From the NCBI GenBank assembly GCA_017506865.1, contig JAFCMP010000168.1, forward strand, positions 620,001 to 684,000: a DNA stretch of 64,000 nt. Reading direction: 5' to 3'. Of the stretch, positions 1-64,000 are shown piece after piece. The number at the start of each line of letters is the position of its first letter. Position 1 is the first letter of the stretch. The stretch is from Tribonema minus (lineage: Eukaryota; Sar; Xanthophyceae; Tribonematales; Tribonemataceae). The notes below the pieces were generated by a model that searched no databases, was not told the DNA's origin, and saw nothing but the letters and a program-made list of their open reading frames with translations. Position numbers and translations under genes: made by a program.

Positions 1-45
1 TGTCCGGTTGCGGAGCACCGCTACTGCTCGCGCTTCACGTATCAG
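1..45 (+). CDS. Exon tail, 5' part of beta-propeller gene (partial)
   Basis: The first 45 bases read CPVAEHRYCSRFTYQ in frame 1 and end in CAG followed by a GTGAGA donor, phase 0. The exon start lies outside the window. It is assigned to the plus-strand beta-propeller gene because the next recognisable exon downstream (1295) also starts in phase 0 on the same strand. A near copy of this exon end and its donor recurs about 176 bases downstream, in the intron. Function cannot be told from 15 residues. Linkage to the next exon is inference. Confidence 0.4.
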
Positions 46-352
46 GTGAGAGCTACTTGGCAGCAGTCTTGAACTGCTACCTGCGAATAAATGCCATCAG
101 GTGCAGTATACATCCCACGCTTTGCAGCACATACTTTGAAGTACATTGCTGTAACAGAACTCGCTGTTTCACGCTGTGTCCAATGACGGAGCCTCGATAC
201 TGCTCGCGCATCACGTATCAGGTGAGAGCTACTTGGCGGCAGTCTTGAATTATGACTTGTGAATACGTGCCATCAGGTGCAGCGTATGTTCCCATCTATA
301 GACCGAAGTACACGATAGATTTGAATGTTTCACGCCGTGTCCGATTGGCGTA
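1..352 (+). repeat. Tandem repeat of exon end plus donor, about 176-bp unit
   Basis: The sequence at 1-60 and 177-236 is nearly the same, including the tail of the coding segment, the donor GTGAGAGCTACTTGG and the following intron bases. A third unit begins near 341 with TGTCCGATTGGCG and then diverges. The units also share the segment around CCATCAGGTGCAG. The repeat is therefore built on an exon-intron junction. Confidence 0.75.
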
Positions 353-1294
353 AGATTGAATGACGTCGCTGCGGTAGCACTGGAGAACGCCGTGGGGCGT
401 GTGCCTCTGATGCAACTTCAACACCGCGCAATAGTTTCGGGGTTTGCACGGTTGGCGCACTTTATGTATAAATATTTAAGCTTTATACGTATGCGCGTAC
501 CCTTAGGCAGTGCAATGCCAGGGTACTGCAATGTTCGCGCTACATCAGTCATATTAGTTGAAGACACTCCCAGGATGTCATGTGAGTATGGGTCGGTGTG
601 CAGGTCTGCTCACATGGTGACGCTGACGCAAGCACGGCGCAAAGAGACAAGAAGTACAGGCAACATCAACATCCATCCTGATTTTGGCTGAGAGTTGTGA
701 CAGCCAGCATCTGTGAAGCGCAGCCAAAACGTTTCAAACTGCAATTGCACAGTCATATGAAAAAGCCACAACAACAGCGAGGAATTCACACAAGCTGACA
801 GCTGGTTGGCATGACACGGGGCACAACCAGCTAAATGCATGCGCTGCTTCGGCGCTAGCTGCAGATCACGATATCGGATTTCAGAACAGCCTTATTTGCC
901 TTCGTCAACCCGTGTCAGTGCTCCGTCGTGAAGAAGCGAAGACACTGTGCAGTGCCGCAGGCAGCGCTCTCCACCACAACTCTCCTCAGACATGATGCTG
1001 CAATAAAATATACTTCAAGAAGTATGGTTTTCAAGTCTTGCCCAGTATAGCAGGCATTCGAGAGAAAGAGACACCAATCACATGACTCGACGCCCCTCTC
1101 TGTCCTGCATATGAGAGATACCCCAAGTGTACTTGGTACCTAGGTAGCCCGAAGTCTATGCGCGAGTGCTGAGCGAGGGGGCCAGGTACAGGGGTATGCA
1201 CGTATATGGAGCCCCCCCCCCCCCCCCCCCCCATCCCCCACAGCCCACTAGAGTTCTGATCCAGCTGGGTCAACCGCTTTCTCTTTGCCTGCAG
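353..1294 (+). other. Intron, no gene seen
   Basis: No convincing coding segment is seen here. The stretch ends with a run of about 22 C at 1211-1232 and the acceptor CTGCAG before 1295. The open frames present have no family features. Confidence 0.4.
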
Positions 1295-1552
1295 TTACAC
1301 TCGCTGAAACTGCCAAAGGGCCTGTCGCACATCACCGCCGTGGCCACGGCCCGCACCGCCGCACCGCCGCTGGCGCTGGCGCCGCCGGCGGCGACGCTGC
1401 TCGCCGTGGGCACCGCAACGGGGCAGGTCGCGGTGTGGCTGGTGCGGTCGGGCGGCGCGGCGCAGCAGCAGCAGCCACAGCAGCAGCAGCAGCAGCGGCA
1501 GCAGCAGCAGGCACAGCAGCAGCAGCCCGTCCTCCTGCGCGTGCTCTCGCAG
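1295..1552 (+). CDS. Beta-propeller (WD40-like) gene, exon
   Basis: This 86-codon exon follows the acceptor TTTGCCTGCAG and ends in CTCTCGCAG before GTGCGT, phase 0 at both ends. It reads LHSLKLPKGLSHIT and later LLAVGTATGQVAVWLV, which is the usual pattern of a WD40 blade strand (small residues, then G-x-hydrophobic-x-VW). It then has a Gln-rich stretch coded by CAG repeats, and ends LLRVLSQ. The following exon at 2760 continues in phase. The general role would be a protein-interaction scaffold. I do not recognise the specific family. Confidence 0.6.
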
Positions 1553-1639
1553 GTGCGTGCGAGATGGCAACGGTCCGCCGCGCTGACGGCGTGTGTGCTT
1601 CCGCTGCCCGCGGCACACTGGCGCCAGCGCGCAGCCGTT

Positions 1640-1730
1640 TCATGTGCTGCGGTCGGGGGGCGCGGTGCAGCCGCCGCCGCCGCAGCAGCAGCAGCAGCAG
1701 CACCCCGTCCTCCTGCGCGTGCTCTCGCAG
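1640..1730 (+). repeat. Intronic echo of the preceding exon end and donor
   Basis: About 90 bases repeat the end of the exon at 1295-1552: a GGCGCGGTGCAGC segment, a shortened CAG tract, then CCCGTCCTCCTGCGCGTGCT and CTCGCAG before GTGCGC. The copy lies in the downstream intron, 178 bases after the true junction. It would be a competing donor if recognised. Confidence 0.75.
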
Positions 1731-2354
1731 GTGCGCGTGGCACGGCAGCGCTCTTTCAGGGTTGGGTTTACTGTAGGTCTACAGGTGAACATTAGGGTTA
1801 GTCCCACATCAGTCATGTCGCAAGTTGCTTCTCGCTGCGCGCGCACGGAAGCACTGGCGCGCAGCAGCGTTCTTCACGCTGCGGCGAGTGATTTCATGAC
1901 GGCAGGCTGTTGAGGTACTCCTGCGGAGGCTGGCAACGACATCGCGCTCTTCCTTCCTGCCAACGGCTAACGGACCGCATGAAGCGACGCCCGATGCACC
2001 CCACAGTGCAATGGTAACATGGGCACTTCAGCGGCCAAACCTCATGCCATCGCTGGGCATCCATGGACCAAATAGAATTGCGTCGCTGCAAGTCGGGCTG
2101 CGCCCCTCGACACGTCGTTCCAATTTCGGGAATGCCGAAACCTGCTTGTTGCCGTCCTGCACCGACCCTCGCCCTGACCTTGACCCTCTCAGGCAGGTGC
2201 GCACGTTGTCAAGCCGGTCTCAGATCATCACCCTGCCTGCATCAGCGCTCTGCTGCCACCACCAACGCGCGCCGCTCATCTGCCCGTCCCCCTCCCCCAG
2301 CCCTGCGCCGCAACCCTTCCGACCCCGAAACTCACGACCCGCCGCGCCTTGCCC

Positions 2355-2640
2355 TAACCCTAACCCCTGCTCCCCCCCCTCCCCCCCCCCCTTGCCCCCC
2401 CCTGCCCCCCTTCTCCGCCGTGCAGGTAACCCAAGGCGGACCAGTCCCCCGTCGCCGTTTACCCCTCATGTAGCGCGACCCTGATCAATCTAACCCTGCT
2501 CCCAATCTAAACCTAACAATAACCCAACTTCGACTCTTATCCGCCCGACATACCCCCAACGTATCGCCGAGCCTGATCAGTCTGAACCCTGATCTCGACC
2601 AGACCCTGACCCTAACAGCGCCCCTCGCGGTCCCCGCCCC
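2355..2640 (+). repeat. Degenerate CCCTAA telomere-type and C-rich tract in intron
   Basis: Runs such as GCCCTAACCCTAACCCCTGC and later ACCCTGACCCTAACAG alternate with pure C tracts. They resemble interstitial telomeric sequence of the TTAGGG type, decayed. A decayed copy of the next exon's acceptor and start lies at 2423-2465, inside this stretch. Confidence 0.6.
2426..2466 (+). repeat. Echo of exon start, upstream of the real acceptor
   Basis: GTGCAG at 2421-2425 is followed by a 30-base near match to the start of the exon at 2760 (CCCAAGGCGGACCAGT is identical). The copy hits a TAG stop soon after, so it is not a functional exon. It lies 334 bases upstream of the true acceptor. Confidence 0.7.
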
Positions 2641-2759
2641 CTACGCCTACCTAATCCTCACATACTGCCGACTCTGATCAACGCAAGTATAGTAAACCAA
2701 ATTAATGCTAGCTGGCCCTCACATCAACCCCCGCCATCCCCGCCCTGTGCGCCGCGCAG

Positions 2760-3029
2760 GTGCCCAAGGCGGACCAGTCGCCCATCGCCGCGCTGTCGCT
2801 CGGCGACGGCCCCGCGGCAGCGCTCGCCGCCGTCGACGCGAGCGGCGTCGCGCGCCTCTACGCCCTCGACGCGCCGCACACGCTCGCGGCCGCGGCGGCG
2901 GCGGCGGCCAAGGGCGGCGGCGGCAGCGGCGGCGGCCGCGCGCCGGAGCCGCTGCTGCTGCTCGCCGTGCCGCCGGACACGCTGCGGCGGCCGCTGCTGG
3001 ACGCGCGGCTGGAGGCGTGGGCGGCGGCG

Positions 3030-3060
<31 letters not shown>

Positions 3061-3091
3061 AGACGCGCAGGGGAAGGGGCTGCGGAAGAAG
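2760..3091 (+). CDS. Beta-propeller gene, exon with low-complexity insert
   Basis: After CGCGCAG the exon reads VPKADQSPIAALSLGDG and then AALAAVDASGVARLYAL, a second WD40-like blade strand. A long Gly/Ala-rich insert follows. The best donor is AAGAAG before GTGCGC at 3092. To reach it in phase 0 (...ADAQGKGLRKK) the frame must change by one base inside the CGG run near 3030-3055. In the original frame the run is poly-Arg and ends in phase 2. I suspect an indel, real or from sequencing, in this repeat. The 5' edge is well supported and the 3' edge is uncertain. Confidence 0.5.
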
Positions 3092-3465
3092 GTGCGCGCA
3101 GATGATGGCGCATCTGTAGAAAGTTGAACGCTTGGTGGTGGTCGGGAGGCGGCAGTGCAAGCGCGCCGGCGAGTGCGTCGCTGCGCGAGCGCCTGCCGCC
3201 GGTGGGCAGTGCGCTGCCTTTAGCCGTGTTGATTCATGCCCCTCGTGTCCTCTGCACTCGTACGCGCCACTCGCCTCGCCGCAGCCTCGCTTCACAACAG
3301 CGGGCCGTACCGCCAACGTCAACGGCGGGCCGTACCGCCAACGTCATCGTCGGCGGCGGCTGCGGCCATACTCCCCCCCTCTTGCTCATCCATCATCGCC
3401 GCGCACGCGCGCCTCGCTGACGCGCTGCCGCGACGTGCATCCGCGCTCCCGCCCCCGCGCCGCAG

Positions 3466-3699
3466 GCACCCGTCGCCGCCTCCAGCGCGTCGCTGACGTC
3501 CAGCGCGCACAGCGGCGGCGGCGGCGGCAGCGGCGGCAGCAGCGGCGGCGACGCCGGCAGGTCCACGCGGCGGCGGACGCGCGGCACGTGTGTGGCGCTG
3601 CACCCCGCGCGCACCGCCGCCGGCGCGCGCCTGTCGATGGTCGTCGGCACGGAGGGCGGCAGCGCCGTCATGCTCAACGCCGACGCGTTCGACCGCAAC
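3466..3699 (+). CDS. Beta-propeller gene, exon
   Basis: This 78-codon exon lies between CGCCGCAG and a GTGAGTG donor, phase 0 at both ends. It starts APVAASSASLTSSAHS, has a Gly/Ser linker, and then reads CVALHPARTAAG and LSMVVGTEGGSAVMLNAD. The last part is a typical blade: His-Pro followed by a hydrophobic strand and a G-x-x-G turn. It fits the same protein as the flanking exons. Confidence 0.6.
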
Positions 3700-4015
3700 G
3701 TGAGTGCGCGCACTGCCGCCGCCGCTGCCGCACGCGCTGCCGCGCTGCGTGGCAGTTGGCGGGCGCAACGGCAGAGCACAGGAGGCACACCAATGCGATG
3801 GGTGGCGACGTTTAGCTCAGCGAGTCATGCCCTACATGATTGCCAATCACTTGGCCTGCATGGCAGCAGTACGGAGTTTGTGATGTCAAACTACTTGTAC
3901 ATAAAACAGTGCCTACACGTGCAGCCTACCTACTGTGCTCATGATGGTCATCAGCTTCTGCAGCGTGCCGTTCTGTGCACGCAGCCTCAGCGCGACTGCT
4001 CGCTTGCCGCCGCAG

Positions 4016-4110
4016 ATCGCGCTGTGCGGCGACGTGGTGTACGGCCGGTGCTTTGCGACGTACGAGCCGTCGCTGCCAAGCGTTGTGGACGTGGACGTGC
4101 TGCACGCAGG
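4016..4110 (+). CDS. Beta-propeller gene, exon
   Basis: The exon follows CTTGCCGCCGCAG and reads IALCGDVVYGRCFATYE then PSLPSVVDVDVLHA. It ends in GG before GTGAGC, phase 2. The next exon at 4989 begins with the single base that completes this codon, so the two splice phases agree. That agreement is good evidence that both are real exons of one gene. Confidence 0.6.
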
Positions 4111-4116
4111 GTGAGC

Positions 4117-4442
4117 CGCCCCCAGCCCTAGCCCTAGCCCTAGCCCTAGCCATAACCCTCATTCTAGCCCCAACCCCAACCCCAACAAACCTCAGACCAG
4201 TGGTCCATTGCATGGACCCCGACAATGGCGTCGTCGCACTGGTGGTATCACATTTTGAGATGGGTCCTACCACATGCCATCATCGACCTGCAGCAACTGT
4301 TAGTTGTAATGCTACGCAGTGCGTCTCGTGCGCCAGAGATCCTAACCCCAACTCTGACCCTGACCCTAACTCATTACGAGCGCATGTGGCCGCGTGTGCG
4401 ACGCTCGTTCCTGACCCTAGCCCTAACCCGAACCCTAACCGT
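4117..4442 (+). repeat. CCCTAG/CCCTAA arrays in intron
   Basis: Two clusters of telomere-like hexamers (4117-4190 and 4340-4442), mixed CCCTAG, CCCTAA and CCCCAA, are separated by unrelated sequence. They begin a few bases after the donor at 4111. The rest of the intron, to 4988, shows no gene. It ends in a C run of about 30 at 4950-4979. Confidence 0.65.
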
Positions 4443-4947
4443 AACTGCTAAGCTGCTGCGCTGCGTGCGACACTCCTTCGACTTCATACCCTGTGCGAAA
4501 CCCCTGTAACGACGCCACTCCCGGCAACAAGTAGTGTGCCTGGCCTGCGAACAGTGCGCATTGACGTGACCCGGCGCCCAGGCAATGAACATTGACGTGA
4601 CTAAGCGCCCAGGCAATTAACATGGTGTCCCCTGTTGAAGCTGACTGCTCACACGCTTAACGATGTGTGCGCGCGGCGGTGTGGAGTATGAGCGAACACT
4701 AGCACATCTCAGCGCTGGGCCAGCTGAGAGTGGCCGCTTTTGTGGAAGTTTCTGAAGTACTTGCATTAGCCTTGAGAAATTTGGTACTGCACCTTAAGCC
4801 GACCGCAGCATCCGTGCGCCGGTGAACAAGCGACAGGAAGCCTTATGCAGAGACGGACGGCTGCATGCATCAGTATGGCACGGCGAAGAGCAACGGCTAC
4901 ATGCGTGAGTTGACATGTCAGCAGCGGCAGACTCATGCACGCTGCGA

Positions 4948-4980
<33 letters not shown>

Positions 4981-4988
4981 CCCTACAG

Positions 4989-5229
4989 CAGCGCCGCACG
5001 CGACGGCGGCAACGCGTGCAAGCGCATGTTCTCCGAGCACCACCGCGCACCGGTCATCTTGATTGACTTCTGCGGCGGCGGCGACGGCCTGACCATGGTG
5101 ACGCTCGACGCGGCGCACGTCGTCGCTGTATGGGAGTACAGCGCGGATTCCGCCACGGGCTATGCGTGGAACGCGCCGACGCGCGCGGCAGCGCTCGACC
5201 TCGGGCACCGCACGTACGCCCCGGACCAG
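4989..5229 (+). CDS. Beta-propeller gene, exon ending at a probable GC donor
   Basis: The acceptor is a poly-C tract ending CACCCTACAG. The exon reads SAARDGGNACKRMF, then APVILIDFCGGGDGLTMVTL and DAAHVVAVWEYS, a clear WD40-like blade ending in VW. It closes with ALDLGHRTYAPDQ before GCGAGTGAC. No GT donor fits here, so a GC-AG intron is likely. Copies of the exon tail and this GCGAGT donor are repeated about a dozen times in the following intron. Confidence 0.6.
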
Positions 5230-6230
5230 GCGAGTGACTCTAGCCCTAGTCTGAGTGCTTAACCCTACCCCTAACTTGGATCTAGGCCACCGCGCGTACA
5301 CCCGGACCACACGAGTAACCGTGACCCTGGTCTGAGCCGCGCGTACGCAGGTTGTCCTAACCCTAGCCCTTGATGTAGTCGTAACCCTAACCCTTTAACT
5401 CTTGATCTCGCGCACCGCGCGCACGCCCCGAACCAGGCGAGACACCCTAGCCCCAACCCTCACTCTAGCCCCAAATCTGACTCTTGATCTCAGGCACCGC
5501 ACGCCCCGGACCAGGCGAGAGACCCTAGCCCTAACCCTTGCCCTAGCCCTCACCTCAACCTAAACTCTTGATCTTGGGCACGGCGCGCAAGTCCCAAACC
5601 AGGAGAGTAACCCTAGCCCTAACCCTGACTCTAACCCTAACTCTAATTCTTGACCTCAGGCAATGCGCGTCGGCCCGGACCGAGCAAGTAACTCTAGCCC
5701 TGACCCTGGCCCAAGCCCTAACCCTTACCCTAACCCTGGATCTAGGGCACCGTGCATATGCCCCGGACCAGGCTCTCGCCCGGACCAGGCGAGAGACCCT
5801 AGCCCCAACACGTACTCTAGCCCTGACCCTGACTCTTGACCGCGGGCACCCCGCGTACGCCCCGACCAGGCAAGTGACCCTAGCCCTGACCCTAGCCCTA
5901 GCCCTAACCCTTATTTCTAGCCCTGGATCTAAGGCGCCCCGGATCAGGCGAGTGACCCTGACCCCGGTCTGAGTGCCTAGCCCTAGTCCTCGTTATCGCT
6001 CTCGGGCACTGCGCTTACGCCCTGGACCAAGCGATTGACCCGAACCCAGACCCTAGCCCTAGCCCTAACCGTAACCCTGGATCTAGGGCACCGCGCGCAC
6101 GCCCCGCACCAAGCGAGTAACCTAATCCTAACCCTGACCCCAAGCCGAACCTAACCCCCCCCTAGCCGTGATTGTGAATCTCACCCTCCAGCTCGGGCAC
6201 CGCGCGCTAGCGGACCAGGCGATGGGCGCG
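5195..6230 (+). repeat. Minisatellite of exon tail, GC donor and telomere-type repeats
   Basis: About a dozen imperfect units of 60-100 bases each combine a copy of the exon tail (GGGCACCGC...GCCCCGGACCAG), a GCGAG/GCAAG/GAGAG donor-like sequence, and a run of CCCTAGCCCTAACCCT. Units are visible near 5283, 5403, 5490, 5572, 5657, 5745, 5840, 5930, 6000, 6086 and 6190. The last one, after CTCCAG, stays open as LGHRALADQAMGAL and could serve as an alternative exon. Confidence 0.8.
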
Positions 6231-6704
6231 CTGTCACTCCGGAGTGTGGGCCGAGAGCGCACCGCGACAGGAGGGGGGGGGATTTCAACGATGCGCGATG
6301 GGGGGCAGCGGAAAGGGCGGCGCCGAACGCGCGGGCGGCAAACGCGCCGCGAACTGACCTGATGTAAACGTGCATGGCCCTACCTTCAGCGCGTGACGTC
6401 CCTGTCGCTGCGATCGCCACTGCTGGCCAACGTTTTGTCAGCTGCGGGAAAGCTGCGAGACGGACTGTCGTGCACGGAGTGCATACCAGGCAACGGAGAG
6501 GCCCACTGGCGTTGCTACGCTTCTCCTGCCTCGCTGCTGCTGTCGACGTGCGCCTACTTCTGTAGTTCCCTCTGCACTACCGGCTACTGCGATTTTGCGC
6601 GGCGCTGCTGCGCGCGCATGTCCTGCCCGGCGCGGCGCTCCACCGGAGCGGCACATCACCGTGCCGCTGAAGCACAATTTCCACACTTCAGGTCTTTCTA
6701 TCCA

Positions 6705-7090
6705 TGACGACAAGAAATTGGTAAAGTTTTTTACACTCTAACATACTAAATTTTAATACTTTTTATTTTAATACTGCAGCAAACGCCCAAAATTATTTAA
6801 ACTTTTAGAATAACAAGATGTAGTAATTTTTCATGAATACTTCATTTACTACGAAGATTAATCCAGCCCATAGTCTATTAAAATATTCTATAAAGCGCAA
6901 AATATTCATACTTTGAATGAATGTTTTGAAAAACAAGGTAATTTTTCTAAACTAGAGAAAGTAAATGTCTAACGTGGATTGCTCCTTTCAGTTTTATGAA
7001 CAGGTTTCTGGATGTAAATACAAATCAGAAAGTAAGCACAGCTTTTTGAACTATTACATCTGAAAGTTCTACGGGCATATCGGGTGTTGC
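6705..7090. other. AT-rich island inside an intron
   Basis: The base composition drops sharply to A+T-rich (TTTTAATACTTTTTATTTTA and similar) for about 380 bases, between stretches with far higher G+C. No open frame or terminal repeat is visible. It may be an inserted element or an old organelle-derived piece. I cannot tell which. Confidence 0.5.
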
Positions 7091-7169
7091 TAATGTGCCC
7101 GTAAATCGTGTTCCCCCCCCCTCCCCCCCCCCCCCCGCCCCCATTCGTGCGCTTGCTCCCCCCCCCCAG

Positions 7170-7493
7170 GCGGCGGTGGACGAGGTCATCTACGCGCGCC
7201 GCGCCCGCCGCCGCCGCGACGACGGCGGCGGCGATGCAGCGCCGCGACGCGATCCGACGTCGACGCGCAACGCCCTCGCAGCAGCGCTCGACATGGTCCA
7301 CGGCCCCGACTTCCGCCTGTGGCAGCGGCTGCCGCGGGAGGACGGCGGCAGGCTGGAGCTGTTAGTGCCGACGGCGGATGGGGACGGGGGCGGTGATGAC
7401 AGCGGCGGCGGCGGCGGCGGCGGCAGGTGGCTGTGCGCTGCGACGTACAGCGCCGGCGGCGCGCTGGCGAGCGTCGTGATGAAGAGCTGTCAG
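7170..7493 (+). CDS. Beta-propeller gene, exon
   Basis: The acceptor is CCCCCCCCAG. The frame reads AAVDEVIYARRARRR, then ALAAALDMVHGPDFRLWQRL and GRWLCAATYSAGGALASVV with a Gly-rich insert between. The downstream edge is uncertain. I place it at TGTCAG before GCGCGTC, another possible GC donor, because that keeps phase 0 and the next exon starts in phase 0. The frame stays open beyond this point, so a later donor is possible. Confidence 0.45.
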
Positions 7494-7758
7494 GCGCGTC
7501 ACCTGTTGAAGATGGCGGTGACGACGCTCCACCGACGTCGCGTCTTTGCGCACGTGTGCTTGTGCCGCCGCTGCGCACCGCACGCGGCGCCTGCGCGCCG
7601 GTCGCGTCGCCGCTGCGCTGCTGCCACACGCGCGCGCGCCGCGCTCGACCAGACGCCCCGCATTTACTGCGCTGCGCGCCGTTCACTCGTGAGCTCACAC
7701 CGCCGCACATCCGACCTGCGCCACCTGCTTACCCCCCCCCCTTCCCCCCCTTGCACAG

Positions 7759-8052
7759 CACCTGCTGCGCGCCGGCGTCCTTGTGGAGGCCCGCCTGACC
7801 CCCAGCCGCCTGGAGCTCGCGCTCCTGATAGCGCACGTGGGGCGCGAGCGCGCGCCGGCGGCCGCGCGAGAAGAGGCGGCAGCGCTCAGAGGCATGACCG
7901 CCGCCGCCGCGATCGTGGCCGCGGCGGCGGGTGCGGGCGCTGCCGCGGGCGGCGGCGGCGGCGCCGCCGCGGCGCTGCGCATCGCGCTTGTGGACCTGGC
8001 GACGCTGGCGGCGCTGCCGTGCGGCGCCTTGCACGAGCTGCCCGTGCAGCAG
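7759..8052 (+). CDS. Beta-propeller gene, exon
   Basis: This 98-codon exon lies between CCCCTTGCACAG and GTGTGC, phase 0 at both ends. It reads HLLRAGVLVEARLTPSRLEL, then LLIAHVGRER, an Ala/Gly-rich stretch, and LRIALVDLATLAALPCG ending ELPVQQ. I do not recognise a domain. It belongs with its neighbours by strand, phase and codon use (almost every third position is G or C). Confidence 0.5.
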
Positions 8053-8362
8053 GTGTGCAGCGGCGCGCTGCCGCCGCCGTTGCCGCTGTCTGCGCGCGGT
8101 CTTGTCTGTCTGTGGTGGCGGCGCGTGTGTGTGTGCGGGTGGGGGCGAGGCTGCGGGGCCCATGTGTGTGCTGCGCAGCAGTGCTCTGCGGTGCGCGACC
8201 AGGGTGTGTGTGGGCTGCAGTGCCGTTGACGGGCGGGCGGAGCCGCGGCGGCGGCGCGCGCGTTCCAGCGTCCGGCGGCGTGCGCTGCTGCCGCCGCGCC
8301 AATCTGCGTGCCGCTGCTGCCGTCGGCGCGTGTCAGCTGCCCGCCAGACTGCGGCCCGAGGG

Positions 8363-8396
8363 TTCAGGGTTAGGGTTAGGGTTAATATTAGGGTAA
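8363..8396. repeat. Short TTAGGG array in intron
   Basis: GGTTAGGGTTAGGGTTAATA is followed by TTAGGGTAA. It is in the opposite orientation to the CCCTAA arrays earlier in the same gene. A similar short array lies at 9505-9537, just after another donor. Confidence 0.7.
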
Positions 8397-8751
8397 CGCG
8401 CTGGGCTCCCGAGACGAGCACTGCTGTGCATGTGACTGCGGGCGTCGCGTGCCGCCGCTGCTGCGTCTGCGCAGCGGGCGGCGCCGTGCTGAGCGGCGCA
8501 GCGCTTTGGCCCATACCTCACGCACGGTCCGTAACCGTAGCCCCTACTAAGCAGCGCAGCAAGCTGCCCTCGTAGCAGCTGATCAGGCACTCGCTGCATT
8601 GCTCAAAGTGCCAATTGGAGAGTCGCGCATTTTCGGACGCTATCACCACCGGCGCAGACAGCATCACGTCTCTCAGAGACGGAGAGCCGATGTGAGGGTT
8701 GCCAACTTGAAAAAGTCAGTTTATAAACAAGCGTCACACTCGCCTGCACCG

Positions 8752-9332
8752 CAGCTGATGCTAGTGGCCAAGGCGGCGGACCGTCCAGTCGACAAAAACG
8801 AGTTCTATCAGAAGCGAGGGTGACACACTGGGGAAGGATGAGACACACGTGATGATAGTTTGATGCTCTCGCGTTACGCCGCGCCGCTCATCCTCCGCCT
8901 GCAGCTGGTGAGCGCGGCCAAGGCGGGCGTCTTTGCGATGATATCAAAATCTACTTCTATGCGAAAAGAAGATGCAGCACTAGCAATGAGATAAATCACA
9001 CATGGCAAAATCTGTGATTATCTTGTGTCTCACCGCGCCCCTGCAGCTCGTGCGGCCACGGCGGGCGTCCCACCGACAAACACGAACTCTTTCAGAGGGA
9101 GGATGAAACACTGGCGAAAGGATAAACCACACGTGTACGTGTCAGAGTCTGTGATTTGTTTCGTGCTGCGCCGCGCCCCCCCAGCTGGTGCGCGCGGCCC
9201 CGGCGAGCGTCCTGCCGACGGAAATGAAAACAATGAAAACGATGCGGATGAAATATAAGAACAATACTACATCACACGGCATGGTCTGTGATCCTTTTGT
9301 GTTACGCTGCGCCGTCGCTTCCCCGCCTGCAG
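8752..9332 (+). repeat. Five tandem units that each end in an acceptor plus exon start
   Basis: The junction CAG-CTGGTGCGCGCGGCCAAGG occurs in variant form with exon-start positions 8755, 8905, 9047, 9185 and 9333, spaced 150, 142, 138 and 148 bases. Each unit carries the acceptor, about 30 bases of exon start, a middle part with GAGGATGAAACACTGG-type sequence, and a region like TCTGTGATTTGTTTCGTG before the next acceptor. Only the last copy stays open as an exon. Confidence 0.8.
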
Positions 9333-9488
9333 CTGGTGCGCGCGGCCAAGGCGGGCGTGCTGCCGACGTTTGCGCTGTCTCCCGTGCACGATGCGCCGGG
9401 CACGGACTTTGCCTACCTGCTGGTCGACAGCGCCATCTACGCGTACTCCATGGAGACCGGGCGGCGCATGCCGTGTGCGGGGCTGGAG
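9333..9488 (+). CDS. Beta-propeller gene, exon
   Basis: This is a 52-codon exon in phase 0. It reads LVRAAKAGVLPTFALSPV, then DFAYLLVDSAIYAYSMETG and RRMPCAGLE, ending in CTGGAG before GTGCGG. The pattern (hydrophobic strand, D-S-A-I-Y-A-Y strand, E-T-G-R turn) is typical of a propeller blade. The acceptor is the last of five tandem copies, and the donor is also echoed downstream. Confidence 0.6.
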
Positions 9489-9589
9489 GTGCGGTGATGT
9501 TGCAATTAGGGTTAGGGTTGGTGTTAGGGTTGGGGATAGCCACGGAGTGCCGCTGGTCGCTCGCGTGTCAGGTTCATATACTTTGTAGT

Positions 9590-9627
9590 TGGGGACCGGG
9601 CGGCACGTGCCGTGCGCGGGGCTGGAG
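9590..9627 (+). repeat. Intronic echo of exon end and donor
   Basis: GACCGGGCGGCACGTGCCGT and GCGGGGCTGGAG before GTGCGG repeat the end of the exon at 9333-9488 and its donor, 139 bases downstream. A TTAGGG-type array separates the true donor from the copy. Confidence 0.75.
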
Positions 9628-10128
9628 GTGCGGCGATCTTGTGCTGTGACTGAGCCACGCGTTTTGCCAGGCATGTCGTGTTCGCATGTGCATGTGTTGT
9701 CTATGTTGAGGTATACTTCAAAGAAGTGCTAGGAATTAGGCGGTAGAGTGTCTCAGCGGACTGCGGCGGGCGCTGGCAGGTGCGCTGGCTGCTGCCGGCG
9801 GTGCGCTTTGCGATGGAATGCGCGTGAGGGCCTGCCGCTGCAGGCCATGCCCAACAGAGCTGGTCATACTGCCACTTGTTTTTCTGATCGTGGTTTTAGC
9901 ACTGCTTTGCTGCAGACGTCGCCGTGCGCCCCGCCGTCAGCTGCCCTCCCACCGCATGCCGCCACCGCACAGCGGCAGCGGCGGCGCGCGCGCACTGCCG
10001 CAGGCACAGCGGTCACGACGCGCACACCAGCCGTCCGTGCTGCTGCCGCCGCCGCATGCCACATTTCAACGGCACCAGCCCCTGCTGACTGTTCTACCGC
10101 GCTTGCCACGACGCGCGCCGCGCGACAG
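9628..10128 (+). other. Intron, no gene seen
   Basis: No supported coding segment. The open frame that spans part of it is a read-through of the next exon's frame. Confidence 0.35.
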
Positions 10129-10293
10129 GTGCCAGCGGCGGAGGCGGCGGCGGGGCCCGCGGCGGCGGCGGCGGCGCCGCGCATCCGCGTCAGCGCCTGC
10201 GGCCGGCACGTGTTCGTGGCGCCGGCGGGCATGGACCGCGTGCACGCGTTTCAGCTGGGCGGCGACGCGTTGAGGCCGCCGCCGAGCGATGAG
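10129..10293 (+). CDS. Beta-propeller gene, exon
   Basis: This 55-codon exon lies between CGCGACAG and GTGAGTC, phase 0 at both ends. It reads PRIRVSACGRHVFVAPAG and then MDRVHAFQLGGDAL. The form is a strand, a G-R-H-V-F-V strand, and a V-H-A-F-x-L strand, as in a propeller blade. An Ala-rich linker precedes it. Confidence 0.6.
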
Positions 10294-11196
10294 GTGAGTC
10301 ACACCTCGCTTACTGAACTTGAAGTTCAGAAATTTGCGTTCACGCGGGGTGGGTGGCATGGCATGGCGGTCGACGGCGTAGGTGCACGATGAAGCCGGTC
10401 GCTGCTGGCGAAGCGCTCAAGGCGTGCGCAAAGATCGCCTTCCGTCTGGCGATCTACTTTGGTGCCGCTTACATCAACAGGGCATACTCTGAAACGTGCA
10501 AGCGGCTTGCGTATTGCACCACTGTTTCTTCGACGTGCAAGCGATGCCTTTCTGTGCCGCATTGCTGCCAGCAGGTCCGCGTAACGTAATTAGGCAATGT
10601 CTGTCAAGCATTCCAAACTCTGCACGCGAAGTGCGTCATGTTGTGCTGCCGAGCCGAGGAGGCGTCGTTGCTGCAGTTCGGCGCAGTCAATATTGTGCGC
10701 ACATATGTGTAGCGCCGCCGCCACCGAGATCGCTCCCCTGCCGTACGCTAGTGAGATGCGCGTGTTGCACTGAACGTTCAAGCCAGAGTGCCAAAGACGG
10801 CAGGCAAAGTCTTTCGGACTAGTGTCGTGCAGGCAGGGGTTGAGCTCAGGCGACCGCACAGCTGCAGGGACACCGCACCTGGCGCAGCACTTGCGGCCGT
10901 GCAGGTTCGTCCGTGACGCGGAGTGCGGCATTTTTTGTATCAGAATTACGCAGGGAGTGCCCCAACGTGTGTCGTGGTACATGCACCTGTGTACCAGTGG
11001 GCATTCTGCGACTGCCCCCCTTCACGCACTCCTCGATACCACTCCCACCTGACGGCCTGGCGGCGGCCAACTGACGGCCTGAGTACATCCGCCCCCTCCA
11101 CGCGCTCCTCGATGCCACTGTCAAGCGGCAGCACTCAGTGCCTCGCAGCCAGTATCTCACCCCGCATGCCGCCGCCGCCCATCGCTGCGCCCGCAG
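10294..11196 (+). other. Intron, no gene seen
   Basis: About 900 bases hold no convincing exon. The open frames on both strands are short and of mixed codon use. It ends in CGCCCGCAG. Confidence 0.35.
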
Positions 11197-11418
11197 GACG
11201 CGCGGCGGCGCCGCGCCGCGCGCGCGCTGCGCACCGTCCGCCGCCACGCCACGCCCGTCCGCGCGCGCGCCTTCTGCGGCGCCGCGGCGGCAGCGGCGGC
11301 GGACGGCGCGCTCGGCTTTGCGTACGGCCCGGGCGGCGCGTGCGACCACGGCGCGCTGGCGGCGGCGCTCGTGCGCGAGGTGGTGGACGCCGCGCTGAGC
11401 GACGCTGCTACGCGCTAG
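11197..11418 (+). CDS. Beta-propeller gene, last exon
   Basis: After CTGCGCCCGCAG, 74 codons including the stop read DARRRRAARALRTVRRHA, then GALGFAYGPGGACDH and LVREVVDAALSDAATR, ending in TAG at 11416-11418. The Arg-rich helix and the closing helix look like a C-terminal tail after the propeller. It has no ATG of its own, so it depends on splicing. Confidence 0.45.
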   Translation, partial: DARRRRAARALRTVRRHATPVRARAFCGAAAAAAADGALGFAYGPGGACDHGALAAALVREVVDAALSDAATR

Positions 11419-11512
11419 CTAGCGCCGGTAGCTACTTAGCGTGGGCGCCAGTAGCTAGCGTGGGCGCTAGCTAGCGCTTGCGCCGGGCGCTAGCTAGCGC
11501 CTCGTGCGCTGT
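11405..11512. repeat. GCTAGC-rich short repeats after the gene end
   Basis: GCTAGCTAGCGCC and variants (TAGCGTGGGCGC, CAGTAGCTAGC) recur about five times, overlapping the stop codon. Several are palindromes that could form small hairpins in the 3' end of the transcript. Confidence 0.65.
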
Positions 11513-11834
11513 TCGGTGGCACGTTTTGTGTTGTCGTGGGGCGGGCTTTTGTGGGGCGTGGTGGCATAAGGAGTTTATCGTTGCGGAGGCGCTGCGCATG
11601 GTCGTTGCGGTCTGCCAGTGGGGCGAGAGCGTCTTGATTGTTGTCATCTGTGCGTGTCGAAGTGCTGGTGTTGATGCGGCAGGTGGAGCACGTAGAGCAC
11701 TGCTGCAACGTGGCAGCGGCCGCATGCGCTTCCGCCGAGGCGCAATGCGAGCAGCGACGCGTGACGCGAGCAGCGACGCGTGCGCACCATGATGTGCCGG
11801 TGTCGGCGTCAGCGCATCATGTGCGCACCAGCAT

Positions 11835-12722
11835 TGCTCAACGCGGCTGTGTGTATGTAATGCTGCCCGAGCAGCATGTACATAGCCATGCACAATGTTG
11901 CCAGGGCAGCAGCACATGGTGCCGGGATCTTCTGCACTGGTGGTGATCGTCAATAGACACAAATTCAGCTGACGTATGCTGAAGCCTGTTGAGTGCCAAC
12001 TTGTTGGGTGTATTGCAAGCGCTGATGCGTGCACACACACTTCCAGCTTAGACTGAAGCAACGGATAGAGGACCACCACGGAATCAGGCTCATTCACTGG
12101 AATGCGGCAAATGATTAGCTGTGTGGGATTGCGGGGCAGAAAAGGAAAACAAGGGGGGGAAGAAGAGGAAAAACAGATGAAATTGCGCCTCAAATTGCTG
12201 CCGCCGCGGGCGTACCTGGCGCGTGCAGCGCAAACACAGGCTTTAAATTTGTGTCTGGTGTGCGCCCGCCGCGCGCAGCGCAAACCCAGGCTTTAGTTTT
12301 GCGTCTGACTGGTCTGTGGAGTGATGAAGAAGAGAGGCAGAGTGCATATATAGCAGCCGCTGGAAGGGCGCAGGTGCAGAACTTGTGCAAAAGCAGCGCC
12401 AATTTGCCATATTATGGTATCAGTTTCGTCTGTGATGGTGACTGTTTATAGCCTGGCGAAGCATTTGCACAGGACAATGCATTTACACCGCAGTGCATTT
12501 CAAGCAAGAGTAATCTATATTATATTTGCAGAAGCAGGTTGCTGCTCAATCAAACCCTGATTGCAAAAATCCAAACCCTCATCTACCAGTGGAACATCCG
12601 CACCATTGCTCAAAGACCAGACATTCACATGTGGTGAGCAGTCTTATAAAAGCGAACATGCTATGCAAACACAGCACTTGCTGCACAATAGCAAGTGCAC
12701 CTTGCAAGCCAACATGCACCCC
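11835..12722 (+). mobile_element. Non-autonomous derivative of the non-LTR element at 16685-24935
   Basis: The 5' part (to about 12290) matches the 5' leader of the long element: AGCCATGCACAATGTTGCCA, GTGCCAACTTGTT, CACTGGAATGCGGCAAAT and the GCAGCGC...AGGCTT segment. The 3' part (from about 12332) matches its 3' tail: CAGCCGCTGGAAGGG, AAAAGCAGCGCCAAT, GGAACATCCGCACCATTGCT and ACATGTGGTGAGCAGT. Everything between, about 7.3 kb with both ORFs, is absent. No coding capacity remains. It would need enzymes from a full copy in order to move. Confidence 0.75.
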
Positions 12723-13150
12723 ATGAACATCATGCATGCATGCACATACGTATGCGTTTGGAGCGCTTCCCGATGTTTGTTTGTGATGCAACGCGCCACA
12801 TTCACAGCATTTGCATTCCCACATTGGCAACCAGCTGATTTGACGGCGCAAAGTATGGCATGCATGCAGGCATTGCGGCGTGGTCTCAGACAATGGCGAC
12901 GCAAGCGCTGCAGTGTGGCTCAGCGCTGCAGTGTGGCTCAGATAGAGCAGGCAGCTAAAAAGCCATTTGGACGGGGCTGCACGGATATGTACATTTTGTG
13001 CATGTGCGTGCTTATTGTGTGAACGGTAGACATAGCCACCCCCGTACGGCTTTACCAGCTGTTGACGTCAAAACAGATGGGCACACCTCAGACGCAGAAG
13101 ATAGCGGGTGCTGCAGGCACACAATGGCGGCCATGCGCCAGTGCAAAGTA
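12723..13150. other. Intergenic, no gene seen
   Basis: Mixed sequence with short repeats such as GCGCTGCAGTGTGGCTCA in two adjacent copies near 12907-12940. No supported gene. Confidence 0.35.
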
Positions 13151-13159
13151 TGCCAACTA

Positions 13160-14510
13160 TGTATCGCCGTGTCTACGTAATTGTTCGCCCGGCGCATGCA
13201 CTGGCCATGGCCCTGGCGAAGAAGTTCGTTTTGATCATATATGACGAGCCAGTATGTTCAGCGCACGGGCTGAATGACGCCATCAAAGTGGCGTGCGGGT
13301 AAATGGGGTGGGGCTTCGTGTAAGGGTACTACCCGTGTAAGGGCTCTACCTGTAGGGTGCCCGCGCACTGAACACTCTGGCTCGTCATAGGTGATCAAAA
13401 CGAACTTGTTCGCCAGGGCCATGGCCAGTGCTTCCTGGTCATGCGCCGGGCCACCGATTACGTAGACACTATGGTAGTTGGCACATTGCTGAAGCACCTC
13501 GCCTTGCGTGCGAGTGTCCTCGTTGACCCACTCCTCGTAACTCACCACCTCCGTCATGTGCTCCTCCAGGCGACTATGCCGCTGGCTTAGGGGCGCATCA
13601 GAGAATTTGGTCAACTTGGTCAACCGCGGGTCATCCAGCACCTGCTCAGGGACGGCTGCCAGTGGGGGGTTAAGCACGTCGAACTACCGGTCGCCGGGAA
13701 ACTCAATGACGGCGTCATCGCGAACCCTCACAGGCACTCAGCCCATACTTTCATGGAATGGAATGGAATTATCGCTGGATTTTGGGCGGCGTGGAGCAGC
13801 ACTGCTTGTTCACGGAGGGCGAGGTACACGTCGAGGGTCACTCAGGCTGTGGCACAAGATCGACGGCCCGCCCACAGTGCTTCTTGATCGTGCGCCGGGG
13901 CCACCGATTGCGTAGACACGGTGATGATTGGCATATTGCTGAAGCACCTCGCCTTGCGCGCGAGCGTCCTCGTTGATCCTCTCCTCGTAACGTACTCACC
14001 ACCTCCGTCATGTACTCCTCCAGGCGGATACGCCGCTGGCTTAGGGGCGCATCAGAGAACGTGGCGGTGGGCGGGCCGTCGATCTTGTGACCCTTCACGT
14101 GTACCTTGCCCTCCGTGACGAGCAAGCAGTGCTGCTCCACGCCGCCCAAGATCCAGTGATAAGTCCATCCCATTCCCATGAAAGCATGGGTTGAGTGCTT
14201 GTGAGGGCGTTTGCGATGACGCCGTCATTCAGTTTCCCGGCGACCGGTAGCTCGACGTGCTAACCCCCCATCCGAGCAGTTGCTGATGACCGCGCGGTTG
14301 ATTATGCCCTCAACGGACATGTCCGATTATCGTAGTTTGTTGTAACCACTGGAACTTCGCGTCCTTGCTCTGCTCCAGGACTTCAAACTTGCTGTTCATG
14401 CTCTCCGTAGTCGCGAGAGTGTCCAGCTTGCCCATGACGTCCTGGAGCAGAGCATGGACGCGAAGTTCCAAGTGGTTTAAAACAAACTACGGAAAGCGGA
14501 CATCCGTGCG
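13160..14510. repeat. Foldback and scrambled-duplicate region
   Basis: Three inverted pairs are visible: 13195-13270 with 13363-13440, 13756-13875 with 14060-14175, and 14318-14378 with 14438-14503. A direct repeat of about 165 bases links 13445-13610 and 13894-14062 (GAAGCACCTCGCCTTGCG shared). The pieces carry parts of one protein, best read on the minus strand (WILGGVEQHCLL, RLEEYMTEVVS, LANKFVLITYDEPE). It looks like a gene fragment amplified in both orientations. Confidence 0.7.
13258..13677 (-). pseudogene. Gene fragment within foldback region, unknown family
   Basis: A 139-codon minus-strand frame includes APLSQRHSRLEEHMTEVVS, then EEWVNEDTRTQGEVLQQCA and YVIGGPAHDQEALAMALANK. The second copy of the middle part sits at 13838-14179 on the same strand, with a different upstream part (GWTYHWILGGVEQHCLLV). 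A plus-strand copy of that upstream part sits at 13758. I do not recognise the family. The duplicated, inverted arrangement argues against an intact gene. Confidence 0.35.
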
Positions 14511-14933
14511 AAGGTCTTTATCGCCGTCGCCTCCCGGAGCGGCGCACACCAACCACCGCTGCGACGGTGCTGCTGCTGCTGCTGCCTGCCGCCACGCCGG
14601 TAGCATAGCTTCCCTCGGAGAGAAATGAAACTTGTCTTCTGGCAGGAAAGATGCGACTCATCTCGTAGGTGTTCGAAGCACCCTTTATGCTGCCCACTCT
14701 CACCTTGAGGGGCTATAAGAAGCTCTCACACAGCATCACTTTAACTGCGTGTTTGCGCTGAGCTTGCGCCCCTCTTTGTGCTGCTCGCCTTGCAGCCCAC
14801 AGTGATCCTCTCCGCGAGCCACCCAGAAATCACGACACTCTGACTTTCTCCCAACTTTTTTGGAACTTGTAGGTACTTCAAACGTGAACTTGCCGAAAAC
14901 CTTCTTTTTTGAAACCGAAGATTTGCAAGGACG
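14511..14933. other. Upstream region of the F-box gene, no gene seen
   Basis: No supported coding segment. From about 14750 the sequence (TTGCAGCCCACAG, CGAGCCACCC.GAAATCACGAC) matches the upstream region of the paralogue near 51640-51690, so the two genes were duplicated together with their promoters. Confidence 0.5.
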
Positions 14934-15021
14934 ATGGTGGTGACAACGAGGAGGAAGGCTCGTGCCCTGGCATTCAATGCTTCGTGTGACGCCAAAGCGG
15001 AAGCGAGCCAACAGCAACGTG
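14934..15021 (+). CDS. F-box/ankyrin-like protein, copy 1, exon 1
   Basis: ATG at 14934 opens MVVTTRRKARALAF and then NASCDAKAEASQQQR, and the exon ends in phase 1 before GTAAGC. The other copy of the gene (52155) has the same structure, with conserved CDAKAEAS and a GTAAGT donor. Joining to the exon at 15175 restores an Asp codon and runs straight into the F-box. The basic start could be a nuclear-localisation patch; that is inference. Confidence 0.7.
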
Positions 15022-15174
15022 GTAAGCTGCGCAATTGCAACTGTGTTCAGATGATGACAGTACTCTTGTTTTTCGTTGGGGCTCATGAGCGCAAGTTCGA
15101 AAGGTACCCGATTGTCTCATGCGATGCCACATGAGACTGACCTCAATTACCTTCACACCTGCTGATGCCCTCAG

Positions 15175-16307
15175 ACATGTGGATGAAAATATTTGAGTTC
15201 CTGCCACACGGGCACTACCTCCAGCTTTCGTCCGTGAGCACCGCATGGCGGGCGCTCTATGCCAGCAGTATGCAGCTGAGGGGGCTGGCGACTCGTGAGA
15301 AACAAACTAATGCGCTAGCCATGGTTGCATCTGTGCCTCTCGTACAGTGGGCATTGACAAACGGGTGCGAGATCACCGTGAGGGTATTTGGCCTCGCCCT
15401 CACGTGCAGCACTCTAGAAGTGGTGCGGTTTGTGTATTCGAACATGCTGGACTGGCACACCTACATTTTTTGGAAAGTGCCAGTATGCAGGGCCGCTGCT
15501 GCACGGGGAGATCTTGGTATGTTGCAGTGGGCACGTACCCAGGGGTTTGACTGGGACACAGACACAAGCGCAGCAGCGGCGTGCAGGGGGCACCTGGAGG
15601 TGCTGCAGTGGGCACACGCCAACTGGTGCCCCTTGGATTCCAGCACCTGCGCTGCTGCAGCCAGCGAAGGGCACCTGGAGGTGCTGAGCTGGTTGCATCG
15701 TGCCGGATGCGAGTGGGGCGAGTCGACATGCACTGCCGCCGCAGAGGGCGGCCATCTGCTCGTCCTCCAATACGCTTGAAGCCACGGCTGTCCGTGGAGC
15801 ACTAGGACGTCCTACAAAGCGGCCTACCTCGGTCAGCTCCAGCTTCTACAATGGGCACACGCAAACGGGTGCGCCTTTGACGCAGGTGTATGCTTGAATG
15901 CCGTGCTTGGAGGCCACCTGCACGTGCTGCAGTGGCTGCATGAGGTAGGCTGCCCCTTCAACGAAGATGTGTGTGCACTTGCCGCCGAGATGGGCCGTCT
16001 GGACATCCTACAGTTGCTGCGGGCACAGGGCTGCCCATGGGACGGGAGGGTCTGCTCACGTGCACTCCAAAATGATCGCCTAGAAATGCTGCAGTGGGCA
16101 CGCGTCAATGGCTGCCCGTGGGAGGGAGAGGAGAGCTTACGGTTTCTAGCTCTGCTTCTGTACTACAATCCGGCTCACCACATCAGCATATTGGCAATAG
16201 TAGAGTGGGCGCTGGCAAATGGCTGCCCATGCAGCGACAGGAGTAGGGCTCAGTACATGCAGCTGCGGCGCAGTGTGGACGCTGTGCTGGCGAGCGGCCC
16301 TCTGTAG
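15175..16307 (+). pseudogene. F-box/ankyrin-like protein, copy 1, exon 2, broken by TGA
   Basis: After GATGCCCTCAG the exon reads MWMKIFEFLPHGHYLQLSSV and STAWRALYAS, an F-box: the motif that binds SKP1 and places a protein in an SCF ubiquitin ligase. About nine ankyrin-like units follow, each close to GHLEVLQWAHANGCP, for substrate binding. At 15777-15779 the frame has TGA where the paralogue has CGA (Arg). The same frame then continues to TAG at 16305 with intact repeats, ending ALANGCPCSDRSRAQYMQL. Either the gene is recently dead, or it makes a short form (residues to VLQYA), or the TGA is read through. Confidence 0.7.
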
Positions 16308-16684
16308 CACTGAAACACATCAGCCAGCAGACCTAAATTGGTGCAGTACATTTGTCACCATTTGCCGCACCAATACACAGAGGCACGTTGTTCATGTCAT
16401 TTTCTCCCGAGTTTCGTTGGCTCTGCCATGTCTTGATGCGGTACAGCATCATGCGCTGAACTCCTATAACAGCTGCGCATCTCATGTGTTTGACAGCACC
16501 GTTTGCGTGTGCTGAGTGATGAAGTGAACAGGCAGTGCGCGTGCTCCACAGGTAAGATGGACAGATCGCTGTGCAACCCTTGTGCTATGCTGGCGTGTTG
16601 AGACAGTTGGCCGTGCACGCGTATATGTATGCATGGCATGCTTGGTGACATTGCTCAGAACATTGGCACGGCAGATGATGCTCA
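16308..16684. other. 3' flank of the F-box gene, duplicated at 53620-53780
   Basis: No gene. The segment ATACACAGAGGCACGTTG and TCATGTCATTT is shared with the flank of the second F-box copy, showing that the duplication runs past the stop codon. Confidence 0.5.
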
Positions 16685-16889
16685 AACCCATCGATTGCTG
16701 CTCGAACCGCATGTATGCAGCCATGCACAATGTTGCCAGGGCAGCAGCACATAAGGAGCGGGTCTACCATGGCGCTAATGTTGCCCTCTGGAATGATGAT
16801 GACAGCCAATAAACACGAGTTCAATTGAGGTACTTCTATACTGAAGACTGTTGGTGCCAACTTGTTAGGCGTCTTGCAAGTGCTGATGC

Positions 16890-18917
16890 ATGCACACACA
16901 CTGCCAGCTTGGACTTGGAAAACTTGCAGAGGGCCACAACCAAATCAGGCTCGTATTCACTGGAATGCGGCAAATCTTTAGCAGTGTGGGGTTGGGTGTG
17001 AGAGGAACAAAAGGGAAAAAGAGGGGGGTTGATGTTGATGGGGGGCCGGGGTTGGGGGGTCGGGAAGAAAAGACGGAAACGATGAAAATTTCGGCTGAAA
17101 ATTGCTGCCGACGCCGCGGGCGTACTCACCGCGTGCAGCGCGAACTCAGGCTTAAGATTTGTGTGTGTCTGGTGTGCAGAGTCATCACCTCTGACGGTAA
17201 CAGTCGCAACGGGCACCCAATATCCGGCATCACCGCTAGGACAGATCTGGCGCCCGCCAAGATACACGCTGCCAACCGGAAGGTCAATATCCCGGGGCTG
17301 GACTGCCGCATGTGCGACAAGTTCATAGTGCGAGCAAATCCTCGCGCCCTGGACAAGAATTGCCCAGCGGCACACGCATGTGCACACCAGCGCACGCGCC
17401 ACACAGGGAAAGGGAAGCAATTTGCAGAACTGCATGTTCAGCTTTTCCTAGACCACCGACCAATATGCGGCGGCCTGGAGCAGGTCTGCGATGGGTGCGG
17501 CAACCTCTTCATCAGACGCACAGCAGCAAGCGCCACGACACCATCTGGTGATCTAGGGGCCCTGGACCAGTGCGACGTGTGGCGCTGCGCCGACTGCCTC
17601 GCAGGCCCGGTCGCCGCGACAGCATGCACACTGTCAGGCTGTGACCGTGCATCAGGCCATGATCACATTGCTGACATACACACCCGATCAACGACATGCG
17701 CGGCGGCAGCGGGTGGTGCAGCTGTTGGTGGGGGGAATAGCCTGAAGCCAACAGCCGCGCTGCTCGCCGCCGCTAGCAAATGTGGTCCCACACGCAAAAT
17801 CCTCGGATGCGAGCACCTGGGGGTGGACCCCAGGCAAGCCCATGCATCTACGTTGGACGGTGTGGCAGTTGCACCGCTGCCGAGACTGACCCGGAGCAGC
17901 ACAATGGGTGTGCTGCCTGGCGAAAGTCGTGCTAGCGATAGCGGCGCAACGATGTCAAGCAACGATCGTGTGCCCAGCACACCTGGCAGTGCAGCAGCTG
18001 CTGTCGCAGCGGGCGCTCAGTCTAGCGAATGCCCCAGGGACCCGACGGGATCTCACTGGCAAGGCTTGCTGGGGGCGGCTGGCGCACTCGCGCGCAGGGT
18101 ACGTGCACTGGCCCTTGCCCCCAATCGGGCACGCGTCACGGTGCTTTGCGCTTGGCCGACGGGTACCAAGCTTGAACCCTGCCGCACGTCACGCCGACTG
18201 CACGCGCCAGCAACACAGACCCTGCTGGGCCGGACTCCCTGCGCACCGCTGGTGAATCAGATGCATGACCTGACGGCCACGTTCAGCTTGCTCTCCCTCC
18301 GAGAAGAGGGTAACGACCTGGCAGCGGTGTTTGACCAACTCTCCCTTAGGGAACCGGTCGTTGCCAGGTCGCCTCGCCAGCCAGCCGGGAAACATGGCGA
18401 GTCAGACGTAACGCAGGCCGGTGATAACAGCACCCACGCAACAATGACCGAGACAGCATCTGTCACAGCTATGGTTGCCAGTGGAAAGCGCAGTCGACGC
18501 AGAGGTAAACACAGACGGCGGACGCAGGAGCGACAGGCCCAGTGCGACAATTCTCCTGCACCCCTAGGGCAGCTGGCACCAGCCACCACACCGCCAAGGG
18601 GCGGTGCCTCTGCCCCCTCAGCACCAATATCCGGGCCGGCGAAGGTCACCACCGCGACGGTGGCGACCCGGATACCCTCAACCGTGTGCCATACAGTCAC
18701 CGTGGAGGAGCAGCAGACGCCAAGACGCGCTGGCAAAAGCCACCAACTATGGTTTTTCCACTTGGCACACGGGCCTGCAGGCACTCCACAAACAGGCGCT
18801 TGGGGAAAACACAGCGACGCTAGCACGTGGTGGGGAGCTTCGCCCCGTGAGCAACGTGGGCAACGGCAACTGCCTGATTCATACAGCTCTACACGGCATA
18901 GGCAGCGTCGCAGTTGA
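16890..18917 (+). CDS. Non-LTR retrotransposon ORF1, Cys/His-rich protein
   Basis: This is a 675-codon frame. The first 90 or so codons overlap sequence that is also present in the non-coding short copy, so the true start may be later than the first ATG. Cys/His clusters occur near residues 135-170 (CRMCDKF... then NCPAAHACAHQRTRH) and 195-275 (CDGCGNLF, WRCADC, CTLSGCDRASGHDH). They look like zinc-binding nucleic-acid binding modules. The C-terminal half is Ala/Thr/Arg-rich and disordered. It overlaps ORF2 by 314 bases, with ORF2 in the +1 frame. The likely role is RNA binding in the element's RNP. Confidence 0.65.
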   Translation: MHTHCQLGLGKLAEGHNQIRLVFTGMRQIFSSVGLGVRGTKGKKRGVDVDGGPGLGGREEKTETMKISAENCCRRRGRTHRVQRELRLKICVCLVCRVITSDGNSRNGHPISGITARTDLAPAKIHAANRKVNIPGLDCRMCDKFIVRANPRALDKNCPAAHACAHQRTRHTGKGKQFAELHVQLFLDHRPICGGLEQVCDGCGNLFIRRTAASATTPSGDLGALDQCDVWRCADCLAGPVAATACTLSGCDRASGHDHIADIHTRSTTCAAAAGGAAVGGGNSLKPTAALLAAASKCGPTRKILGCEHLGVDPRQAHASTLDGVAVAPLPRLTRSSTMGVLPGESRASDSGATMSSNDRVPSTPGSAAAAVAAGAQSSECPRDPTGSHWQGLLGAAGALARRVRALALAPNRARVTVLCAWPTGTKLEPCRTSRRLHAPATQTLLGRTPCAPLVNQMHDLTATFSLLSLREEGNDLAAVFDQLSLREPVVARSPRQPAGKHGESDVTQAGDNSTHATMTETASVTAMVASGKRSRRRGKHRRRTQERQAQCDNSPAPLGQLAPATTPPRGGASAPSAPISGPAKVTTATVATRIPSTVCHTVTVEEQQTPRRAGKSHQLWFFHLAHGPAGTPQTGAWGKHSDASTWWGASPREQRGQRQLPDSYSSTRHRQRRS

Positions 18918-21900
18918 GCACGGACTGCCGGCCCCAGCGCTGGTGATTGCCATGCGAGAGGCACTGCTGGACGGGATGGTGGCATACGTCACGCAGGGGG
19001 CGGGCAAACAAGGGGCCAGCATGTCATCGATGCGTCAACTGACCGCGCATGCCGCAGCCCAACCTGCGTGTACACGTGAACAATTCGACACGTACGGGAC
19101 ACGCGCTCGCTGCCTCGCAATCGAGTACGGCACAAATGAAACGGATAGCAAGGACAGCGGGCACACGCTCCTGCTGCAACGCCTACAGGAAGAGGGCGTG
19201 TGGGGACGGCCCCTCGGTTTGTCTGTGTGGGCCATTGTTGCAGCGGTCTACGCGGTCTCGGTGACGGTGTGGCAGGCCAAGCCTCAGGCCACTGGCAGCA
19301 CGCAAAAATCAACAGGGCTGGTGCTGGCACAACTGATGGGGCTGCCAGCGGTATTCGCACCGGCGACTCCAGCTCAGCCTGACTGCCATCTGGATGTGCT
19401 GTGGACGCCGCCTGGGCTATATACAAATGTGGGACACTTTGAACTGCTTGTCGCCGCTGCGGCACCTCCGCCCTTGCCAACCACTATGACAGCGTCGGCG
19501 ACCACTCAAGCTGACAGCACCCACATCACGGCTCCTAGTCGGACACAGCCCCGTACTGCGCTGCAGTTGCCACAGCTGCCTGAGCCACTGAGGTGTCCAC
19601 TATGCACACTGGCATTTTGGCAGCTTGGTCAGAAAGAGGACAGCAAACAGCGAGGCAAACTGTCAGCTGCGAGCCGCATGGCACCGGTAGTGGCCCACTT
19701 CAACGGTGGTAGCTGCACGAGGTCGATGCTGAACCCTGAGGCGAGCACATCACACTGTCAGCAAAATCCGGCGGCAGCATATGCCAAGGGCATCCGGCAG
19801 CAGGTTGATCACGACCCATCCGGTGACCGTGCCCCTTCAGGCAGCAGTACCTGCAGCACTGGGGCACACCATGCCAAGCATGTGCAGGAGATGAGCACCA
19901 TGTATGGTTGCACGGCAGAAGACTTCCTACGGGCGGTAAGGAAGCTGAGTGCATGCACAGGTGCCTGCGGCCTGGTCCATATGTCAGCCAGCGCGGGGCA
20001 GAGGCAATGCGCGCTGACCTCGCCATGCCACACGTGTCGACGGAATGGAAGCGCCCCCACGCGCGCACGCCCGGCAGTACCCCCGGGCCAGTCCGAGGGC
20101 GGGGGTGCGGGTAGCGACGGCGCGGCCGCGGCGGCGGGGGCTGCCGCAGCGACACCTCCAAAACTACCGGCGGTGCCGGCTAGTGGCGCTGCCAACTCAA
20201 AGTCTAGCAAGAAACGCCCGGCGGCCACGGCAACCGGCGCACAACGCCGGCGCCGAACGGCAGCTGCTGCGGCACCGCCTAGCAGCACCGGCAGCCGCAC
20301 TCAGTCTGACAGCCTGAGGCTGCAGGACAGCAGCCCCCCCCACGGGACGGCCGTGGGATGGGCGGACATGGACGTGGACCCGCCGGACGATGCCGCGTCA
20401 CCGCCCCCCCCGACCACCACCACCAGTGGCAGGCCCTCAAAGCCCCAGGCACGAGCATCCCTGGCTTGGGACCTCTCGACGCCCTCGGTCGTCCACGCAC
20501 TTGACCAGACCAATGAGGCGGATCTACTGCTGCTGCGGTTCACCACGACTGCCAACCCCTTCCGCACTCAGCTGCAGTGCACCCAGTGGGCACGGCTAGT
20601 GGAGCACGCCACACGACTACTGGCGGACGCCACAGACAGTGCACGTGAGGCGGCACGGGTGCGCCTCCACCATGGTGCCGGGGCGTTTGCTCATCAGGTT
20701 TCTCAGACTCTAGTGCAGCGCGGCTACAGGCTGCTGCACCTGCTAGCAGCGATGGCCTTTGGTAGGCAACCGGAGGGAACCGGTATGCCGCCTGCGGCCC
20801 GGCTGGCAGCGTTGCTGTCTGGCGACTTCGCGGAGCTACTGAGAAAGACGCTGTCAGCAGCAGCGGCGCTGCGGGCCCCCAAACCAAACAACGCAGCTAT
20901 GGCGTCGGCACAAACGAACTTCGATGCCGACTGGACGGAGGCTGACTCCAGGCAGCAAACAGCATGCGCTGCCCTCTCAGGCAAGCGACGGGGGGTAGGC
21001 TTGGCTGCCGCACGACTAGAGGCGCGTGAAGCATGCGCCCCAGCAGACGAGGTCACGGCACAGGTGCTGGCAGCAAAGCACCCTGAAACTGGCACCCGCC
21101 GGCCGGGGGTAGTCGATACGCCAATGGAGCAAGTGCGCGGCCTGGTACGCGACGCCCGGCGGCACTGCTTACACAGCGCAGGGGTGGCAACGACCACCGG
21201 GCCAGCTGGCAGCGGCAGTCCTGTCTTCGAATCGGGTCAGGCACATGATCACAGCGATAGGCCTGAGGATGCTGCCAGCGCAGCCGGACGGCGCCTCGAG
21301 GTGGAGGCGGCAGACATACTGTCGACCTTGTCCGCAGCAGGGGCGGGGAAGGCAGGAGGGCTGGACGGCCTACGCTATGAACACCTCTTGATGGCCGCTG
21401 GGCCTGGTGCACCAGTGAAAGCAGCCACCCGCCCCGTGAGCAGTGCCTCGCCAGGACTAGCTGGTGATTCAGAATCAGATGTGATGGAACCGGCATTCGC
21501 CCATCACCTGGCCAAGGTGTTCACGACGCTGCTTGTTGAGCCCGAACTGCTGCCGGAGCAATCGCAACGGCTTCTCCCCGCCGCGGCCCTCTCAGGCATA
21601 GGACAGAAGCGGCGTCCGATCGCCTGCTCCAGTGTCTGGCGCAGACTCCTCGGGTCCACAGCGGCACGGAGTGTCAAGGGCAAGATATCGGGGCTGCTGG
21701 CCTCCATGTCGCAGTTTGGCGTAGGATACCGGTCTGGCGTCGAGCATGTGGCAGCGCGCGCGCGCGTGTGGCACGAGCTGTATGGCACCACTATCCAACT
21801 GGACTGTGAGAACGCATTTAACAGTGTGGATCGCGCCGCCATTGTGCGGGGGCTTATGCTCTTCTGTCCGGAGCTGCTCCCGCACTTTGAGTCCGTATAC

Positions 21901-24432
21901 TGTGGTGACACTGCCCCAGAGATGCGGGTGGAGGTGAACGGTGAAGCTCGCATTATCTGCTCCCACCTAGGGTGCCAGCAAGGGGACCCTCTAGGGCCGC
22001 TGTACTTTGCAGTGGCAGCGGCCTTCCTACTCTTCTACCCTGATGGAGTGAATGCGACGCCCGGCAGTATGCCGGCCTACGGCCACAGCACAGCGGAACC
22101 GCCAGCCCCGCACTGCGCTTTCCTGGATGACCTCAACGTGCTGCAAGCTGCCTACTTCGACGATGCAGCGGCCGCTGGGGTGGCAGAGGTGATCCGCCGG
22201 CTGGCGGCAGGGGGCCTACGCGTTCGACCAGACAAGTCGCTGGCCATCGCCATGCGCGGCACAGTGTTTGATGAAGCGGCCAGAGCACGCCTGCGCGCCC
22301 TTGACATACCGTTTGTGGACACCACCATGCCAGAATCCAGTCAGGGCTTTACGTCGGTCGGGGTACCGGTAGGGCACCCAGCCTATGTGCACGCTGCCAT
22401 GAGCAAGCATCTTGTCGACGCAGGGACATGGCGATTGTCGTGGCAGCTAGCTGGAATGGCGCGGCATCACCTACAGGCAGCACAGTTCATTCTACGCAGG
22501 TCACTGACGAAGCGCATGGGCTTCTTAGCTCGGGTCGTTGACACGGCTTTGAGTGAGACATGGTTGCACGCGTTTGACGGGTTCTGTGCATGGACGCTCG
22601 AACGCATGCTGCATCTGCACGGCTGCTCTACCGCGGCAGCCATGAAGTCACACCTGCTGGCCGCCTGCACTGCTGGTGACAATGAGGAAGCCAGCAGTGG
22701 CAGCGTGCTGGTATTGCCGCGCTTGGGCCCGCCAGAACTCACGGACATCGCAGTGCCACTGCGGGCGTCACGGTTGCCGGAGCGACGAGGCGGTCTGGGC
22801 ATGCCGCTTTTGGGGCTACTGGCACCAGCCGCATACACGGCCCAGGCATGCACAACACTGAGGCCGGCAATAATTCATGCCACTGTGGCAGCAGGGGCCC
22901 TGAGGCTCGGCACTGACGAACACGGCGCAGTCACCTGGTTCGCGCAGCACTCATGCGCAATACGCGAGGACCAGGGACTGCCGCCAATCATCGAGGCCGT
23001 GCGACGCTCTACGCGAGCGCTGACAGCTGATGGCGGCGAAAAATCACGCACAGCTGTGGCCGAGCAGCTCCCAGCATCGTTGCTACGGTGGGCAGCAGAT
23101 ACGACGGCCGCAGCGTCGACGCTCCCCACTGCGGTGCAAGCGATCTACGCCGCAACTACCGTCACGGAGACAGTGACCACTGAGCCAGCCCCACACACCC
23201 ACGGCATTGTGCCTGGCGCCGAGGCGGCCGCTGCGGCGGCGACCGTACCTGGCCCTCAAGCCGCTGCCGCGGCTGCCCCTTCCACGCCCGCTAAAACACA
23301 AACTAGCGCGGAAGAAAGCAGCTGCAGCGGCGGGCAGGAGGACGACGACGACGACTGGGAGGCCTATGCTGACGAGATCTGCAGGAAGGTAGTGCCCCGC
23401 CGCCGGCGCGGTCACTTCACGCACGGACTACAAGCCGGCCTTTCAAATGTTTTTCGACGTCAATACGAGGATTGCCTGGTGGAGGACCTAGAGGCTGCCT
23501 CGGCTGGTGCCGTGGGCAAGCCGACGCAGGCTGCACCTATTGGTGACTCGCGCGACACCAGCCGCCGCCGCCAACAGGCTAGCGCACGGGTCCTGGCGCA
23601 GCTGCGCAGCCAGCGTGCGTCCGGGGCAATGGCGTGGATGAGCGTGCCACCCACTGCCAATGACCGCCCGGGTGCGGCGCCCATGTCCAGTATGGCAGCA
23701 GCCACGATGATTTTGATTGCGATCTTCATAGACGGGTGGGGCATACAGGGCGAGGTATGCCCATGGCGGTGCAGTGATGTGAGCCCCACCTCCACGCATG
23801 CGATCAGCTGCCCCAGCCAGCACATACGGGGGCACAACGCGACACACACTGCCCAAAAGCGGTGCCTGCAGCGCATCTTGAGACAGCACCATGTCTCTAT
23901 TGTCCGCAATGAGGACGCTAGCGTCTTCAAGGTACCGGGGTATCGGGCGGACACAGTCATTGACCCAGGGTGTCTGCACTTTAGCAGTGCATACCGTAAC
24001 AAGGGAATAGTGCTAGACACAAGTGTGCGCGCGCCCACAGCGAGCTCGTACCTGACAGGCAAAACAAATGCCTCGAACACGGACGGCTATGCTGCTGGGG
24101 TGGGGGAGGACGCGAAGGTCAAGCACCACACCGGCACCTTGACGTCATCTTGGGCTTTTGTGCCATTCGTGCAGGAGTCGTACGGACGGCTGGGCAAGCA
24201 GACAAGCCTTTTTGTTAAGGAGTTGGCAATGCACTCAGCACTGTGCTCAGGGGGGGGGAAGGCAGATGTGTTACGCAAGGCCGGGTTAGCTAAGCGTCAG
24301 ATCCTCATTGAGCTGAGCATATCGCTGGCGCGGGAGTTGGCGGAGCGCGTCATGGCGTACACACGTGGAGCGCGAATGCTGGGCTGTGTTGCGGCGCCGG
24401 TATCCAAGCTCCTAGGGCACAGCGCAGACTAG
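18604..24432 (+). CDS. Non-LTR retrotransposon ORF2: OTU-like protease, RT, endonuclease
   Basis: 1942 codons. An OTU-type cysteine protease lies at about residues 80-285, with NGNCLIH (Cys90, His93) and GHFELL (His278). A Cys/His cluster follows (RCPLCTLAF near 335). RT lies at about 880-1260, with GIGQKRRPIACSSVWRR, LDCENAFNSVDR, GCQQGDPLGPLYFAVA and the catalytic FLDD at 1173-1176 (YxDD variant). Near 1719 a CPWRC...HAISC cluster and then PGYRADTVID and IVLDTSV match the CCHC plus RPD-x-D layout of the restriction-like endonuclease. The OTU part may process the polyprotein or remove ubiquitin; that is inference. The true translation start inside the ORF1 overlap is unknown. Confidence 0.8.
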   Translation: MPLPPQHQYPGRRRSPPRRWRPGYPQPCAIQSPWRSSRRQDALAKATNYGFSTWHTGLQALHKQALGENTATLARGGELRPVSNVGNGNCLIHTALHGIGSVAVEHGLPAPALVIAMREALLDGMVAYVTQGAGKQGASMSSMRQLTAHAAAQPACTREQFDTYGTRARCLAIEYGTNETDSKDSGHTLLLQRLQEEGVWGRPLGLSVWAIVAAVYAVSVTVWQAKPQATGSTQKSTGLVLAQLMGLPAVFAPATPAQPDCHLDVLWTPPGLYTNVGHFELLVAAAAPPPLPTTMTASATTQADSTHITAPSRTQPRTALQLPQLPEPLRCPLCTLAFWQLGQKEDSKQRGKLSAASRMAPVVAHFNGGSCTRSMLNPEASTSHCQQNPAAAYAKGIRQQVDHDPSGDRAPSGSSTCSTGAHHAKHVQEMSTMYGCTAEDFLRAVRKLSACTGACGLVHMSASAGQRQCALTSPCHTCRRNGSAPTRARPAVPPGQSEGGGAGSDGAAAAAGAAAATPPKLPAVPASGAANSKSSKKRPAATATGAQRRRRTAAAAAPPSSTGSRTQSDSLRLQDSSPPHGTAVGWADMDVDPPDDAASPPPPTTTTSGRPSKPQARASLAWDLSTPSVVHALDQTNEADLLLLRFTTTANPFRTQLQCTQWARLVEHATRLLADATDSAREAARVRLHHGAGAFAHQVSQTLVQRGYRLLHLLAAMAFGRQPEGTGMPPAARLAALLSGDFAELLRKTLSAAAALRAPKPNNAAMASAQTNFDADWTEADSRQQTACAALSGKRRGVGLAAARLEAREACAPADEVTAQVLAAKHPETGTRRPGVVDTPMEQVRGLVRDARRHCLHSAGVATTTGPAGSGSPVFESGQAHDHSDRPEDAASAAGRRLEVEAADILSTLSAAGAGKAGGLDGLRYEHLLMAAGPGAPVKAATRPVSSASPGLAGDSESDVMEPAFAHHLAKVFTTLLVEPELLPEQSQRLLPAAALSGIGQKRRPIACSSVWRRLLGSTAARSVKGKISGLLASMSQFGVGYRSGVEHVAARARVWHELYGTTIQLDCENAFNSVDRAAIVRGLMLFCPELLPHFESVYCGDTAPEMRVEVNGEARIICSHLGCQQGDPLGPLYFAVAAAFLLFYPDGVNATPGSMPAYGHSTAEPPAPHCAFLDDLNVLQAAYFDDAAAAGVAEVIRRLAAGGLRVRPDKSLAIAMRGTVFDEAARARLRALDIPFVDTTMPESSQGFTSVGVPVGHPAYVHAAMSKHLVDAGTWRLSWQLAGMARHHLQAAQFILRRSLTKRMGFLARVVDTALSETWLHAFDGFCAWTLERMLHLHGCSTAAAMKSHLLAACTAGDNEEASSGSVLVLPRLGPPELTDIAVPLRASRLPERRGGLGMPLLGLLAPAAYTAQACTTLRPAIIHATVAAGALRLGTDEHGAVTWFAQHSCAIREDQGLPPIIEAVRRSTRALTADGGEKSRTAVAEQLPASLLRWAADTTAAASTLPTAVQAIYAATTVTETVTTEPAPHTHGIVPGAEAAAAAATVPGPQAAAAAAPSTPAKTQTSAEESSCSGGQEDDDDDWEAYADEICRKVVPRRRRGHFTHGLQAGLSNVFRRQYEDCLVEDLEAASAGAVGKPTQAAPIGDSRDTSRRRQQASARVLAQLRSQRASGAMAWMSVPPTANDRPGAAPMSSMAAATMILIAIFIDGWGIQGEVCPWRCSDVSPTSTHAISCPSQHIRGHNATHTAQKRCLQRILRQHHVSIVRNEDASVFKVPGYRADTVIDPGCLHFSSAYRNKGIVLDTSVRAPTASSYLTGKTNASNTDGYAAGVGEDAKVKHHTGTLTSSWAFVPFVQESYGRLGKQTSLFVKELAMHSALCSGGGKADVLRKAGLAKRQILIELSISLARELAERVMAYTRGARMLGCVAAPVSKLLGHSAD

Positions 24433-24935
24433 GCTGCTGCGTTGACGCAAGCTTTTCGATTGCATAGGCAACCCGGCCTCCCTTGGGCCTTTATAAATAC
24501 AAGTCCATACGTGCAGAGTCATCCTTCAAGTAAACAAGTGAGGCAGAATGCATGCGGCAGCCGCTGGAAGGGCACAGGTGCAAAATTTGTCCAAAAGCAG
24601 CGCCAATCTGCCACATCATGGTGCCCCATTCGTCCACAATAACTCTTCATAGCCACACGAAGCGTTCACGCGCAGGACTAGGTGCATTCACAACGCGCAC
24701 TGCATATAAACAAAACAACAAGAGTATATATTTGCACATGCAGATTGCTGCTCCATCGAAGCCTCATTCTGAGGCACTACTTGAATGTGCAAGTGGAACA
24801 TCCGCACCATTGCTCAAAGACCAGACATCCACATGTGGTGAGCAGTGTGGTACATCAAACATGCTGTTCAAACGCAGCTGTTCAAACGCAGCACTTGCTG
24901 CCCAACAGCAAACGCACCTTGCAAGATAACATGCA

Positions 24936-26380
24936 CCACAAGAGCAAGCCACGCAACGCAGTGTGCCGTCGCCCCAAGCAAGCCTCGCGCATTGCACGGC
25001 ATCCGCTCACGCAAGCCACCAGGTGTGCAGGGCTTTGAAGACCGGGCGCGTGCGTGCGTGCTGCAGTTACACCCATATGCCGCGCGCTAAGTGCGTACAG
25101 TACCACTGCTGCCAGCTGCCTGCGAGTGATGCGTGTGCGCATTGCATACAGACGTCATGGGCGGCCCTGCTACCGCGCGCCGCCACCGCATGATGCGTCA
25201 TTGCCGGCTTCACGCTGAATGGGGGAAGCAATTAAATGCACACCATGTCCAGCTTCACGAGGCAGCATCTCTGGCGGCGGCGGCAGGGACATTGGGCTTT
25301 AAGCGCCGGGGCAGCGAAGCATCAGGCTCGTCAGGGCGGCGGCACGCAGCTGCGGCGGCAGACCGACGACGGCGTCCATCGCGGCGTCGACGGCGGCTCT
25401 GGCAGTGCTCAGCTGGCCCTCGATGGCGTCCTCCATGCGCCTGCGTGAGGGGCACGCCGATGGTGTCAGGCGGTGGCGTCAGGCGGTGGTGTGGAGAGGA
25501 CAGGGATTATTGCGCGCTGGCCACATCTGGATCGGAAGCTCGACGTTGAAAGGAGAGCACTTGTAGGCCGTATCCCTGATTTCCTTGAGGAGGGTAAAAC
25601 GTGGAGTGATGGTGATACATTCAAGAGACCATCCACTCGTGCAGACGCAGCAACTGGCGTACTGCAGTAGCTTTCATTGCGCCCTGACCAGGCGCTCACA
25701 TCCACTGCCACAGCGCGCAGCCACCACGAGGCACCATCCACCGTGCAGTACCAACCATCAACACATGCATCCGTCGCCCTGGGGCTGCTGCTGGGATGTG
25801 TGCTGCGCAACTCTCTCCTGAAAGCAGGGGCAAGTCAGACCTTGATGTTGGCAAATTTGAAATGCGCCCCCCCCCCCCCGTCCCCCCAAAAGCGTGTACA
25901 AATTTGTGCAGGATGTTGCAGTCAGCATCTACTGCTTTCGAATGCTGCAGACACCCCCTCTCTTGGCAACAACTGCAACATCACACAGGGCCAGCTTGTC
26001 ACTCCTTCTTTCATAACTCTGGGCCATGCTGCAGCAGTGTAGCTAGCCAGTACGCTGCGCTGCAGCCGTTTGCGCCGCCACCATAATTGTGATATTCTAG
26101 ATAATTACCTCAGAACCGTCAAACGAGCACGCAAACTTACTGGAGACGTTCTGCCACATTGTCGATGACAGTGGCGCGCCGTCATACTGAGTGTATCCAT
26201 TTCATGCTGTGATCTGAAGGGCTGAACTTCAACTTCGCGTGAGTGCTGGTGTGTTGCTCATTTGCATGCACTTTGAGGTGATCAACTGCATCTGGTGCAT
26301 GAATATGGGTGACACCAGGTAGATGAAACGATTACACTACTGGAGCAATACACCTGCAGCGGCCGAGGTTGCAGACCACG
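24936..26380. other. Intergenic, no supported gene
   Basis: No exon can be supported. Open frames at 25133-25549 and 25466-25810 are on opposite strands, overlap, and show no known motif. A C run of about 13 lies at 25868-25880. Confidence 0.35.
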
Positions 26381-26614
26381 TCTTTTGCCAGCTGCAGTCC
26401 TGGTATGTAAGCTTCACTGGAACGGCTTCAAATTGTTGCAAATGGTGCCCCGCAATGATCTGAAAAGCTGCAATTACAATCAAATGTCACAGATTGTCCG
26501 CTGTGTAATGTAGGATGTACGCGTTTTGAGAAAAGACAGACAATTGCGAACAAATGTATGCAGGGGCGCTGCGGTGCCATGTGGCACACCCACCACCAAT
26601 TCATGTTTCATGCA

Positions 26615-26643
26615 ATTCATTCATTCATTCATTCATTCATTCC
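26615..26643. repeat. ATTC tetranucleotide microsatellite
   Basis: About six perfect ATTC units in a row. A second short ATTC run is at 42089-42105. Confidence 0.85.
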
Positions 26644-26992
26644 AGAGTGACCGGGTCCTTGTCAACTCTTCATGTCTTGTCAACTCTCCATGTAAGCACG
26701 TCAAAGCACCCGTATCAACCTCATGATGTGCCTGTGCCATGAATCCCGGTGCCACCCAAATTCATTTGCCACAAATGTCCGTGCATGCTGTGCACGTGTG
26801 ACTTAAGCTACAAACCTGCCAAGGCTCGCATGTACTACCTGGTCCGCAGCCTTCGCACCTCTGCATGCCGCGAAGCCGCACATCGAGCTCTCAAAGCGCC
26901 GTGAATCGCACATAGGAAAAGAGAACTAACCCACATGATGCTCGCCCCTCTCGATGATTTAAATGACCTCTCTCCCGCACGCACCAAGAGGC

Positions 26993-27417
26993 AGCGCAGC
27001 AACTCACTGCGTGTTGAAGGTGAAGGTGCCATCGCAAATAGATGAAGTGAAGGGGGCCACGTGATGCATCTCGCGCTTTTGATGATCTTCCAAAAGAATG
27101 TCCCCAGACCCAGCAGGTGATGTTCCAAGTGAACGCCCCCCAGACTCAGCAGCGGTGCGCAGCTGACTGCATGTTGAAGGTGAAGATGGCCATAACAAAC
27201 ATACGCAAGGAAGTGCGCCATATCATGCTGATGCATCTCGCCCGCTTGATTGTCCAAACTCATTACCCCCCCAAACCCGGCAGCAGCGCAGCAGCTGGCT
27301 GCATCTTGAAGTTGAAGACAGCCTGCCAGTAATCGCAACCGCACCATGTGAGACCCATCTGCCCACTCGATGTCACAACAAAACGCCCTTGGAGCACACG
27401 CAGCAGCGCGCAGCGGC
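26993..27417 (-). repeat. Tandem copies of the HECT stop-codon end, 120-155-bp units
   Basis: The motif GCAGCGCAGCAACTCACTGC followed by GTTGAAGGTGAAG recurs near 26993, 27149, 27282 and 27402, where the last is the real coding end (TTGAACGTGTTCACCGCC). On the minus strand the copies lie downstream of the stop. They form part of the 3' UTR or represent alternative last-exon ends. Confidence 0.65.
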
Positions 27418-27588
27418 TCACTGCACGTTGAACGTGTTCACCGCCATGGCGGTGCCCATGGCCTGCTGGAGCTTGGCCAGGCTCGTGTAGCTGGGGAGGC
27501 GCAGCTCGTTGAAGCATGTAGACGCCTCCGGCAGCCTGTCGGGGAGGATGCTCAACGCGCCGTCGCTGGTGCGGATGCCCGGCTGCAC
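27418..27588 (-). CDS. HECT E3 ubiquitin ligase, last exon with catalytic Cys
   Basis: 57 codons including TGA lie after the acceptor TTCAG. It reads VQPGIRTSDGALSILPDRLP, then EASTCFNELRLPSYTS, and ends AVNTFNVQ. The TCFN..LPSYTS segment is the signature of the HECT C-lobe, whose Cys takes ubiquitin from the E2 and passes it to the substrate. The short tail after the C-lobe is normal for the family. An equal-length copy is at 47811-47981. Confidence 0.85.
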   Translation of the reverse strand: MQPGIRTSDGALSILPDRLPEASTCFNELRLPSYTSLAKLQQAMGTAMAVNTFNVQ

Positions 27589-28211
27589 CTGAACACGGGA
27601 GAACGGCGACCACGATCAAAAGAGACAGTACACACAATTGGAGTGCAAGCTTTATGACAGCATGCTGCTTTTAACTTTTAACGCTGCCATGCAACCGCGG
27701 CTGGTCTTCGTCAGCGTAGAATTGTCTGGGCCGCGCACCTTACAGCTCGGTGTGCACTGTCATATAAACTATGGTTTTGGGAACTGACGGGCATGCGTGG
27801 GCGTTTCCGCGTGCACTGCAATGCATCAACGCGCACGTTAGCACTTCACAAGCAGTTGCAAGTGAGTGGAAGTACGTAAGTCGCACAGCAGTCGGCCCAC
27901 AGCGTCAGCAGGTGTCGCGTGGCACCAAATTGCGTGCAGTACTCCAGTGCTATCGGGGCCGCTGGATGGTGAACGCAAATGCCTTACACTTGTCTGCCGC
28001 AAACCGCTGATCAGCTGTCCAACGGCGGCTACGCAGACTTTGCACTTCGGGGACTGGAAGTACAGCGCCCATAGCGGCTCGCTGTTAAACAGCGTCACAC
28101 GCTTCTTTGCGGGGGCAGGCAGCATACTGGCTTCACCATCAACTCTTGCAGTTGCAACCCTCTCTCTGCCAGGAAGCCAGCACACAGCACCGCACGCGGC
28201 GCGGCTCTCAC

Positions 28212-28307
28212 CTTGATGGCAAACTTCTTGTTAACGGCAGAGGGTATGGCGGTGTAGCCGGTGCTCCAGCGCAGCAGCTGCCTCCTGAAGGCCTCGTCTT
28301 GCACCGC
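28212..28307 (-). CDS. HECT E3 ligase, exon (C-lobe start)
   Basis: 32 codons, phase 0 at both ends, acceptor CTGTGCAG and donor AAG before GTGAGA. It reads AVQDEAFRRQLLRWSTGYTA then IPSAVNKKFAIK. This corresponds to the FLQFVTGSSRLP...F.I segment that opens the HECT C-lobe, and it joins in phase to the last exon. Confidence 0.8.
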
Positions 28308-28982
28308 CTGCACAGGCCACGCCAGGGTCACACTTGAAGATGTGTACATATACTTGAAGTGCACTTTGACGTTAGTCTGAGTGTCATCAGAGCAGCGGTG
28401 TCAGTCCACACTTGAAATACATACATATACTGTGAAGTAAATGTGATTGTTATCAGAGCGACGAGTGCCGAAGTTGTGATTGCAGCGCCATCCCTCAGTA
28501 GTGTGCCTTACATCCAGACCATCATGGTCGTGTCGCTTGCACACGTGATTGCGTATGCTCGGTCTGCTGCAGCGCACATTTGCAGCCACGACGACTGTCA
28601 GCGCCCTCACAATCCATAGCCTACCGCAAAACGGCAACTGATGGCCAACATGTTGAACTGTGTTAATATCTTCTTGAAGCACTTTATTAAGGCATGTCTA
28701 TGTTGACACGTAGTCAGCATCACGCCCTCAAGCTTTGCACCGGTCTTTGCGTCAGCCATACTCTTCTGCTGCACGCTAGCTCCATAAGCGCGGCCCTGTG
28801 AGATGAAGTAATTTTCACATGCAGTGGCTGCTAGCAGCCGCAGGCAACGTGCAGTCAATAAAAGAATACTTTGAGTATTAAAGGTATTGTCCACTACAAC
28901 CAAGCGCATCAAGCGCTCGACACAATGAAAAAAATATGATCAGTAAAACTACAACAAGAGTCATGAATGGCATGAACAGTAC

Positions 28983-29270
28983 CTGTAGCAGGTAGCCCCT
29001 CGTCGCGGTCATCTCGGGGCTGCCGCACTTGAAGTTCTTGACATCTTCAAACGTGAGGCACGCGACGAAGTCGGCCTCGCTGACGGTCTCGTTGCCGCTG
29101 TACATCTCGCGCAGCTCCGGGCGCGTGAACATGGACAGTGTCGGGAAGTGCGTGTCATGGCGGCTGAAGCCCTGCTTGATCCAGTACAGGGCCTTGGCGC
29201 GCGGCTGCATGTACTGGTTGACGCACAGCTTGCGCACAAAGTCCTCCACGTTGTCCAGCGTCACCGGTTC
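28983..29270 (-). CDS. HECT E3 ligase, exon (N-lobe, E2-binding side)
   Basis: 96 codons, phase 0, between TTTCGCAG and GTACTG. It reads EPVTLDNVEDFVRKLCVNQY, then QGFSRHDTHFPTLSMFTRPE and LREMYSGNETVSEADF. The V-T-x-x-N-V-E-x-F-V start and the L..MF.RPELREMYSG end match the HECT segment written as V(T/D)..N...Y...(10-20)..F..GF..V.....L..F...EL..L..G. It therefore covers the hinge side of the N-lobe. Confidence 0.85.
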
Positions 29271-29600
29271 CTGCGAAACTCGCCGCGCAGGTGCGTAAGC
29301 ATGTCGTGAGGCCATCGAGACACAGAAGCAGTTTCTGCGCTGGCGACAGCAGCGTTTTTCTAAATGCCTTGGTGATTTGCATTGATGGCATTGGCGGCGC
29401 ACAGTGTCACACAAGTTAAAGTGAGGTCTTCAAATTTCAATCTTCCACAGCTTCCAAACAGCATGCCCAGGACGTTGTGCCCAGGTGCACCCCGCCCCCA
29501 TCCTCAACCTACGACCAACATCATCGTGCTAATACAGTATGCATGTACCCCCGCAACGCGTCACTGATGGCCGGGCCCGAGACGCGCGCAAGGCACTGAC

Positions 29601-29744
29601 CTCCGAGGCGCACGCGCCGTCGTCCGCGACCATGTCCATGGTGATGTAGTTGTCTGCGGCGTACGCGACGCCACGCGCGTCCGGCGTGATGCGCAGGCAC
29701 GCGTGGCTGTCGCCGCTGATCGCCGCAATGTCGCGGTACACGTC
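29601..29744 (-). CDS. HECT E3 ligase, exon
   Basis: 48 codons, phase 0, acceptor GTTTGCAG and donor GAG before GTCAGT. It reads DVYRDIAAISGDSHACLRIT then AADNYITMDMVADDGACASE. Its position between two HECT exons and the matching phases support it. It is a less conserved stretch of the N-lobe. Confidence 0.65.
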
Positions 29745-30790
29745 CTGCAAACGTGCAGCCGCGGCGGGGTGGAAGGTCAGCACAAAGGCTGATGCTGGCA
29801 AAGGTACGCTTGAAGTTATGATTATGGTTCAAGGCACAAAAGCAGTGTTTCGGCAGTGCGCGCGCACATTGCATCAAGTCAAAACAGATTACTATACTAC
29901 GCTTCAGGATCACATGGGAACTGTCGACCTGTAGTAGGCTTCCTGAGGAGGCGACACGGCCGTGCGTAATTGTGGAGCGTCACATAGTGACACTGGTTGC
30001 TCGTCGGAGAGCAGCATTTGCATGGTGATGTGTTGCGCTCTGAATTGGCGCACCAGCGCTGCCGTGTACACGCAGCGGTTGTTGCGGGCGTGGCAACTTC
30101 ACAACCTTGTACCAATTTGATGTGCGATGATAAATGCAACGCTCTGGCTGCTTGAGTGGGAGATTCGCTACCCAAGCTCTGGGTTATCCCAATCTGACCC
30201 TAACAATGAAGATCACAGCCTTGCGTGCAGACAGAGCACTGTGACGCAGATGTTGGCCGACTCCTCCCCGGGCACAGTGAGTGCCCGCTGCTCGGATGAT
30301 TTGACGTTGGAGTTAGGTTTAGGTTTGGCCTAGGATGGACAACGCCTGCCCCAGCGACCGCATGTCCGCATTGCGAACCAGTCATGTGGCTAGGGGTGCA
30401 TTGACGCAGTCTTGTTCTTGCCATGCATCGATGTCGCAGTCGCCACTCCACAAATTCATGAGCAGCCCTTTATTATGCAAGTGGTTGACCAAGGGAAGGA
30501 AGGGTACAGGGGTCAAACCAGGGTGGGGGGGAGGGGGGCAGCGCTCAAGCCACCTGCGACTTTATCAATAAGGTATGCTCCCCTCGTACCATTTCAAACC
30601 GGTCACATAACGTCAGGACTTCACAAGCTGCTTTGCCTAAATTAACGTCAGTGCTGCATGAGTTGTACTCTTCATCACTGATTGCTTCGGGCGCGCACAG
30701 GTCTAGATGATTGATGTCAAGCTTGCCAAGTAAGGCACAAATCTGTACTGTACTTGGGGACTTGCACCTAAAATGTACTCCTCGCATTAC

Positions 30791-30931
30791 CTCAAGGGGT
30801 ATCTGGCCGCCTGGCCCCCTGCCGATGTAGGCGCGCGCGCGCAGTGCATCCCACAGCCACGCAGGCAGCAGCCGCGAGGGTATCAGGGGTCCCAGCGACC
30901 CCGTGTTGGGGTCCAGCAGCATGTGCGTCAC
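30791..30931 (-). CDS. HECT E3 ligase, exon
   Basis: 47 codons, phase 0, acceptor GTACGCAG and donor GAG before GTAATG. It reads VTHMLLDPNTGSLGPLIPSR, then LLPAWLWDALRARAYIGRGP and GGQIPLE. The P-L-x-P-S-x-L-x-A-W-L segment suits the N-lobe surface after the conserved M-x-K-x-x-x-E-G helix. Two decayed copies of its acceptor and first 20 bases lie upstream in the intron. Confidence 0.65.
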
Positions 30932-31175
30932 CTGCGTACAAAGGAGCAGCGGAAAAGTGCTTGCACTTGAAGTACGCTCGTCAAGTACATAAATCGATGT
31001 TCAGGTACAAAAGCGGCCAGTGTGTGTGCAGGGTTCAGCAGCATGAGCGTCACCTGAGCGCAAGCGAGCATGCCATCGCTCAGCTCGATACACTTGAAGT
31101 ATACTTGTCAAGTACATACTTCTCGAAAGAGCATCCATGTGTGTACAGGGTCCAGCAGCATGTGCGTCACCTGGG
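30932..31175 (-). repeat. Two intronic echoes of the exon start at 30931
   Basis: The complement of GGGTCCAGCAGCATG.GCGTCACCTG, meaning acceptor CAG followed by GTGACGC, recurs with exon-start positions 31053 and 31170, 122 and 117 bases apart. Between the copies are short ACTTGAAGTA/TCAAGTAC elements. The copies lie on the intron side of the true acceptor. Confidence 0.75.
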
Positions 31176-31684
31176 CGCAACGAAGCGTCGGTAAATTGCA
31201 ACAGTTGAAGTATACATCTGAAGCACTTGAAGTGTATACTTCTATCTATGTAAAACTATAGAAGCAGGTGTGCCATGCGGAGATGACACTTGCGCGCAAT
31301 GGTGAAAAACTCCAGGTCATGGGATGTCTGCCGCGCGCTAGATTTTGGGCTGCAAGAAGTGAAGCAGAGCTCTGCGACCAAAGCCGCATTACATGTAGCC
31401 GCATTCACGCTTCAAAAGGGGCAATACGTCTGCATGCACGTGCCACAGCAGCAATGTCTCCTTCATTCTAGTTCTGTGCAGCACACACGCATACACGCTT
31501 GCGCGAACACATGAGTTGATGTGGTCGTGAGACATAGCCCTAGATCTACGCTCTCTAGTTAGAGACCTACATGAGCGGAGAGTCACCACCACAGTGCAAT
31601 CAGTCTTTTGTCATCCACAGCACTGCTGTTGCGGCCATTCTGCTGCTCTGCTGTTCACCTGCAACGCCAATCCACATCACTTTG

Positions 31685-31870
31685 GCAACACACACGCACG
31701 CACAAAGCACGTACTTTGAGTACACACACACACACGTACTTCAAGTACATACAAGCACGTACTTCACGTGCATACACGCGTGCGCCCCCGTGCCTGCGCG
31801 CGCACTCACGCACGCACACATGCGCACAGGCACGCAGGTACGAACACACACACTCACGCGCACACGCTCT
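31685..31870. repeat. CA/CACG-rich microsatellite
   Basis: Repeated CACACACGCACGCACA-type sequence with interspersed GTACTTCAAGTAC palindromes. No coding role is seen. Confidence 0.6.
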
Positions 31871-31894
31871 GAGTATATCCCAGCACTCAATTGC

Positions 31895-31967
31895 GTACCC
31901 TCCACGACAAACTTTGCCACCATGACGCCGAATGCGGTGTACACGTCCTGCGCCTGGTCCGCAATCT
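31895..31967 (-). CDS. HECT E3 ligase, exon (N-lobe helix)
   Basis: The minus strand reads EIADQAQDVYTAFGVMVAKF then VVEG. It matches the conserved HECT segment F.F.GR.MGKA..EG. The exact edges are uncertain: the acceptor GCCACGCAG would leave the frame one base out of step with the exon at 32493-32586, so a short exon or an alternative splice site between them is missing from my model. Confidence 0.65.
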
Positions 31968-32492
31968 CTGCGTGGCATGCAAGGTGTGTGAGACAGAGAC
32001 AGAATGCGGGACCAAGCGGCTAAGAATGCGCGCTATGTTGCAGCTACCGTAGCGGCATCAGTGGCATAGAAGTGGACCTACGAACGTTGTTCGCAAGTTT
32101 GATAATGGGGCTTTGAACAGTGGTGCTCGTGCAGGATTCATTTCAGGCAACACGGGCACCAAGCACTGTGCACGCAGCAATACTTTATCGAAGAGCATAT
32201 CAGCTACCTACCCAGAGACCGGAAGGACTGGAAGTAGGCACAAAGCAAACTTCAAGCGAGAAGTTGACCATCTGCGTCAAGCATGAACGCAAAGTACACC
32301 AGCTAGCGCCGCTTACAAGGGCTTGACATCTGTGCTCTAATAAACCGTCATCGGGGCTCGTCTGGTCCCCCCCCCGCCCCCCCTTATTTCTCTGCACTAA
32401 GCTGACCCCTTGAGGTTACAAAGAGGAGGGGGGCGGTACGGGGGGGGGAGACAACACGGAGCAGCTCATTGCTCACAACGGCGGCCGCTCAC

Positions 32493-32586
32493 CCCGGGGT
32501 CACGCTCGAGCTCTGCATCTGTGAGCGGCAGCAGACAGCCAGCGCCCTCTTCGCACTCCGGCCTGAACCACGCCACTGGGTCACAC
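32493..32586 (-). CDS. HECT E3 ligase, exon
   Basis: The acceptor is ATGCCAG and the exon begins with the base that completes an Arg codon from the exon at 33206-33295. It then reads CDPVAWFRPECEEGAGCLLP and LTDAELERDPG, ending GGG before GTGAGC. The phase agreement with the upstream exon supports both. Confidence 0.6.
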
Positions 32587-33205
32587 CTGGCATGGCGACA
32601 CGGATTATCATCATCATGATGGTGCCCCCGGCACAAATGAAACTGATCATCATTCATTTTGGATTGACAGTATCGCAAGTGCGCATGCATGGCAAAGGTA
32701 ACTCCGACTCCCGCTCCAGGTTGGCAGCTGTGCTGTGAAGTGGACGCTTGCGCACCAGCCTCGGTGCTTGTCTTGGTGGGCTGAGTAGATGTGCAGCTTG
32801 ATTGTCATTGTAATTTCTGCTGACTACTTTGGCACTTTGAGCCAGAGGACTGCAGCAGAAACTTGTAGGGTAGAGCACCTTGCAGTAGCAAGCTGTGGCT
32901 CCTGTCAACACTGGCGCGTAATGAGCCTCACACGCCACTGGAGTTGCCGGATCTGTACTCTCGCCATCGCACTGCTCATGATTGTCACACAGGCAGCGCT
33001 ACTCTTGTACAAACTCATTGTTACCAAGAATACTATTAGTAGGTTCCATAATCACTCCAAGACGATACTAAAAAAAAAAACAGCACACCGCGGCACCATC
33101 AACACTAACTTCAAGTATGACGTTTGACTTTAGGTGCACTTGAAGATGGTTCTTTGCGCTGTAACAAGTTCTTTGCGCTGTAACAATCTCAACAGTGGTA
33201 CGTAC

Positions 33206-33295
33206 CTCAGGCTCCCTGCTTGGGTCACCACTGCTGCGTGGCGCTGCCGAATGCCCGGCATCTCATCCCACAGCAAGCCGGCAGACGGCGGCGGG
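33206..33295 (-). CDS. HECT E3 ligase, exon
   Basis: The acceptor is TCACATGCAG and the donor CTGAG before GTACGT. It reads PPPSAGLLWDEMPGIRQRHA then AVVTQAGSLR. It joins in phase to 32493-32586. Its upstream junction does not match the phase of the exon at 34143-34240, so another exon probably lies between 33300 and 34140. Confidence 0.5.
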
Positions 33296-34084
33296 CTGCA
33301 TGTGAGCCTGCGACACTATCGCCAGCAAATATGATAGAGTAACGTGCATCGTTCATCAACATTGAGCTGCCTGTAGTGTAGCCAGGACACTGACAGTGAT
33401 TTGTGGACGACATGTGTAGCTGGTCTCGGCAGTACCGACAGCAATAATGCGCATCATTAATCAGCGCTGAGCCACTGATACTGCAGCCAGAGCACTGACA
33501 ACGCGTTTGTGGAAGGCAGAATGGCTGCATGCAGCTGGTCGCGTCAGCGGAGCGCCTGTGTGCGGATCACACAATCAAGTAGTGGTGATGAGCAGCAGGG
33601 GTATGCTGTCCAATTCTATGCCCAAATGAGTTGTGATGCTTTTTGCAAGCCCGTTTTTTGGATGGCAGGAGAACAATCACACTGCTCTGCGCAGCGTTCT
33701 GTTCAACCACGAGTGATGCCCTCAGCCGCTGCTGCATGGCTGCGGTTTGCCTTGCTGAAACATGCCTTAGACGTCGGGTCCGCTTGGGAATAATGCCGTT
33801 TGGTAGCGATCGCAGCGCCGGCACTGGCGGAGCGCTGTAGACTTGCGGACCATGTCCTGTTCTCCACTACATGTTCAAAACAGCGAGGCATGGCATGACG
33901 GGCCAACGGGAAGAAGACAAAAGAAGTCAAGAAGCAAGGCTGTCATGGGACACACAAAAGGGACGCAAAGCGGCAGCAACTGACAGACACTGCCAGTCAG
34001 CTTGTTCACCGCCCATAAGAAAAGCATACAAAGTCACGCCTGCGCTTACGTGTCAACTGATGTCTCTAAATTCTGAAATCGTGT

Positions 34085-34142
34085 CTGGAGCTCACTGAAC
34101 ATCTCCTTGGTTACATTCTAAAATCGTGTCTCTGGAACTCAC
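34085..34142 (-). repeat. Intronic echo of exon end and donor
   Basis: The complement of GAGCTCACTGAACATCTCCT at 34089-34108 repeats the end of the exon at 34143 and its GTGAG donor, 47 bases away on the intron side. Confidence 0.65.
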
Positions 34143-34240
34143 TGAACATCTCCTTGGTGAGCCCCCCCGCGTCGATGCCCCTCTCCTTGGCCTTGCTGTT
34201 GGGCTTTGCGCCTGCCGTTATGAACTCCACGCGCATGCAC
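34143..34240 (-). CDS. HECT E3 ligase, exon (start of HECT domain)
   Basis: After CTGTGTACTGCAG-type sequence the exon reads CMRVEFITAGAKPNSKAKER then GIDAGGLTKEMF, ending before GTGAGT. G-I-D-A-G-G-L-x-K-E-x-F is the HECT N-lobe signature usually written G.DEGG...EWF. It is the most upstream recognisable HECT exon. A decayed copy of its acceptor and start lies at 34489. Confidence 0.8.
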
Positions 34241-36990
34241 CTGCAGTACACGCGATGAAATAGGACAGTCAGAACATGCGTGTGCCGGCGCGCTTGAGCT
34301 GCATGATGCCAGCTCTCTGATAGGAGTACGAGCTACTCGCCATGTGCTTCTTGCGTTAGGGCATGGTCTGGGTCAGGGGCTCGAGTGAGGGTCACGATTG
34401 GAACAAAACTAGGTAGGTAGGTATGGCAGTGAGGCGGCGCTCAGCACAATGGCTTTGCGTCAGGCGTCATGAACTCCGCGCGCATGCATCTGCAGTACAG
34501 CCATATGGCGATGTCGTTTAGAAGTGATCGGCAATGCGCATTGAGACTCTTTCAAGGTTTTCGCACAGACACATGCAAAGTGTGGTTGTGAGTCCATGGA
34601 CATCCACCATCTGGGCTTTTTGCACCCTGAGCGAGAACTAATGAAAAGTGCAAGCGACGACATAAGATAGTCGGTATGTGCGTGCGTGTGCCGGTGCGCG
34701 TCAGCTTCAGATTGCCAATTCTCTCAAACGAGTCACTTGTAATCTGCTGCTTGGGGTAGGGGACGGTCTAGGTCAAGGGGCTTGGGTGAACCTGCAGTTG
34801 GGGCATGGGCAGGTAAGTATGGCGGTGAGGCTCAGCACAGAGCAGGATCGGCAGTCGCGCTTGGCGAGCCGACCACGGCGAATCAGTTGGTAGCCCTTCC
34901 GAATCAATTGGTAGCCCTTCGAACAACGGCAATCCAATTCAGTGGAAGCCTGAGCGTGCTACGCAGAGAGGAGTGGCACAGCTGCACCGTTGGCGACGGC
35001 AGCATGGTGCTTGCCCATGGATTGAACGGTCACATGACGGCACTCACTGTTTCATCTGCGCTGGCTGGAGCGACAGCGCCTTTATCACAATGGACTCCAG
35101 CTCCCTGCCCCGCTCCACCTGGGTTTCACAGGTATGCGTCACATCTATTAAGGGTCACTCCTGCTGGCGGCGCTGAACTCGGAAGTGACGTACTGAGTAT
35201 CGCGTCTTGACCTCAGTGCGCAGCTGAAGCATTGCTCTGCAAAACACATGGTAATAAATTGAAGCATTGCCTTCACCGCGCCGTCTCTGAGCGCGGGCAG
35301 CAACAAGGAATGAAGCTTTTGACGCACGCACCAAATCATGTTGAAGTAAATATTACTCGCGCAAAATTTGAACAATTATGTGAAGACTTAATTCTTAGAT
35401 GAACATTTTCAGCACAACAAGCATAGCTGTACATAGCCAAACATGCCACGGTGTGAGCTAAGCACTGAGGTTGGACACTCTGGACAACCCTGACCACGAG
35501 ATACAGCGGTGGAAATCTTAACTTGGCAAGAAATGGCTCACACCGGTCCATATTGTGCGACTGTATCACAGTGCTCAGCGGTCGCACAACATGTATTCAA
35601 TGAATAAACCCTCTGAATCACTCCTGAAAGAGCAAGTCAGTAGACGACTAACCTTACAGCCTTGCCTCGTGCTCAACAGGGCGTGCAGCAGCAGCGCAGC
35701 ACACTTTGCACAAGCATGAACATTCATCGGGCGACGTACAGCATCCACCTTGATGCATGGACAGTAAATGAGTGAGTCACTCGCTTCTTGGCTCTGCCGC
35801 AGTGCTCACTGGGCACACATCAGCATGGCAGCAGTGCGGAGAAGCAAGAGTAAACCTACCCACAAGGGCCGCATCGCGGCACTTCACCTTGAAGTTGACG
35901 CTCACTCACCTTGAAGATGACGCTCTTGTTGGCACACGTCTGCAGCAGCCTGCACATGTACATGTTGTGCACCTGTCGTGCGGCGGGACGAGGCATGGGC
36001 GCGCAGCATGAGCACAACGATCTAGGAGCCAGAAAACGATCTCTTCAGCTTCAGTGCATAATTAATCAGTTGTCAACCAGGAGCGCAAAATCTATGATTT
36101 CTCGCTCACGCTCAGCGCATTTGTGTCCTTGTAGTGGAGTGCGGTGCTGGTGGAAGCTTGGGTTAGGGTTGAAACAAGGGGCGGATTACAAATGAGGCTG
36201 CACTTACAGACTGACCGTCTGTCTGGCTGTGCACTCGTAGTATGGCAAGCACTACCACATACAATGGCAACAGTAGGCATAACTCAATGACTCGATGTCT
36301 GGGCTTCAAAGGGGGGTGTACAGAATGACTCATTTTTGTCTGGACAAAAGGGGAGCGTTCGGTGGGCTGTTGACCTCTGCTTGCGGTCTGCTCGGCTCTG
36401 CTCCGCGACGAAATGTCACAGCGCTTGCGGGCGCCCTCGTGACTGTTTCGCAGCGTAAGGGCGCTTGGGTCCTACGACATGACGACGCTCAGCGGCATCT
36501 CAGCATCACAGCAACACCACAGTGCTCAGCAGCATCACACGCTCAGCAGCATTACAGCGCTCAGCAACATCACAGCAGCGCTCAGAGCACTGCTGTAGCA
36601 CTCACCTCCCAGCGACAGGCGTAGGTCAGAGCCAGCAGGCCCTGCGGGCCTGGATCCGCCTGTCACATGCAGCCGGCCAAGCAGGACGAGATGACGAATG
36701 ACCATCCGGGATACTAAACATGCTCTGAGGTGGTTGAGTGGCTCAGTGGCCTGCGATATTGAGCGTCATTGACATGGCGTGAGCCTGCATGCATATGAGT
36801 GCACCTGTGGGACCGAATACTCGAACACAGCACAAGCAATTGCTGCGAAAGTGACTCATACTCTACGTCGACAAATGTTGCCGCTGCTTGCAGCCACGCA
36901 TCCAGCCGCAAACGCTGCTTTCACCACCGTTTGCGCAGACACGCCAACAGCGACCACCATGCACCAGCGTCGTACTCTGTGCAGACGGAC
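34241..36990. other. Gap between HECT and coiled-coil exons, no exon supported
   Basis: It holds an echo of the HECT exon start (34450-34489), short GTCTGGAACTCACTGAACA repeats, a short GGGTTAGGGTTG array (36160) and CAGCAGCATCACAGC-type repeats (36490-36595). I see no open segment with HECT, RLD, WWE or UBA features. Confidence 0.4.
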
Positions 36991-37553
36991 CTTGGCGATT
37001 CTCGCGGCCTCGCGTTCGGCCGCGACCGCCGCTTCCATGGCCGCCGCGGCCGCCGCCGCCTGCGCGCGGAGCGCCGCTGCGCCCTGCGCCTCCGCGTCGC
37101 CGAGCGCCGCGCGCAGCGCGGAGGCCTCCGCGCACGCCGCCTGCCGCGCCGCCGCCGCCGCCTCCGCGAGCGCCGCGCGCAGCGCCGCCACCTCCGTCTG
37201 CGCGCGCTGCTGCAACTCTGCGCTGCTGTCCTGCTCCTCGGCCAGTGCGGCGCGCAGCGCGGTGGCGTCGGCGCGCGCGCGCTCCGCTGCCGCAGCTGCC
37301 TCCGCCGCCGCCGCCTCCGCCTCCGCGAGCGCCGCGCGCAGCGCCGCCGCCTCCGCGCGCGCGCGGCCGCGCGCCGCGGCGCCCTCGGCCTGCGCCCTGC
37401 CAGTGACTTCCTGCAGCGCCGCCGCCTCCGTGTAGGCTTTATCGCAGAGAGCTGCGCCCGTGGCCTCCGCATTGGCGAGAGCTACGCGGAGCGTTGCCGC
37501 ATCCGCCTTTGCCCGCTCGTGCACCGCGCTCGCTTGCGCTGCCTGCGCCTCCG
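36991..37553 (-). CDS. Ala-rich coiled-coil protein, exon
   Basis: It reads DAEAQAAQASAVHERAKADA, then repeated AAALRAALAEAEAAAAEAAA type heptads, and ends EREAARIAK before GTCCGT. Low in Pro and Gly, with regular Ala/Leu at a and d positions and Glu/Arg pairs, it should form a long alpha-helical coiled coil. The strand and codon style match the exons at 37852-38470 and 38767-40710. Confidence 0.55.
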
Positions 37554-37851
37554 CATCCCTATCGCGTGCGCGCCGGGGACGACAGCGTATGGTTGCCGGG
37601 TGTCAGCATCACAGTTGAGCGGCAAGCAACGAAGGGCGAGGTGCAGTAGAACATGCGCCTGCGCGTGCAGCGCTGTAAGGTGCCACTGTAAGGGCATACA
37701 TGCAGGTAGCACGAGCGACAATTCACACGTTTAGGGTAAGGGTTAGGACTACGGCTGGGTTAAACTCGATTCCATGCCCCTTGCTGCGTTGTCAACGCCC
37801 CCTCCCGCTGCATCCATCACAACTGCGAAAGGCGCCAGTGCTGACACCCCA

Positions 37852-38470
37852 CCTCACACACCACGTGCTGCTCCACAAAGCAAGGGGCGCAAACGCGCAA
37901 CCCGCCTCCCCTGCCCCTCTCTGCTGCAGCCGCGCGCGCCTCCATGGCCTTGCAGCGCGTATCCGCAGCGCGGCAGCGCTCCTCCGCTGCCGCTGCTGCC
38001 GCGCGCCGCTCGCCCGCCAGCGCGCCCCGCAGCTCCTGCAGCTCCGCCTGGGCCGCCCCGCGCTCCGCGCGCGCCGCGTTGAGCGCTGCGACAAACGCCT
38101 CGCGCTCGCGCGCCGCCTTGCCAGCGGCGCACCGCACGCGCAGCTCCTCCGCCGCCGCGCCCTCCCGTGCCGCCGCCAGCTCTGCGCGCAGCCGCGCTGC
38201 GTCGGCGCGCGCCGCCGTCAGCGCGGCGCTGCCCTCGGAGACCTGCCGCGCTGCCTCTGCGTGCGCTGCCGCCCACCTCGCCTCCAGCATTGCCTGCGCG
38301 TCGGCGGCCTGCTGCAGGCGCCTGGCATAGTCCTCCCGTGTCTCCTTGACCGCTGCCTCCGCCGCCAGCTGCCGCGCTGCTGTTGCGGCCGTGGTGGCCG
38401 CTTCTGCGGAGCGCTGCGCTGACTGGCCTGCCGCGGCCGCCGCGCGCGCGTCGTCCCTCTCCTTGCAGGC
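37852..38470 (-). CDS. Ala-rich coiled-coil protein, exon
   Basis: The acceptor CGTGTCACGCAG opens ACKERDDARAAAAAGQSAQR. Heptads such as ETREDYARRLQQAADAQAML and LRAELAAAREGAAAEELRVR follow. The 3' edge is placed at GTGTGTGAG before GTGGGG and is uncertain. It is the same type of helix as its neighbours. Confidence 0.55.
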
Positions 38471-38766
38471 CTGCGTGACACGAGATGCATGTATGCGATG
38501 TCGGTGCCGATATTGTTGCAGCTGTTGGTGCGCACGCATTCACAAGACACTACGATGAGACAGTATGATGTGGCTGTGGCCGCTCCGAGGCCAGTGTACG
38601 ACACGCAGATATGGTGCAGCGCGAGCGGTGACAGCTGGGCGCGTGCACGCACGGATCGAGCGTGCCCCCCTGGCACGACACACTCTCAGCAAACCGGTCA
38701 CCTGAGCCGCCTCGCCACACGCATCCGCCTTCGCAGCCTTGGCCGCTCTCTCTCCGCCCTGAGCCG

Positions 38767-40710
38767 TCATGGCCACCGCGCGCGCCGCGCCAACTCCGCC
38801 TCCACAACGCGCTGATCCGCTCTCGCCATCGTGCACCGCGTGCGCAGCGTCGCCGCCTCCGCCTCCGCGTCCTTCTGAGCGCTGCGCGCGCGCGCCGCAT
38901 CGCCGCGCGCAGCCGCCGCCGCCGACTCCGCCGTGCCGCGCTCGTCCCTCGCCTTTGCGCACTCGGCGCGCGCCGCCGCCGCCGCCGCCTCCGCTTCCTG
39001 CCGAGCGCCGTTTGCACGCGCGGCGTCATCGCAGGCCGCCGCCGCCGCCGCGGTCACTGCTGCGCGCTGCTCGGCTTCTGCTGCCGTGCGCTCCGCGCGC
39101 GTCGCCGCTGCCTCCGCCACTGCTGCCTGCTCAGCATTGCTGGCCCGCGCCGCCTCATCACGCGCAGCCGCAGCAGCAGCCTCGGCTGCTTTCTGGTCGG
39201 CTTTTGCAGCGCTGCACTCCGCGCGCGCCGCTGCTGCCTCCGCTTCTGCTGCCTCCCGAGCACTGCCCGCCCGAGCCACTTGCTCCTGTGCAGCCGCCGC
39301 GGCAGCCTCTTGCTCAGCTCTCGCTTTCGGGCACAGCTCACGTGCTGCCGCCGCCTTTGCCTCTGCGGCCTGCTGAGCAGAGCCTGCCCGAGCCACTTGC
39401 TCTTGCGCAGCCGCCGCGGCAGCCTCCTGCTCGGCCCTCGCTTCTGTGCGCAGGTCACGCGCCGTCGCAGCGTCCGCTTCTGCCGCCCGCTGAGCGTTGC
39501 GCGCGCGTGTCGCCTCGTTGAGTGTCGCTGCTGCTGCCCCCTCTGCCGCACGCATCGCGTCCCGGCCGCGTCCCGCCTGTACACCTTTCTTACGCACAGT
39601 CCTTGCCGCCGCCGCTTGCTGAGCACTGCTGGCAGGCGCGGCAGCGGCCGCCGCCACTGCCGCCGCGTGCTGCTCCACTCTCGCCATCATGCACATGGAG
39701 CGCGCGGCGGCGGCGTCCTCCTCTGCCGCCGCCTGAGCACTGACTGCACGGGCCACGTCCTCGCGCGCAGCCGCCGCCGCAGCCTCCCGCTCGGCCCTCG
39801 CCTTCGAGCAAAGCTCACGTGCCGCCGCGGCGTCCGTCTCTGCCGCCTGCTGCGCGCTGCGCGCACGCGCCGCCTCGTCGCGCGCCGCCTCGACCGCCGC
39901 CTCCTGCTCCCCCCTCGTCGTCGCGCACAGCTCGCGCGCAGCCGCCTCCGCCGCCTGCTTGGCGCTGCGCGCGTGCGCCGCCTCCTCCTGCACAGCCTCC
40001 GCCGCAGCATCCTGCGCCCGCTTCTCCTGCCGCCACAGCTCCGCTGCCTCCGCCGCCTGCGCCTCCGCGGCCTGCTGCGCGAGGCGCGCGCGCGCGGCGT
40101 CATCGCGCGCCGCCGCCGCCGCCGCCTCCGCCGCCGCCTGAACGCTGCTGGCGTCTGCCGCGCGGCGCCTCTCCTGCTCCAACGCCGCGCTGGCGCGCAC
40201 CTGCCACTGCTTCGCCGCACCGGCTTGTGCGTGTGCGACCTGCGCCTCCGCCTCTCGCTGCGCGCGGCGCGCGTCCTCCACCGCGTGCCGCATCAGAAAG
40301 AGCGCCAGATCCTCCGGGGGCGGCGTCTTGGATCGGGCGGCGGTCGCCGCATTCTGCGCAGCCGCCGCTGCTGCCTTGGGTTGTGCAGGTGCCGGTGCCG
40401 CCGCCGCCGCCGCCTTGCGCGGTGCTGCTGCCGCCGCCTGCGGCTGGTTTGGCTCTCGCACGCGGGCCGCTAGCACCTGTTGAGCACTGCCCGCACCAGC
40501 GGCGCATTGGGTGATGGTCGCCGGTGATGCCGACGGGGTCTCCACGGTGTGCACTCTGTCCGCGGCGCCGCCCGCGACTGTTGCAGCAGCAGCAGCTGCT
40601 GCTGTAGCAGCGGCAGCGCTCAGCTCATCGCTGGTCGCGTCGACCTGCATGGGGCTGAGCACGGGCCACACGCCAGAGGCGCAGTCAGGGACGCACCAGT
40701 GTGGTCGCAA
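38767..40710 (-). CDS. Ala-rich coiled-coil protein, probable first exon
   Basis: This is a 647-codon minus-strand frame. An ATG-led start is at 40710; a later in-frame ATG gives MQVDATSDELSA. A disordered Ala/Pro segment is followed by KTPPPEDLALFLMRHAVEDA and then more than 450 residues of Ala-rich heptads in imperfect repeats of about 35-40 residues (AAREDVARAVSAQAAAEEDA and similar). It may be a cytoskeletal or scaffold protein. It could also be the N-terminal arm of the HECT ligase downstream on the same strand, but no exon bridges the 2.7 kb between them. Confidence 0.6.
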   Translation of the reverse strand: MRPHWCVPDCASGVWPVLSPMQVDATSDELSAAAATAAAAAAATVAGGAADRVHTVETPSASPATITQCAAGAGSAQQVLAARVREPNQPQAAAAAPRKAAAAAAPAPAQPKAAAAAAQNAATAARSKTPPPEDLALFLMRHAVEDARRAQREAEAQVAHAQAGAAKQWQVRASAALEQERRRAADASSVQAAAEAAAAAARDDAARARLAQQAAEAQAAEAAELWRQEKRAQDAAAEAVQEEAAHARSAKQAAEAAARELCATTRGEQEAAVEAARDEAARARSAQQAAETDAAAARELCSKARAEREAAAAAAREDVARAVSAQAAAEEDAAAARSMCMMARVEQHAAAVAAAAAAPASSAQQAAAARTVRKKGVQAGRGRDAMRAAEGAAAATLNEATRARNAQRAAEADAATARDLRTEARAEQEAAAAAAQEQVARAGSAQQAAEAKAAAARELCPKARAEQEAAAAAAQEQVARAGSAREAAEAEAAAARAECSAAKADQKAAEAAAAAARDEAARASNAEQAAVAEAAATRAERTAAEAEQRAAVTAAAAAACDDAARANGARQEAEAAAAAARAECAKARDERGTAESAAAAARGDAARARSAQKDAEAEAATLRTRCTMARADQRVVEAELARRARWP

Positions 40711-43035
40711 ACGCTATAGCGCATCCGTTGTGCAGCATGCTGACATCAGTGCTCAACATCAGCGCAGTCTCCATGCTAGCATTGATCCGTTTGGAGGCAA
40801 GGATTTCACTGAGCAATGGCGCGGCCAGGTGATGCTGGCATGCCTTCTTGCCACCATTGTGCATCCTGGCGAAGCGATGGTACGTAACAACAATGAGCCA
40901 CATGAAGCGGTGATGCAGGCGTTCCATTGACGGGCAGCGAGTCCGGCGCGCTTCTATCGGCTATCAGGCACAAGTGTGGATGAATGGCAACGTCGTCGTG
41001 GTCCATAGCCGCGGCACCAAGCCATTGGAGTGCATACACTCTTGAGTATCACATTTTCATGCCCAGTCACTACGCCGTGCCTTTCTGCTTGTGCGCGCAG
41101 CAATCAGTTGGGGTACAAAATCCTAATCACCAGCTAGCTGTCCGGAAACACTCGTGGCAGGCGCTGGCTGAGACGCCCACTGCCCCCCCTCCCCTTCCCC
41201 CCCTCCGCAGGATGAACATGTGGTTCACTTCTCGAAGACGGTACATCCAAGTGTAGTTGGTGGACTTGTCATCTTCCTCTGATGGCTCAATCGCTGCTGC
41301 GCCATTCGCGTGCAGAAAGGCTGGCTCCCTGCAGGGCATCATGGCGGCGCGCCGCCCAACACGGTAGCAAGTGTGGTTTTGGTTTTTGCCACCCAATGCC
41401 AGCTACGCTTCGTACCTCGTGCTTTGGTCCCCGACCCGCTTACATGACTCACACGCAGATGTTGCATCGGTCGCGCTGTGTAGGACGCCTGGCGCGCCGC
41501 GCAGCGCCATCGTGGCGGCGCATCCCTCTCGAGTACTTCTACTTCCACGTCACTCACGTCACCGCTGGCAGCCCAGCTACGATTCGGGACGCAGGGTCAG
41601 GGTTAGCTCTGGCGTCAGGACGTGCTGTGCACCACCGCTCGTTGACGCTTCTGACGCCTCTCACCTCGGCGCGTCACGGTCGGCGGCTTCGGCCTTCACA
41701 CCCGGTCCGGCGCACTGCGCGCTGCGCAGCGCGATCCCGTCGCAGCGCTCATCGGCAGCAGCGCAGCCGTCCGCATCCGCAGGCGTCGCCGCGCTGCACA
41801 CGCTCGTGCGGCGGCGGTGCGGTGCCGTCACCCGGGGTTTGCAGCTGTGGCGCTGGGGTTTGCGGCGCCTCCGCGCCCGTCTGCGCACGCGTGGGGCGAC
41901 GGGGGAACGCCGGTGTGGGTTCAAGGTTGAGTGAGGAGCGGCATGCGGCGCATGACGCACGTGTGAGTTGCAGTTTACAAGTGTAAGTTGCAGTTCAAGA
42001 GGCAGTGTTGAAGTTTGTGCGTCGCTCCGCAGGCTTCAATGAGCGCAAGGGCTGCGGCGGTGGTGCAGTGCTGCGCGAGACATGCGTCATTCATTCACTC
42101 ATTCATTGTTCGGTCATCGTTAACAGTGAAGTGGGCCCTGCGAGTGCATCGTGCGTGGATGATTCCTTGGCGGCAAACTTGAAACATAGTCGAAATGATG
42201 GCTCCCATAAGTGCAGGCTCAAAAGTCATGAGTGCAAGTTCATGAGTAGACTCAACTGCTTTGGCGGAATGCAATGACGTCTGTACTCCAAGTGCGCTCG
42301 CACAAACTCTGACAGAATGATAAACCACAGGGTGTGTGCCTCACATTCAAAAACGCAACTGTTCACGGCACCTCGTGCTCACAGCACTGTCGGCGTGGCT
42401 GCATTTTGAGATCGTGCTATCTGCAAGCACAAGAACGGGGGATCACCTGTGTTCTTCCTCAAGTATATAGAGGTATGTTTAGGTATATATGGCCATTGTG
42501 TATATATACCATTGTGTAGTTCTTGAAGCACATATGCCTAGATATGAATGTACGTACTTGCCACATCAAATTTGCATGTACAGGCCATAGTTGTTTATAA
42601 GTGCCGATCAAGCTCAAAAATAACGTCCGCACCCGTCCCATCACCTGCAACAGCACCGTGATCAGCCACTGTCACTTTACACCTGCCACGGTGCAGAGGC
42701 GGTTATGCAGGCGGCCAAACAGCGGATGCTGCAACCTACAAGGCGCGCTCTCAGCCAATATGCATCCTCGTGCATAGGGGGGGGGGGGGGGGCGCTCCAC
42801 AAGCATCCAAACAGGTATCTGCGACCCTCACTTGAAAGTAAATATGAGTCTGCTCCGTGTCAATGGTCAATGCAAGCGGCCGCAAGCACCCAAGATAATG
42901 GTACAATACTTCAACGATGACTTGCAACACTCTCACAGCCTTCGCCAGCACTTCAGCTGGCACATCAAGTCACGCTCAGGATGGCGACAAGAACTCGGTG
43001 CAACACTTCAACAATGAAGTACGCTTTAAATACAC
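40711..43035. other. No supported gene; one possible terminal exon near 41209
   Basis: A C-rich tract ending CCGCAG at 41203-41208 is followed on the plus strand by DEHVVHFSKTVHPSVVGG and LVIFL before a TGA. It could be a last exon of an unseen gene; the match is too short to name. Otherwise the stretch holds short repeats and a G run of about 15 at 42778-42792. Confidence 0.3.
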
Positions 43036-43159
43036 GTGAACTTGCCTGCGCTTCGACCGGCGGGTCGAGTCGCGGCGAGCGCTGAGTACCACTCGTGGCC
43101 ATCTCTGGGTGCCGCGGCGCAACGTGTTGTGCATCTGCGGGGCTCGATGGCGAGCGGGC

Positions 43160-43161
43160 GC

Positions 43162-43198
<37 letters not shown>

Positions 43199-43376
43199 GG
43201 CTGCTGCGGCTGCTGCTGCTGCTGCTGCTGCTGCGGCTGCGGCTGCGGCTGCGGTTGCGGCTGCTGCGGCTGCTGTTGCGGCTGCTGCTGCGGCTGCTGC
43301 TGCGGCTGCTGCTACTGCGGCTGCTGCGGCTGCTGCGGCTGCTGCGGCTGCTGCTGCTGCTGCGGCTGTGGCTGCG

Positions 43377-43421
<45 letters not shown>

Positions 43422-43430
43422 GCTTCTTTG
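43160..43430. repeat. CTG/CAG trinucleotide tract, about 270 bp
   Basis: CTGCTGCTG runs are interrupted by CGG, CTGCGG and TTG. On the minus strand it would code poly-Gln/Pro after MAGQKRPLDLPQCSAKKR, which has two basic clusters and could be a nuclear signal, but a TAG replaces one CAG at 43312. In other frames it is poly-Ala or poly-Leu. Expansion-prone sequence of this kind often varies in length between individuals. Confidence 0.8.
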
Positions 43431-43637
43431 CGGAGCACTGAGGCAAGTCCAGGGGGCGCTTCTGCCCAGCCATCTGCAGGCCGAGCAGCAGGAGGAAGGT
43501 CAGCACGGTAGCGCTGCTGCAAATGTGGTTCTGCATGACACACCGCGGCAGCGCTCTGCAGGCACTACGCTCAGCATCCTCAGTGCTCAGCTGACTGTGC
43601 TGCTGCCTGCCCACATTGTACTTCCCGACAAACTCAC

Positions 43638-44149
43638 GTACCGTATTATCTATAATTAAGCCCATGGGGCGAGTTTTTTTATGAGTTTCCGAGCCCTCAT
43701 AAAATGACGCCCCACCCTTAATTTTCGCTCATGTGAATGTGCCCCCCCCCCCCTTTCTTCTCGCATGCATACGCAGCATTTACCCTCTGCGTACGTGTAC
43801 TATGCACACTCAGTGACTCATGCTACATCACCACATTATGTGAGCGCCTGCATGCGCTGTCAGCAACGTGCAGAGCAGACAGAAACGCAGCTAACAATGT
43901 AGCCAAACCCATAAAAGGCTCCAAGAGGCAGCAGCTGGCTTTCGAAAGTTGAACTGGTTTCAGGAGCGGCGTAGAAGCATGCTGGCACCTCATGATGGTG
44001 TTAGATGAGCTAAAATGGCTCAAACATTCATGCACCCCACCCTGTTTTTATCCAAATATTAATGGTGCCCCACCCCCCTTTTTTCGCTCTCATAACAAAC
44101 TCGCCCCATGGGCTTCATTATATCATTATATAGATGATACGGTATTGCA
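43638..44149. mobile_element. MITE-like element with inverted terminal repeats
   Basis: The left end TACCGTATTATCTATAATTA with AAGCCCATGGGGCGAGTTT is repeated in inverse orientation at the right end (AAACTCGCCCCATGGGCTTC ... ATAGATGATACGGTA). The arms are about 45-50 bases and the whole is about 510 bases. No transposase is present, so it would depend on an enzyme from elsewhere. Inside are two direct copies of GCCCCACCC...TTTTCGCTC. I could not establish a target-site duplication. Confidence 0.75.
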
Positions 44150-44339
44150 ACATGTGCATTCCACTGCAGTCAACTCTCAGAAACACCTACCGAGGCAGTG
44201 CAGGACAGGTGGTGTACGGGCTGCCGGGTAACAAATTTCCATACAGCGAAGTCTTCGGCGCTCGCACATGTCCTGGCTGTACGTGTGGCTCTCGGAAAAA
44301 AAAAGGCGTGCATACCCAACAGCCTGAACCAGCAGCTGC

Positions 44340-45941
44340 TCAGCCGTGGCGCACCTGCACTTGCGCCTGACCGTCGGCGTCGTGCGCGTGCCCTGCAGCT
44401 TGAAGTTGAAGTAGCTCCCCTGCACCTTGAAGTTGAAGTAGCTCCCCGCCCTCGCCGCGCGCCGCAGCGTCGCCCTCAAGGGGTACGGACGGATGAAAAC
44501 CTCTGATCTGCTCCACCAGCGGGGCTAGGAGCTCTGCGTGCATGCAGCAGACGCAAAAACGGGTGCGATAGAGGCAGAGCCAACATATGCTCAGAGATAG
44601 TCTTGCTGTCTTGCGCTGACGGCAGCAGCGGGACGAAAAGGGCCCTCTATCATCATGCCTCGTGCACTGCAGGCAATATAGATGCAGAGAGCACGTATGT
44701 AAAACGAGGGTGTCAAGAGACCCTGTATGAACAACTCCACCTGTGACTGGTGCCGCTGTGCGGTGCCACAAGCAGTGACCGCAAACCGCGAAGCGAGCTA
44801 TGATTGAAAGAACTACTTCAAAGTGGATGCTATGGCGGTCGCATTCAGAAACTGACAACAGCTCGAAGGAGGACGTGGTAAAAGCGAGACATAATTGCTT
44901 TCTGCTCGAGCCAGCACAGTGTGTGCAACATCATATGGCTACTGGGCTCGTCAGCAATGCTCAAACAAAAAGCACTGACTTTTGTCATCCGCATGCAGTG
45001 CAGGTTCGCAACTGCCGCCTGCCATCCCTCTTCCGCGCCTGCTTGCCTCCTGCTGCACATTCCACGACAACCAGTTTACCAGTGGCAGCAGCTTCTTGCT
45101 TCGGTTTTTGTGTGCTGCACCACCCTCGAGGGGATCCAGGCGTGCCGCCGTGTTGCCCTCAAGATTTCCAGACAGGTAGAGATCTCTGATCTGCTGCACC
45201 AGCGAGGCAAATATCCCTGCGCGCGCAACATGCGGGGAAGCGCGTGCAGTTGTCCTTGAGGGGGCAGAGCGAAAGACGCTGATAGCCAATTTTCGCTGAG
45301 GCCTTTGATGAAATGAAATGGACTGCAGATAAAGCAGCACAAGAACTCTGCACTGGTAATTGTGAACGGGACTTTGGTATGACCAACTTCAACTTGGGTG
45401 AGTCCGGTGCTGCGCATTGCCACCGATGCGGCCATGCAATGCAATACAATGGTGCTGTAATCGAGCTGTGAGATCAACCACAATTACGGGTGAACTCACG
45501 GCTGATGACACTTGTTATCAACAACAGCAGACGTGCATGTGTTTGCAAGGACACTTGGCATTGATGAGATCATCGGCATCTGCAACATCGCAAGAGGAGG
45601 TGTTGCACAACCACCAAGCACTCACTCTTGTCGACCGGAATCAGAACAGGTTCAAGGGTGTAAATCACCCGTCCTCCACGTGCGTTGGCCTCCCAGTGCA
45701 GGTGCTTCACGTTCCACGACAACCAGATTATCAGCGGGCGCAGCTTTAGCGCTCGGTTCTCGTTCGCCTCTGCCCTCCTGAGTTCTTTGGTGGCAGCTTT
45801 GCGTTGTTTGGCTTCTTGACGCTCAGCATCTTCTTCAGCACGGCACTCTGGACGCTCTCCTGCCGATGCGTGCAAGTCAGGGACCTGCGTTCCGTCCGCC
45901 ATGACTGTGGCGAGCGCAGGTGGGGCTGGCTGGCTAGTCAT
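44340..45941 (-). other. Tandemly duplicated coding fragments, unknown family
   Basis: Minus-strand frames share two motifs: LVEQIRGFHPSVPLEGDAAA (near 44500) with LVQQIRDLYLSGNLEGNTAA (near 45190), and LLPLVNWLSWNVQQEASRRG (near 45070) with KLRPLIIWLSWNVKHLHWEA (near 45720). The pattern suggests two copies of one exon pair. A starting Met segment with an acidic/basic helix is at 45941. I do not recognise the protein. It may be part of the partial ligase copy downstream, or a separate gene. Confidence 0.35.
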
Positions 45942-46929
45942 GCCCCACCTTCACCGGACTCTCCGTCGTACAGATGTGTTTAAACCCACCGAAATCGCAG
46001 TGTGGGTGAATGAATGCCACGGCGACGTCATATCAGTGCCATTGCAATCTTTCGCTCGCCAGCAGCCTGAGGATCCTCTGAGTGAGAACGGAGCCAGGAG
46101 AGTCAGTCGGCACTTGAACTTGAGGTATTGAAAAATTATTAAAAAATGACCCTCCCATGACGAACCACTGCTTTCAGCCTGTGCAAGCTCATGGCGGAGT
46201 GCTTGGCTTGGGGAAGAGTGCTGTGCGCTACATTTAATGTCAGAAAATACTTCGTCGCTTTCCGTTTTCAGACCCCCTGAGGGCTAGTGCGGAGATTGTC
46301 GCCTGGCACCCCCCTCTACATACCTCCAGGAGCTAAAAAGGGGAAGGGGGAGGGCCCGCCCAGGGGACAAGTGCAACGAATGCTTGGCAAGATGCCCTAC
46401 TTCATAATCGAGCATAATTTAGCATCATACGCGTCCATCGTACCATAAGTGTGCAGGAGCTCACTCAGTGCTCGTGGCTTCCACTGTCATCGCAGAAGCC
46501 AGGGGACTCGCTCACTGGCCGTGTGCCATAGCACCGAGTGGGTCCATGCTGCTACGTACATGAAGAGTCCACACAAGCACCAGTGTTGTGCTTCAAAGTC
46601 TCCGAATTTTTTTATCTACTGTGGCAATCAGTAATGTGTTTTGCCTGCAAGGCTGGGGCTTATGTCAATAGTGCTGTGGTACTCGCGATGTGTTCTGTTC
46701 ATGTATGCACAACTGAGGTGATGAAATGAACCTCAGGCTGGTATGGACACAAGTGTCATGCTGCTGGTTCAGTGCAATGCCACTACTGCTGCAGCACACG
46801 CGGAACGAATTACTCACAGTCTGCATTTCTCATCAGCCAGAGACCTGGCACGATCCACAGTGGTGCAGCAGCGCGTCCGGCACTGAATCTGAATGGCCCG
46901 GTTGCAGTGATCATTGGTGCAATGCCACC
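45942..46929. other. No supported gene
   Basis: No coding segment can be supported on either strand. From about 46930 the sequence becomes the duplicated 3' flank of the HECT gene. Confidence 0.35.
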
Positions 46930-47810
46930 AAATTGCTGGAAGGACGTTGATTGAATGCACTTGGTAGTATCAAATCAAGCAGCCGCATACACAGCAAAAT
47001 TGGAGTGCCCCTTTCAGTTGACGCATTGCAGGGCCCAAGCATCTTAATGCGCAGTTCAAAGATTGTCGGCTGTGTAGAGTATCAAATGAACGCGATTTAA
47101 AGCCCACAGGATCACATATATACACTGCATGCAGGGAAACGTTGAGAGCGTCGCACGTGTATGCGGCGCTTCATTTTTTACAGTAGCGTACTGGTTTTCA
47201 TGCAGAGACGTGCGCCCAGGTGTTGTCGATGCAATGCATTTCGGCGACTGCCGTACAGTGCGTACATGTCACACACATTCCAGATAGCGTTGCATCGACA
47301 ACAGATGGGCGCACAAGAGGTGGTTGTGCACTGCGATCTTGTATTATAGCAGCCCCAGTTCTGGACTCCAAATGCAAGCACGTCAATGCACCCACATGAA
47401 CACCCATGAGCCTGTTCCACAAGTCCTGTCTCCGCCGAGTCACTCAGAAACATGCGCCGCAATTGTCCGTGCGTACTGTGCACCTGTAACTCAAGCCACA
47501 AGCTGCCATGGCCTGGCTGTAATGCCAAGATCCAGCCCTCACACCCTGCACGACATGCAAACGCACACCAAGCTCTCAAGTGCCGAGCATACGCGGCAGA
47601 TCAGGAAAGGTAGCTGGCCATATGATTCATCTTGCCTACTTGAAGCGACAAGGAACCCCCTGAACCCCCCGGATCAGGCAGCGCAGCAGCTGGCTGCACG
47701 TTGAAGGTGAAGATGGCCTGCAAGCAATCGCAATCGCACCACATGACCCATCTCGCCCACTCGATGCTACAACGAAACTCCCTTGGACCATGCAGCAGCA
47801 GCGCAGCGGA

Positions 47811-47981
47811 TCAATGCACGTCAAACGTGTTTACCGCCATGGCAGTGCTCATGGCCTCTTGCAGCGCGGCCAGGCTCGTGTAGCTGGGCACGCGCAGCTC
47901 GTTGAAGCACGTCGACGCCTCCGGCAGCCTGTCTGGGAGGATGCTCACCGCGCCGTCGCTGGTGCGGATGCCCAACTGCAC
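47811..47981 (-). pseudogene. Second copy of HECT last exon
   Basis: 171 bases, the same length as the exon at 27418-27588. It reads VQLGIRTSDGAVSILPDRLP and EASTCFNELRVPSYTS, and ends AVNTFDVH before TGA. The catalytic Cys and the acceptor are kept. Differences are conservative (for example P to L, L to V, Q to H). No other HECT exons were found upstream on this strand, so it is probably a partial duplicate, though an alternative last exon of the same long gene cannot be excluded. Confidence 0.6.
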
Positions 47982-48240
47982 CTGAACACAAAAGAAAAGC
48001 GAACGCAACCAAGAGAGAGGGTCAACATCATACTTCGAAGTACTTCAAAGTAGTAAAGTTGAAGTATTGTACTCGACTTGAAGTAGATTACACGCCGTTG
48101 CTGTCGCTGGTGCGGATGCACGGCTGCACCTGTAAATAGCGGCGGCCGCGACCAAAAGGGAGGATGACATACTTCATACCTCAGATATGAAGAGATTACG
48201 CTGAGCCGACGCTGGTGCGGATGCCCAGCTGCATCTGCGC
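47982..48240 (-). repeat. Two intronic echoes of the HECT last-exon start
   Basis: The complement of GGTGCGGATGC.C.GCTGCA.CTG (acceptor CAG plus VQLGIRT) recurs with exon-start positions 48129 and 48234, 148 and 105 bases from each other and from the true start at 47981. Both decayed copies lie in the intron. Confidence 0.75.
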
Positions 48241-48704
48241 AGAGGCGGACGGCGTCAACATGCTGTACTTCAGTTTGAAGTGGAATATGCTGAACCATGA
48301 CAGCCGACCCCGATGAACCGGTCTGGTATTCGTGCTTGCAGCAAGCAGGAGTTGGCACACCAGCAGCAAACCGCAGCGCACACCACCACCGAAGGACACT
48401 GCATCCCCATTGGCCGCGCTGGCGTAATGATACTATTTAATAGAGCAGCAGCATGCCGTTCTAATACGACCAGTTCCTCATCTCTCTCATAGTGCCAGAA
48501 GGAGAGCACAAACCTTGCAACTGAAAAGTATGAAGGCCTAGTCAGATTCCCACGATATTTGAATTCCTTGTCACAACTAGGGACAGGTTTCCACATGAGC
48601 CACGTGTCTTGATCCAGGATATATAACTGTACATTCACAAATGCAAAATCGTAAGCGCTCAACACCAGAGCGGGCCGCGCTTTGGCGAGCGTATGTGTTG
48701 TATG

Positions 48705-49350
48705 TTACTGGAGATGTCAAAAGTGGAGGAATTTGGTGGGCACAAAATGCAATCTCGCTGATATGCAACGCTGTCACACGCAGCGGGCTGGCCAGTCACT
48801 TTGCCCTTGCCCCTGCCTAGCATTATGCAGGGGCTGCAAGCCCACACGCGGAGCCACAAAGCCATACGCCACCCCCCCCCCCCCCCCCCCCGCCCCCTCC
48901 CCCCCCCCCTTCCATGATTCAAGGCCAACCCAAGCCAGGACACTGCTCTCGCACACAACTCAGTACTGCTGCAAGTCCTGGCGCGTACACGAGCAGCCCG
49001 AATGAGCATGCAATGTTCAGTGTCACAGCAGCACAGCGCAGTAGCGCGTCGACATGTCATGATGCATCATCCATGGGGGGGGGGCGCGGCAGGCCCGCTG
49101 CCGCCCCTGAGACTCCGCACAATGTAGCACTGCTGCTGCGTTGCCCATGCAAGAGGGGGGGGGGAGGGCACGACTGCGCATTGATCACGTGCAGCAGCAG
49201 CGGCGGCAGTGCGGCGCGTGCACGGGGGCGGGGGGGGGCGGGGCGGGAGCAGGGGAGATCATCATGTCAAAAAGTGCGGCACAAACGCACGCACGGGGCG
49301 ACCCGTACGCCCACTGTCGCTGACACTGCCCCATGGTCGTACCTGCTCTA
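48705..49350 (+). repeat. Dispersed repeat, copy A
   Basis: It matches 54010-54610 over its length: TGATATGCAACGCTGT, GCCCCTGCCT, AGTCCTGGCGCGTACACGAG and CAGCAGCAGCGGCGG-like parts. It carries C runs (48870-48890, 48899-48909). No ORF is conserved, so it is probably a non-coding mobile repeat or a piece of a longer one. Confidence 0.65.
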
Positions 49351-51080
49351 AGTAAATGTGTAATGAAAAAGGAATCGAAAAGATCGTTGAGCTCTAGGTG
49401 ACAAGGGATGGTTAGCCGCAAGTGTAATATCGTACTAGGGCTGTAGGGCTGCAGCGTTGCTCAACAGAGCGTGATGTTGGCGAGCACGCCAAACCTATTG
49501 TGGAGATCTCCCCTTAGTAATACGCTGGTTCACGTTGTGCCAGCCGCGTGCTCGCCGCGTGGCGTTCAAAGACGGAAATGAAGGCCTTGTGCAGGTCCTT
49601 CACGATCGCCTGCGCCTGGATCGTCTCCAATATTGTCAATTGTGCTCGAAGATTGTGTGGCGATGTTCATTACCGTAGTGACTTCTAGGCGACAACAATT
49701 GAGACAAGCAGCTGAGCAAGGGGGGGCGGCCATTTGGTGTGAGCGGGCTTGTGGCAGGCCTGAATATCAGCCCTTGCAATGACAGCAGCGATAGCGGTGG
49801 CGCAAACTCTGGCGGAGACGGAGATGGCAGCAAAGTAGGTGCTAGGCAGCGCGACAGCGGGTGAAAACGTTTCCAGCGTCAGCGGCGGCAGCGGCCGCAG
49901 CGACAAGGACAGCGCCGGCAGTGTACATGACAGCGCTGAATCAACATAGGTACGCCGCTTAGTTGATGGGCATGGTCAACTTCACAGCAACGGCAGCGCA
50001 AGCAGTGGCGGGGCTGCGCTCGCGTTTTTCCTGTCAGCCTGAGGACACCACTCCAATTACGTATAAGCCATCGGGCGGCGCAGCGCGAAGGCTATGGCGC
50101 AGATGGAGGCGGACTTTGTGCTGGGGGACATGATGCGCGACACGATGCTGTCATTAGCGCGGTGACCATGCTGCTGACCTGCTGGTACGGGCTTGAACGG
50201 CGAGACATGATGTTGCTGTGGTGGAGCCTGGATGAGCCCACTTCGGCTTGCCCCCATTGCAGGAGGTCGAATGACACAGCCCTGTCGTTACTTCTCGCAT
50301 ATAAGTTTTGCTGATTGTTGAATATGTTAAACATGTTTCTTGATGTATTGGTGCATCCACGTTGTCGTCGCACAAATTGCAGTGCTGCTTCATGCACTGA
50401 CGAGTGTGTGTCGTGTGATTTCCATAAAGGCGTGTGTTGCAGGTGCCGCAGAATCGTTATGCGTGGATTGCAGTGCTTTGGAGGTAGGTCGCATCAACCG
50501 TGCTACCGTACTACTAAAAGGCTCTGGCTGCAAGAATGTCTGCATGTGACATGCTAGAGCTGTCGGCAGCACATTTGAGCTCGCACATGGTGACATGTAT
50601 GCGGCCACTGCCAGTGCCGGCCATGCAAGACTGATTGCACAGCGTACAAGACCCCCCAACACGTGAGACCTCCCGCAAGCTGGCAGGGACCTCGCGCCGC
50701 GCCCAGACCGGGGGGGGCGTTATACCCCCTGATCTACGGTATATCGATGCCTCCTGCGGAGGAAACAGCCCGCTATGGGGCGCGATTCTAGAAGATGGCT
50801 GTAGGACGATCAGTCAAAGTTAACTTTTGCAAAGATGAACCTAGCTGCAAGCTGACATAAGCACCAGACTCTTCTCTCTGCCGACAACCGTTACCACAGG
50901 AAATGGCACGTGAAGGTGCTCCAGTACGCCTGCATATCGTTCCCCCCTGGACCGCAAACACAATCCTTAAGCACACACAGGGCTAGCAAGCAGCTCTGCC
51001 AGAGAATCGCATGATGCATGGCTTCAGGTGCGCCTGTTGCCATAGACAATAACTGGCGAGAAGCACATCTGAAATACTGT
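49351..51080. other. No supported gene
   Basis: Short open frames exist on both strands without family signals. GGCAGCGACAGCGG-type short repeats occur at 49800-49920. Confidence 0.35.
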
Positions 51081-51138
51081 GGCCAGCCCGTCGCTCACTC
51101 AAACACCTGCAGACTGCTGTGTGCAGGCATGTTACCTG

Positions 51139-51318
51139 CATCATGGTCTTGTGATCTTCCAGAATCAGCACTGTGCAGATCTGCCTGCGGCCGTCCTTGT
51201 GAGTGTTAACAATTGTCAAAACAGGCTGGTGCAAATTCACATACAGATTTGATGCTGACTTGCCAAGCCCAACATCAAGCCTCTTGCGAAGATGCCCATC
51301 TTCACACATTTTGCACAC
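51139..51318 (-). CDS. Possible exon, unknown family
   Basis: A minus-strand frame reads MCKMCEDGHLRKRLDVGLGK, then SASNLYVNLHQPVLTIVNTH and ends EDHKTMMQ before GTAACATG, a fair donor. Charged and hydrophobic residues alternate as in a folded domain. There is no family match I can name, and its gene is not identified. Confidence 0.3.
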
Positions 51319-52154
51319 AGCCGCAATCTCTAAAGCGGTGCTCAGCAGCTTGCTCTGAAGCTGCGCTAAGCCAGCGACAATGTGTTGTGCAGCACAGAGT
51401 TATGCCGAGAGCATACTTGGCTTTGGCGCTTTGGGTCCTTCACCTGGTGACTGCAGTGCTGCTGCTGAGCTGTTGTTCATTGGTGTAACGGCCCGTTGTG
51501 ATACCCTATCGCGGTTGCTGCCATATCTGCTGCACGTAGCCCAGCTCGCGGTCCAGCATCAGAGTACAGTGGGGGGGGGGGGGACCTCTTTTCTGCGTGC
51601 TGGGGTGGCCCTGAGCTTGCGCGTGTGTCTGCGCTGCGTGCCTTGCAACCCACAGAGGTCCTTTTCGGCGAGCCACCCGGAAATCACGACAACCCCACCA
51701 CTCAAGCGACTTCACGCAAGACTTTCAACGTGAACTTCTGAACGTGAACTTCTGAGCGGAAAAACTGGTTCATTCACCAAAATTAGTCTCTCTAGAGGTC
51801 ACAAAGTCATCACGAGTAAGACGCTCTAAATTATATTACTTACGTAACCTTTCTGGTAAAGCTAGTCGAACTGATATCAGCGTGCTGGTTGGCCCCGTGA
51901 AGTGGCTTGCAGACCTCGGATGCCCTCTCCGGAGAGCGACCCGGAGATGACGAGAATGTGAAGCCGACTGCAAGTCCCCCTCGCTCCCAGCACAGGTTTG
52001 CGGAGACAAGTCTAGAACTTCGAACTTCACTCACTGGCGTGTCACCTGTAATTGCCAGACTTCAAACATGAACTTTTCATACTGTTCATTTCAGTTGTGG
52101 GTGTGGAGAGGCTGTGGCTATACTTAGGCTGGGAGTATACGCTTTGTAAGAAGG

Positions 52155-52239
52155 ATGGTGGCAACACGGAAACGAATTAGTGTCTTAGCTGTAGCTGCTT
52201 CTTGTGACGCCAAAGCGGAAGCGAGCCTACAGCAACGTG
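52155..52239 (+). CDS. F-box/ankyrin-like protein, copy 2, exon 1
   Basis: ATG at 52155 opens MVATRKRISVLAVAAS, then CDAKAEASLQQR, phase 1 before GTAAGT. It has the same architecture as the exon at 14934, one codon shorter. The CDAKAEAS block and the splice site are conserved between the copies. Confidence 0.7.
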
Positions 52240-52471
52240 GTAAGTTGCGTGAACCGTGTTTTGATACCAACACACTCATGTCTTGGCGCCCGTCCAGGCA
52301 GTGGGCAGTGCAGTGTTAGGCGCGACAACAAAACTGCATTTGTTTGAATGACACCGCGCATGTTGGACGCGCTTGTTGAGCGAACTTCATAGGCTGCGTG
52401 CCCGTTTCTCTTCCTTTTCTGAGGGTATGTTGCCGACCTTCAAACACCTCCACTTTTGCTGATGCCCTCAG

Positions 52472-53602
52472 ACATGTGGATGAAAATCTTCGAGTTCCTG
52501 CCACATGGGCTCTACCTCCAGGTTTCATCTGTGAGCACTGCATGGCGGGCGCTATATGCCAGGAGCATGCAGCTGAGGGGGCTGGCAGGTTGCGAGAAGC
52601 ACACCACCGCACTAGCCATGGCCGCATCCGCGCCCCTGATACAGTGGGCATTCACTAACGGCTGCGCGATGACCACGGGCGTACTGAGCCACGCCGCCGT
52701 GTGCGGCTCTCTAGAAGTGGTGCAATACGTATACGCAAACGCCAAACATGGGGACATCGACCCGTCTCAAGACTCATCTGTATGCATGGCCGCAGCAGAG
52801 CGCGGGGATTTAGAGATGTTGCAGTGGGCGCGCGCCCAGGGGTTTCACTGGGACGCATTCGCAACCGAGGCAGCGGGTCGCGGGGGGCACCTGGATGTGC
52901 TGCAGTGGGCGCACGCCAACGGGTGCCCCTCTGATTGGGCTACGTGTGCCGCGGCTGCCAGCGGAGGGCTCCTGGAGGTGCTGAGGTGGGCGCGCGACCC
53001 CGGGTGCCAGTGGGACGAGAGGACATGCAGTGCCGCCGCATGGCGCGGCCATCTGCACGTCCTCCAATACGCTCGACGCCACCGTGACGGCTGTTCGTGG
53101 GACAGCTGGACGTCCCACATGGCTGTCCGCCACGGTCATCTCCAGCTCCTTCAGTGGGCACATGCAAACGGTTGCCCCCTCGACACACTCGTATACTCGG
53201 GGGCGGCGCAAGGAGGCGACCTGCATGTGCTGCAGTGGCTGTATGATGTAGGCTGCCCCTGCGACGAAGGCGCGTGCGCATCTGCCGCAGAGGAGGGGCG
53301 TCTGGACATCCTGCAGTTGCTGCGGGCACGGGGCTGCCCGTGGGACGGGCAGGTTTGCGCGAAGGCGATCCGACGGGGTCACCTAGAGTTGCTGCAGTGG
53401 GCGCGTGCCAATGACTGCCCGGTGGGACGGAGAGAGGACCTTTCAGTTTCTAGGGTGGACCCACCTCAGAGTCTTCAACCCAGATCACCACACTGACGTC
53501 ATGTTGTCAGCAATTGAGTGGGCGCTGGCGAATGGCTGCCCATGCAGCGACAGGAGTAGAGGTCAGTACATGCAGCTGCGGTGCTTTGTAGGTGCTGCGT
53601 AG
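52472..53602 (+). pseudogene. F-box/ankyrin-like protein, copy 2, exon 2, frameshifted near end
   Basis: After GATGCCCTCAG it reads MWMKIFEFLPHGLYLQVSSV and STAWRALYARSM (F-box), then about nine ankyrin-like units such as GHLDVLQWAHANGCPSDW. At 53421-53422 there is one G more than in copy 1. The frame therefore leaves the repeat and stops at 53496 after QPRSPH, while the +1 frame continues with AIEWALANGCPCSDRSRGQY to 53602. The F-box and most repeats are intact, so a protein lacking about 50 C-terminal residues could still act as a substrate receptor of an SCF ligase. Confidence 0.7.
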
Positions 53603-54009
53603 GCGCGTGCTGGTAACTCAACAGTCAAGCAGAAGCTGACGTAGTCCATTCAGCACCATCTGCTGCATCAATACACAGAGGCACGTTGCTCATGTCATTT
53701 ATTTCCGAGTATGGTCTGGTGTGCCATGCCTTGAAGGTGTGCAGCAGCTGCGCGCCTCATGCGGTCGACAGCACGACTTCCGTGTGCTGAGGAATGATGT
53801 GAACAGGCAGTATGCGTGCTGCACAGGTGAGAATGAGTGTTGCAACCCTGAATGAGTGTTGAGACTGTCAGCCATGCTTGCCTGCATGCATGGTCTTGAT
53901 TCACGGCTCAACATTGTCGTGATATGAAATCGTACATCCATGCACAAGTGTAAACGACAGAGACCGGGAGTGAGTTGCACCACAGTGAGCGTATACATTG
54001 TTCGTTGCT

Positions 54010-54610
54010 GAAAATGTCAAAGTGGAGGGATTTGGTGGAGTTGTAGTGCAATCGCGCTGATATGCAACGCTGTGACATGCCAGGGGCTGGCCAGCTGGAC
54101 AGTTCGCCACTGCCCCTGCCTGGCACATGCAGGAGGCGCAAGCCCCACAGACCCCCTCCCGCCTCCCCGCTTTCCATGTTTGAAGGCCAACTCAGGCCAG
54201 GTCACTGCTCTTGTACACAACTACCGCTGCAAGTCCTAGCGCGTACACGAGCAGCCCGAACGAGCATGCTTGCAACGTTCAGTGCCACAGCAGAACAACA
54301 CAGTAGCGCATTGATATGTCATCATTGGGGCGCGCAGCGGGCCTGCCGCTGCCCCTGCGACGCCGCATCGCACCGCTGCTACGCCCCCCGCCGCGGCGCG
54401 TAAGAAGAAGGAAGGAGGGCGCGACTGCGCATCGATCACGTGCAGGAGCAGCAGTTGCAGTGCGCCACGCGCCTGAAGGATGGGGGGGCGTACGGAAGCA
54501 GGAGATTCAATTTGTCACAAAGTGCGGCATGAACACACGCACGCCGCGACACTTGCGCGCGCTCTCGCTGACGCCGGCCCCCATGGTTGCATCTGCTTTA
54601 AGTATGATAC
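54010..54610 (+). repeat. Dispersed repeat, copy B
   Basis: This is the second copy of the repeat at 48705-49350, in the same orientation, and it abuts the region that leads into the LTR retrotransposon. It lacks the long C runs of copy A. Confidence 0.65.
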
Positions 54611-55965
54611 GGCTTAAGGGCGGATCAGGTTCACAATGCCCCAGTTAGGGGTTCCAGTTAGACTTCAGTACTGAGTGGCAGTTGAAGCCTCAGTGTGGTG
54701 CCAGTTCCCAGTTGCATGTGAAAAGCCACACTGAGGCCTATAGCTTTTGCGCAGTATAAGAACCTCCCCTGCAAGCGGCAAGCCCGAGCCTTGCTGCGCC
54801 TGCCGTCGTCCAGCCCCAAGCCTTCCGTCTCTCAGCAACAGAATAAGATATCCGGTAAGCGCATCGCGTTTCCTTTCGCATAACATTTCATTTGAGTTCT
54901 CTGAAGCGTGTCTACTTGTTTTGCTCTTCCAGCTTGCTTGTTTGCATTCATGACAGCATCACAAGGTAAGCCGCTTCAATTTGGCACCCGAAGACAGTCC
55001 TTACCTCGTGCTAACCCCGCCCGCAAGGGCAGCAGCGTGGTGATCGCTGTTCAATGTATCACTGCTCGAATCGTGTCAAAGCCTTTCGAGGACCCAGATT
55101 ACGTAAAGCGATACGTAAAGAACAGCCGTGGGAAGCGAGTTAAACGTTGATCACGCTAGGTTCCTGCACTAGAATGCTTATGACGGGGCGGCGTAGTGGT
55201 GCACCGCTACGTCGTGACCCGCCCCCTTGATGTCAACGACGCAGTGCGTGCTGCACGGGTCTGAGCAGCAATGAATATGCAACTTCATTTAGCTGGCCTT
55301 ATTCTGCGGCTCATCTGTGGTTGATGAACGTGGTCACGTGGACCCATATAGGGCATCGAGGGTAGACCCGTGCGGTAGCGCGCTGTGTACACCAGCTTGC
55401 GCGCCGTACACTATCACGTCACGAACGCACCAGAGTCTCCCGGGAGAACGCGCGGAGATCCTTTAGGGGGGACACGTGATAGCTTGTGTATCAGAAGTCA
55501 CAGAAACGGTAGTGACTTGTCATAGACAGTGTTAAGTGGTTGCACTCGAGAAGTCTCGAGAATAAGCGCACAAAGGGGCATGCGCTGCCACTTTTCTGGC
55601 TGTAACGGTTGCCTATGACTAGAATAAAAACCCTACCGCATGCTCTTCCTTAGTAATTTGCTCTAAAGCTGATATGACTAGCTTTTTGCAAAGAAGGGGG
55701 AGAGGAGTCTAGCTTAAGAGCAAAGCGATGCAATTTTGCTTCATGATTGTACGGCCGCAATTGTGTTGCAGAATTGACAACGCGGTCGATCTGTACAACT
55801 GCTATGTCAAACTGGCTGGCTTGCAGTTCAGAGTGCCCTAGTAGCATCAGACCTCGTGCAGAGGCGTGCGGGGCATAGACGGCTCGTGCGCTGACAATTT
55901 AAAATCATGGTTTTGTCGTCGCACTCAGCTTCATGCGCGTGAATCGTGTGCAGGATACACCATAA
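54611..55965 (+). promoter_or_regulatory. Leader and probable 5' LTR region of the Ty3/gypsy element
   Basis: The stretch has a TATA-like CAGTATAAGAACC at 54755-54768, a polyadenylation-like AATAAA at 55622-55627 and a TGGCACCCGAAGACAG segment at 54981 that could be a primer-binding site. LTR ends cannot be fixed because the 3' LTR is outside the window. A short frame (54950-55150, MTASQGKPLQFGTRRQ... to SRGKRVKR) with a GTAAGC after its first codons is of unknown meaning. Confidence 0.35.
55181..55232. other. Palindrome in the element leader
   Basis: GGGGCGGCGTAGTGGTGCAC and GTGCACCGCTACGTCG with a CCGCCCC end form a near-perfect hairpin centred on GGTGCACC. It could structure the leader RNA. 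Confidence 0.55.
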
Positions 55966-58686
55966 ATGGTCAAGACTGACCATGGCTTTAAGAAGCCAAC
56001 GAGTGGGTCAAGCCGCAGCGGAGGTGTTAGTGGCGGTGCTAGGCCTGCTGGCAGCACTGCTGCTAAGAGCAACAAGGGCGGTCAGCGCTCCGCTACGCGC
56101 CCCGCACCAAGCTCGGGTGACAAGCCGTCACGCCCCCCTTCCCGGCCCGCGGCAGCGTCCGCACAACCCAGCCAGGTCGGTGCCAGTGCGCCCGACACGT
56201 TTGCCTCGGTACGGCCCACAGAATCAGTAGTCACTGGTGCCGCACCGCCTATTATACGTAATTTCGCTGAGTCCAGCGACGAGCCCAGCGGTGGCGGCTC
56301 AGAAGCCGAAGCCATGGTGGCAAGGCAGTTACGTTTGAGGCAGAAAAGAGAACAGCTTGCAGCAATGGGCATTATGCTTAGCGAAGCCCAGGTAGCAGAA
56401 GGCGAAGAAGCTTTTGCACGTGCAGCTGTTGAGAAAAAACTCGCACCAACGAAAAGCCCACGCAAGACACCGCGTGCAGCTGCAACAACCGCGCCAGTTG
56501 TGCCGGTAGCCGCGCCAGTTGTGCCGGCAGCGCCCGCGAAGTCTGCGGCGCCAGCACCTGCGAAGTCCACAGTGCCAGTTGCAGCACTGGTTGCGCCCGC
56601 GGTGGCCCCACCTAAGGTCGCGCGCAGTCAGCCGGCCAAGACGTCAGTTGCGCGCAGTGCACGGGCCCCAGTTGCGGCGCCTGAGGTAGCACCGGCGGCT
56701 CCGACGCCTCAGAGCTCCAAGCCATCAGCTAGGCTAGTGGCTCCCACATACTATACTGCACCAGCGAGGGCCCCTAAAGCCTCAGAATCGCTTGTGACGC
56801 AGCCGCGTCAGGTTGCAAGTGGTAAGGCGCGGCGTGTGCCAGTTGTGCCGCGTAGCGTGCCAGTCGTGCAAAGTGCGCCAGTTGTGCCACGTAGCGCGCC
56901 CGTCATACCGCAAACGCCAGTTGAGCAACAAGCGGCAGAGCGACGGAGGGCAGTTAGGCAACTGCTCGAGTCTTCTGAGTCATCTGGTGATGAGGGTGGT
57001 GTGCCCTTTGATCCTGAGGGCACAGATGAGGCTTATGACCAGTGGCGTGAGGGCATCGAAGCTCGCGTCGAGGCACATCAGCGAGCTGCCAAGGCCGCCA
57101 AAACGGCTGCAACGTTCGCCGAAATTCACGAGCGTGCCCTTTACGAACGCCTTGGCGAGCTCCAGCTTCGCGTCACCAGAGCTCCTAGTGAGAGCAAGAA
57201 CATGGTGAAAAACTCACTGCTGCCGATGGCGCGGACGTTCGCTGCGGAGCAGGCCGAAGAGGTGCGCCAGCATAATGTTGCACTTCTGGAAAAACGTGGT
57301 CATGACTTCAAAGCTAGCCAGTTCGGCGAGCTGCTGACCATAGGTGAACACCGTAAGCGGTCCAATAGTTGGCATCGCTTCGCCTTCGGCACAGGCGACG
57401 GTGAGGAGGCGGAACTCTGGCGAATGCTAAGGGAGTTCGAGAACACGCCTCTGGTCACCGAGGAGGCGCGCCTAGCTGCGGACACTTACCCGCGCGGCCT
57501 GGTGACGCACCCGTTCCTCAACACTGACGGGCACTCCGACACGTCGGACGACGACGCAGCCGGCGCAGCTGCGAGTCCACGTGAAGATGGCGCAGTGGCC
57601 GGCGTAGCCACCAGCGCATCGGCTCTAGGTGAGAGCATTAGGACTGCGGGGGCAGTAGAACCCTCGTACTCCTCGGTTGCCATGACGGCGCGGAAACCCA
57701 AAGTTGACTTGAGGGGTTTCGGCGGCACTGGCGTCGTCATTGTAACGCAAGTAGGCAGGCTTGAAGCTTCCATTAGAGCTTTTGAGCGTAGCTGCAACAC
57801 GCGTGGCGTGCCCGAGTCGGCCTACTCAGAAGCGCTGTTGCAGAGTCTGACCAAGAGTCAGTACGCTGATCTGACCAGCGCAGTCACCAATGAGCGCACG
57901 GGAATGCTAGAAACTCGTGCGTTTAGTGATTTGTCTTATGAGCAGATGGTGCAATGCCTTACGGCAGCGTACGATAGCACATCTGCCAGGCAAATAGCAC
58001 TTCAAAAGTATCATGAACTCACGCGTACCTCCGGTACCAGCCCCGAAGTGTGGGGCAGGGAGGTAGTTGCAGCCGCGCACGACGCCGGCTGCGCGGACAA
58101 CCAGCAAATTGTTCGTATGAAGTTCGTTCATGAACTGCCATTATGCTGCCGTCAAGAAGTAAACGGCATGTATGAGACCTGGGATCTAAAGAACACCGCT
58201 TTTCCCAAGGTCGTGGCAACTGCCCAGCAAAAGTGGCAGGCAGCGCCTATTGACGAGCGCGAGACTCGAAATGTTGTGTCTGCAATGGCCGCGGCACACA
58301 TCTCAACCCCCCCCTACTCTGACACAGGCAAGCGCCCTGCCAAGGATGGGTGGAGCGTGGTCAGTAACGACCATCGCTATAAAAAGAAGAATAAGCTTTC
58401 GGCTGTTCGCGCTGTGTTGGCGGGGCTGAGCGCTAACGAGCGTCGCCAGCTTGGAGTCAGCGACCGCGCGCCGCAGGGCAAGGCTGGCTCTACAGGCGGT
58501 AACGGCGGCGGCGGAGCCAACCCAAGAGCAACTTCAAGTGTCTTGGCTGCAGAGTGGACCAGGGAGACTGGGACGCACTCATGCGGCACAAGACTACCTG
58601 CCCTCAGTGCATTGCGCACCGAAAGAGGATGGCAGAAAAGCACCGCCAAGGTGAATCACACTTGCAGTTGTCTGCTGCCTTGGTAG
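55966..58686 (+). CDS. Ty3/gypsy-type retrotransposon Gag
   Basis: 906 codons from ATG 55966. The N-terminal third is disordered and rich in Pro, Ala and Val (VVPAAPAKSAAPAPAKS and VVPRSAPVIPQTP repeats). A helical middle part (about 350-500) contains EGIEARVEAHQRAAKAAKTA. A retrotransposon gag capsid-like part at about 580-740 includes FGGTGVVIVTQVGRLEASI, SLTKSQYADLTSAV and REVVAAAHDAGCADN. Gag forms the particle that packages element RNA. The frame runs past the point where the downstream frame opens (58503), giving about 180 bases of overlap with pol in the -1 frame. Confidence 0.75.
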   Translation: MVKTDHGFKKPTSGSSRSGGVSGGARPAGSTAAKSNKGGQRSATRPAPSSGDKPSRPPSRPAAASAQPSQVGASAPDTFASVRPTESVVTGAAPPIIRNFAESSDEPSGGGSEAEAMVARQLRLRQKREQLAAMGIMLSEAQVAEGEEAFARAAVEKKLAPTKSPRKTPRAAATTAPVVPVAAPVVPAAPAKSAAPAPAKSTVPVAALVAPAVAPPKVARSQPAKTSVARSARAPVAAPEVAPAAPTPQSSKPSARLVAPTYYTAPARAPKASESLVTQPRQVASGKARRVPVVPRSVPVVQSAPVVPRSAPVIPQTPVEQQAAERRRAVRQLLESSESSGDEGGVPFDPEGTDEAYDQWREGIEARVEAHQRAAKAAKTAATFAEIHERALYERLGELQLRVTRAPSESKNMVKNSLLPMARTFAAEQAEEVRQHNVALLEKRGHDFKASQFGELLTIGEHRKRSNSWHRFAFGTGDGEEAELWRMLREFENTPLVTEEARLAADTYPRGLVTHPFLNTDGHSDTSDDDAAGAAASPREDGAVAGVATSASALGESIRTAGAVEPSYSSVAMTARKPKVDLRGFGGTGVVIVTQVGRLEASIRAFERSCNTRGVPESAYSEALLQSLTKSQYADLTSAVTNERTGMLETRAFSDLSYEQMVQCLTAAYDSTSARQIALQKYHELTRTSGTSPEVWGREVVAAAHDAGCADNQQIVRMKFVHELPLCCRQEVNGMYETWDLKNTAFPKVVATAQQKWQAAPIDERETRNVVSAMAAAHISTPPYSDTGKRPAKDGWSVVSNDHRYKKKNKLSAVRAVLAGLSANERRQLGVSDRAPQGKAGSTGGNGGGGANPRATSSVLAAEWTRETGTHSCGTRLPALSALRTERGWQKSTAKVNHTCSCLLPW

Positions 58687-61600
58687 AAAGTGACTTGCCT
58701 ACTGCAAGTTCAGCACCAGCGATCAGTGAATTGCCTGGTGTGGTTACAGCAGATGCACGTTCAGCACGGGTAGCTGAGCATGCCACTGACGCTGTTTACG
58801 ATGTCTCTTTGCGCGCGCAGATGGCGGCAATTGAGGGTGGGCCAGAGCCACCACCCAGAGTTATCAAACACGCGTCTATCTGCTGTGGGGCGCTAGGGGG
58901 CGCCATAGCTGGGGGTAAGTTGACCTCCAGAGCAGGTTTTGTAACACGCACGGTGCTCGCAGTTGACAAAGACGTCAAGGCAATTGAGGCTCTGCATGAA
59001 GTACATCCAGAAGTGCCCACGCTCACTGCATGCATTACTGATGCGAAGGTTGTTGCACGTCTCGTTAACGAGAAACCTGACGTCACCACCATCTCGCCGC
59101 CTTGCACAGATTTTTCTGCGGAGGGCAAGAGGGTCGAGGGCGAAGCTGCCGAGTGCACGGTTCATGCCGCACGGCTCATCGTGCGAGCCAAGCTTCAAGT
59201 GGTGTTGTACGAGAATGTGCCCGGAGTGCTAGTGTCACGCGCGTTTGCACGCGCAGTGCGCATTCTTAAGGCTGCTGGTTACATGCTGTACATTGCCAAG
59301 TTAAAGGCTTCTGAGTTTGAAGTGCCTTGCAGGAGGCAGAGGGTGTACATTGTCATAGTACCAGCAGGGGTGGCCTCACGTGAGGCACTCCAGAGGTTTG
59401 GTGCGGTAATAAATACCAAGCGTTTACACAGCAGACCCACATCTGTTCGCTCTCGCTTGCGCTGCCCCGAACGCACATTCTTCTTGCAACCACGCAGTGC
59501 TCAGCACCCTGGTGTTTTGGATGCTGATGGCTTGTTGCCTAGCCCAGTGCGCAGACTGCCTGGTAGGCCCACTGCGAGTTATGTTGCACATGCAAAGGAC
59601 GCTGGCCCAGTGGCATCTGCCCGCTTGCTGTCGCTTGCGGAAATGGCGGTGCTCATGACGTATTATCATGAATTACCGGCGAGTGCATGCAGTAGTGATG
59701 TACGGCGTTACATTGCAGACTTGTTCATCCCAGAGATGGCATTTCACTTGTTCGTGGCAATTGAGGCCTCGGGCCTGTGCACACTGCCAGAACAACAGGT
59801 ACGTTTGCCGCGTAGGTCAGACTCTACGTTGAGGCATTCAGTTGACTGCCCGCCCCCATCTTGGTTGGCTGGTCAGAGTGGTTCGCTGGTGCAGGCCGCT
59901 ACCGCGGTACACGCAGCGCCCACGTCAAGTGCACACTGCTCAGCAGCAGTGGCGCGTAGCATACATGCAAAGGCGCATGATGCAGGGTATGCAGAGGTGC
60001 CCATAATTCCGATGCGCAGTGCATGGGAAGAGCCAGAGGTAGACTTGGCTGTGGTGCAGCCCGGCATGGCTGACATCGTGGAAGTCGATGACTCTGACTC
60101 AGGGTCTGACTCTGAGTGGGACTCACAGTCAGTTATGAGCGTTTGCAGTAGCGCAGACGACATGGACATTGACACAGAAATCAGTGCTCCACCCATTGCG
60201 GCCGCAGCGGCACGCAAGAAGCTCGGCGGCGGTACAGACCCGCGCCTTGCCCCAGGTGAGTTGAAGGCAGCGCTCAGGCGCGCTGGCCTTGATGCTCAGT
60301 CTCTAGGCATATTAGACCATGTGCCAGGTGTCAGCAAGTTAGACACAGCCACACCAGTGAGTGTGGCAGAGACAAGTAAGAATCTCACAGAAGAGATCAC
60401 AAAACCGAGGGAACCAGTCAAGTTACCTCATGTAGACCTTGCAGTAGGGTCCCCTGAGCCTAGCTCGGTAGAGCGCTCCAAGTCGGAGGCTCCAGTGGAG
60501 TACATACGCCCAGTAGCCGGTGTTGTACCTCCAGGGCAGATGTTTGTGTCCGCGTCGTTACGTGTACAAAGCAACTCTCAGACGCCCAAAGAACTCTATG
60601 TGCGCGCCATGGTAGACTGCGGTGCGACCGTAACCATCATGGGCAAGCGCATTGCAGACAAGCTCCCCAACAGCTATGTATGTACACCTCAGCAAGGTGA
60701 CTACACTGAGATCCTCTTGGCAGACGGCAAGACGTCGCTGCAGATCAGTGGTGTGGTCAATGCATGGCTGCGGTTTAAGAACAAGATGTTCTTGCACAAG
60801 TTCTATGTGGTGAACGCACCCATGGACGTACTCTTAGGTACGGATTTCTTTGCCCCGCATGGCTCAGTCATCTCGTATCACGGCGGTAGCCCAGCCTTCT
60901 TCCCAGGGGGACTAAAAGGTGTGGCCATACGCCCCATGCACGACAAGAATCGCGCAGACAACGCGAACGCGCGTGCGGCAGCACTAGCCAGTTGCAAGGG
61001 CAATGGCAGCGCTGAGAGCACTGAGGCACCAGACAAGCCTCAGCAGTGCTCAGCTAGGATGGCATATAACACTGTACTGGCACCATCGTCGGAGACGATT
61101 GTGGAACTCACGCTGCTACCAAAGCCAAAGCGCGTGCAGCCCTATGAGGCATTGCTCATACCAGAAGAGACAGTGACTACAGAAATGATGAGAGGCAAAG
61201 GTGTTAAGGCAAATATCACCGCTCTCACCGTAAATGCCAGCGGCACGATATACGCTACATTGAGCAACACTTCAATGTGCCCGGTTTACGTGCGCCGCAA
61301 CACGTATTGGGGAAAAGTGACTCCAATTAAGGCTGATGATCTGCTAGAAGTGCAGACAGCTACTCAGCAGGCTCTAGAAGCCAAACTGCTAGTAATAGCA
61401 GCCAAAAGGCACTCTGAAAATGCTAAGTTAGTGGCAGAATTAGCTGCTAGCATAGGCAAGACTGCCAAAGAGGTTGCACAAGAAGTGCAACGGCTGGCAG
61501 ACCTTAGCCAGCGCCACAATGACCAGCTAGAAAACTGCACGGATGCAGAGCTGGAGGAAATCCTTGTGAAAGATGGCAGGCTTGCGCCTCATTTGCAAGG

Positions 61601-64000
61601 AAGGGGGAAAGATGGGGTACTTTTAAAAACAAAAGCACTTGACATGCTAAAAAAGCACAGGAATGTCTTTGCTAAGGACCCTAAAAACCCTCGAGTCACT
61701 CAGCATTTTGAGATTGATGTTGACACTCAGACGGCCGAGCCGGTGGCGGACAAGGCACGCCATTGGACTTTCAAAGAACTTCAAGCCGAGTACATCATGA
61801 AACAGATTCAGATGATGGCAAAGTGCCAACAGATTGAGCCATCAGCTAGTGCATGGGCAAGCAACCCAGTACTAGTGGTTCAAGGCGACAAGATCCGCTT
61901 CTGCATAGACTTCAGGAAGTTGAATGCGGTCACGAAGCGTGATAGTCATGGCTTAGGCAACATGGATGACATGATGCGGGCTGTGCAAGGTGCGAGGATT
62001 TTATCTTCGTTAGATCTGGCAGCGGGTTACCATCAGATCCCGCTGGCCAAGACGGCTAAGGCCAAGACGGCCTTCAGAGCCCCAGACGGCTCGTTGTGGC
62101 ACTACAAGGTGGCGCCATTCGGGCTAGTGAACTTGCCAGCGCAGTTCACGAGATTGATGCACCAAGTGCTGGGAGGTGCCTTAGGCTCCCACGCGCTAGT
62201 GTACATAGATGACGTGTTGGTGTATGGCACGGACATTGAGGAGCACATCGAGCAGTTAGATGATGTTCTTGGCCGCATAGGCGCGGCGGGCATGAGTGTA
62301 TCTCGCCCAAAGTGTCAGCTGTTTCAAGCTGAAGTCAAGTTCCTAGGCCATATAGTTGGCGCCGCTGGAACAAGACCAGACCCTGACAAGGTCAAGGCCA
62401 TGCTTGACATGAGCCCCCCACTGAAAGGCGGGGTACCCGACAAGCAGTTGGTACAAGTGGTTATGGGAGTGATCAACTATTACAGGCGATATGTACCCAA
62501 CTTTGGGGCGATATCAGAGCCTATAGTGGCCTTGACCAAGAACAAAGCAGTCATGGTTTGGGGGTCTGCGCAGGAGCGGGCTTTCGAGCGGCTGAAGAGT
62601 GCCATGTGCGACAGTCGCATAGTGATGCACCCAGATTTCAGCTTGCCTTTCGTATTGTACACCGACGCCTCCGAGGAGTCCAAGACGGCGACGGCAGGTG
62701 TGCTTACACAGTTTAGACCTGTGAGTGAGGTCGAAAGGGCAACAGCGGGACAGCCATATGCTCACACGGGCAGGCGCCGCATAGCCGAAGGCGAGGAGGT
62801 CAGAGAAGTAGTCGTTGGCTACTTCAGCAAGCTGAACTCTGAACCCGACGCGAAGTTAGGAGCGACGGCAGTAGAGTGTCTGGCAGTAGTGCTGGCGCTC
62901 AACCACTTCAGGCCTTACATTTGGGGTAACCCTGTTACAGTGGTCACAGATGCCGCTGCGCTCAGGTGGCTGTTGACGTTGCAAGACTACAACGGCAAGC
63001 TACTAAGATGGGCCATGCGCATACAGGAGTATGACGTTACCATTCAGCACAGGCCTGGCAAAAGGAATGCCAATGCTGATGCCCCATCCAGGCTGCCACA
63101 GCAGGCAGAGTTAGATGCTGAGCGCTCTACGGAGCCAGCAGACGAACAGTGGCCAGATGCAGTCCCGAGCATGGACGCACCGCCGTCAGGTGTGCGCTTT
63201 GCGGACGAGGCCACGAGAACGCACAAGGTGGCCGACGTGAACAGCTGTCGTGGGTACACGGCGGATGCACGTTACGGGCCAGCGTTCAAGTTCAACGAGG
63301 CCGTCGCCATATCAGGCGCAGTGGCCGCCAGGTTAGCCGCTCTGACAGCTGTGGAGCTAGCACAGTTGTTGGACAGAAGGCTAGATGACTCCACAGTGGA
63401 GGAAGCTGAGGTTGATGAAGTTGAGATCAACACAGCGTACGCAGAGCCAGTCAATAAGTACACCGGCTCGTGGGAGCATTCCCAAGCGCAGCGACTCTTA
63501 AGGCAGATCGCATGCGACAGGCGACGCAGCATCAGCTCAAAGAGGGCCAAGTGCGGCGTCACCACGGCTCAACCGGCGGCAGACTCCTTGGAAGAAGGAG
63601 AAATTCCAAAGGTAGAAGCTGCTGCTGATGCAGATGAGGCAGACGAGCCACCGGATGGCGAAGCTGTTTTAGGCAAGCGCAAGAAGACGCTGCCAAGGCC
63701 AGAAGTAGTGCAGTTGCTGAAACGGGTGGCCGAGGGAGACTCGCCTGCCACGCCAGCAATGCTCAGCAGAGCCGCATTTCTTGAAGTTCAGAAAGCGGAC
63801 GGTTTCTGTCAAGCAGTGAGCAAGATGCTCATTGGGGGTGACATACCCGAAGGCGCGGAGCTAGCCGCTCACGTCTTAGCACAGAGAGAGCAGTATACCA
63901 TCGAGGAAGATGGCCTCTTAGTGCACAGTTCAACGAGCCACCTCAAGAGAGGTATGGTGTTGTTGCAGTGGGTCGTGCCAGTGGTGCTACGAACCCTAGT
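58503..64000 (+). CDS. Pol polyprotein with C5-methyltransferase domain (partial)
   Basis: Frame 0, first codon after TAA at 58500-58502, in the -1 frame relative to gag. Zinc-finger-like CLGC...CPQC at 58539-58610. Methyltransferase 58860-59775. An acidic Ser/Asp linker near 60080-60170. Protease with AMVDCGATVTIMG (DCGA at 60615) and VLLGTDFF. RT with IRFCIDFRKLNAV, SSLDLAAGYHQIPLAK and YIDD at 62202-62213. RNase H with LYTDASEESKTATAG and HRPGKRNANADAPSR. Near 63880 the segment EDGLLVHSS opens the integrase zinc-binding part. Pol is probably made by a -1 frameshift or from a spliced RNA; no clear slippery heptamer is seen. Confidence 0.85.
58860..59775 (+). CDS. Cytosine-C5 DNA methyltransferase domain inside pol
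   Basis: Motifs in the correct order: I, ASICCGALGGAIAGG (58872; like FxGxGG, binds S-adenosylmethionine); II, TVLAVDKDVKAIEALHEVHP; IV, ISPPCTDFS (59091; Cys at 59103 is the nucleophile); VI, YENVPGV (59208); VIII, VPCRRQRVYIV (59322; QxRxR variant). A segment at 59619-59765 (RLLSLAEMAVLMTYYHELP, then DVRRYIADLFIPEMAFHLF) resembles motifs IX and X, though the usual G-N-x-V-P is not kept. The enzyme family adds methyl to C5 of cytosine. The target-recognition part is short. It follows the Gag-type zinc finger and precedes the protease, so it may be released by cleavage. Confidence 0.85.

Follow-up and report, generated by a model that had tools for sequence, protein, structure and literature searches.

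Retrotransposons that encode a cytosine methyltransferase have been reported from the dinoflagellate Symbiodinium and the charophyte Klebsormidium (PMC5890265, cited here and below from part of its text), and an earlier note on this DNA had named both precedents correctly. Gypsy elements with a methyltransferase have been published since 2018 (PMC5890265), and DAM/DCM-encoding retrotransposons are mentioned for Stramenopiles in the part of PMC6338049 drawn on here. KnitGypsy-Dnmt3 was described as being under purifying selection (Ka/Ks <0.2). SymbioDIRS-Dnmt3 domains gave de novo CG methylation in yeast; with the enzyme of the Klebsormidium gypsy element no methylation was seen there, a result its authors considered inconclusive (PMC5890265).

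The window (the whole stretch of DNA analysed, 64,000 nucleotides) contained, at positions 54605-64000, the 5' part of a Ty3/gypsy-type LTR retrotransposon of 11,991 bp in total. The following features were located in it:

54605..54979, + strand: 5' LTR, 375 bp, from BLASTN of upstream against downstream sequence
54980..54997, + strand: primer-binding-site-like TGG stretch directly 3' of the LTR, read from sequence
55966..58686, + strand: gag-like ORF of 906 codons, named gag-like by position only
58503..64000, + strand: pol ORF, a single frame open to the window end, 1832 codons within the window
58539..58610, + strand: zinc-finger-like segment CX2C-X12-H-X3-CX2C, from a pattern scan
58857..59777, + strand: C5-cytosine methyltransferase domain (Pfam, motifs, predicted fold, PADLOC profile), residues 119-425, limits picked from alignments
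58872-58901, + strand: motif I stretch, motif search
58965-58988, + strand: DKDVKAIE, motif search
59091-59117, + strand: ISPPCTDFS (Pro-Cys motif), motif search
59205-59228, + strand: LYENVPGV (ENV motif), motif search
59328-59354, + strand: CRRQRVYIV, motif search
59628-59663 and 59721-59744, + strand: two further C-terminal motif stretches, motif search
60573..60872, + strand: retropepsin-like protease, DCGATVT at 60615-60635 (gag-asp_proteas 1.3e-4, a weak match under the curated Pfam cut-off, residues 700-783)
61887..62357, + strand: reverse transcriptase (RVT_1, E 1.8e-26, residues 1129-1285)
62634..63032, + strand: RNase H (RT_RNaseH, E 7.3e-20, residues 1378-1510)

The 3' LTR was found just beyond the window on the same contig (C168:686221-686595), with 2 mismatches against the 5' LTR over 375 bp. 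Both LTRs are direct and start with TG, and they are flanked by a possible target duplication AGTA/AAGTA, whose length (4-5 bp) depends on the placing of the LTR end (...TTCAA). A purine tract was also read from the sequence. The pol frame continues past the window along the contiguous contig to 2491 codons (stop C168:685978). The window Pfam scan took in its first 1831 residues, and downstream of the window Pfam detected an integrase by H2C2 (6.9e-17) and rve (2.9e-5); the rve match, like that of the protease, was under the curated cut-off, and those of H2C2, RT and RNase H were over it. The domain order is PR-RT-RH-IN, as in Ty3/gypsy, and the methyltransferase sits after the zinc-finger-like segment and before the protease. 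The single pol frame, the LTR pair, this domain order and the Pfam methyltransferase match bear out the earlier claim that a Ty3/gypsy-type LTR element encodes its own C5-methyltransferase.

Other parts of the element were less distinctive. The gag-like ORF had no Pfam family at E<=0.01, the pol tail appeared chromo-/Tudor-like by eye only while the Pfam scan gave neither, and Rfam and tRNA scans across the window returned no matches. In the window copy the gag-like frame overlaps pol in another phase, so this copy is perhaps itself inactive; in 4 of 8 loci, the window copy being one of the eight, pol extends upstream as an open frame by 500 codons or more. The CX2C...H...C segment precedes the methyltransferase in all six window-type proteins scanned (window, L045, L041, L042, L039, L016), and it was not found in the examined stretches of L028, L020 and L027.

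The profile search that the earlier note had proposed returned a C5-methyltransferase, PF00145 (DNA_methylase), with an E-value of 2.7e-17 and 63.6 bits against a cut-off of 22, over residues 136-284. We take DKDVKAIE, ISPPCTDFS and LYENVPGV to be motifs II, IV and VI of C5-methyltransferases, CRRQRVYIV to be VIII-like, the two C-terminal stretches to be IX/X-like and 58872-58901 to be motif I. The AlphaFold model of the domain had a mean pLDDT of 89.7 and a pTM of 0.89. Its closest PDB folds were Dnmt2, with M.HaeIII, MET1 and M.HhaI also within the first ten. The catalytic motifs and the C5-methyltransferase fold are intact, and a chance ORF or misread domain is ruled out by the PF00145 match, the predicted fold, the fold matches and the PADLOC profile.

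The methyltransferase region had at least 28 near-full-length genome matches at ≥95% identity and at least 84 matches in total, with 83 of 544 first-look candidates scored; this copy list leaves out the last two C180 rows, and the list of other methyltransferase families leaves out rows repeating copies of the window's own family. The LTR gave at least 40 genome matches (40 of 137 candidates scored), and eight LTR pairs were 98.4-100% identical. A scored methyltransferase lay upstream of 36/40 RT matches at 98-100% identity, 7/9 at 92-97%, 2/19 at 70-73% and 15/32 at 65-68% (100 of 101 rows, one short second piece being left out). The distant matches without a scored methyltransferase (17/19 and 17/32) were considered as possible domain-free elements. 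One per group was read, L041 and L042, the only two read through among these 34 and the 4 and 2 such matches of the closer bands, and both carry the domain at the same place as the window element.

Between the window and the C190 copy, dN/dS of the methyltransferase was 0.137 (86 synonymous and 46 nonsynonymous changes), compared with 0.054 for the protease, 0.041 for RT-RH, 0.184 for the spacer and 0.366 for the zinc-finger/N-linker; C81 rows past residue 790 were out of frame and excluded, as was row 791-1116 of L002. It is clear that the element was recently active, that the window copy is young and its family multi-copy, and that the methyltransferase is under purifying selection and kept by the element. 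The earlier note had named copies lacking the domain, and a recent chance insertion here, as grounds against its view. Such an insertion into a single copy is ruled out by the copy count, the presence of the domain in most close copies and the dN/dS values. Diverged relatives of the window element also bear a methyltransferase, as do at least two additional gypsy-type lineages in the genome (RT 29-34% identical), in one of which it lies 3' of the protease.

The best PADLOC profile for the window methyltransferase was PDLC03270 (E 8.5e-24, domain residues 27-306), which is also best for the enzymes of a LlaJI-type restriction-modification locus. Among 8 further element-borne proteins it ranked best for 3 (L041, L039, P0003); in the others its rank lay between second and eighth. 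In the best tree, 14 element-borne rows (90/94) adjoin six bacterial-type rows (95/89). L014, the Dnmt2 encoded by the genome itself, forms part of a different clade (100/100; 100/99 in a later tree), and its best profile is PDLC03272, unlike that of the window enzyme. From these sequence relationships the window methyltransferase is probably of bacterial restriction-modification type. Alternatively, a eukaryotic DNMT of the host may have been captured and diverged past recognition, as inferred for Klebsormidium and Symbiodinium. AU tests leave room for this, as groupings with DNMT3A, DNMT1 and DNMT2 were not rejected (p 0.131, 0.122 and 0.132), but it disagrees with the best tree and with the PDB profile search, in which no DNMT3 chain appeared among 53 matches at E<=1 although the library contains them. 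We regard host capture as unlikely, though it carries appreciable weight. A Dnmt3 type in particular found no sequence affinity in the profile search or in the tree, where DNMT3 is placed elsewhere on a long branch.

A phage origin was rejected. The best 'phage' record was a faecal scaffold, itself unverified, whose restriction-modification locus is of bacterial type, and the L042 enzyme had no match at 1e-8 among phage records. The top BFVD match of the window methyltransferase was 'Siphoviridae sp. ct0yh16' (E 1.4e-21). Viral contigs gave no match for the window query and, by profile search, 6 weak loci (27-28% identity); two of the six were placed in trees, neither inside the element-borne clade. 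A polyprotein-alignment protein search at 1e-10 retrieved P0002 and P0003 only. Plastid psaA fragments suggest that the host is a photosynthetic ochrophyte. The suggestion of a separate capture in another lineage holds in part: the ochrophyte-like host and the lack of Dnmt3 affinity favor it, but P0003, which combines an RT with a related methyltransferase, groups with the window enzyme, and both may go back to an older common source.

In our preferred reading, held with slightly better than even confidence, the element is one young member of a multi-copy Ty3/gypsy-type family whose Pol-borne C5-methyltransferase, probably of bacterial restriction-modification type and kept by selection, would mark the element's cDNA. 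The enzyme would enter the virus-like particle together with Gag-Pol, and the adjoining zinc finger may help to hold nucleic acid. Methylation of the double-stranded cDNA would fall mainly on sites that contain CpG and would precede or accompany integration. New copies would arrive pre-marked, escaping detection as unmethylated foreign DNA and/or being rapidly silenced, and such silencing or concealment could limit harm to the host. CpG transitions among element copies affected 14/108 sites against 19/402 other C/G sites (p 0.004), with 4/274 against 9/2851 positions in LTR pairs (p 0.022) and 8/35 against 12/137 at synonymous sites only (p 0.034). When the comparison is limited to C/G sites outside both CpG and GpC, the values were 14/108 and 17/250 (p 0.066), and for synonymous sites p was 0.17; neither is significant. 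The signal is small, with few changes and related copies; this mutational pattern is a weak hint of CpG methylation, and a host enzyme could be its source.

The free enzyme might mark the chromosome instead of the cDNA, methylating CG de novo genome-wide or at integration sites, with host maintenance and the elements as a main de novo source. The 84 or more matches plus the other families in the genome are consistent with this, as are CpG being rarer than GpC (observed/expected 0.94 in the window and 0.84 in the element against 1.39 and 1.36), the raised TG and CA in both, and the brown-algal sister Schizocladia, where DNMT3/DRM and DNMT5 are reportedly absent and CG methylation is near 80% (PMC13076208, cited from part of its text). 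Searches for a host DNMT1 (by its RFD) and for a CDCA7-type zinc finger gave no match, but their controls gave none either. The CpG depletion is only slight, however, and we consider chromosome marking unlikely. A broader proposal, that a LlaJI-type cytosine methyltransferase entered gypsy elements of an ochrophyte related to the brown-algal side, came to occupy two Pol positions across three or more deeply diverged gypsy lineages, and is now the main de novo CG source where host DNMT3/5 is missing, is a long shot. Binding of nucleic acid, or Dnmt2-like methylation of RNA such as primer tRNA or genomic RNA, would agree with Dnmt2 as the top fold match and DNMT2 as the best PDB sequence match of the profile (5.6e-11), and RNA methylation was raised by the authors for LINE-borne enzymes (PMC5890265). 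PDLC03270, the family matched, is one of bacterial DNA methyltransferases, however, and the genome's own Dnmt2 differs in clade and profile; we find an RNA or binding role distinctly unlikely. An anti-viral or anti-competitor function, with self marked against invading DNA, has been proposed for retrotransposon accessory domains (PMC6338049, in the part cited), and the closest bacterial relatives do come from a restriction-modification locus, but Pfam finds no restriction partner in the scanned parts of the element and this function is very improbable.

With this locus, the range of methyltransferase-bearing retrotransposons grows to include an apparent ochrophyte. It also suggests that such elements are not limited to a host Dnmt3 and can carry an enzyme of the bacterial restriction-modification type. 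Several gypsy-type lineages in one genome, two domain positions, young copies and clear selection offer a good setting in which to ask why a retrotransposon would methylate DNA. Brown algae are described as lacking DNMT1, DNMT3 and DNMT5, whereas DNMT1 and high CG methylation are reported for Schizocladia, their sister (PMC13076208, same part); a source carried by elements would thus be relevant to methylation gain and loss there.

Compared by its published description only, KnitGypsy-Dnmt3 of Klebsormidium nitens is alike in build, being a multi-copy, intronless gypsy-type LTR element whose Pol ORF includes a C5-methyltransferase, and the window element is not assigned to it as a member. Its enzyme was placed with Dnmt3, for which the window enzyme has no affinity, and its repeats are DIRS-like in arrangement whereas the window element has ordinary terminal LTRs (PMC5890265). 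SymbioDIRS-Dnmt3 and SymbioLINE-Dnmt likewise join a methyltransferase and an RT in one element with many copies (one ORF in DIRS), but they are tyrosine-recombinase DIRS or LINE elements and not of Ty3/gypsy type with integrase (PMC5890265). The SymbioDIRS-Dnmt3 enzyme, the active precedent, belongs to another family than the window enzyme. P0003 (ENA protein, 1358 aa) shares the best PADLOC profile (3.6e-36) and a methyltransferase 34% identical over 185 residues, but its RT is only about 25% identical over 181 residues and its branch in the trees is long. The database fragments P0002 and P0004-P0006 (267-654 residues, no RT domain listed) are 35-62% identical to the window methyltransferase, and P0002 also shares the spacer 3' of it. 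The nearest non-element tree rows are the LlaJI-type methyltransferases (L085, MT837117.1, and relatives L086-L103), which share PDLC03270 as best profile; they are free-standing, with L085 adjoining an RE_LlaJI protein (PF09563), and show 26% identity to the window methyltransferase over 83% of the query.

The pol frame stayed open from 58503 to the end of the window at 64000, and Pfam placed in it, in order, DNA_methylase, a weak retropepsin, RVT_1 and RNase H. The window corresponds to C168:620001-684000. Once this contig was read past the window end, pol came to 2491 codons; its part beyond the window matched integrase H2C2 and, weakly, rve. The earlier note's claim of a C5-methyltransferase in one frame with protease, RT and RNase H was right, and even understated. 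The profile match that it proposed to seek was obtained, and integrase and LTRs add to the anatomy:

54605-54979 (window): 5′ LTR, 375 bp, two differences from the 3′ LTR
55966-58686 (window): gag-like ORF
C168:686221-686595 (same contig, outside the window): 3′ LTR, 375 bp

The LTRs start with TG, a target duplication of 4-5 bp is possible, and the element also has a purine tract and a TGG stretch that resembles a primer site. The gag-like ORF matched no Pfam family at E≤0.01. Gag and pol are out of phase in the window copy; in four of eight loci, the window copy being among the eight, the pol frame extends at least 500 codons further upstream, so single-frame copies exist.

Elsewhere in the window, a further long ORF (18568-24432, + strand) showed a weak RVT_1 match (6.1e-7); it resembles a non-LTR retrotransposon, and one stretch of it looks OTU-like by eye. 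Two ORFs at 15141-15779 and 52423-53496 (+ strand) were alike and, by eye, seemed to have an F-box and ankyrin-like repeats.

Copies were searched in the 158-Mb assembly of 554 contigs. A 519-residue methyltransferase query (83 of 544 candidates scored) gave at least 84 matches. Among those listed, at least 28 covered nearly the full query at ≥95% identity, 27 of them without internal stop; the remainder clustered near 76% and 49% identity. For RT, 100 of 638 candidates were scored, and 100 of 101 rows were checked for a scored methyltransferase match within 6 kb upstream. Among the matches listed, one was present in 36 of 40 rows at 98-100% RT identity, 7/9 at 92-97%, 2/19 at 70-73% and 15/32 at 65-68%. 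Two of the 40 RT matches lacking a scored methyltransferase, one each from the 70-73% and 65-68% groups, were read through, and both held gag-like sequence, zinc finger, methyltransferase and protease in a single frame. Eight LTR pairs, drawn from 24 LTR loci among 40 scored LTR matches, were 98.4-100% identical, two of them without any difference. The single frame around one RT match (G000:C311:6691-7935) is open for 6208 codons, which may reflect elements in tandem or nested in each other.

NG86 was used to estimate selection, with the window copy compared to C190:861960-866520 (RT 93% identical; stops in C190 skipped). The methyltransferase-to-RT comparison that had been proposed gave, for this one pair, dN/dS of 0.137 for the methyltransferase and 0.041 for RT-RNase H, with 0.054 for the protease, 0.184 for the spacer and 0.366 for the zinc-finger/N-linker. 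The methyltransferase is constrained, less so than RT. Its dS in this pair was 0.51, about half of the 0.92-1.09 of neighbouring segments. Against window 58857-59777, the close copies L005-L008 showed a methyltransferase dS of 0.09-0.12, above every neighbouring segment measured (0.013-0.069); in L002-L004 it was not raised (0.013-0.031). Because the domain departs from its neighbours in both directions, it seems to have been exchanged between element copies.

A PF00145 search of the genome (123 of 378 candidates scored) led to 30 fetched loci, among them other elements: L018-L022, L015/L017/L023/L028 and L024/L026/L027. In the first two sets the methyltransferase followed a protease-like motif, as judged by eye. 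Gypsy-like RT lay downstream of one copy each of three element kinds (L076, L077, L078), the type being judged by eye and from 29-34% identity to the window's RT. L076 and L077 were 64% alike and were therefore counted as one lineage.

The AlphaFold model of the methyltransferase (13-row alignment) reached pLDDT 89.7 and pTM 0.89. Its PDB fold matches (Foldseek, best 50 of 190 at E≤0.001) were Dnmt2, M.HaeIII, M.HhaI, MET1, ZMET2, DNMT1, DIM2 and a few other C5 enzymes, with DNMT3 absent from these 50. Searched against the PDB, a five-family profile picked up chains of DNMT2 (5.6e-11), M.HhaI, ZMET2 and DNMT1; at E≤1, DNMT3 was not among its matches. The top viral-library fold match, BFVD A0A8S5PVD1 (a 'Siphoviridae' record; E 1.4e-21, TM 0.77; runner-up 5.8e-14), may be a nearer relative or else an element under a wrong label.

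Among PADLOC profiles, the best for the element's enzyme was PDLC03270, a type II methyltransferase (8.5e-24). It was also best for the window-type elements L041 and L039, for P0003 (an ENA protein with RT and a related methyltransferase) and for the two methyltransferases of the LlaJI-type restriction-modification locus L085 (5.5e-134 and 3e-128), which adjoin an AAA_5 and an RE_LlaJI protein. PDLC03378 was best for L042, L016 and L020, PDLC03234 for L028 and L027, PDLC03272 for the genome's Dnmt2 and PDLC03718 for a free-standing methyltransferase. In NCBIfam only the dcm superfamily matched the element's enzyme, below cut-off.

In a 54-row tree the element-borne enzymes grouped together in a single clade (97/93), with the Dnmt2 and dcm-like rows outside it. 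With L085 added (58 rows), both its enzymes fell within the element-borne group (97/94; bootstrap not settled). A 39-row tree, for which 25 of the 58 rows were dropped and four of 18 further loci, human DNMT1 and human DNMT3A were added, set 14 element-borne rows (90/94, not starred) beside six bacterial-type rows (95/89). AU tests left grouping with DNMT3A (p 0.131), DNMT1 (p 0.122) and DNMT2 (p 0.132) unrejected. A bacterial source is the best-supported origin on these sequences, others being possible too.

The genome's own Dnmt2 fragment (L014, C523:358815-359333) had a tRNA C38 methyltransferase as its best PDB match (5.6e-38). Free-standing dcm-like methyltransferases were found at C223:937874, C223:702740 and C181:39962 (L011-L013); the best PADLOC match of L012 was an orphan methyltransferase.

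The 18S gene of the genome is presumably ochrophyte-like. The host is marked as photosynthetic by 92 chlorophyll-binding matches and by 11 psaA matches, fragments that lie on large contigs. Two psaA fragments had 9ygv and 9m4f as best PDB matches, one being identical to 9ygv, Macrocystis pyrifera photosystem I (PMC13219633), at 49/53 residues.

Across 19 copies of the methyltransferase domain, transitions were more frequent at CpG than at other C/G sites (14/108 vs 19/402, p 0.004), the counts coming from related copies whose changes are not independent. The contrast was strong against GpC (2/152, p 0.0001) and not significant against the remaining C/G sites (17/250, p 0.066). Within LTR pairs, CpG transitions again exceeded those at other C/G sites (4/274 vs 9/2851, p 0.022; a few edge bases included). 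This excess hints weakly at methylation, by an element or a host enzyme alike.

Both precedents named in the earlier note appear in PMC5890265, with DNMTs carried by LINE and DIRS elements in Symbiodinium and by gypsy elements in Klebsormidium; the words stramenopile and LlaJI are absent from its main text. In portions of PMC12344493, DNMT3 is named for LTR Copia and DIRS elements, the hosts being streptophytes and dinoflagellates. A search without LlaJI, with subscription literature mostly outside it, found no title or abstract on a methyltransferase-bearing element in an ochrophyte. The host lineage is less novel because passages of PMC6338049 already list Stramenopiles among the groups in which Ty3/Gypsy and DIRS retrotransposons encode DAM and DCM, without going into detail. 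A methyltransferase-bearing retrotransposon is a known kind; what sets this one apart is its likely host lineage, the type of its enzyme and its spread across several lineages, which make it worth assaying.
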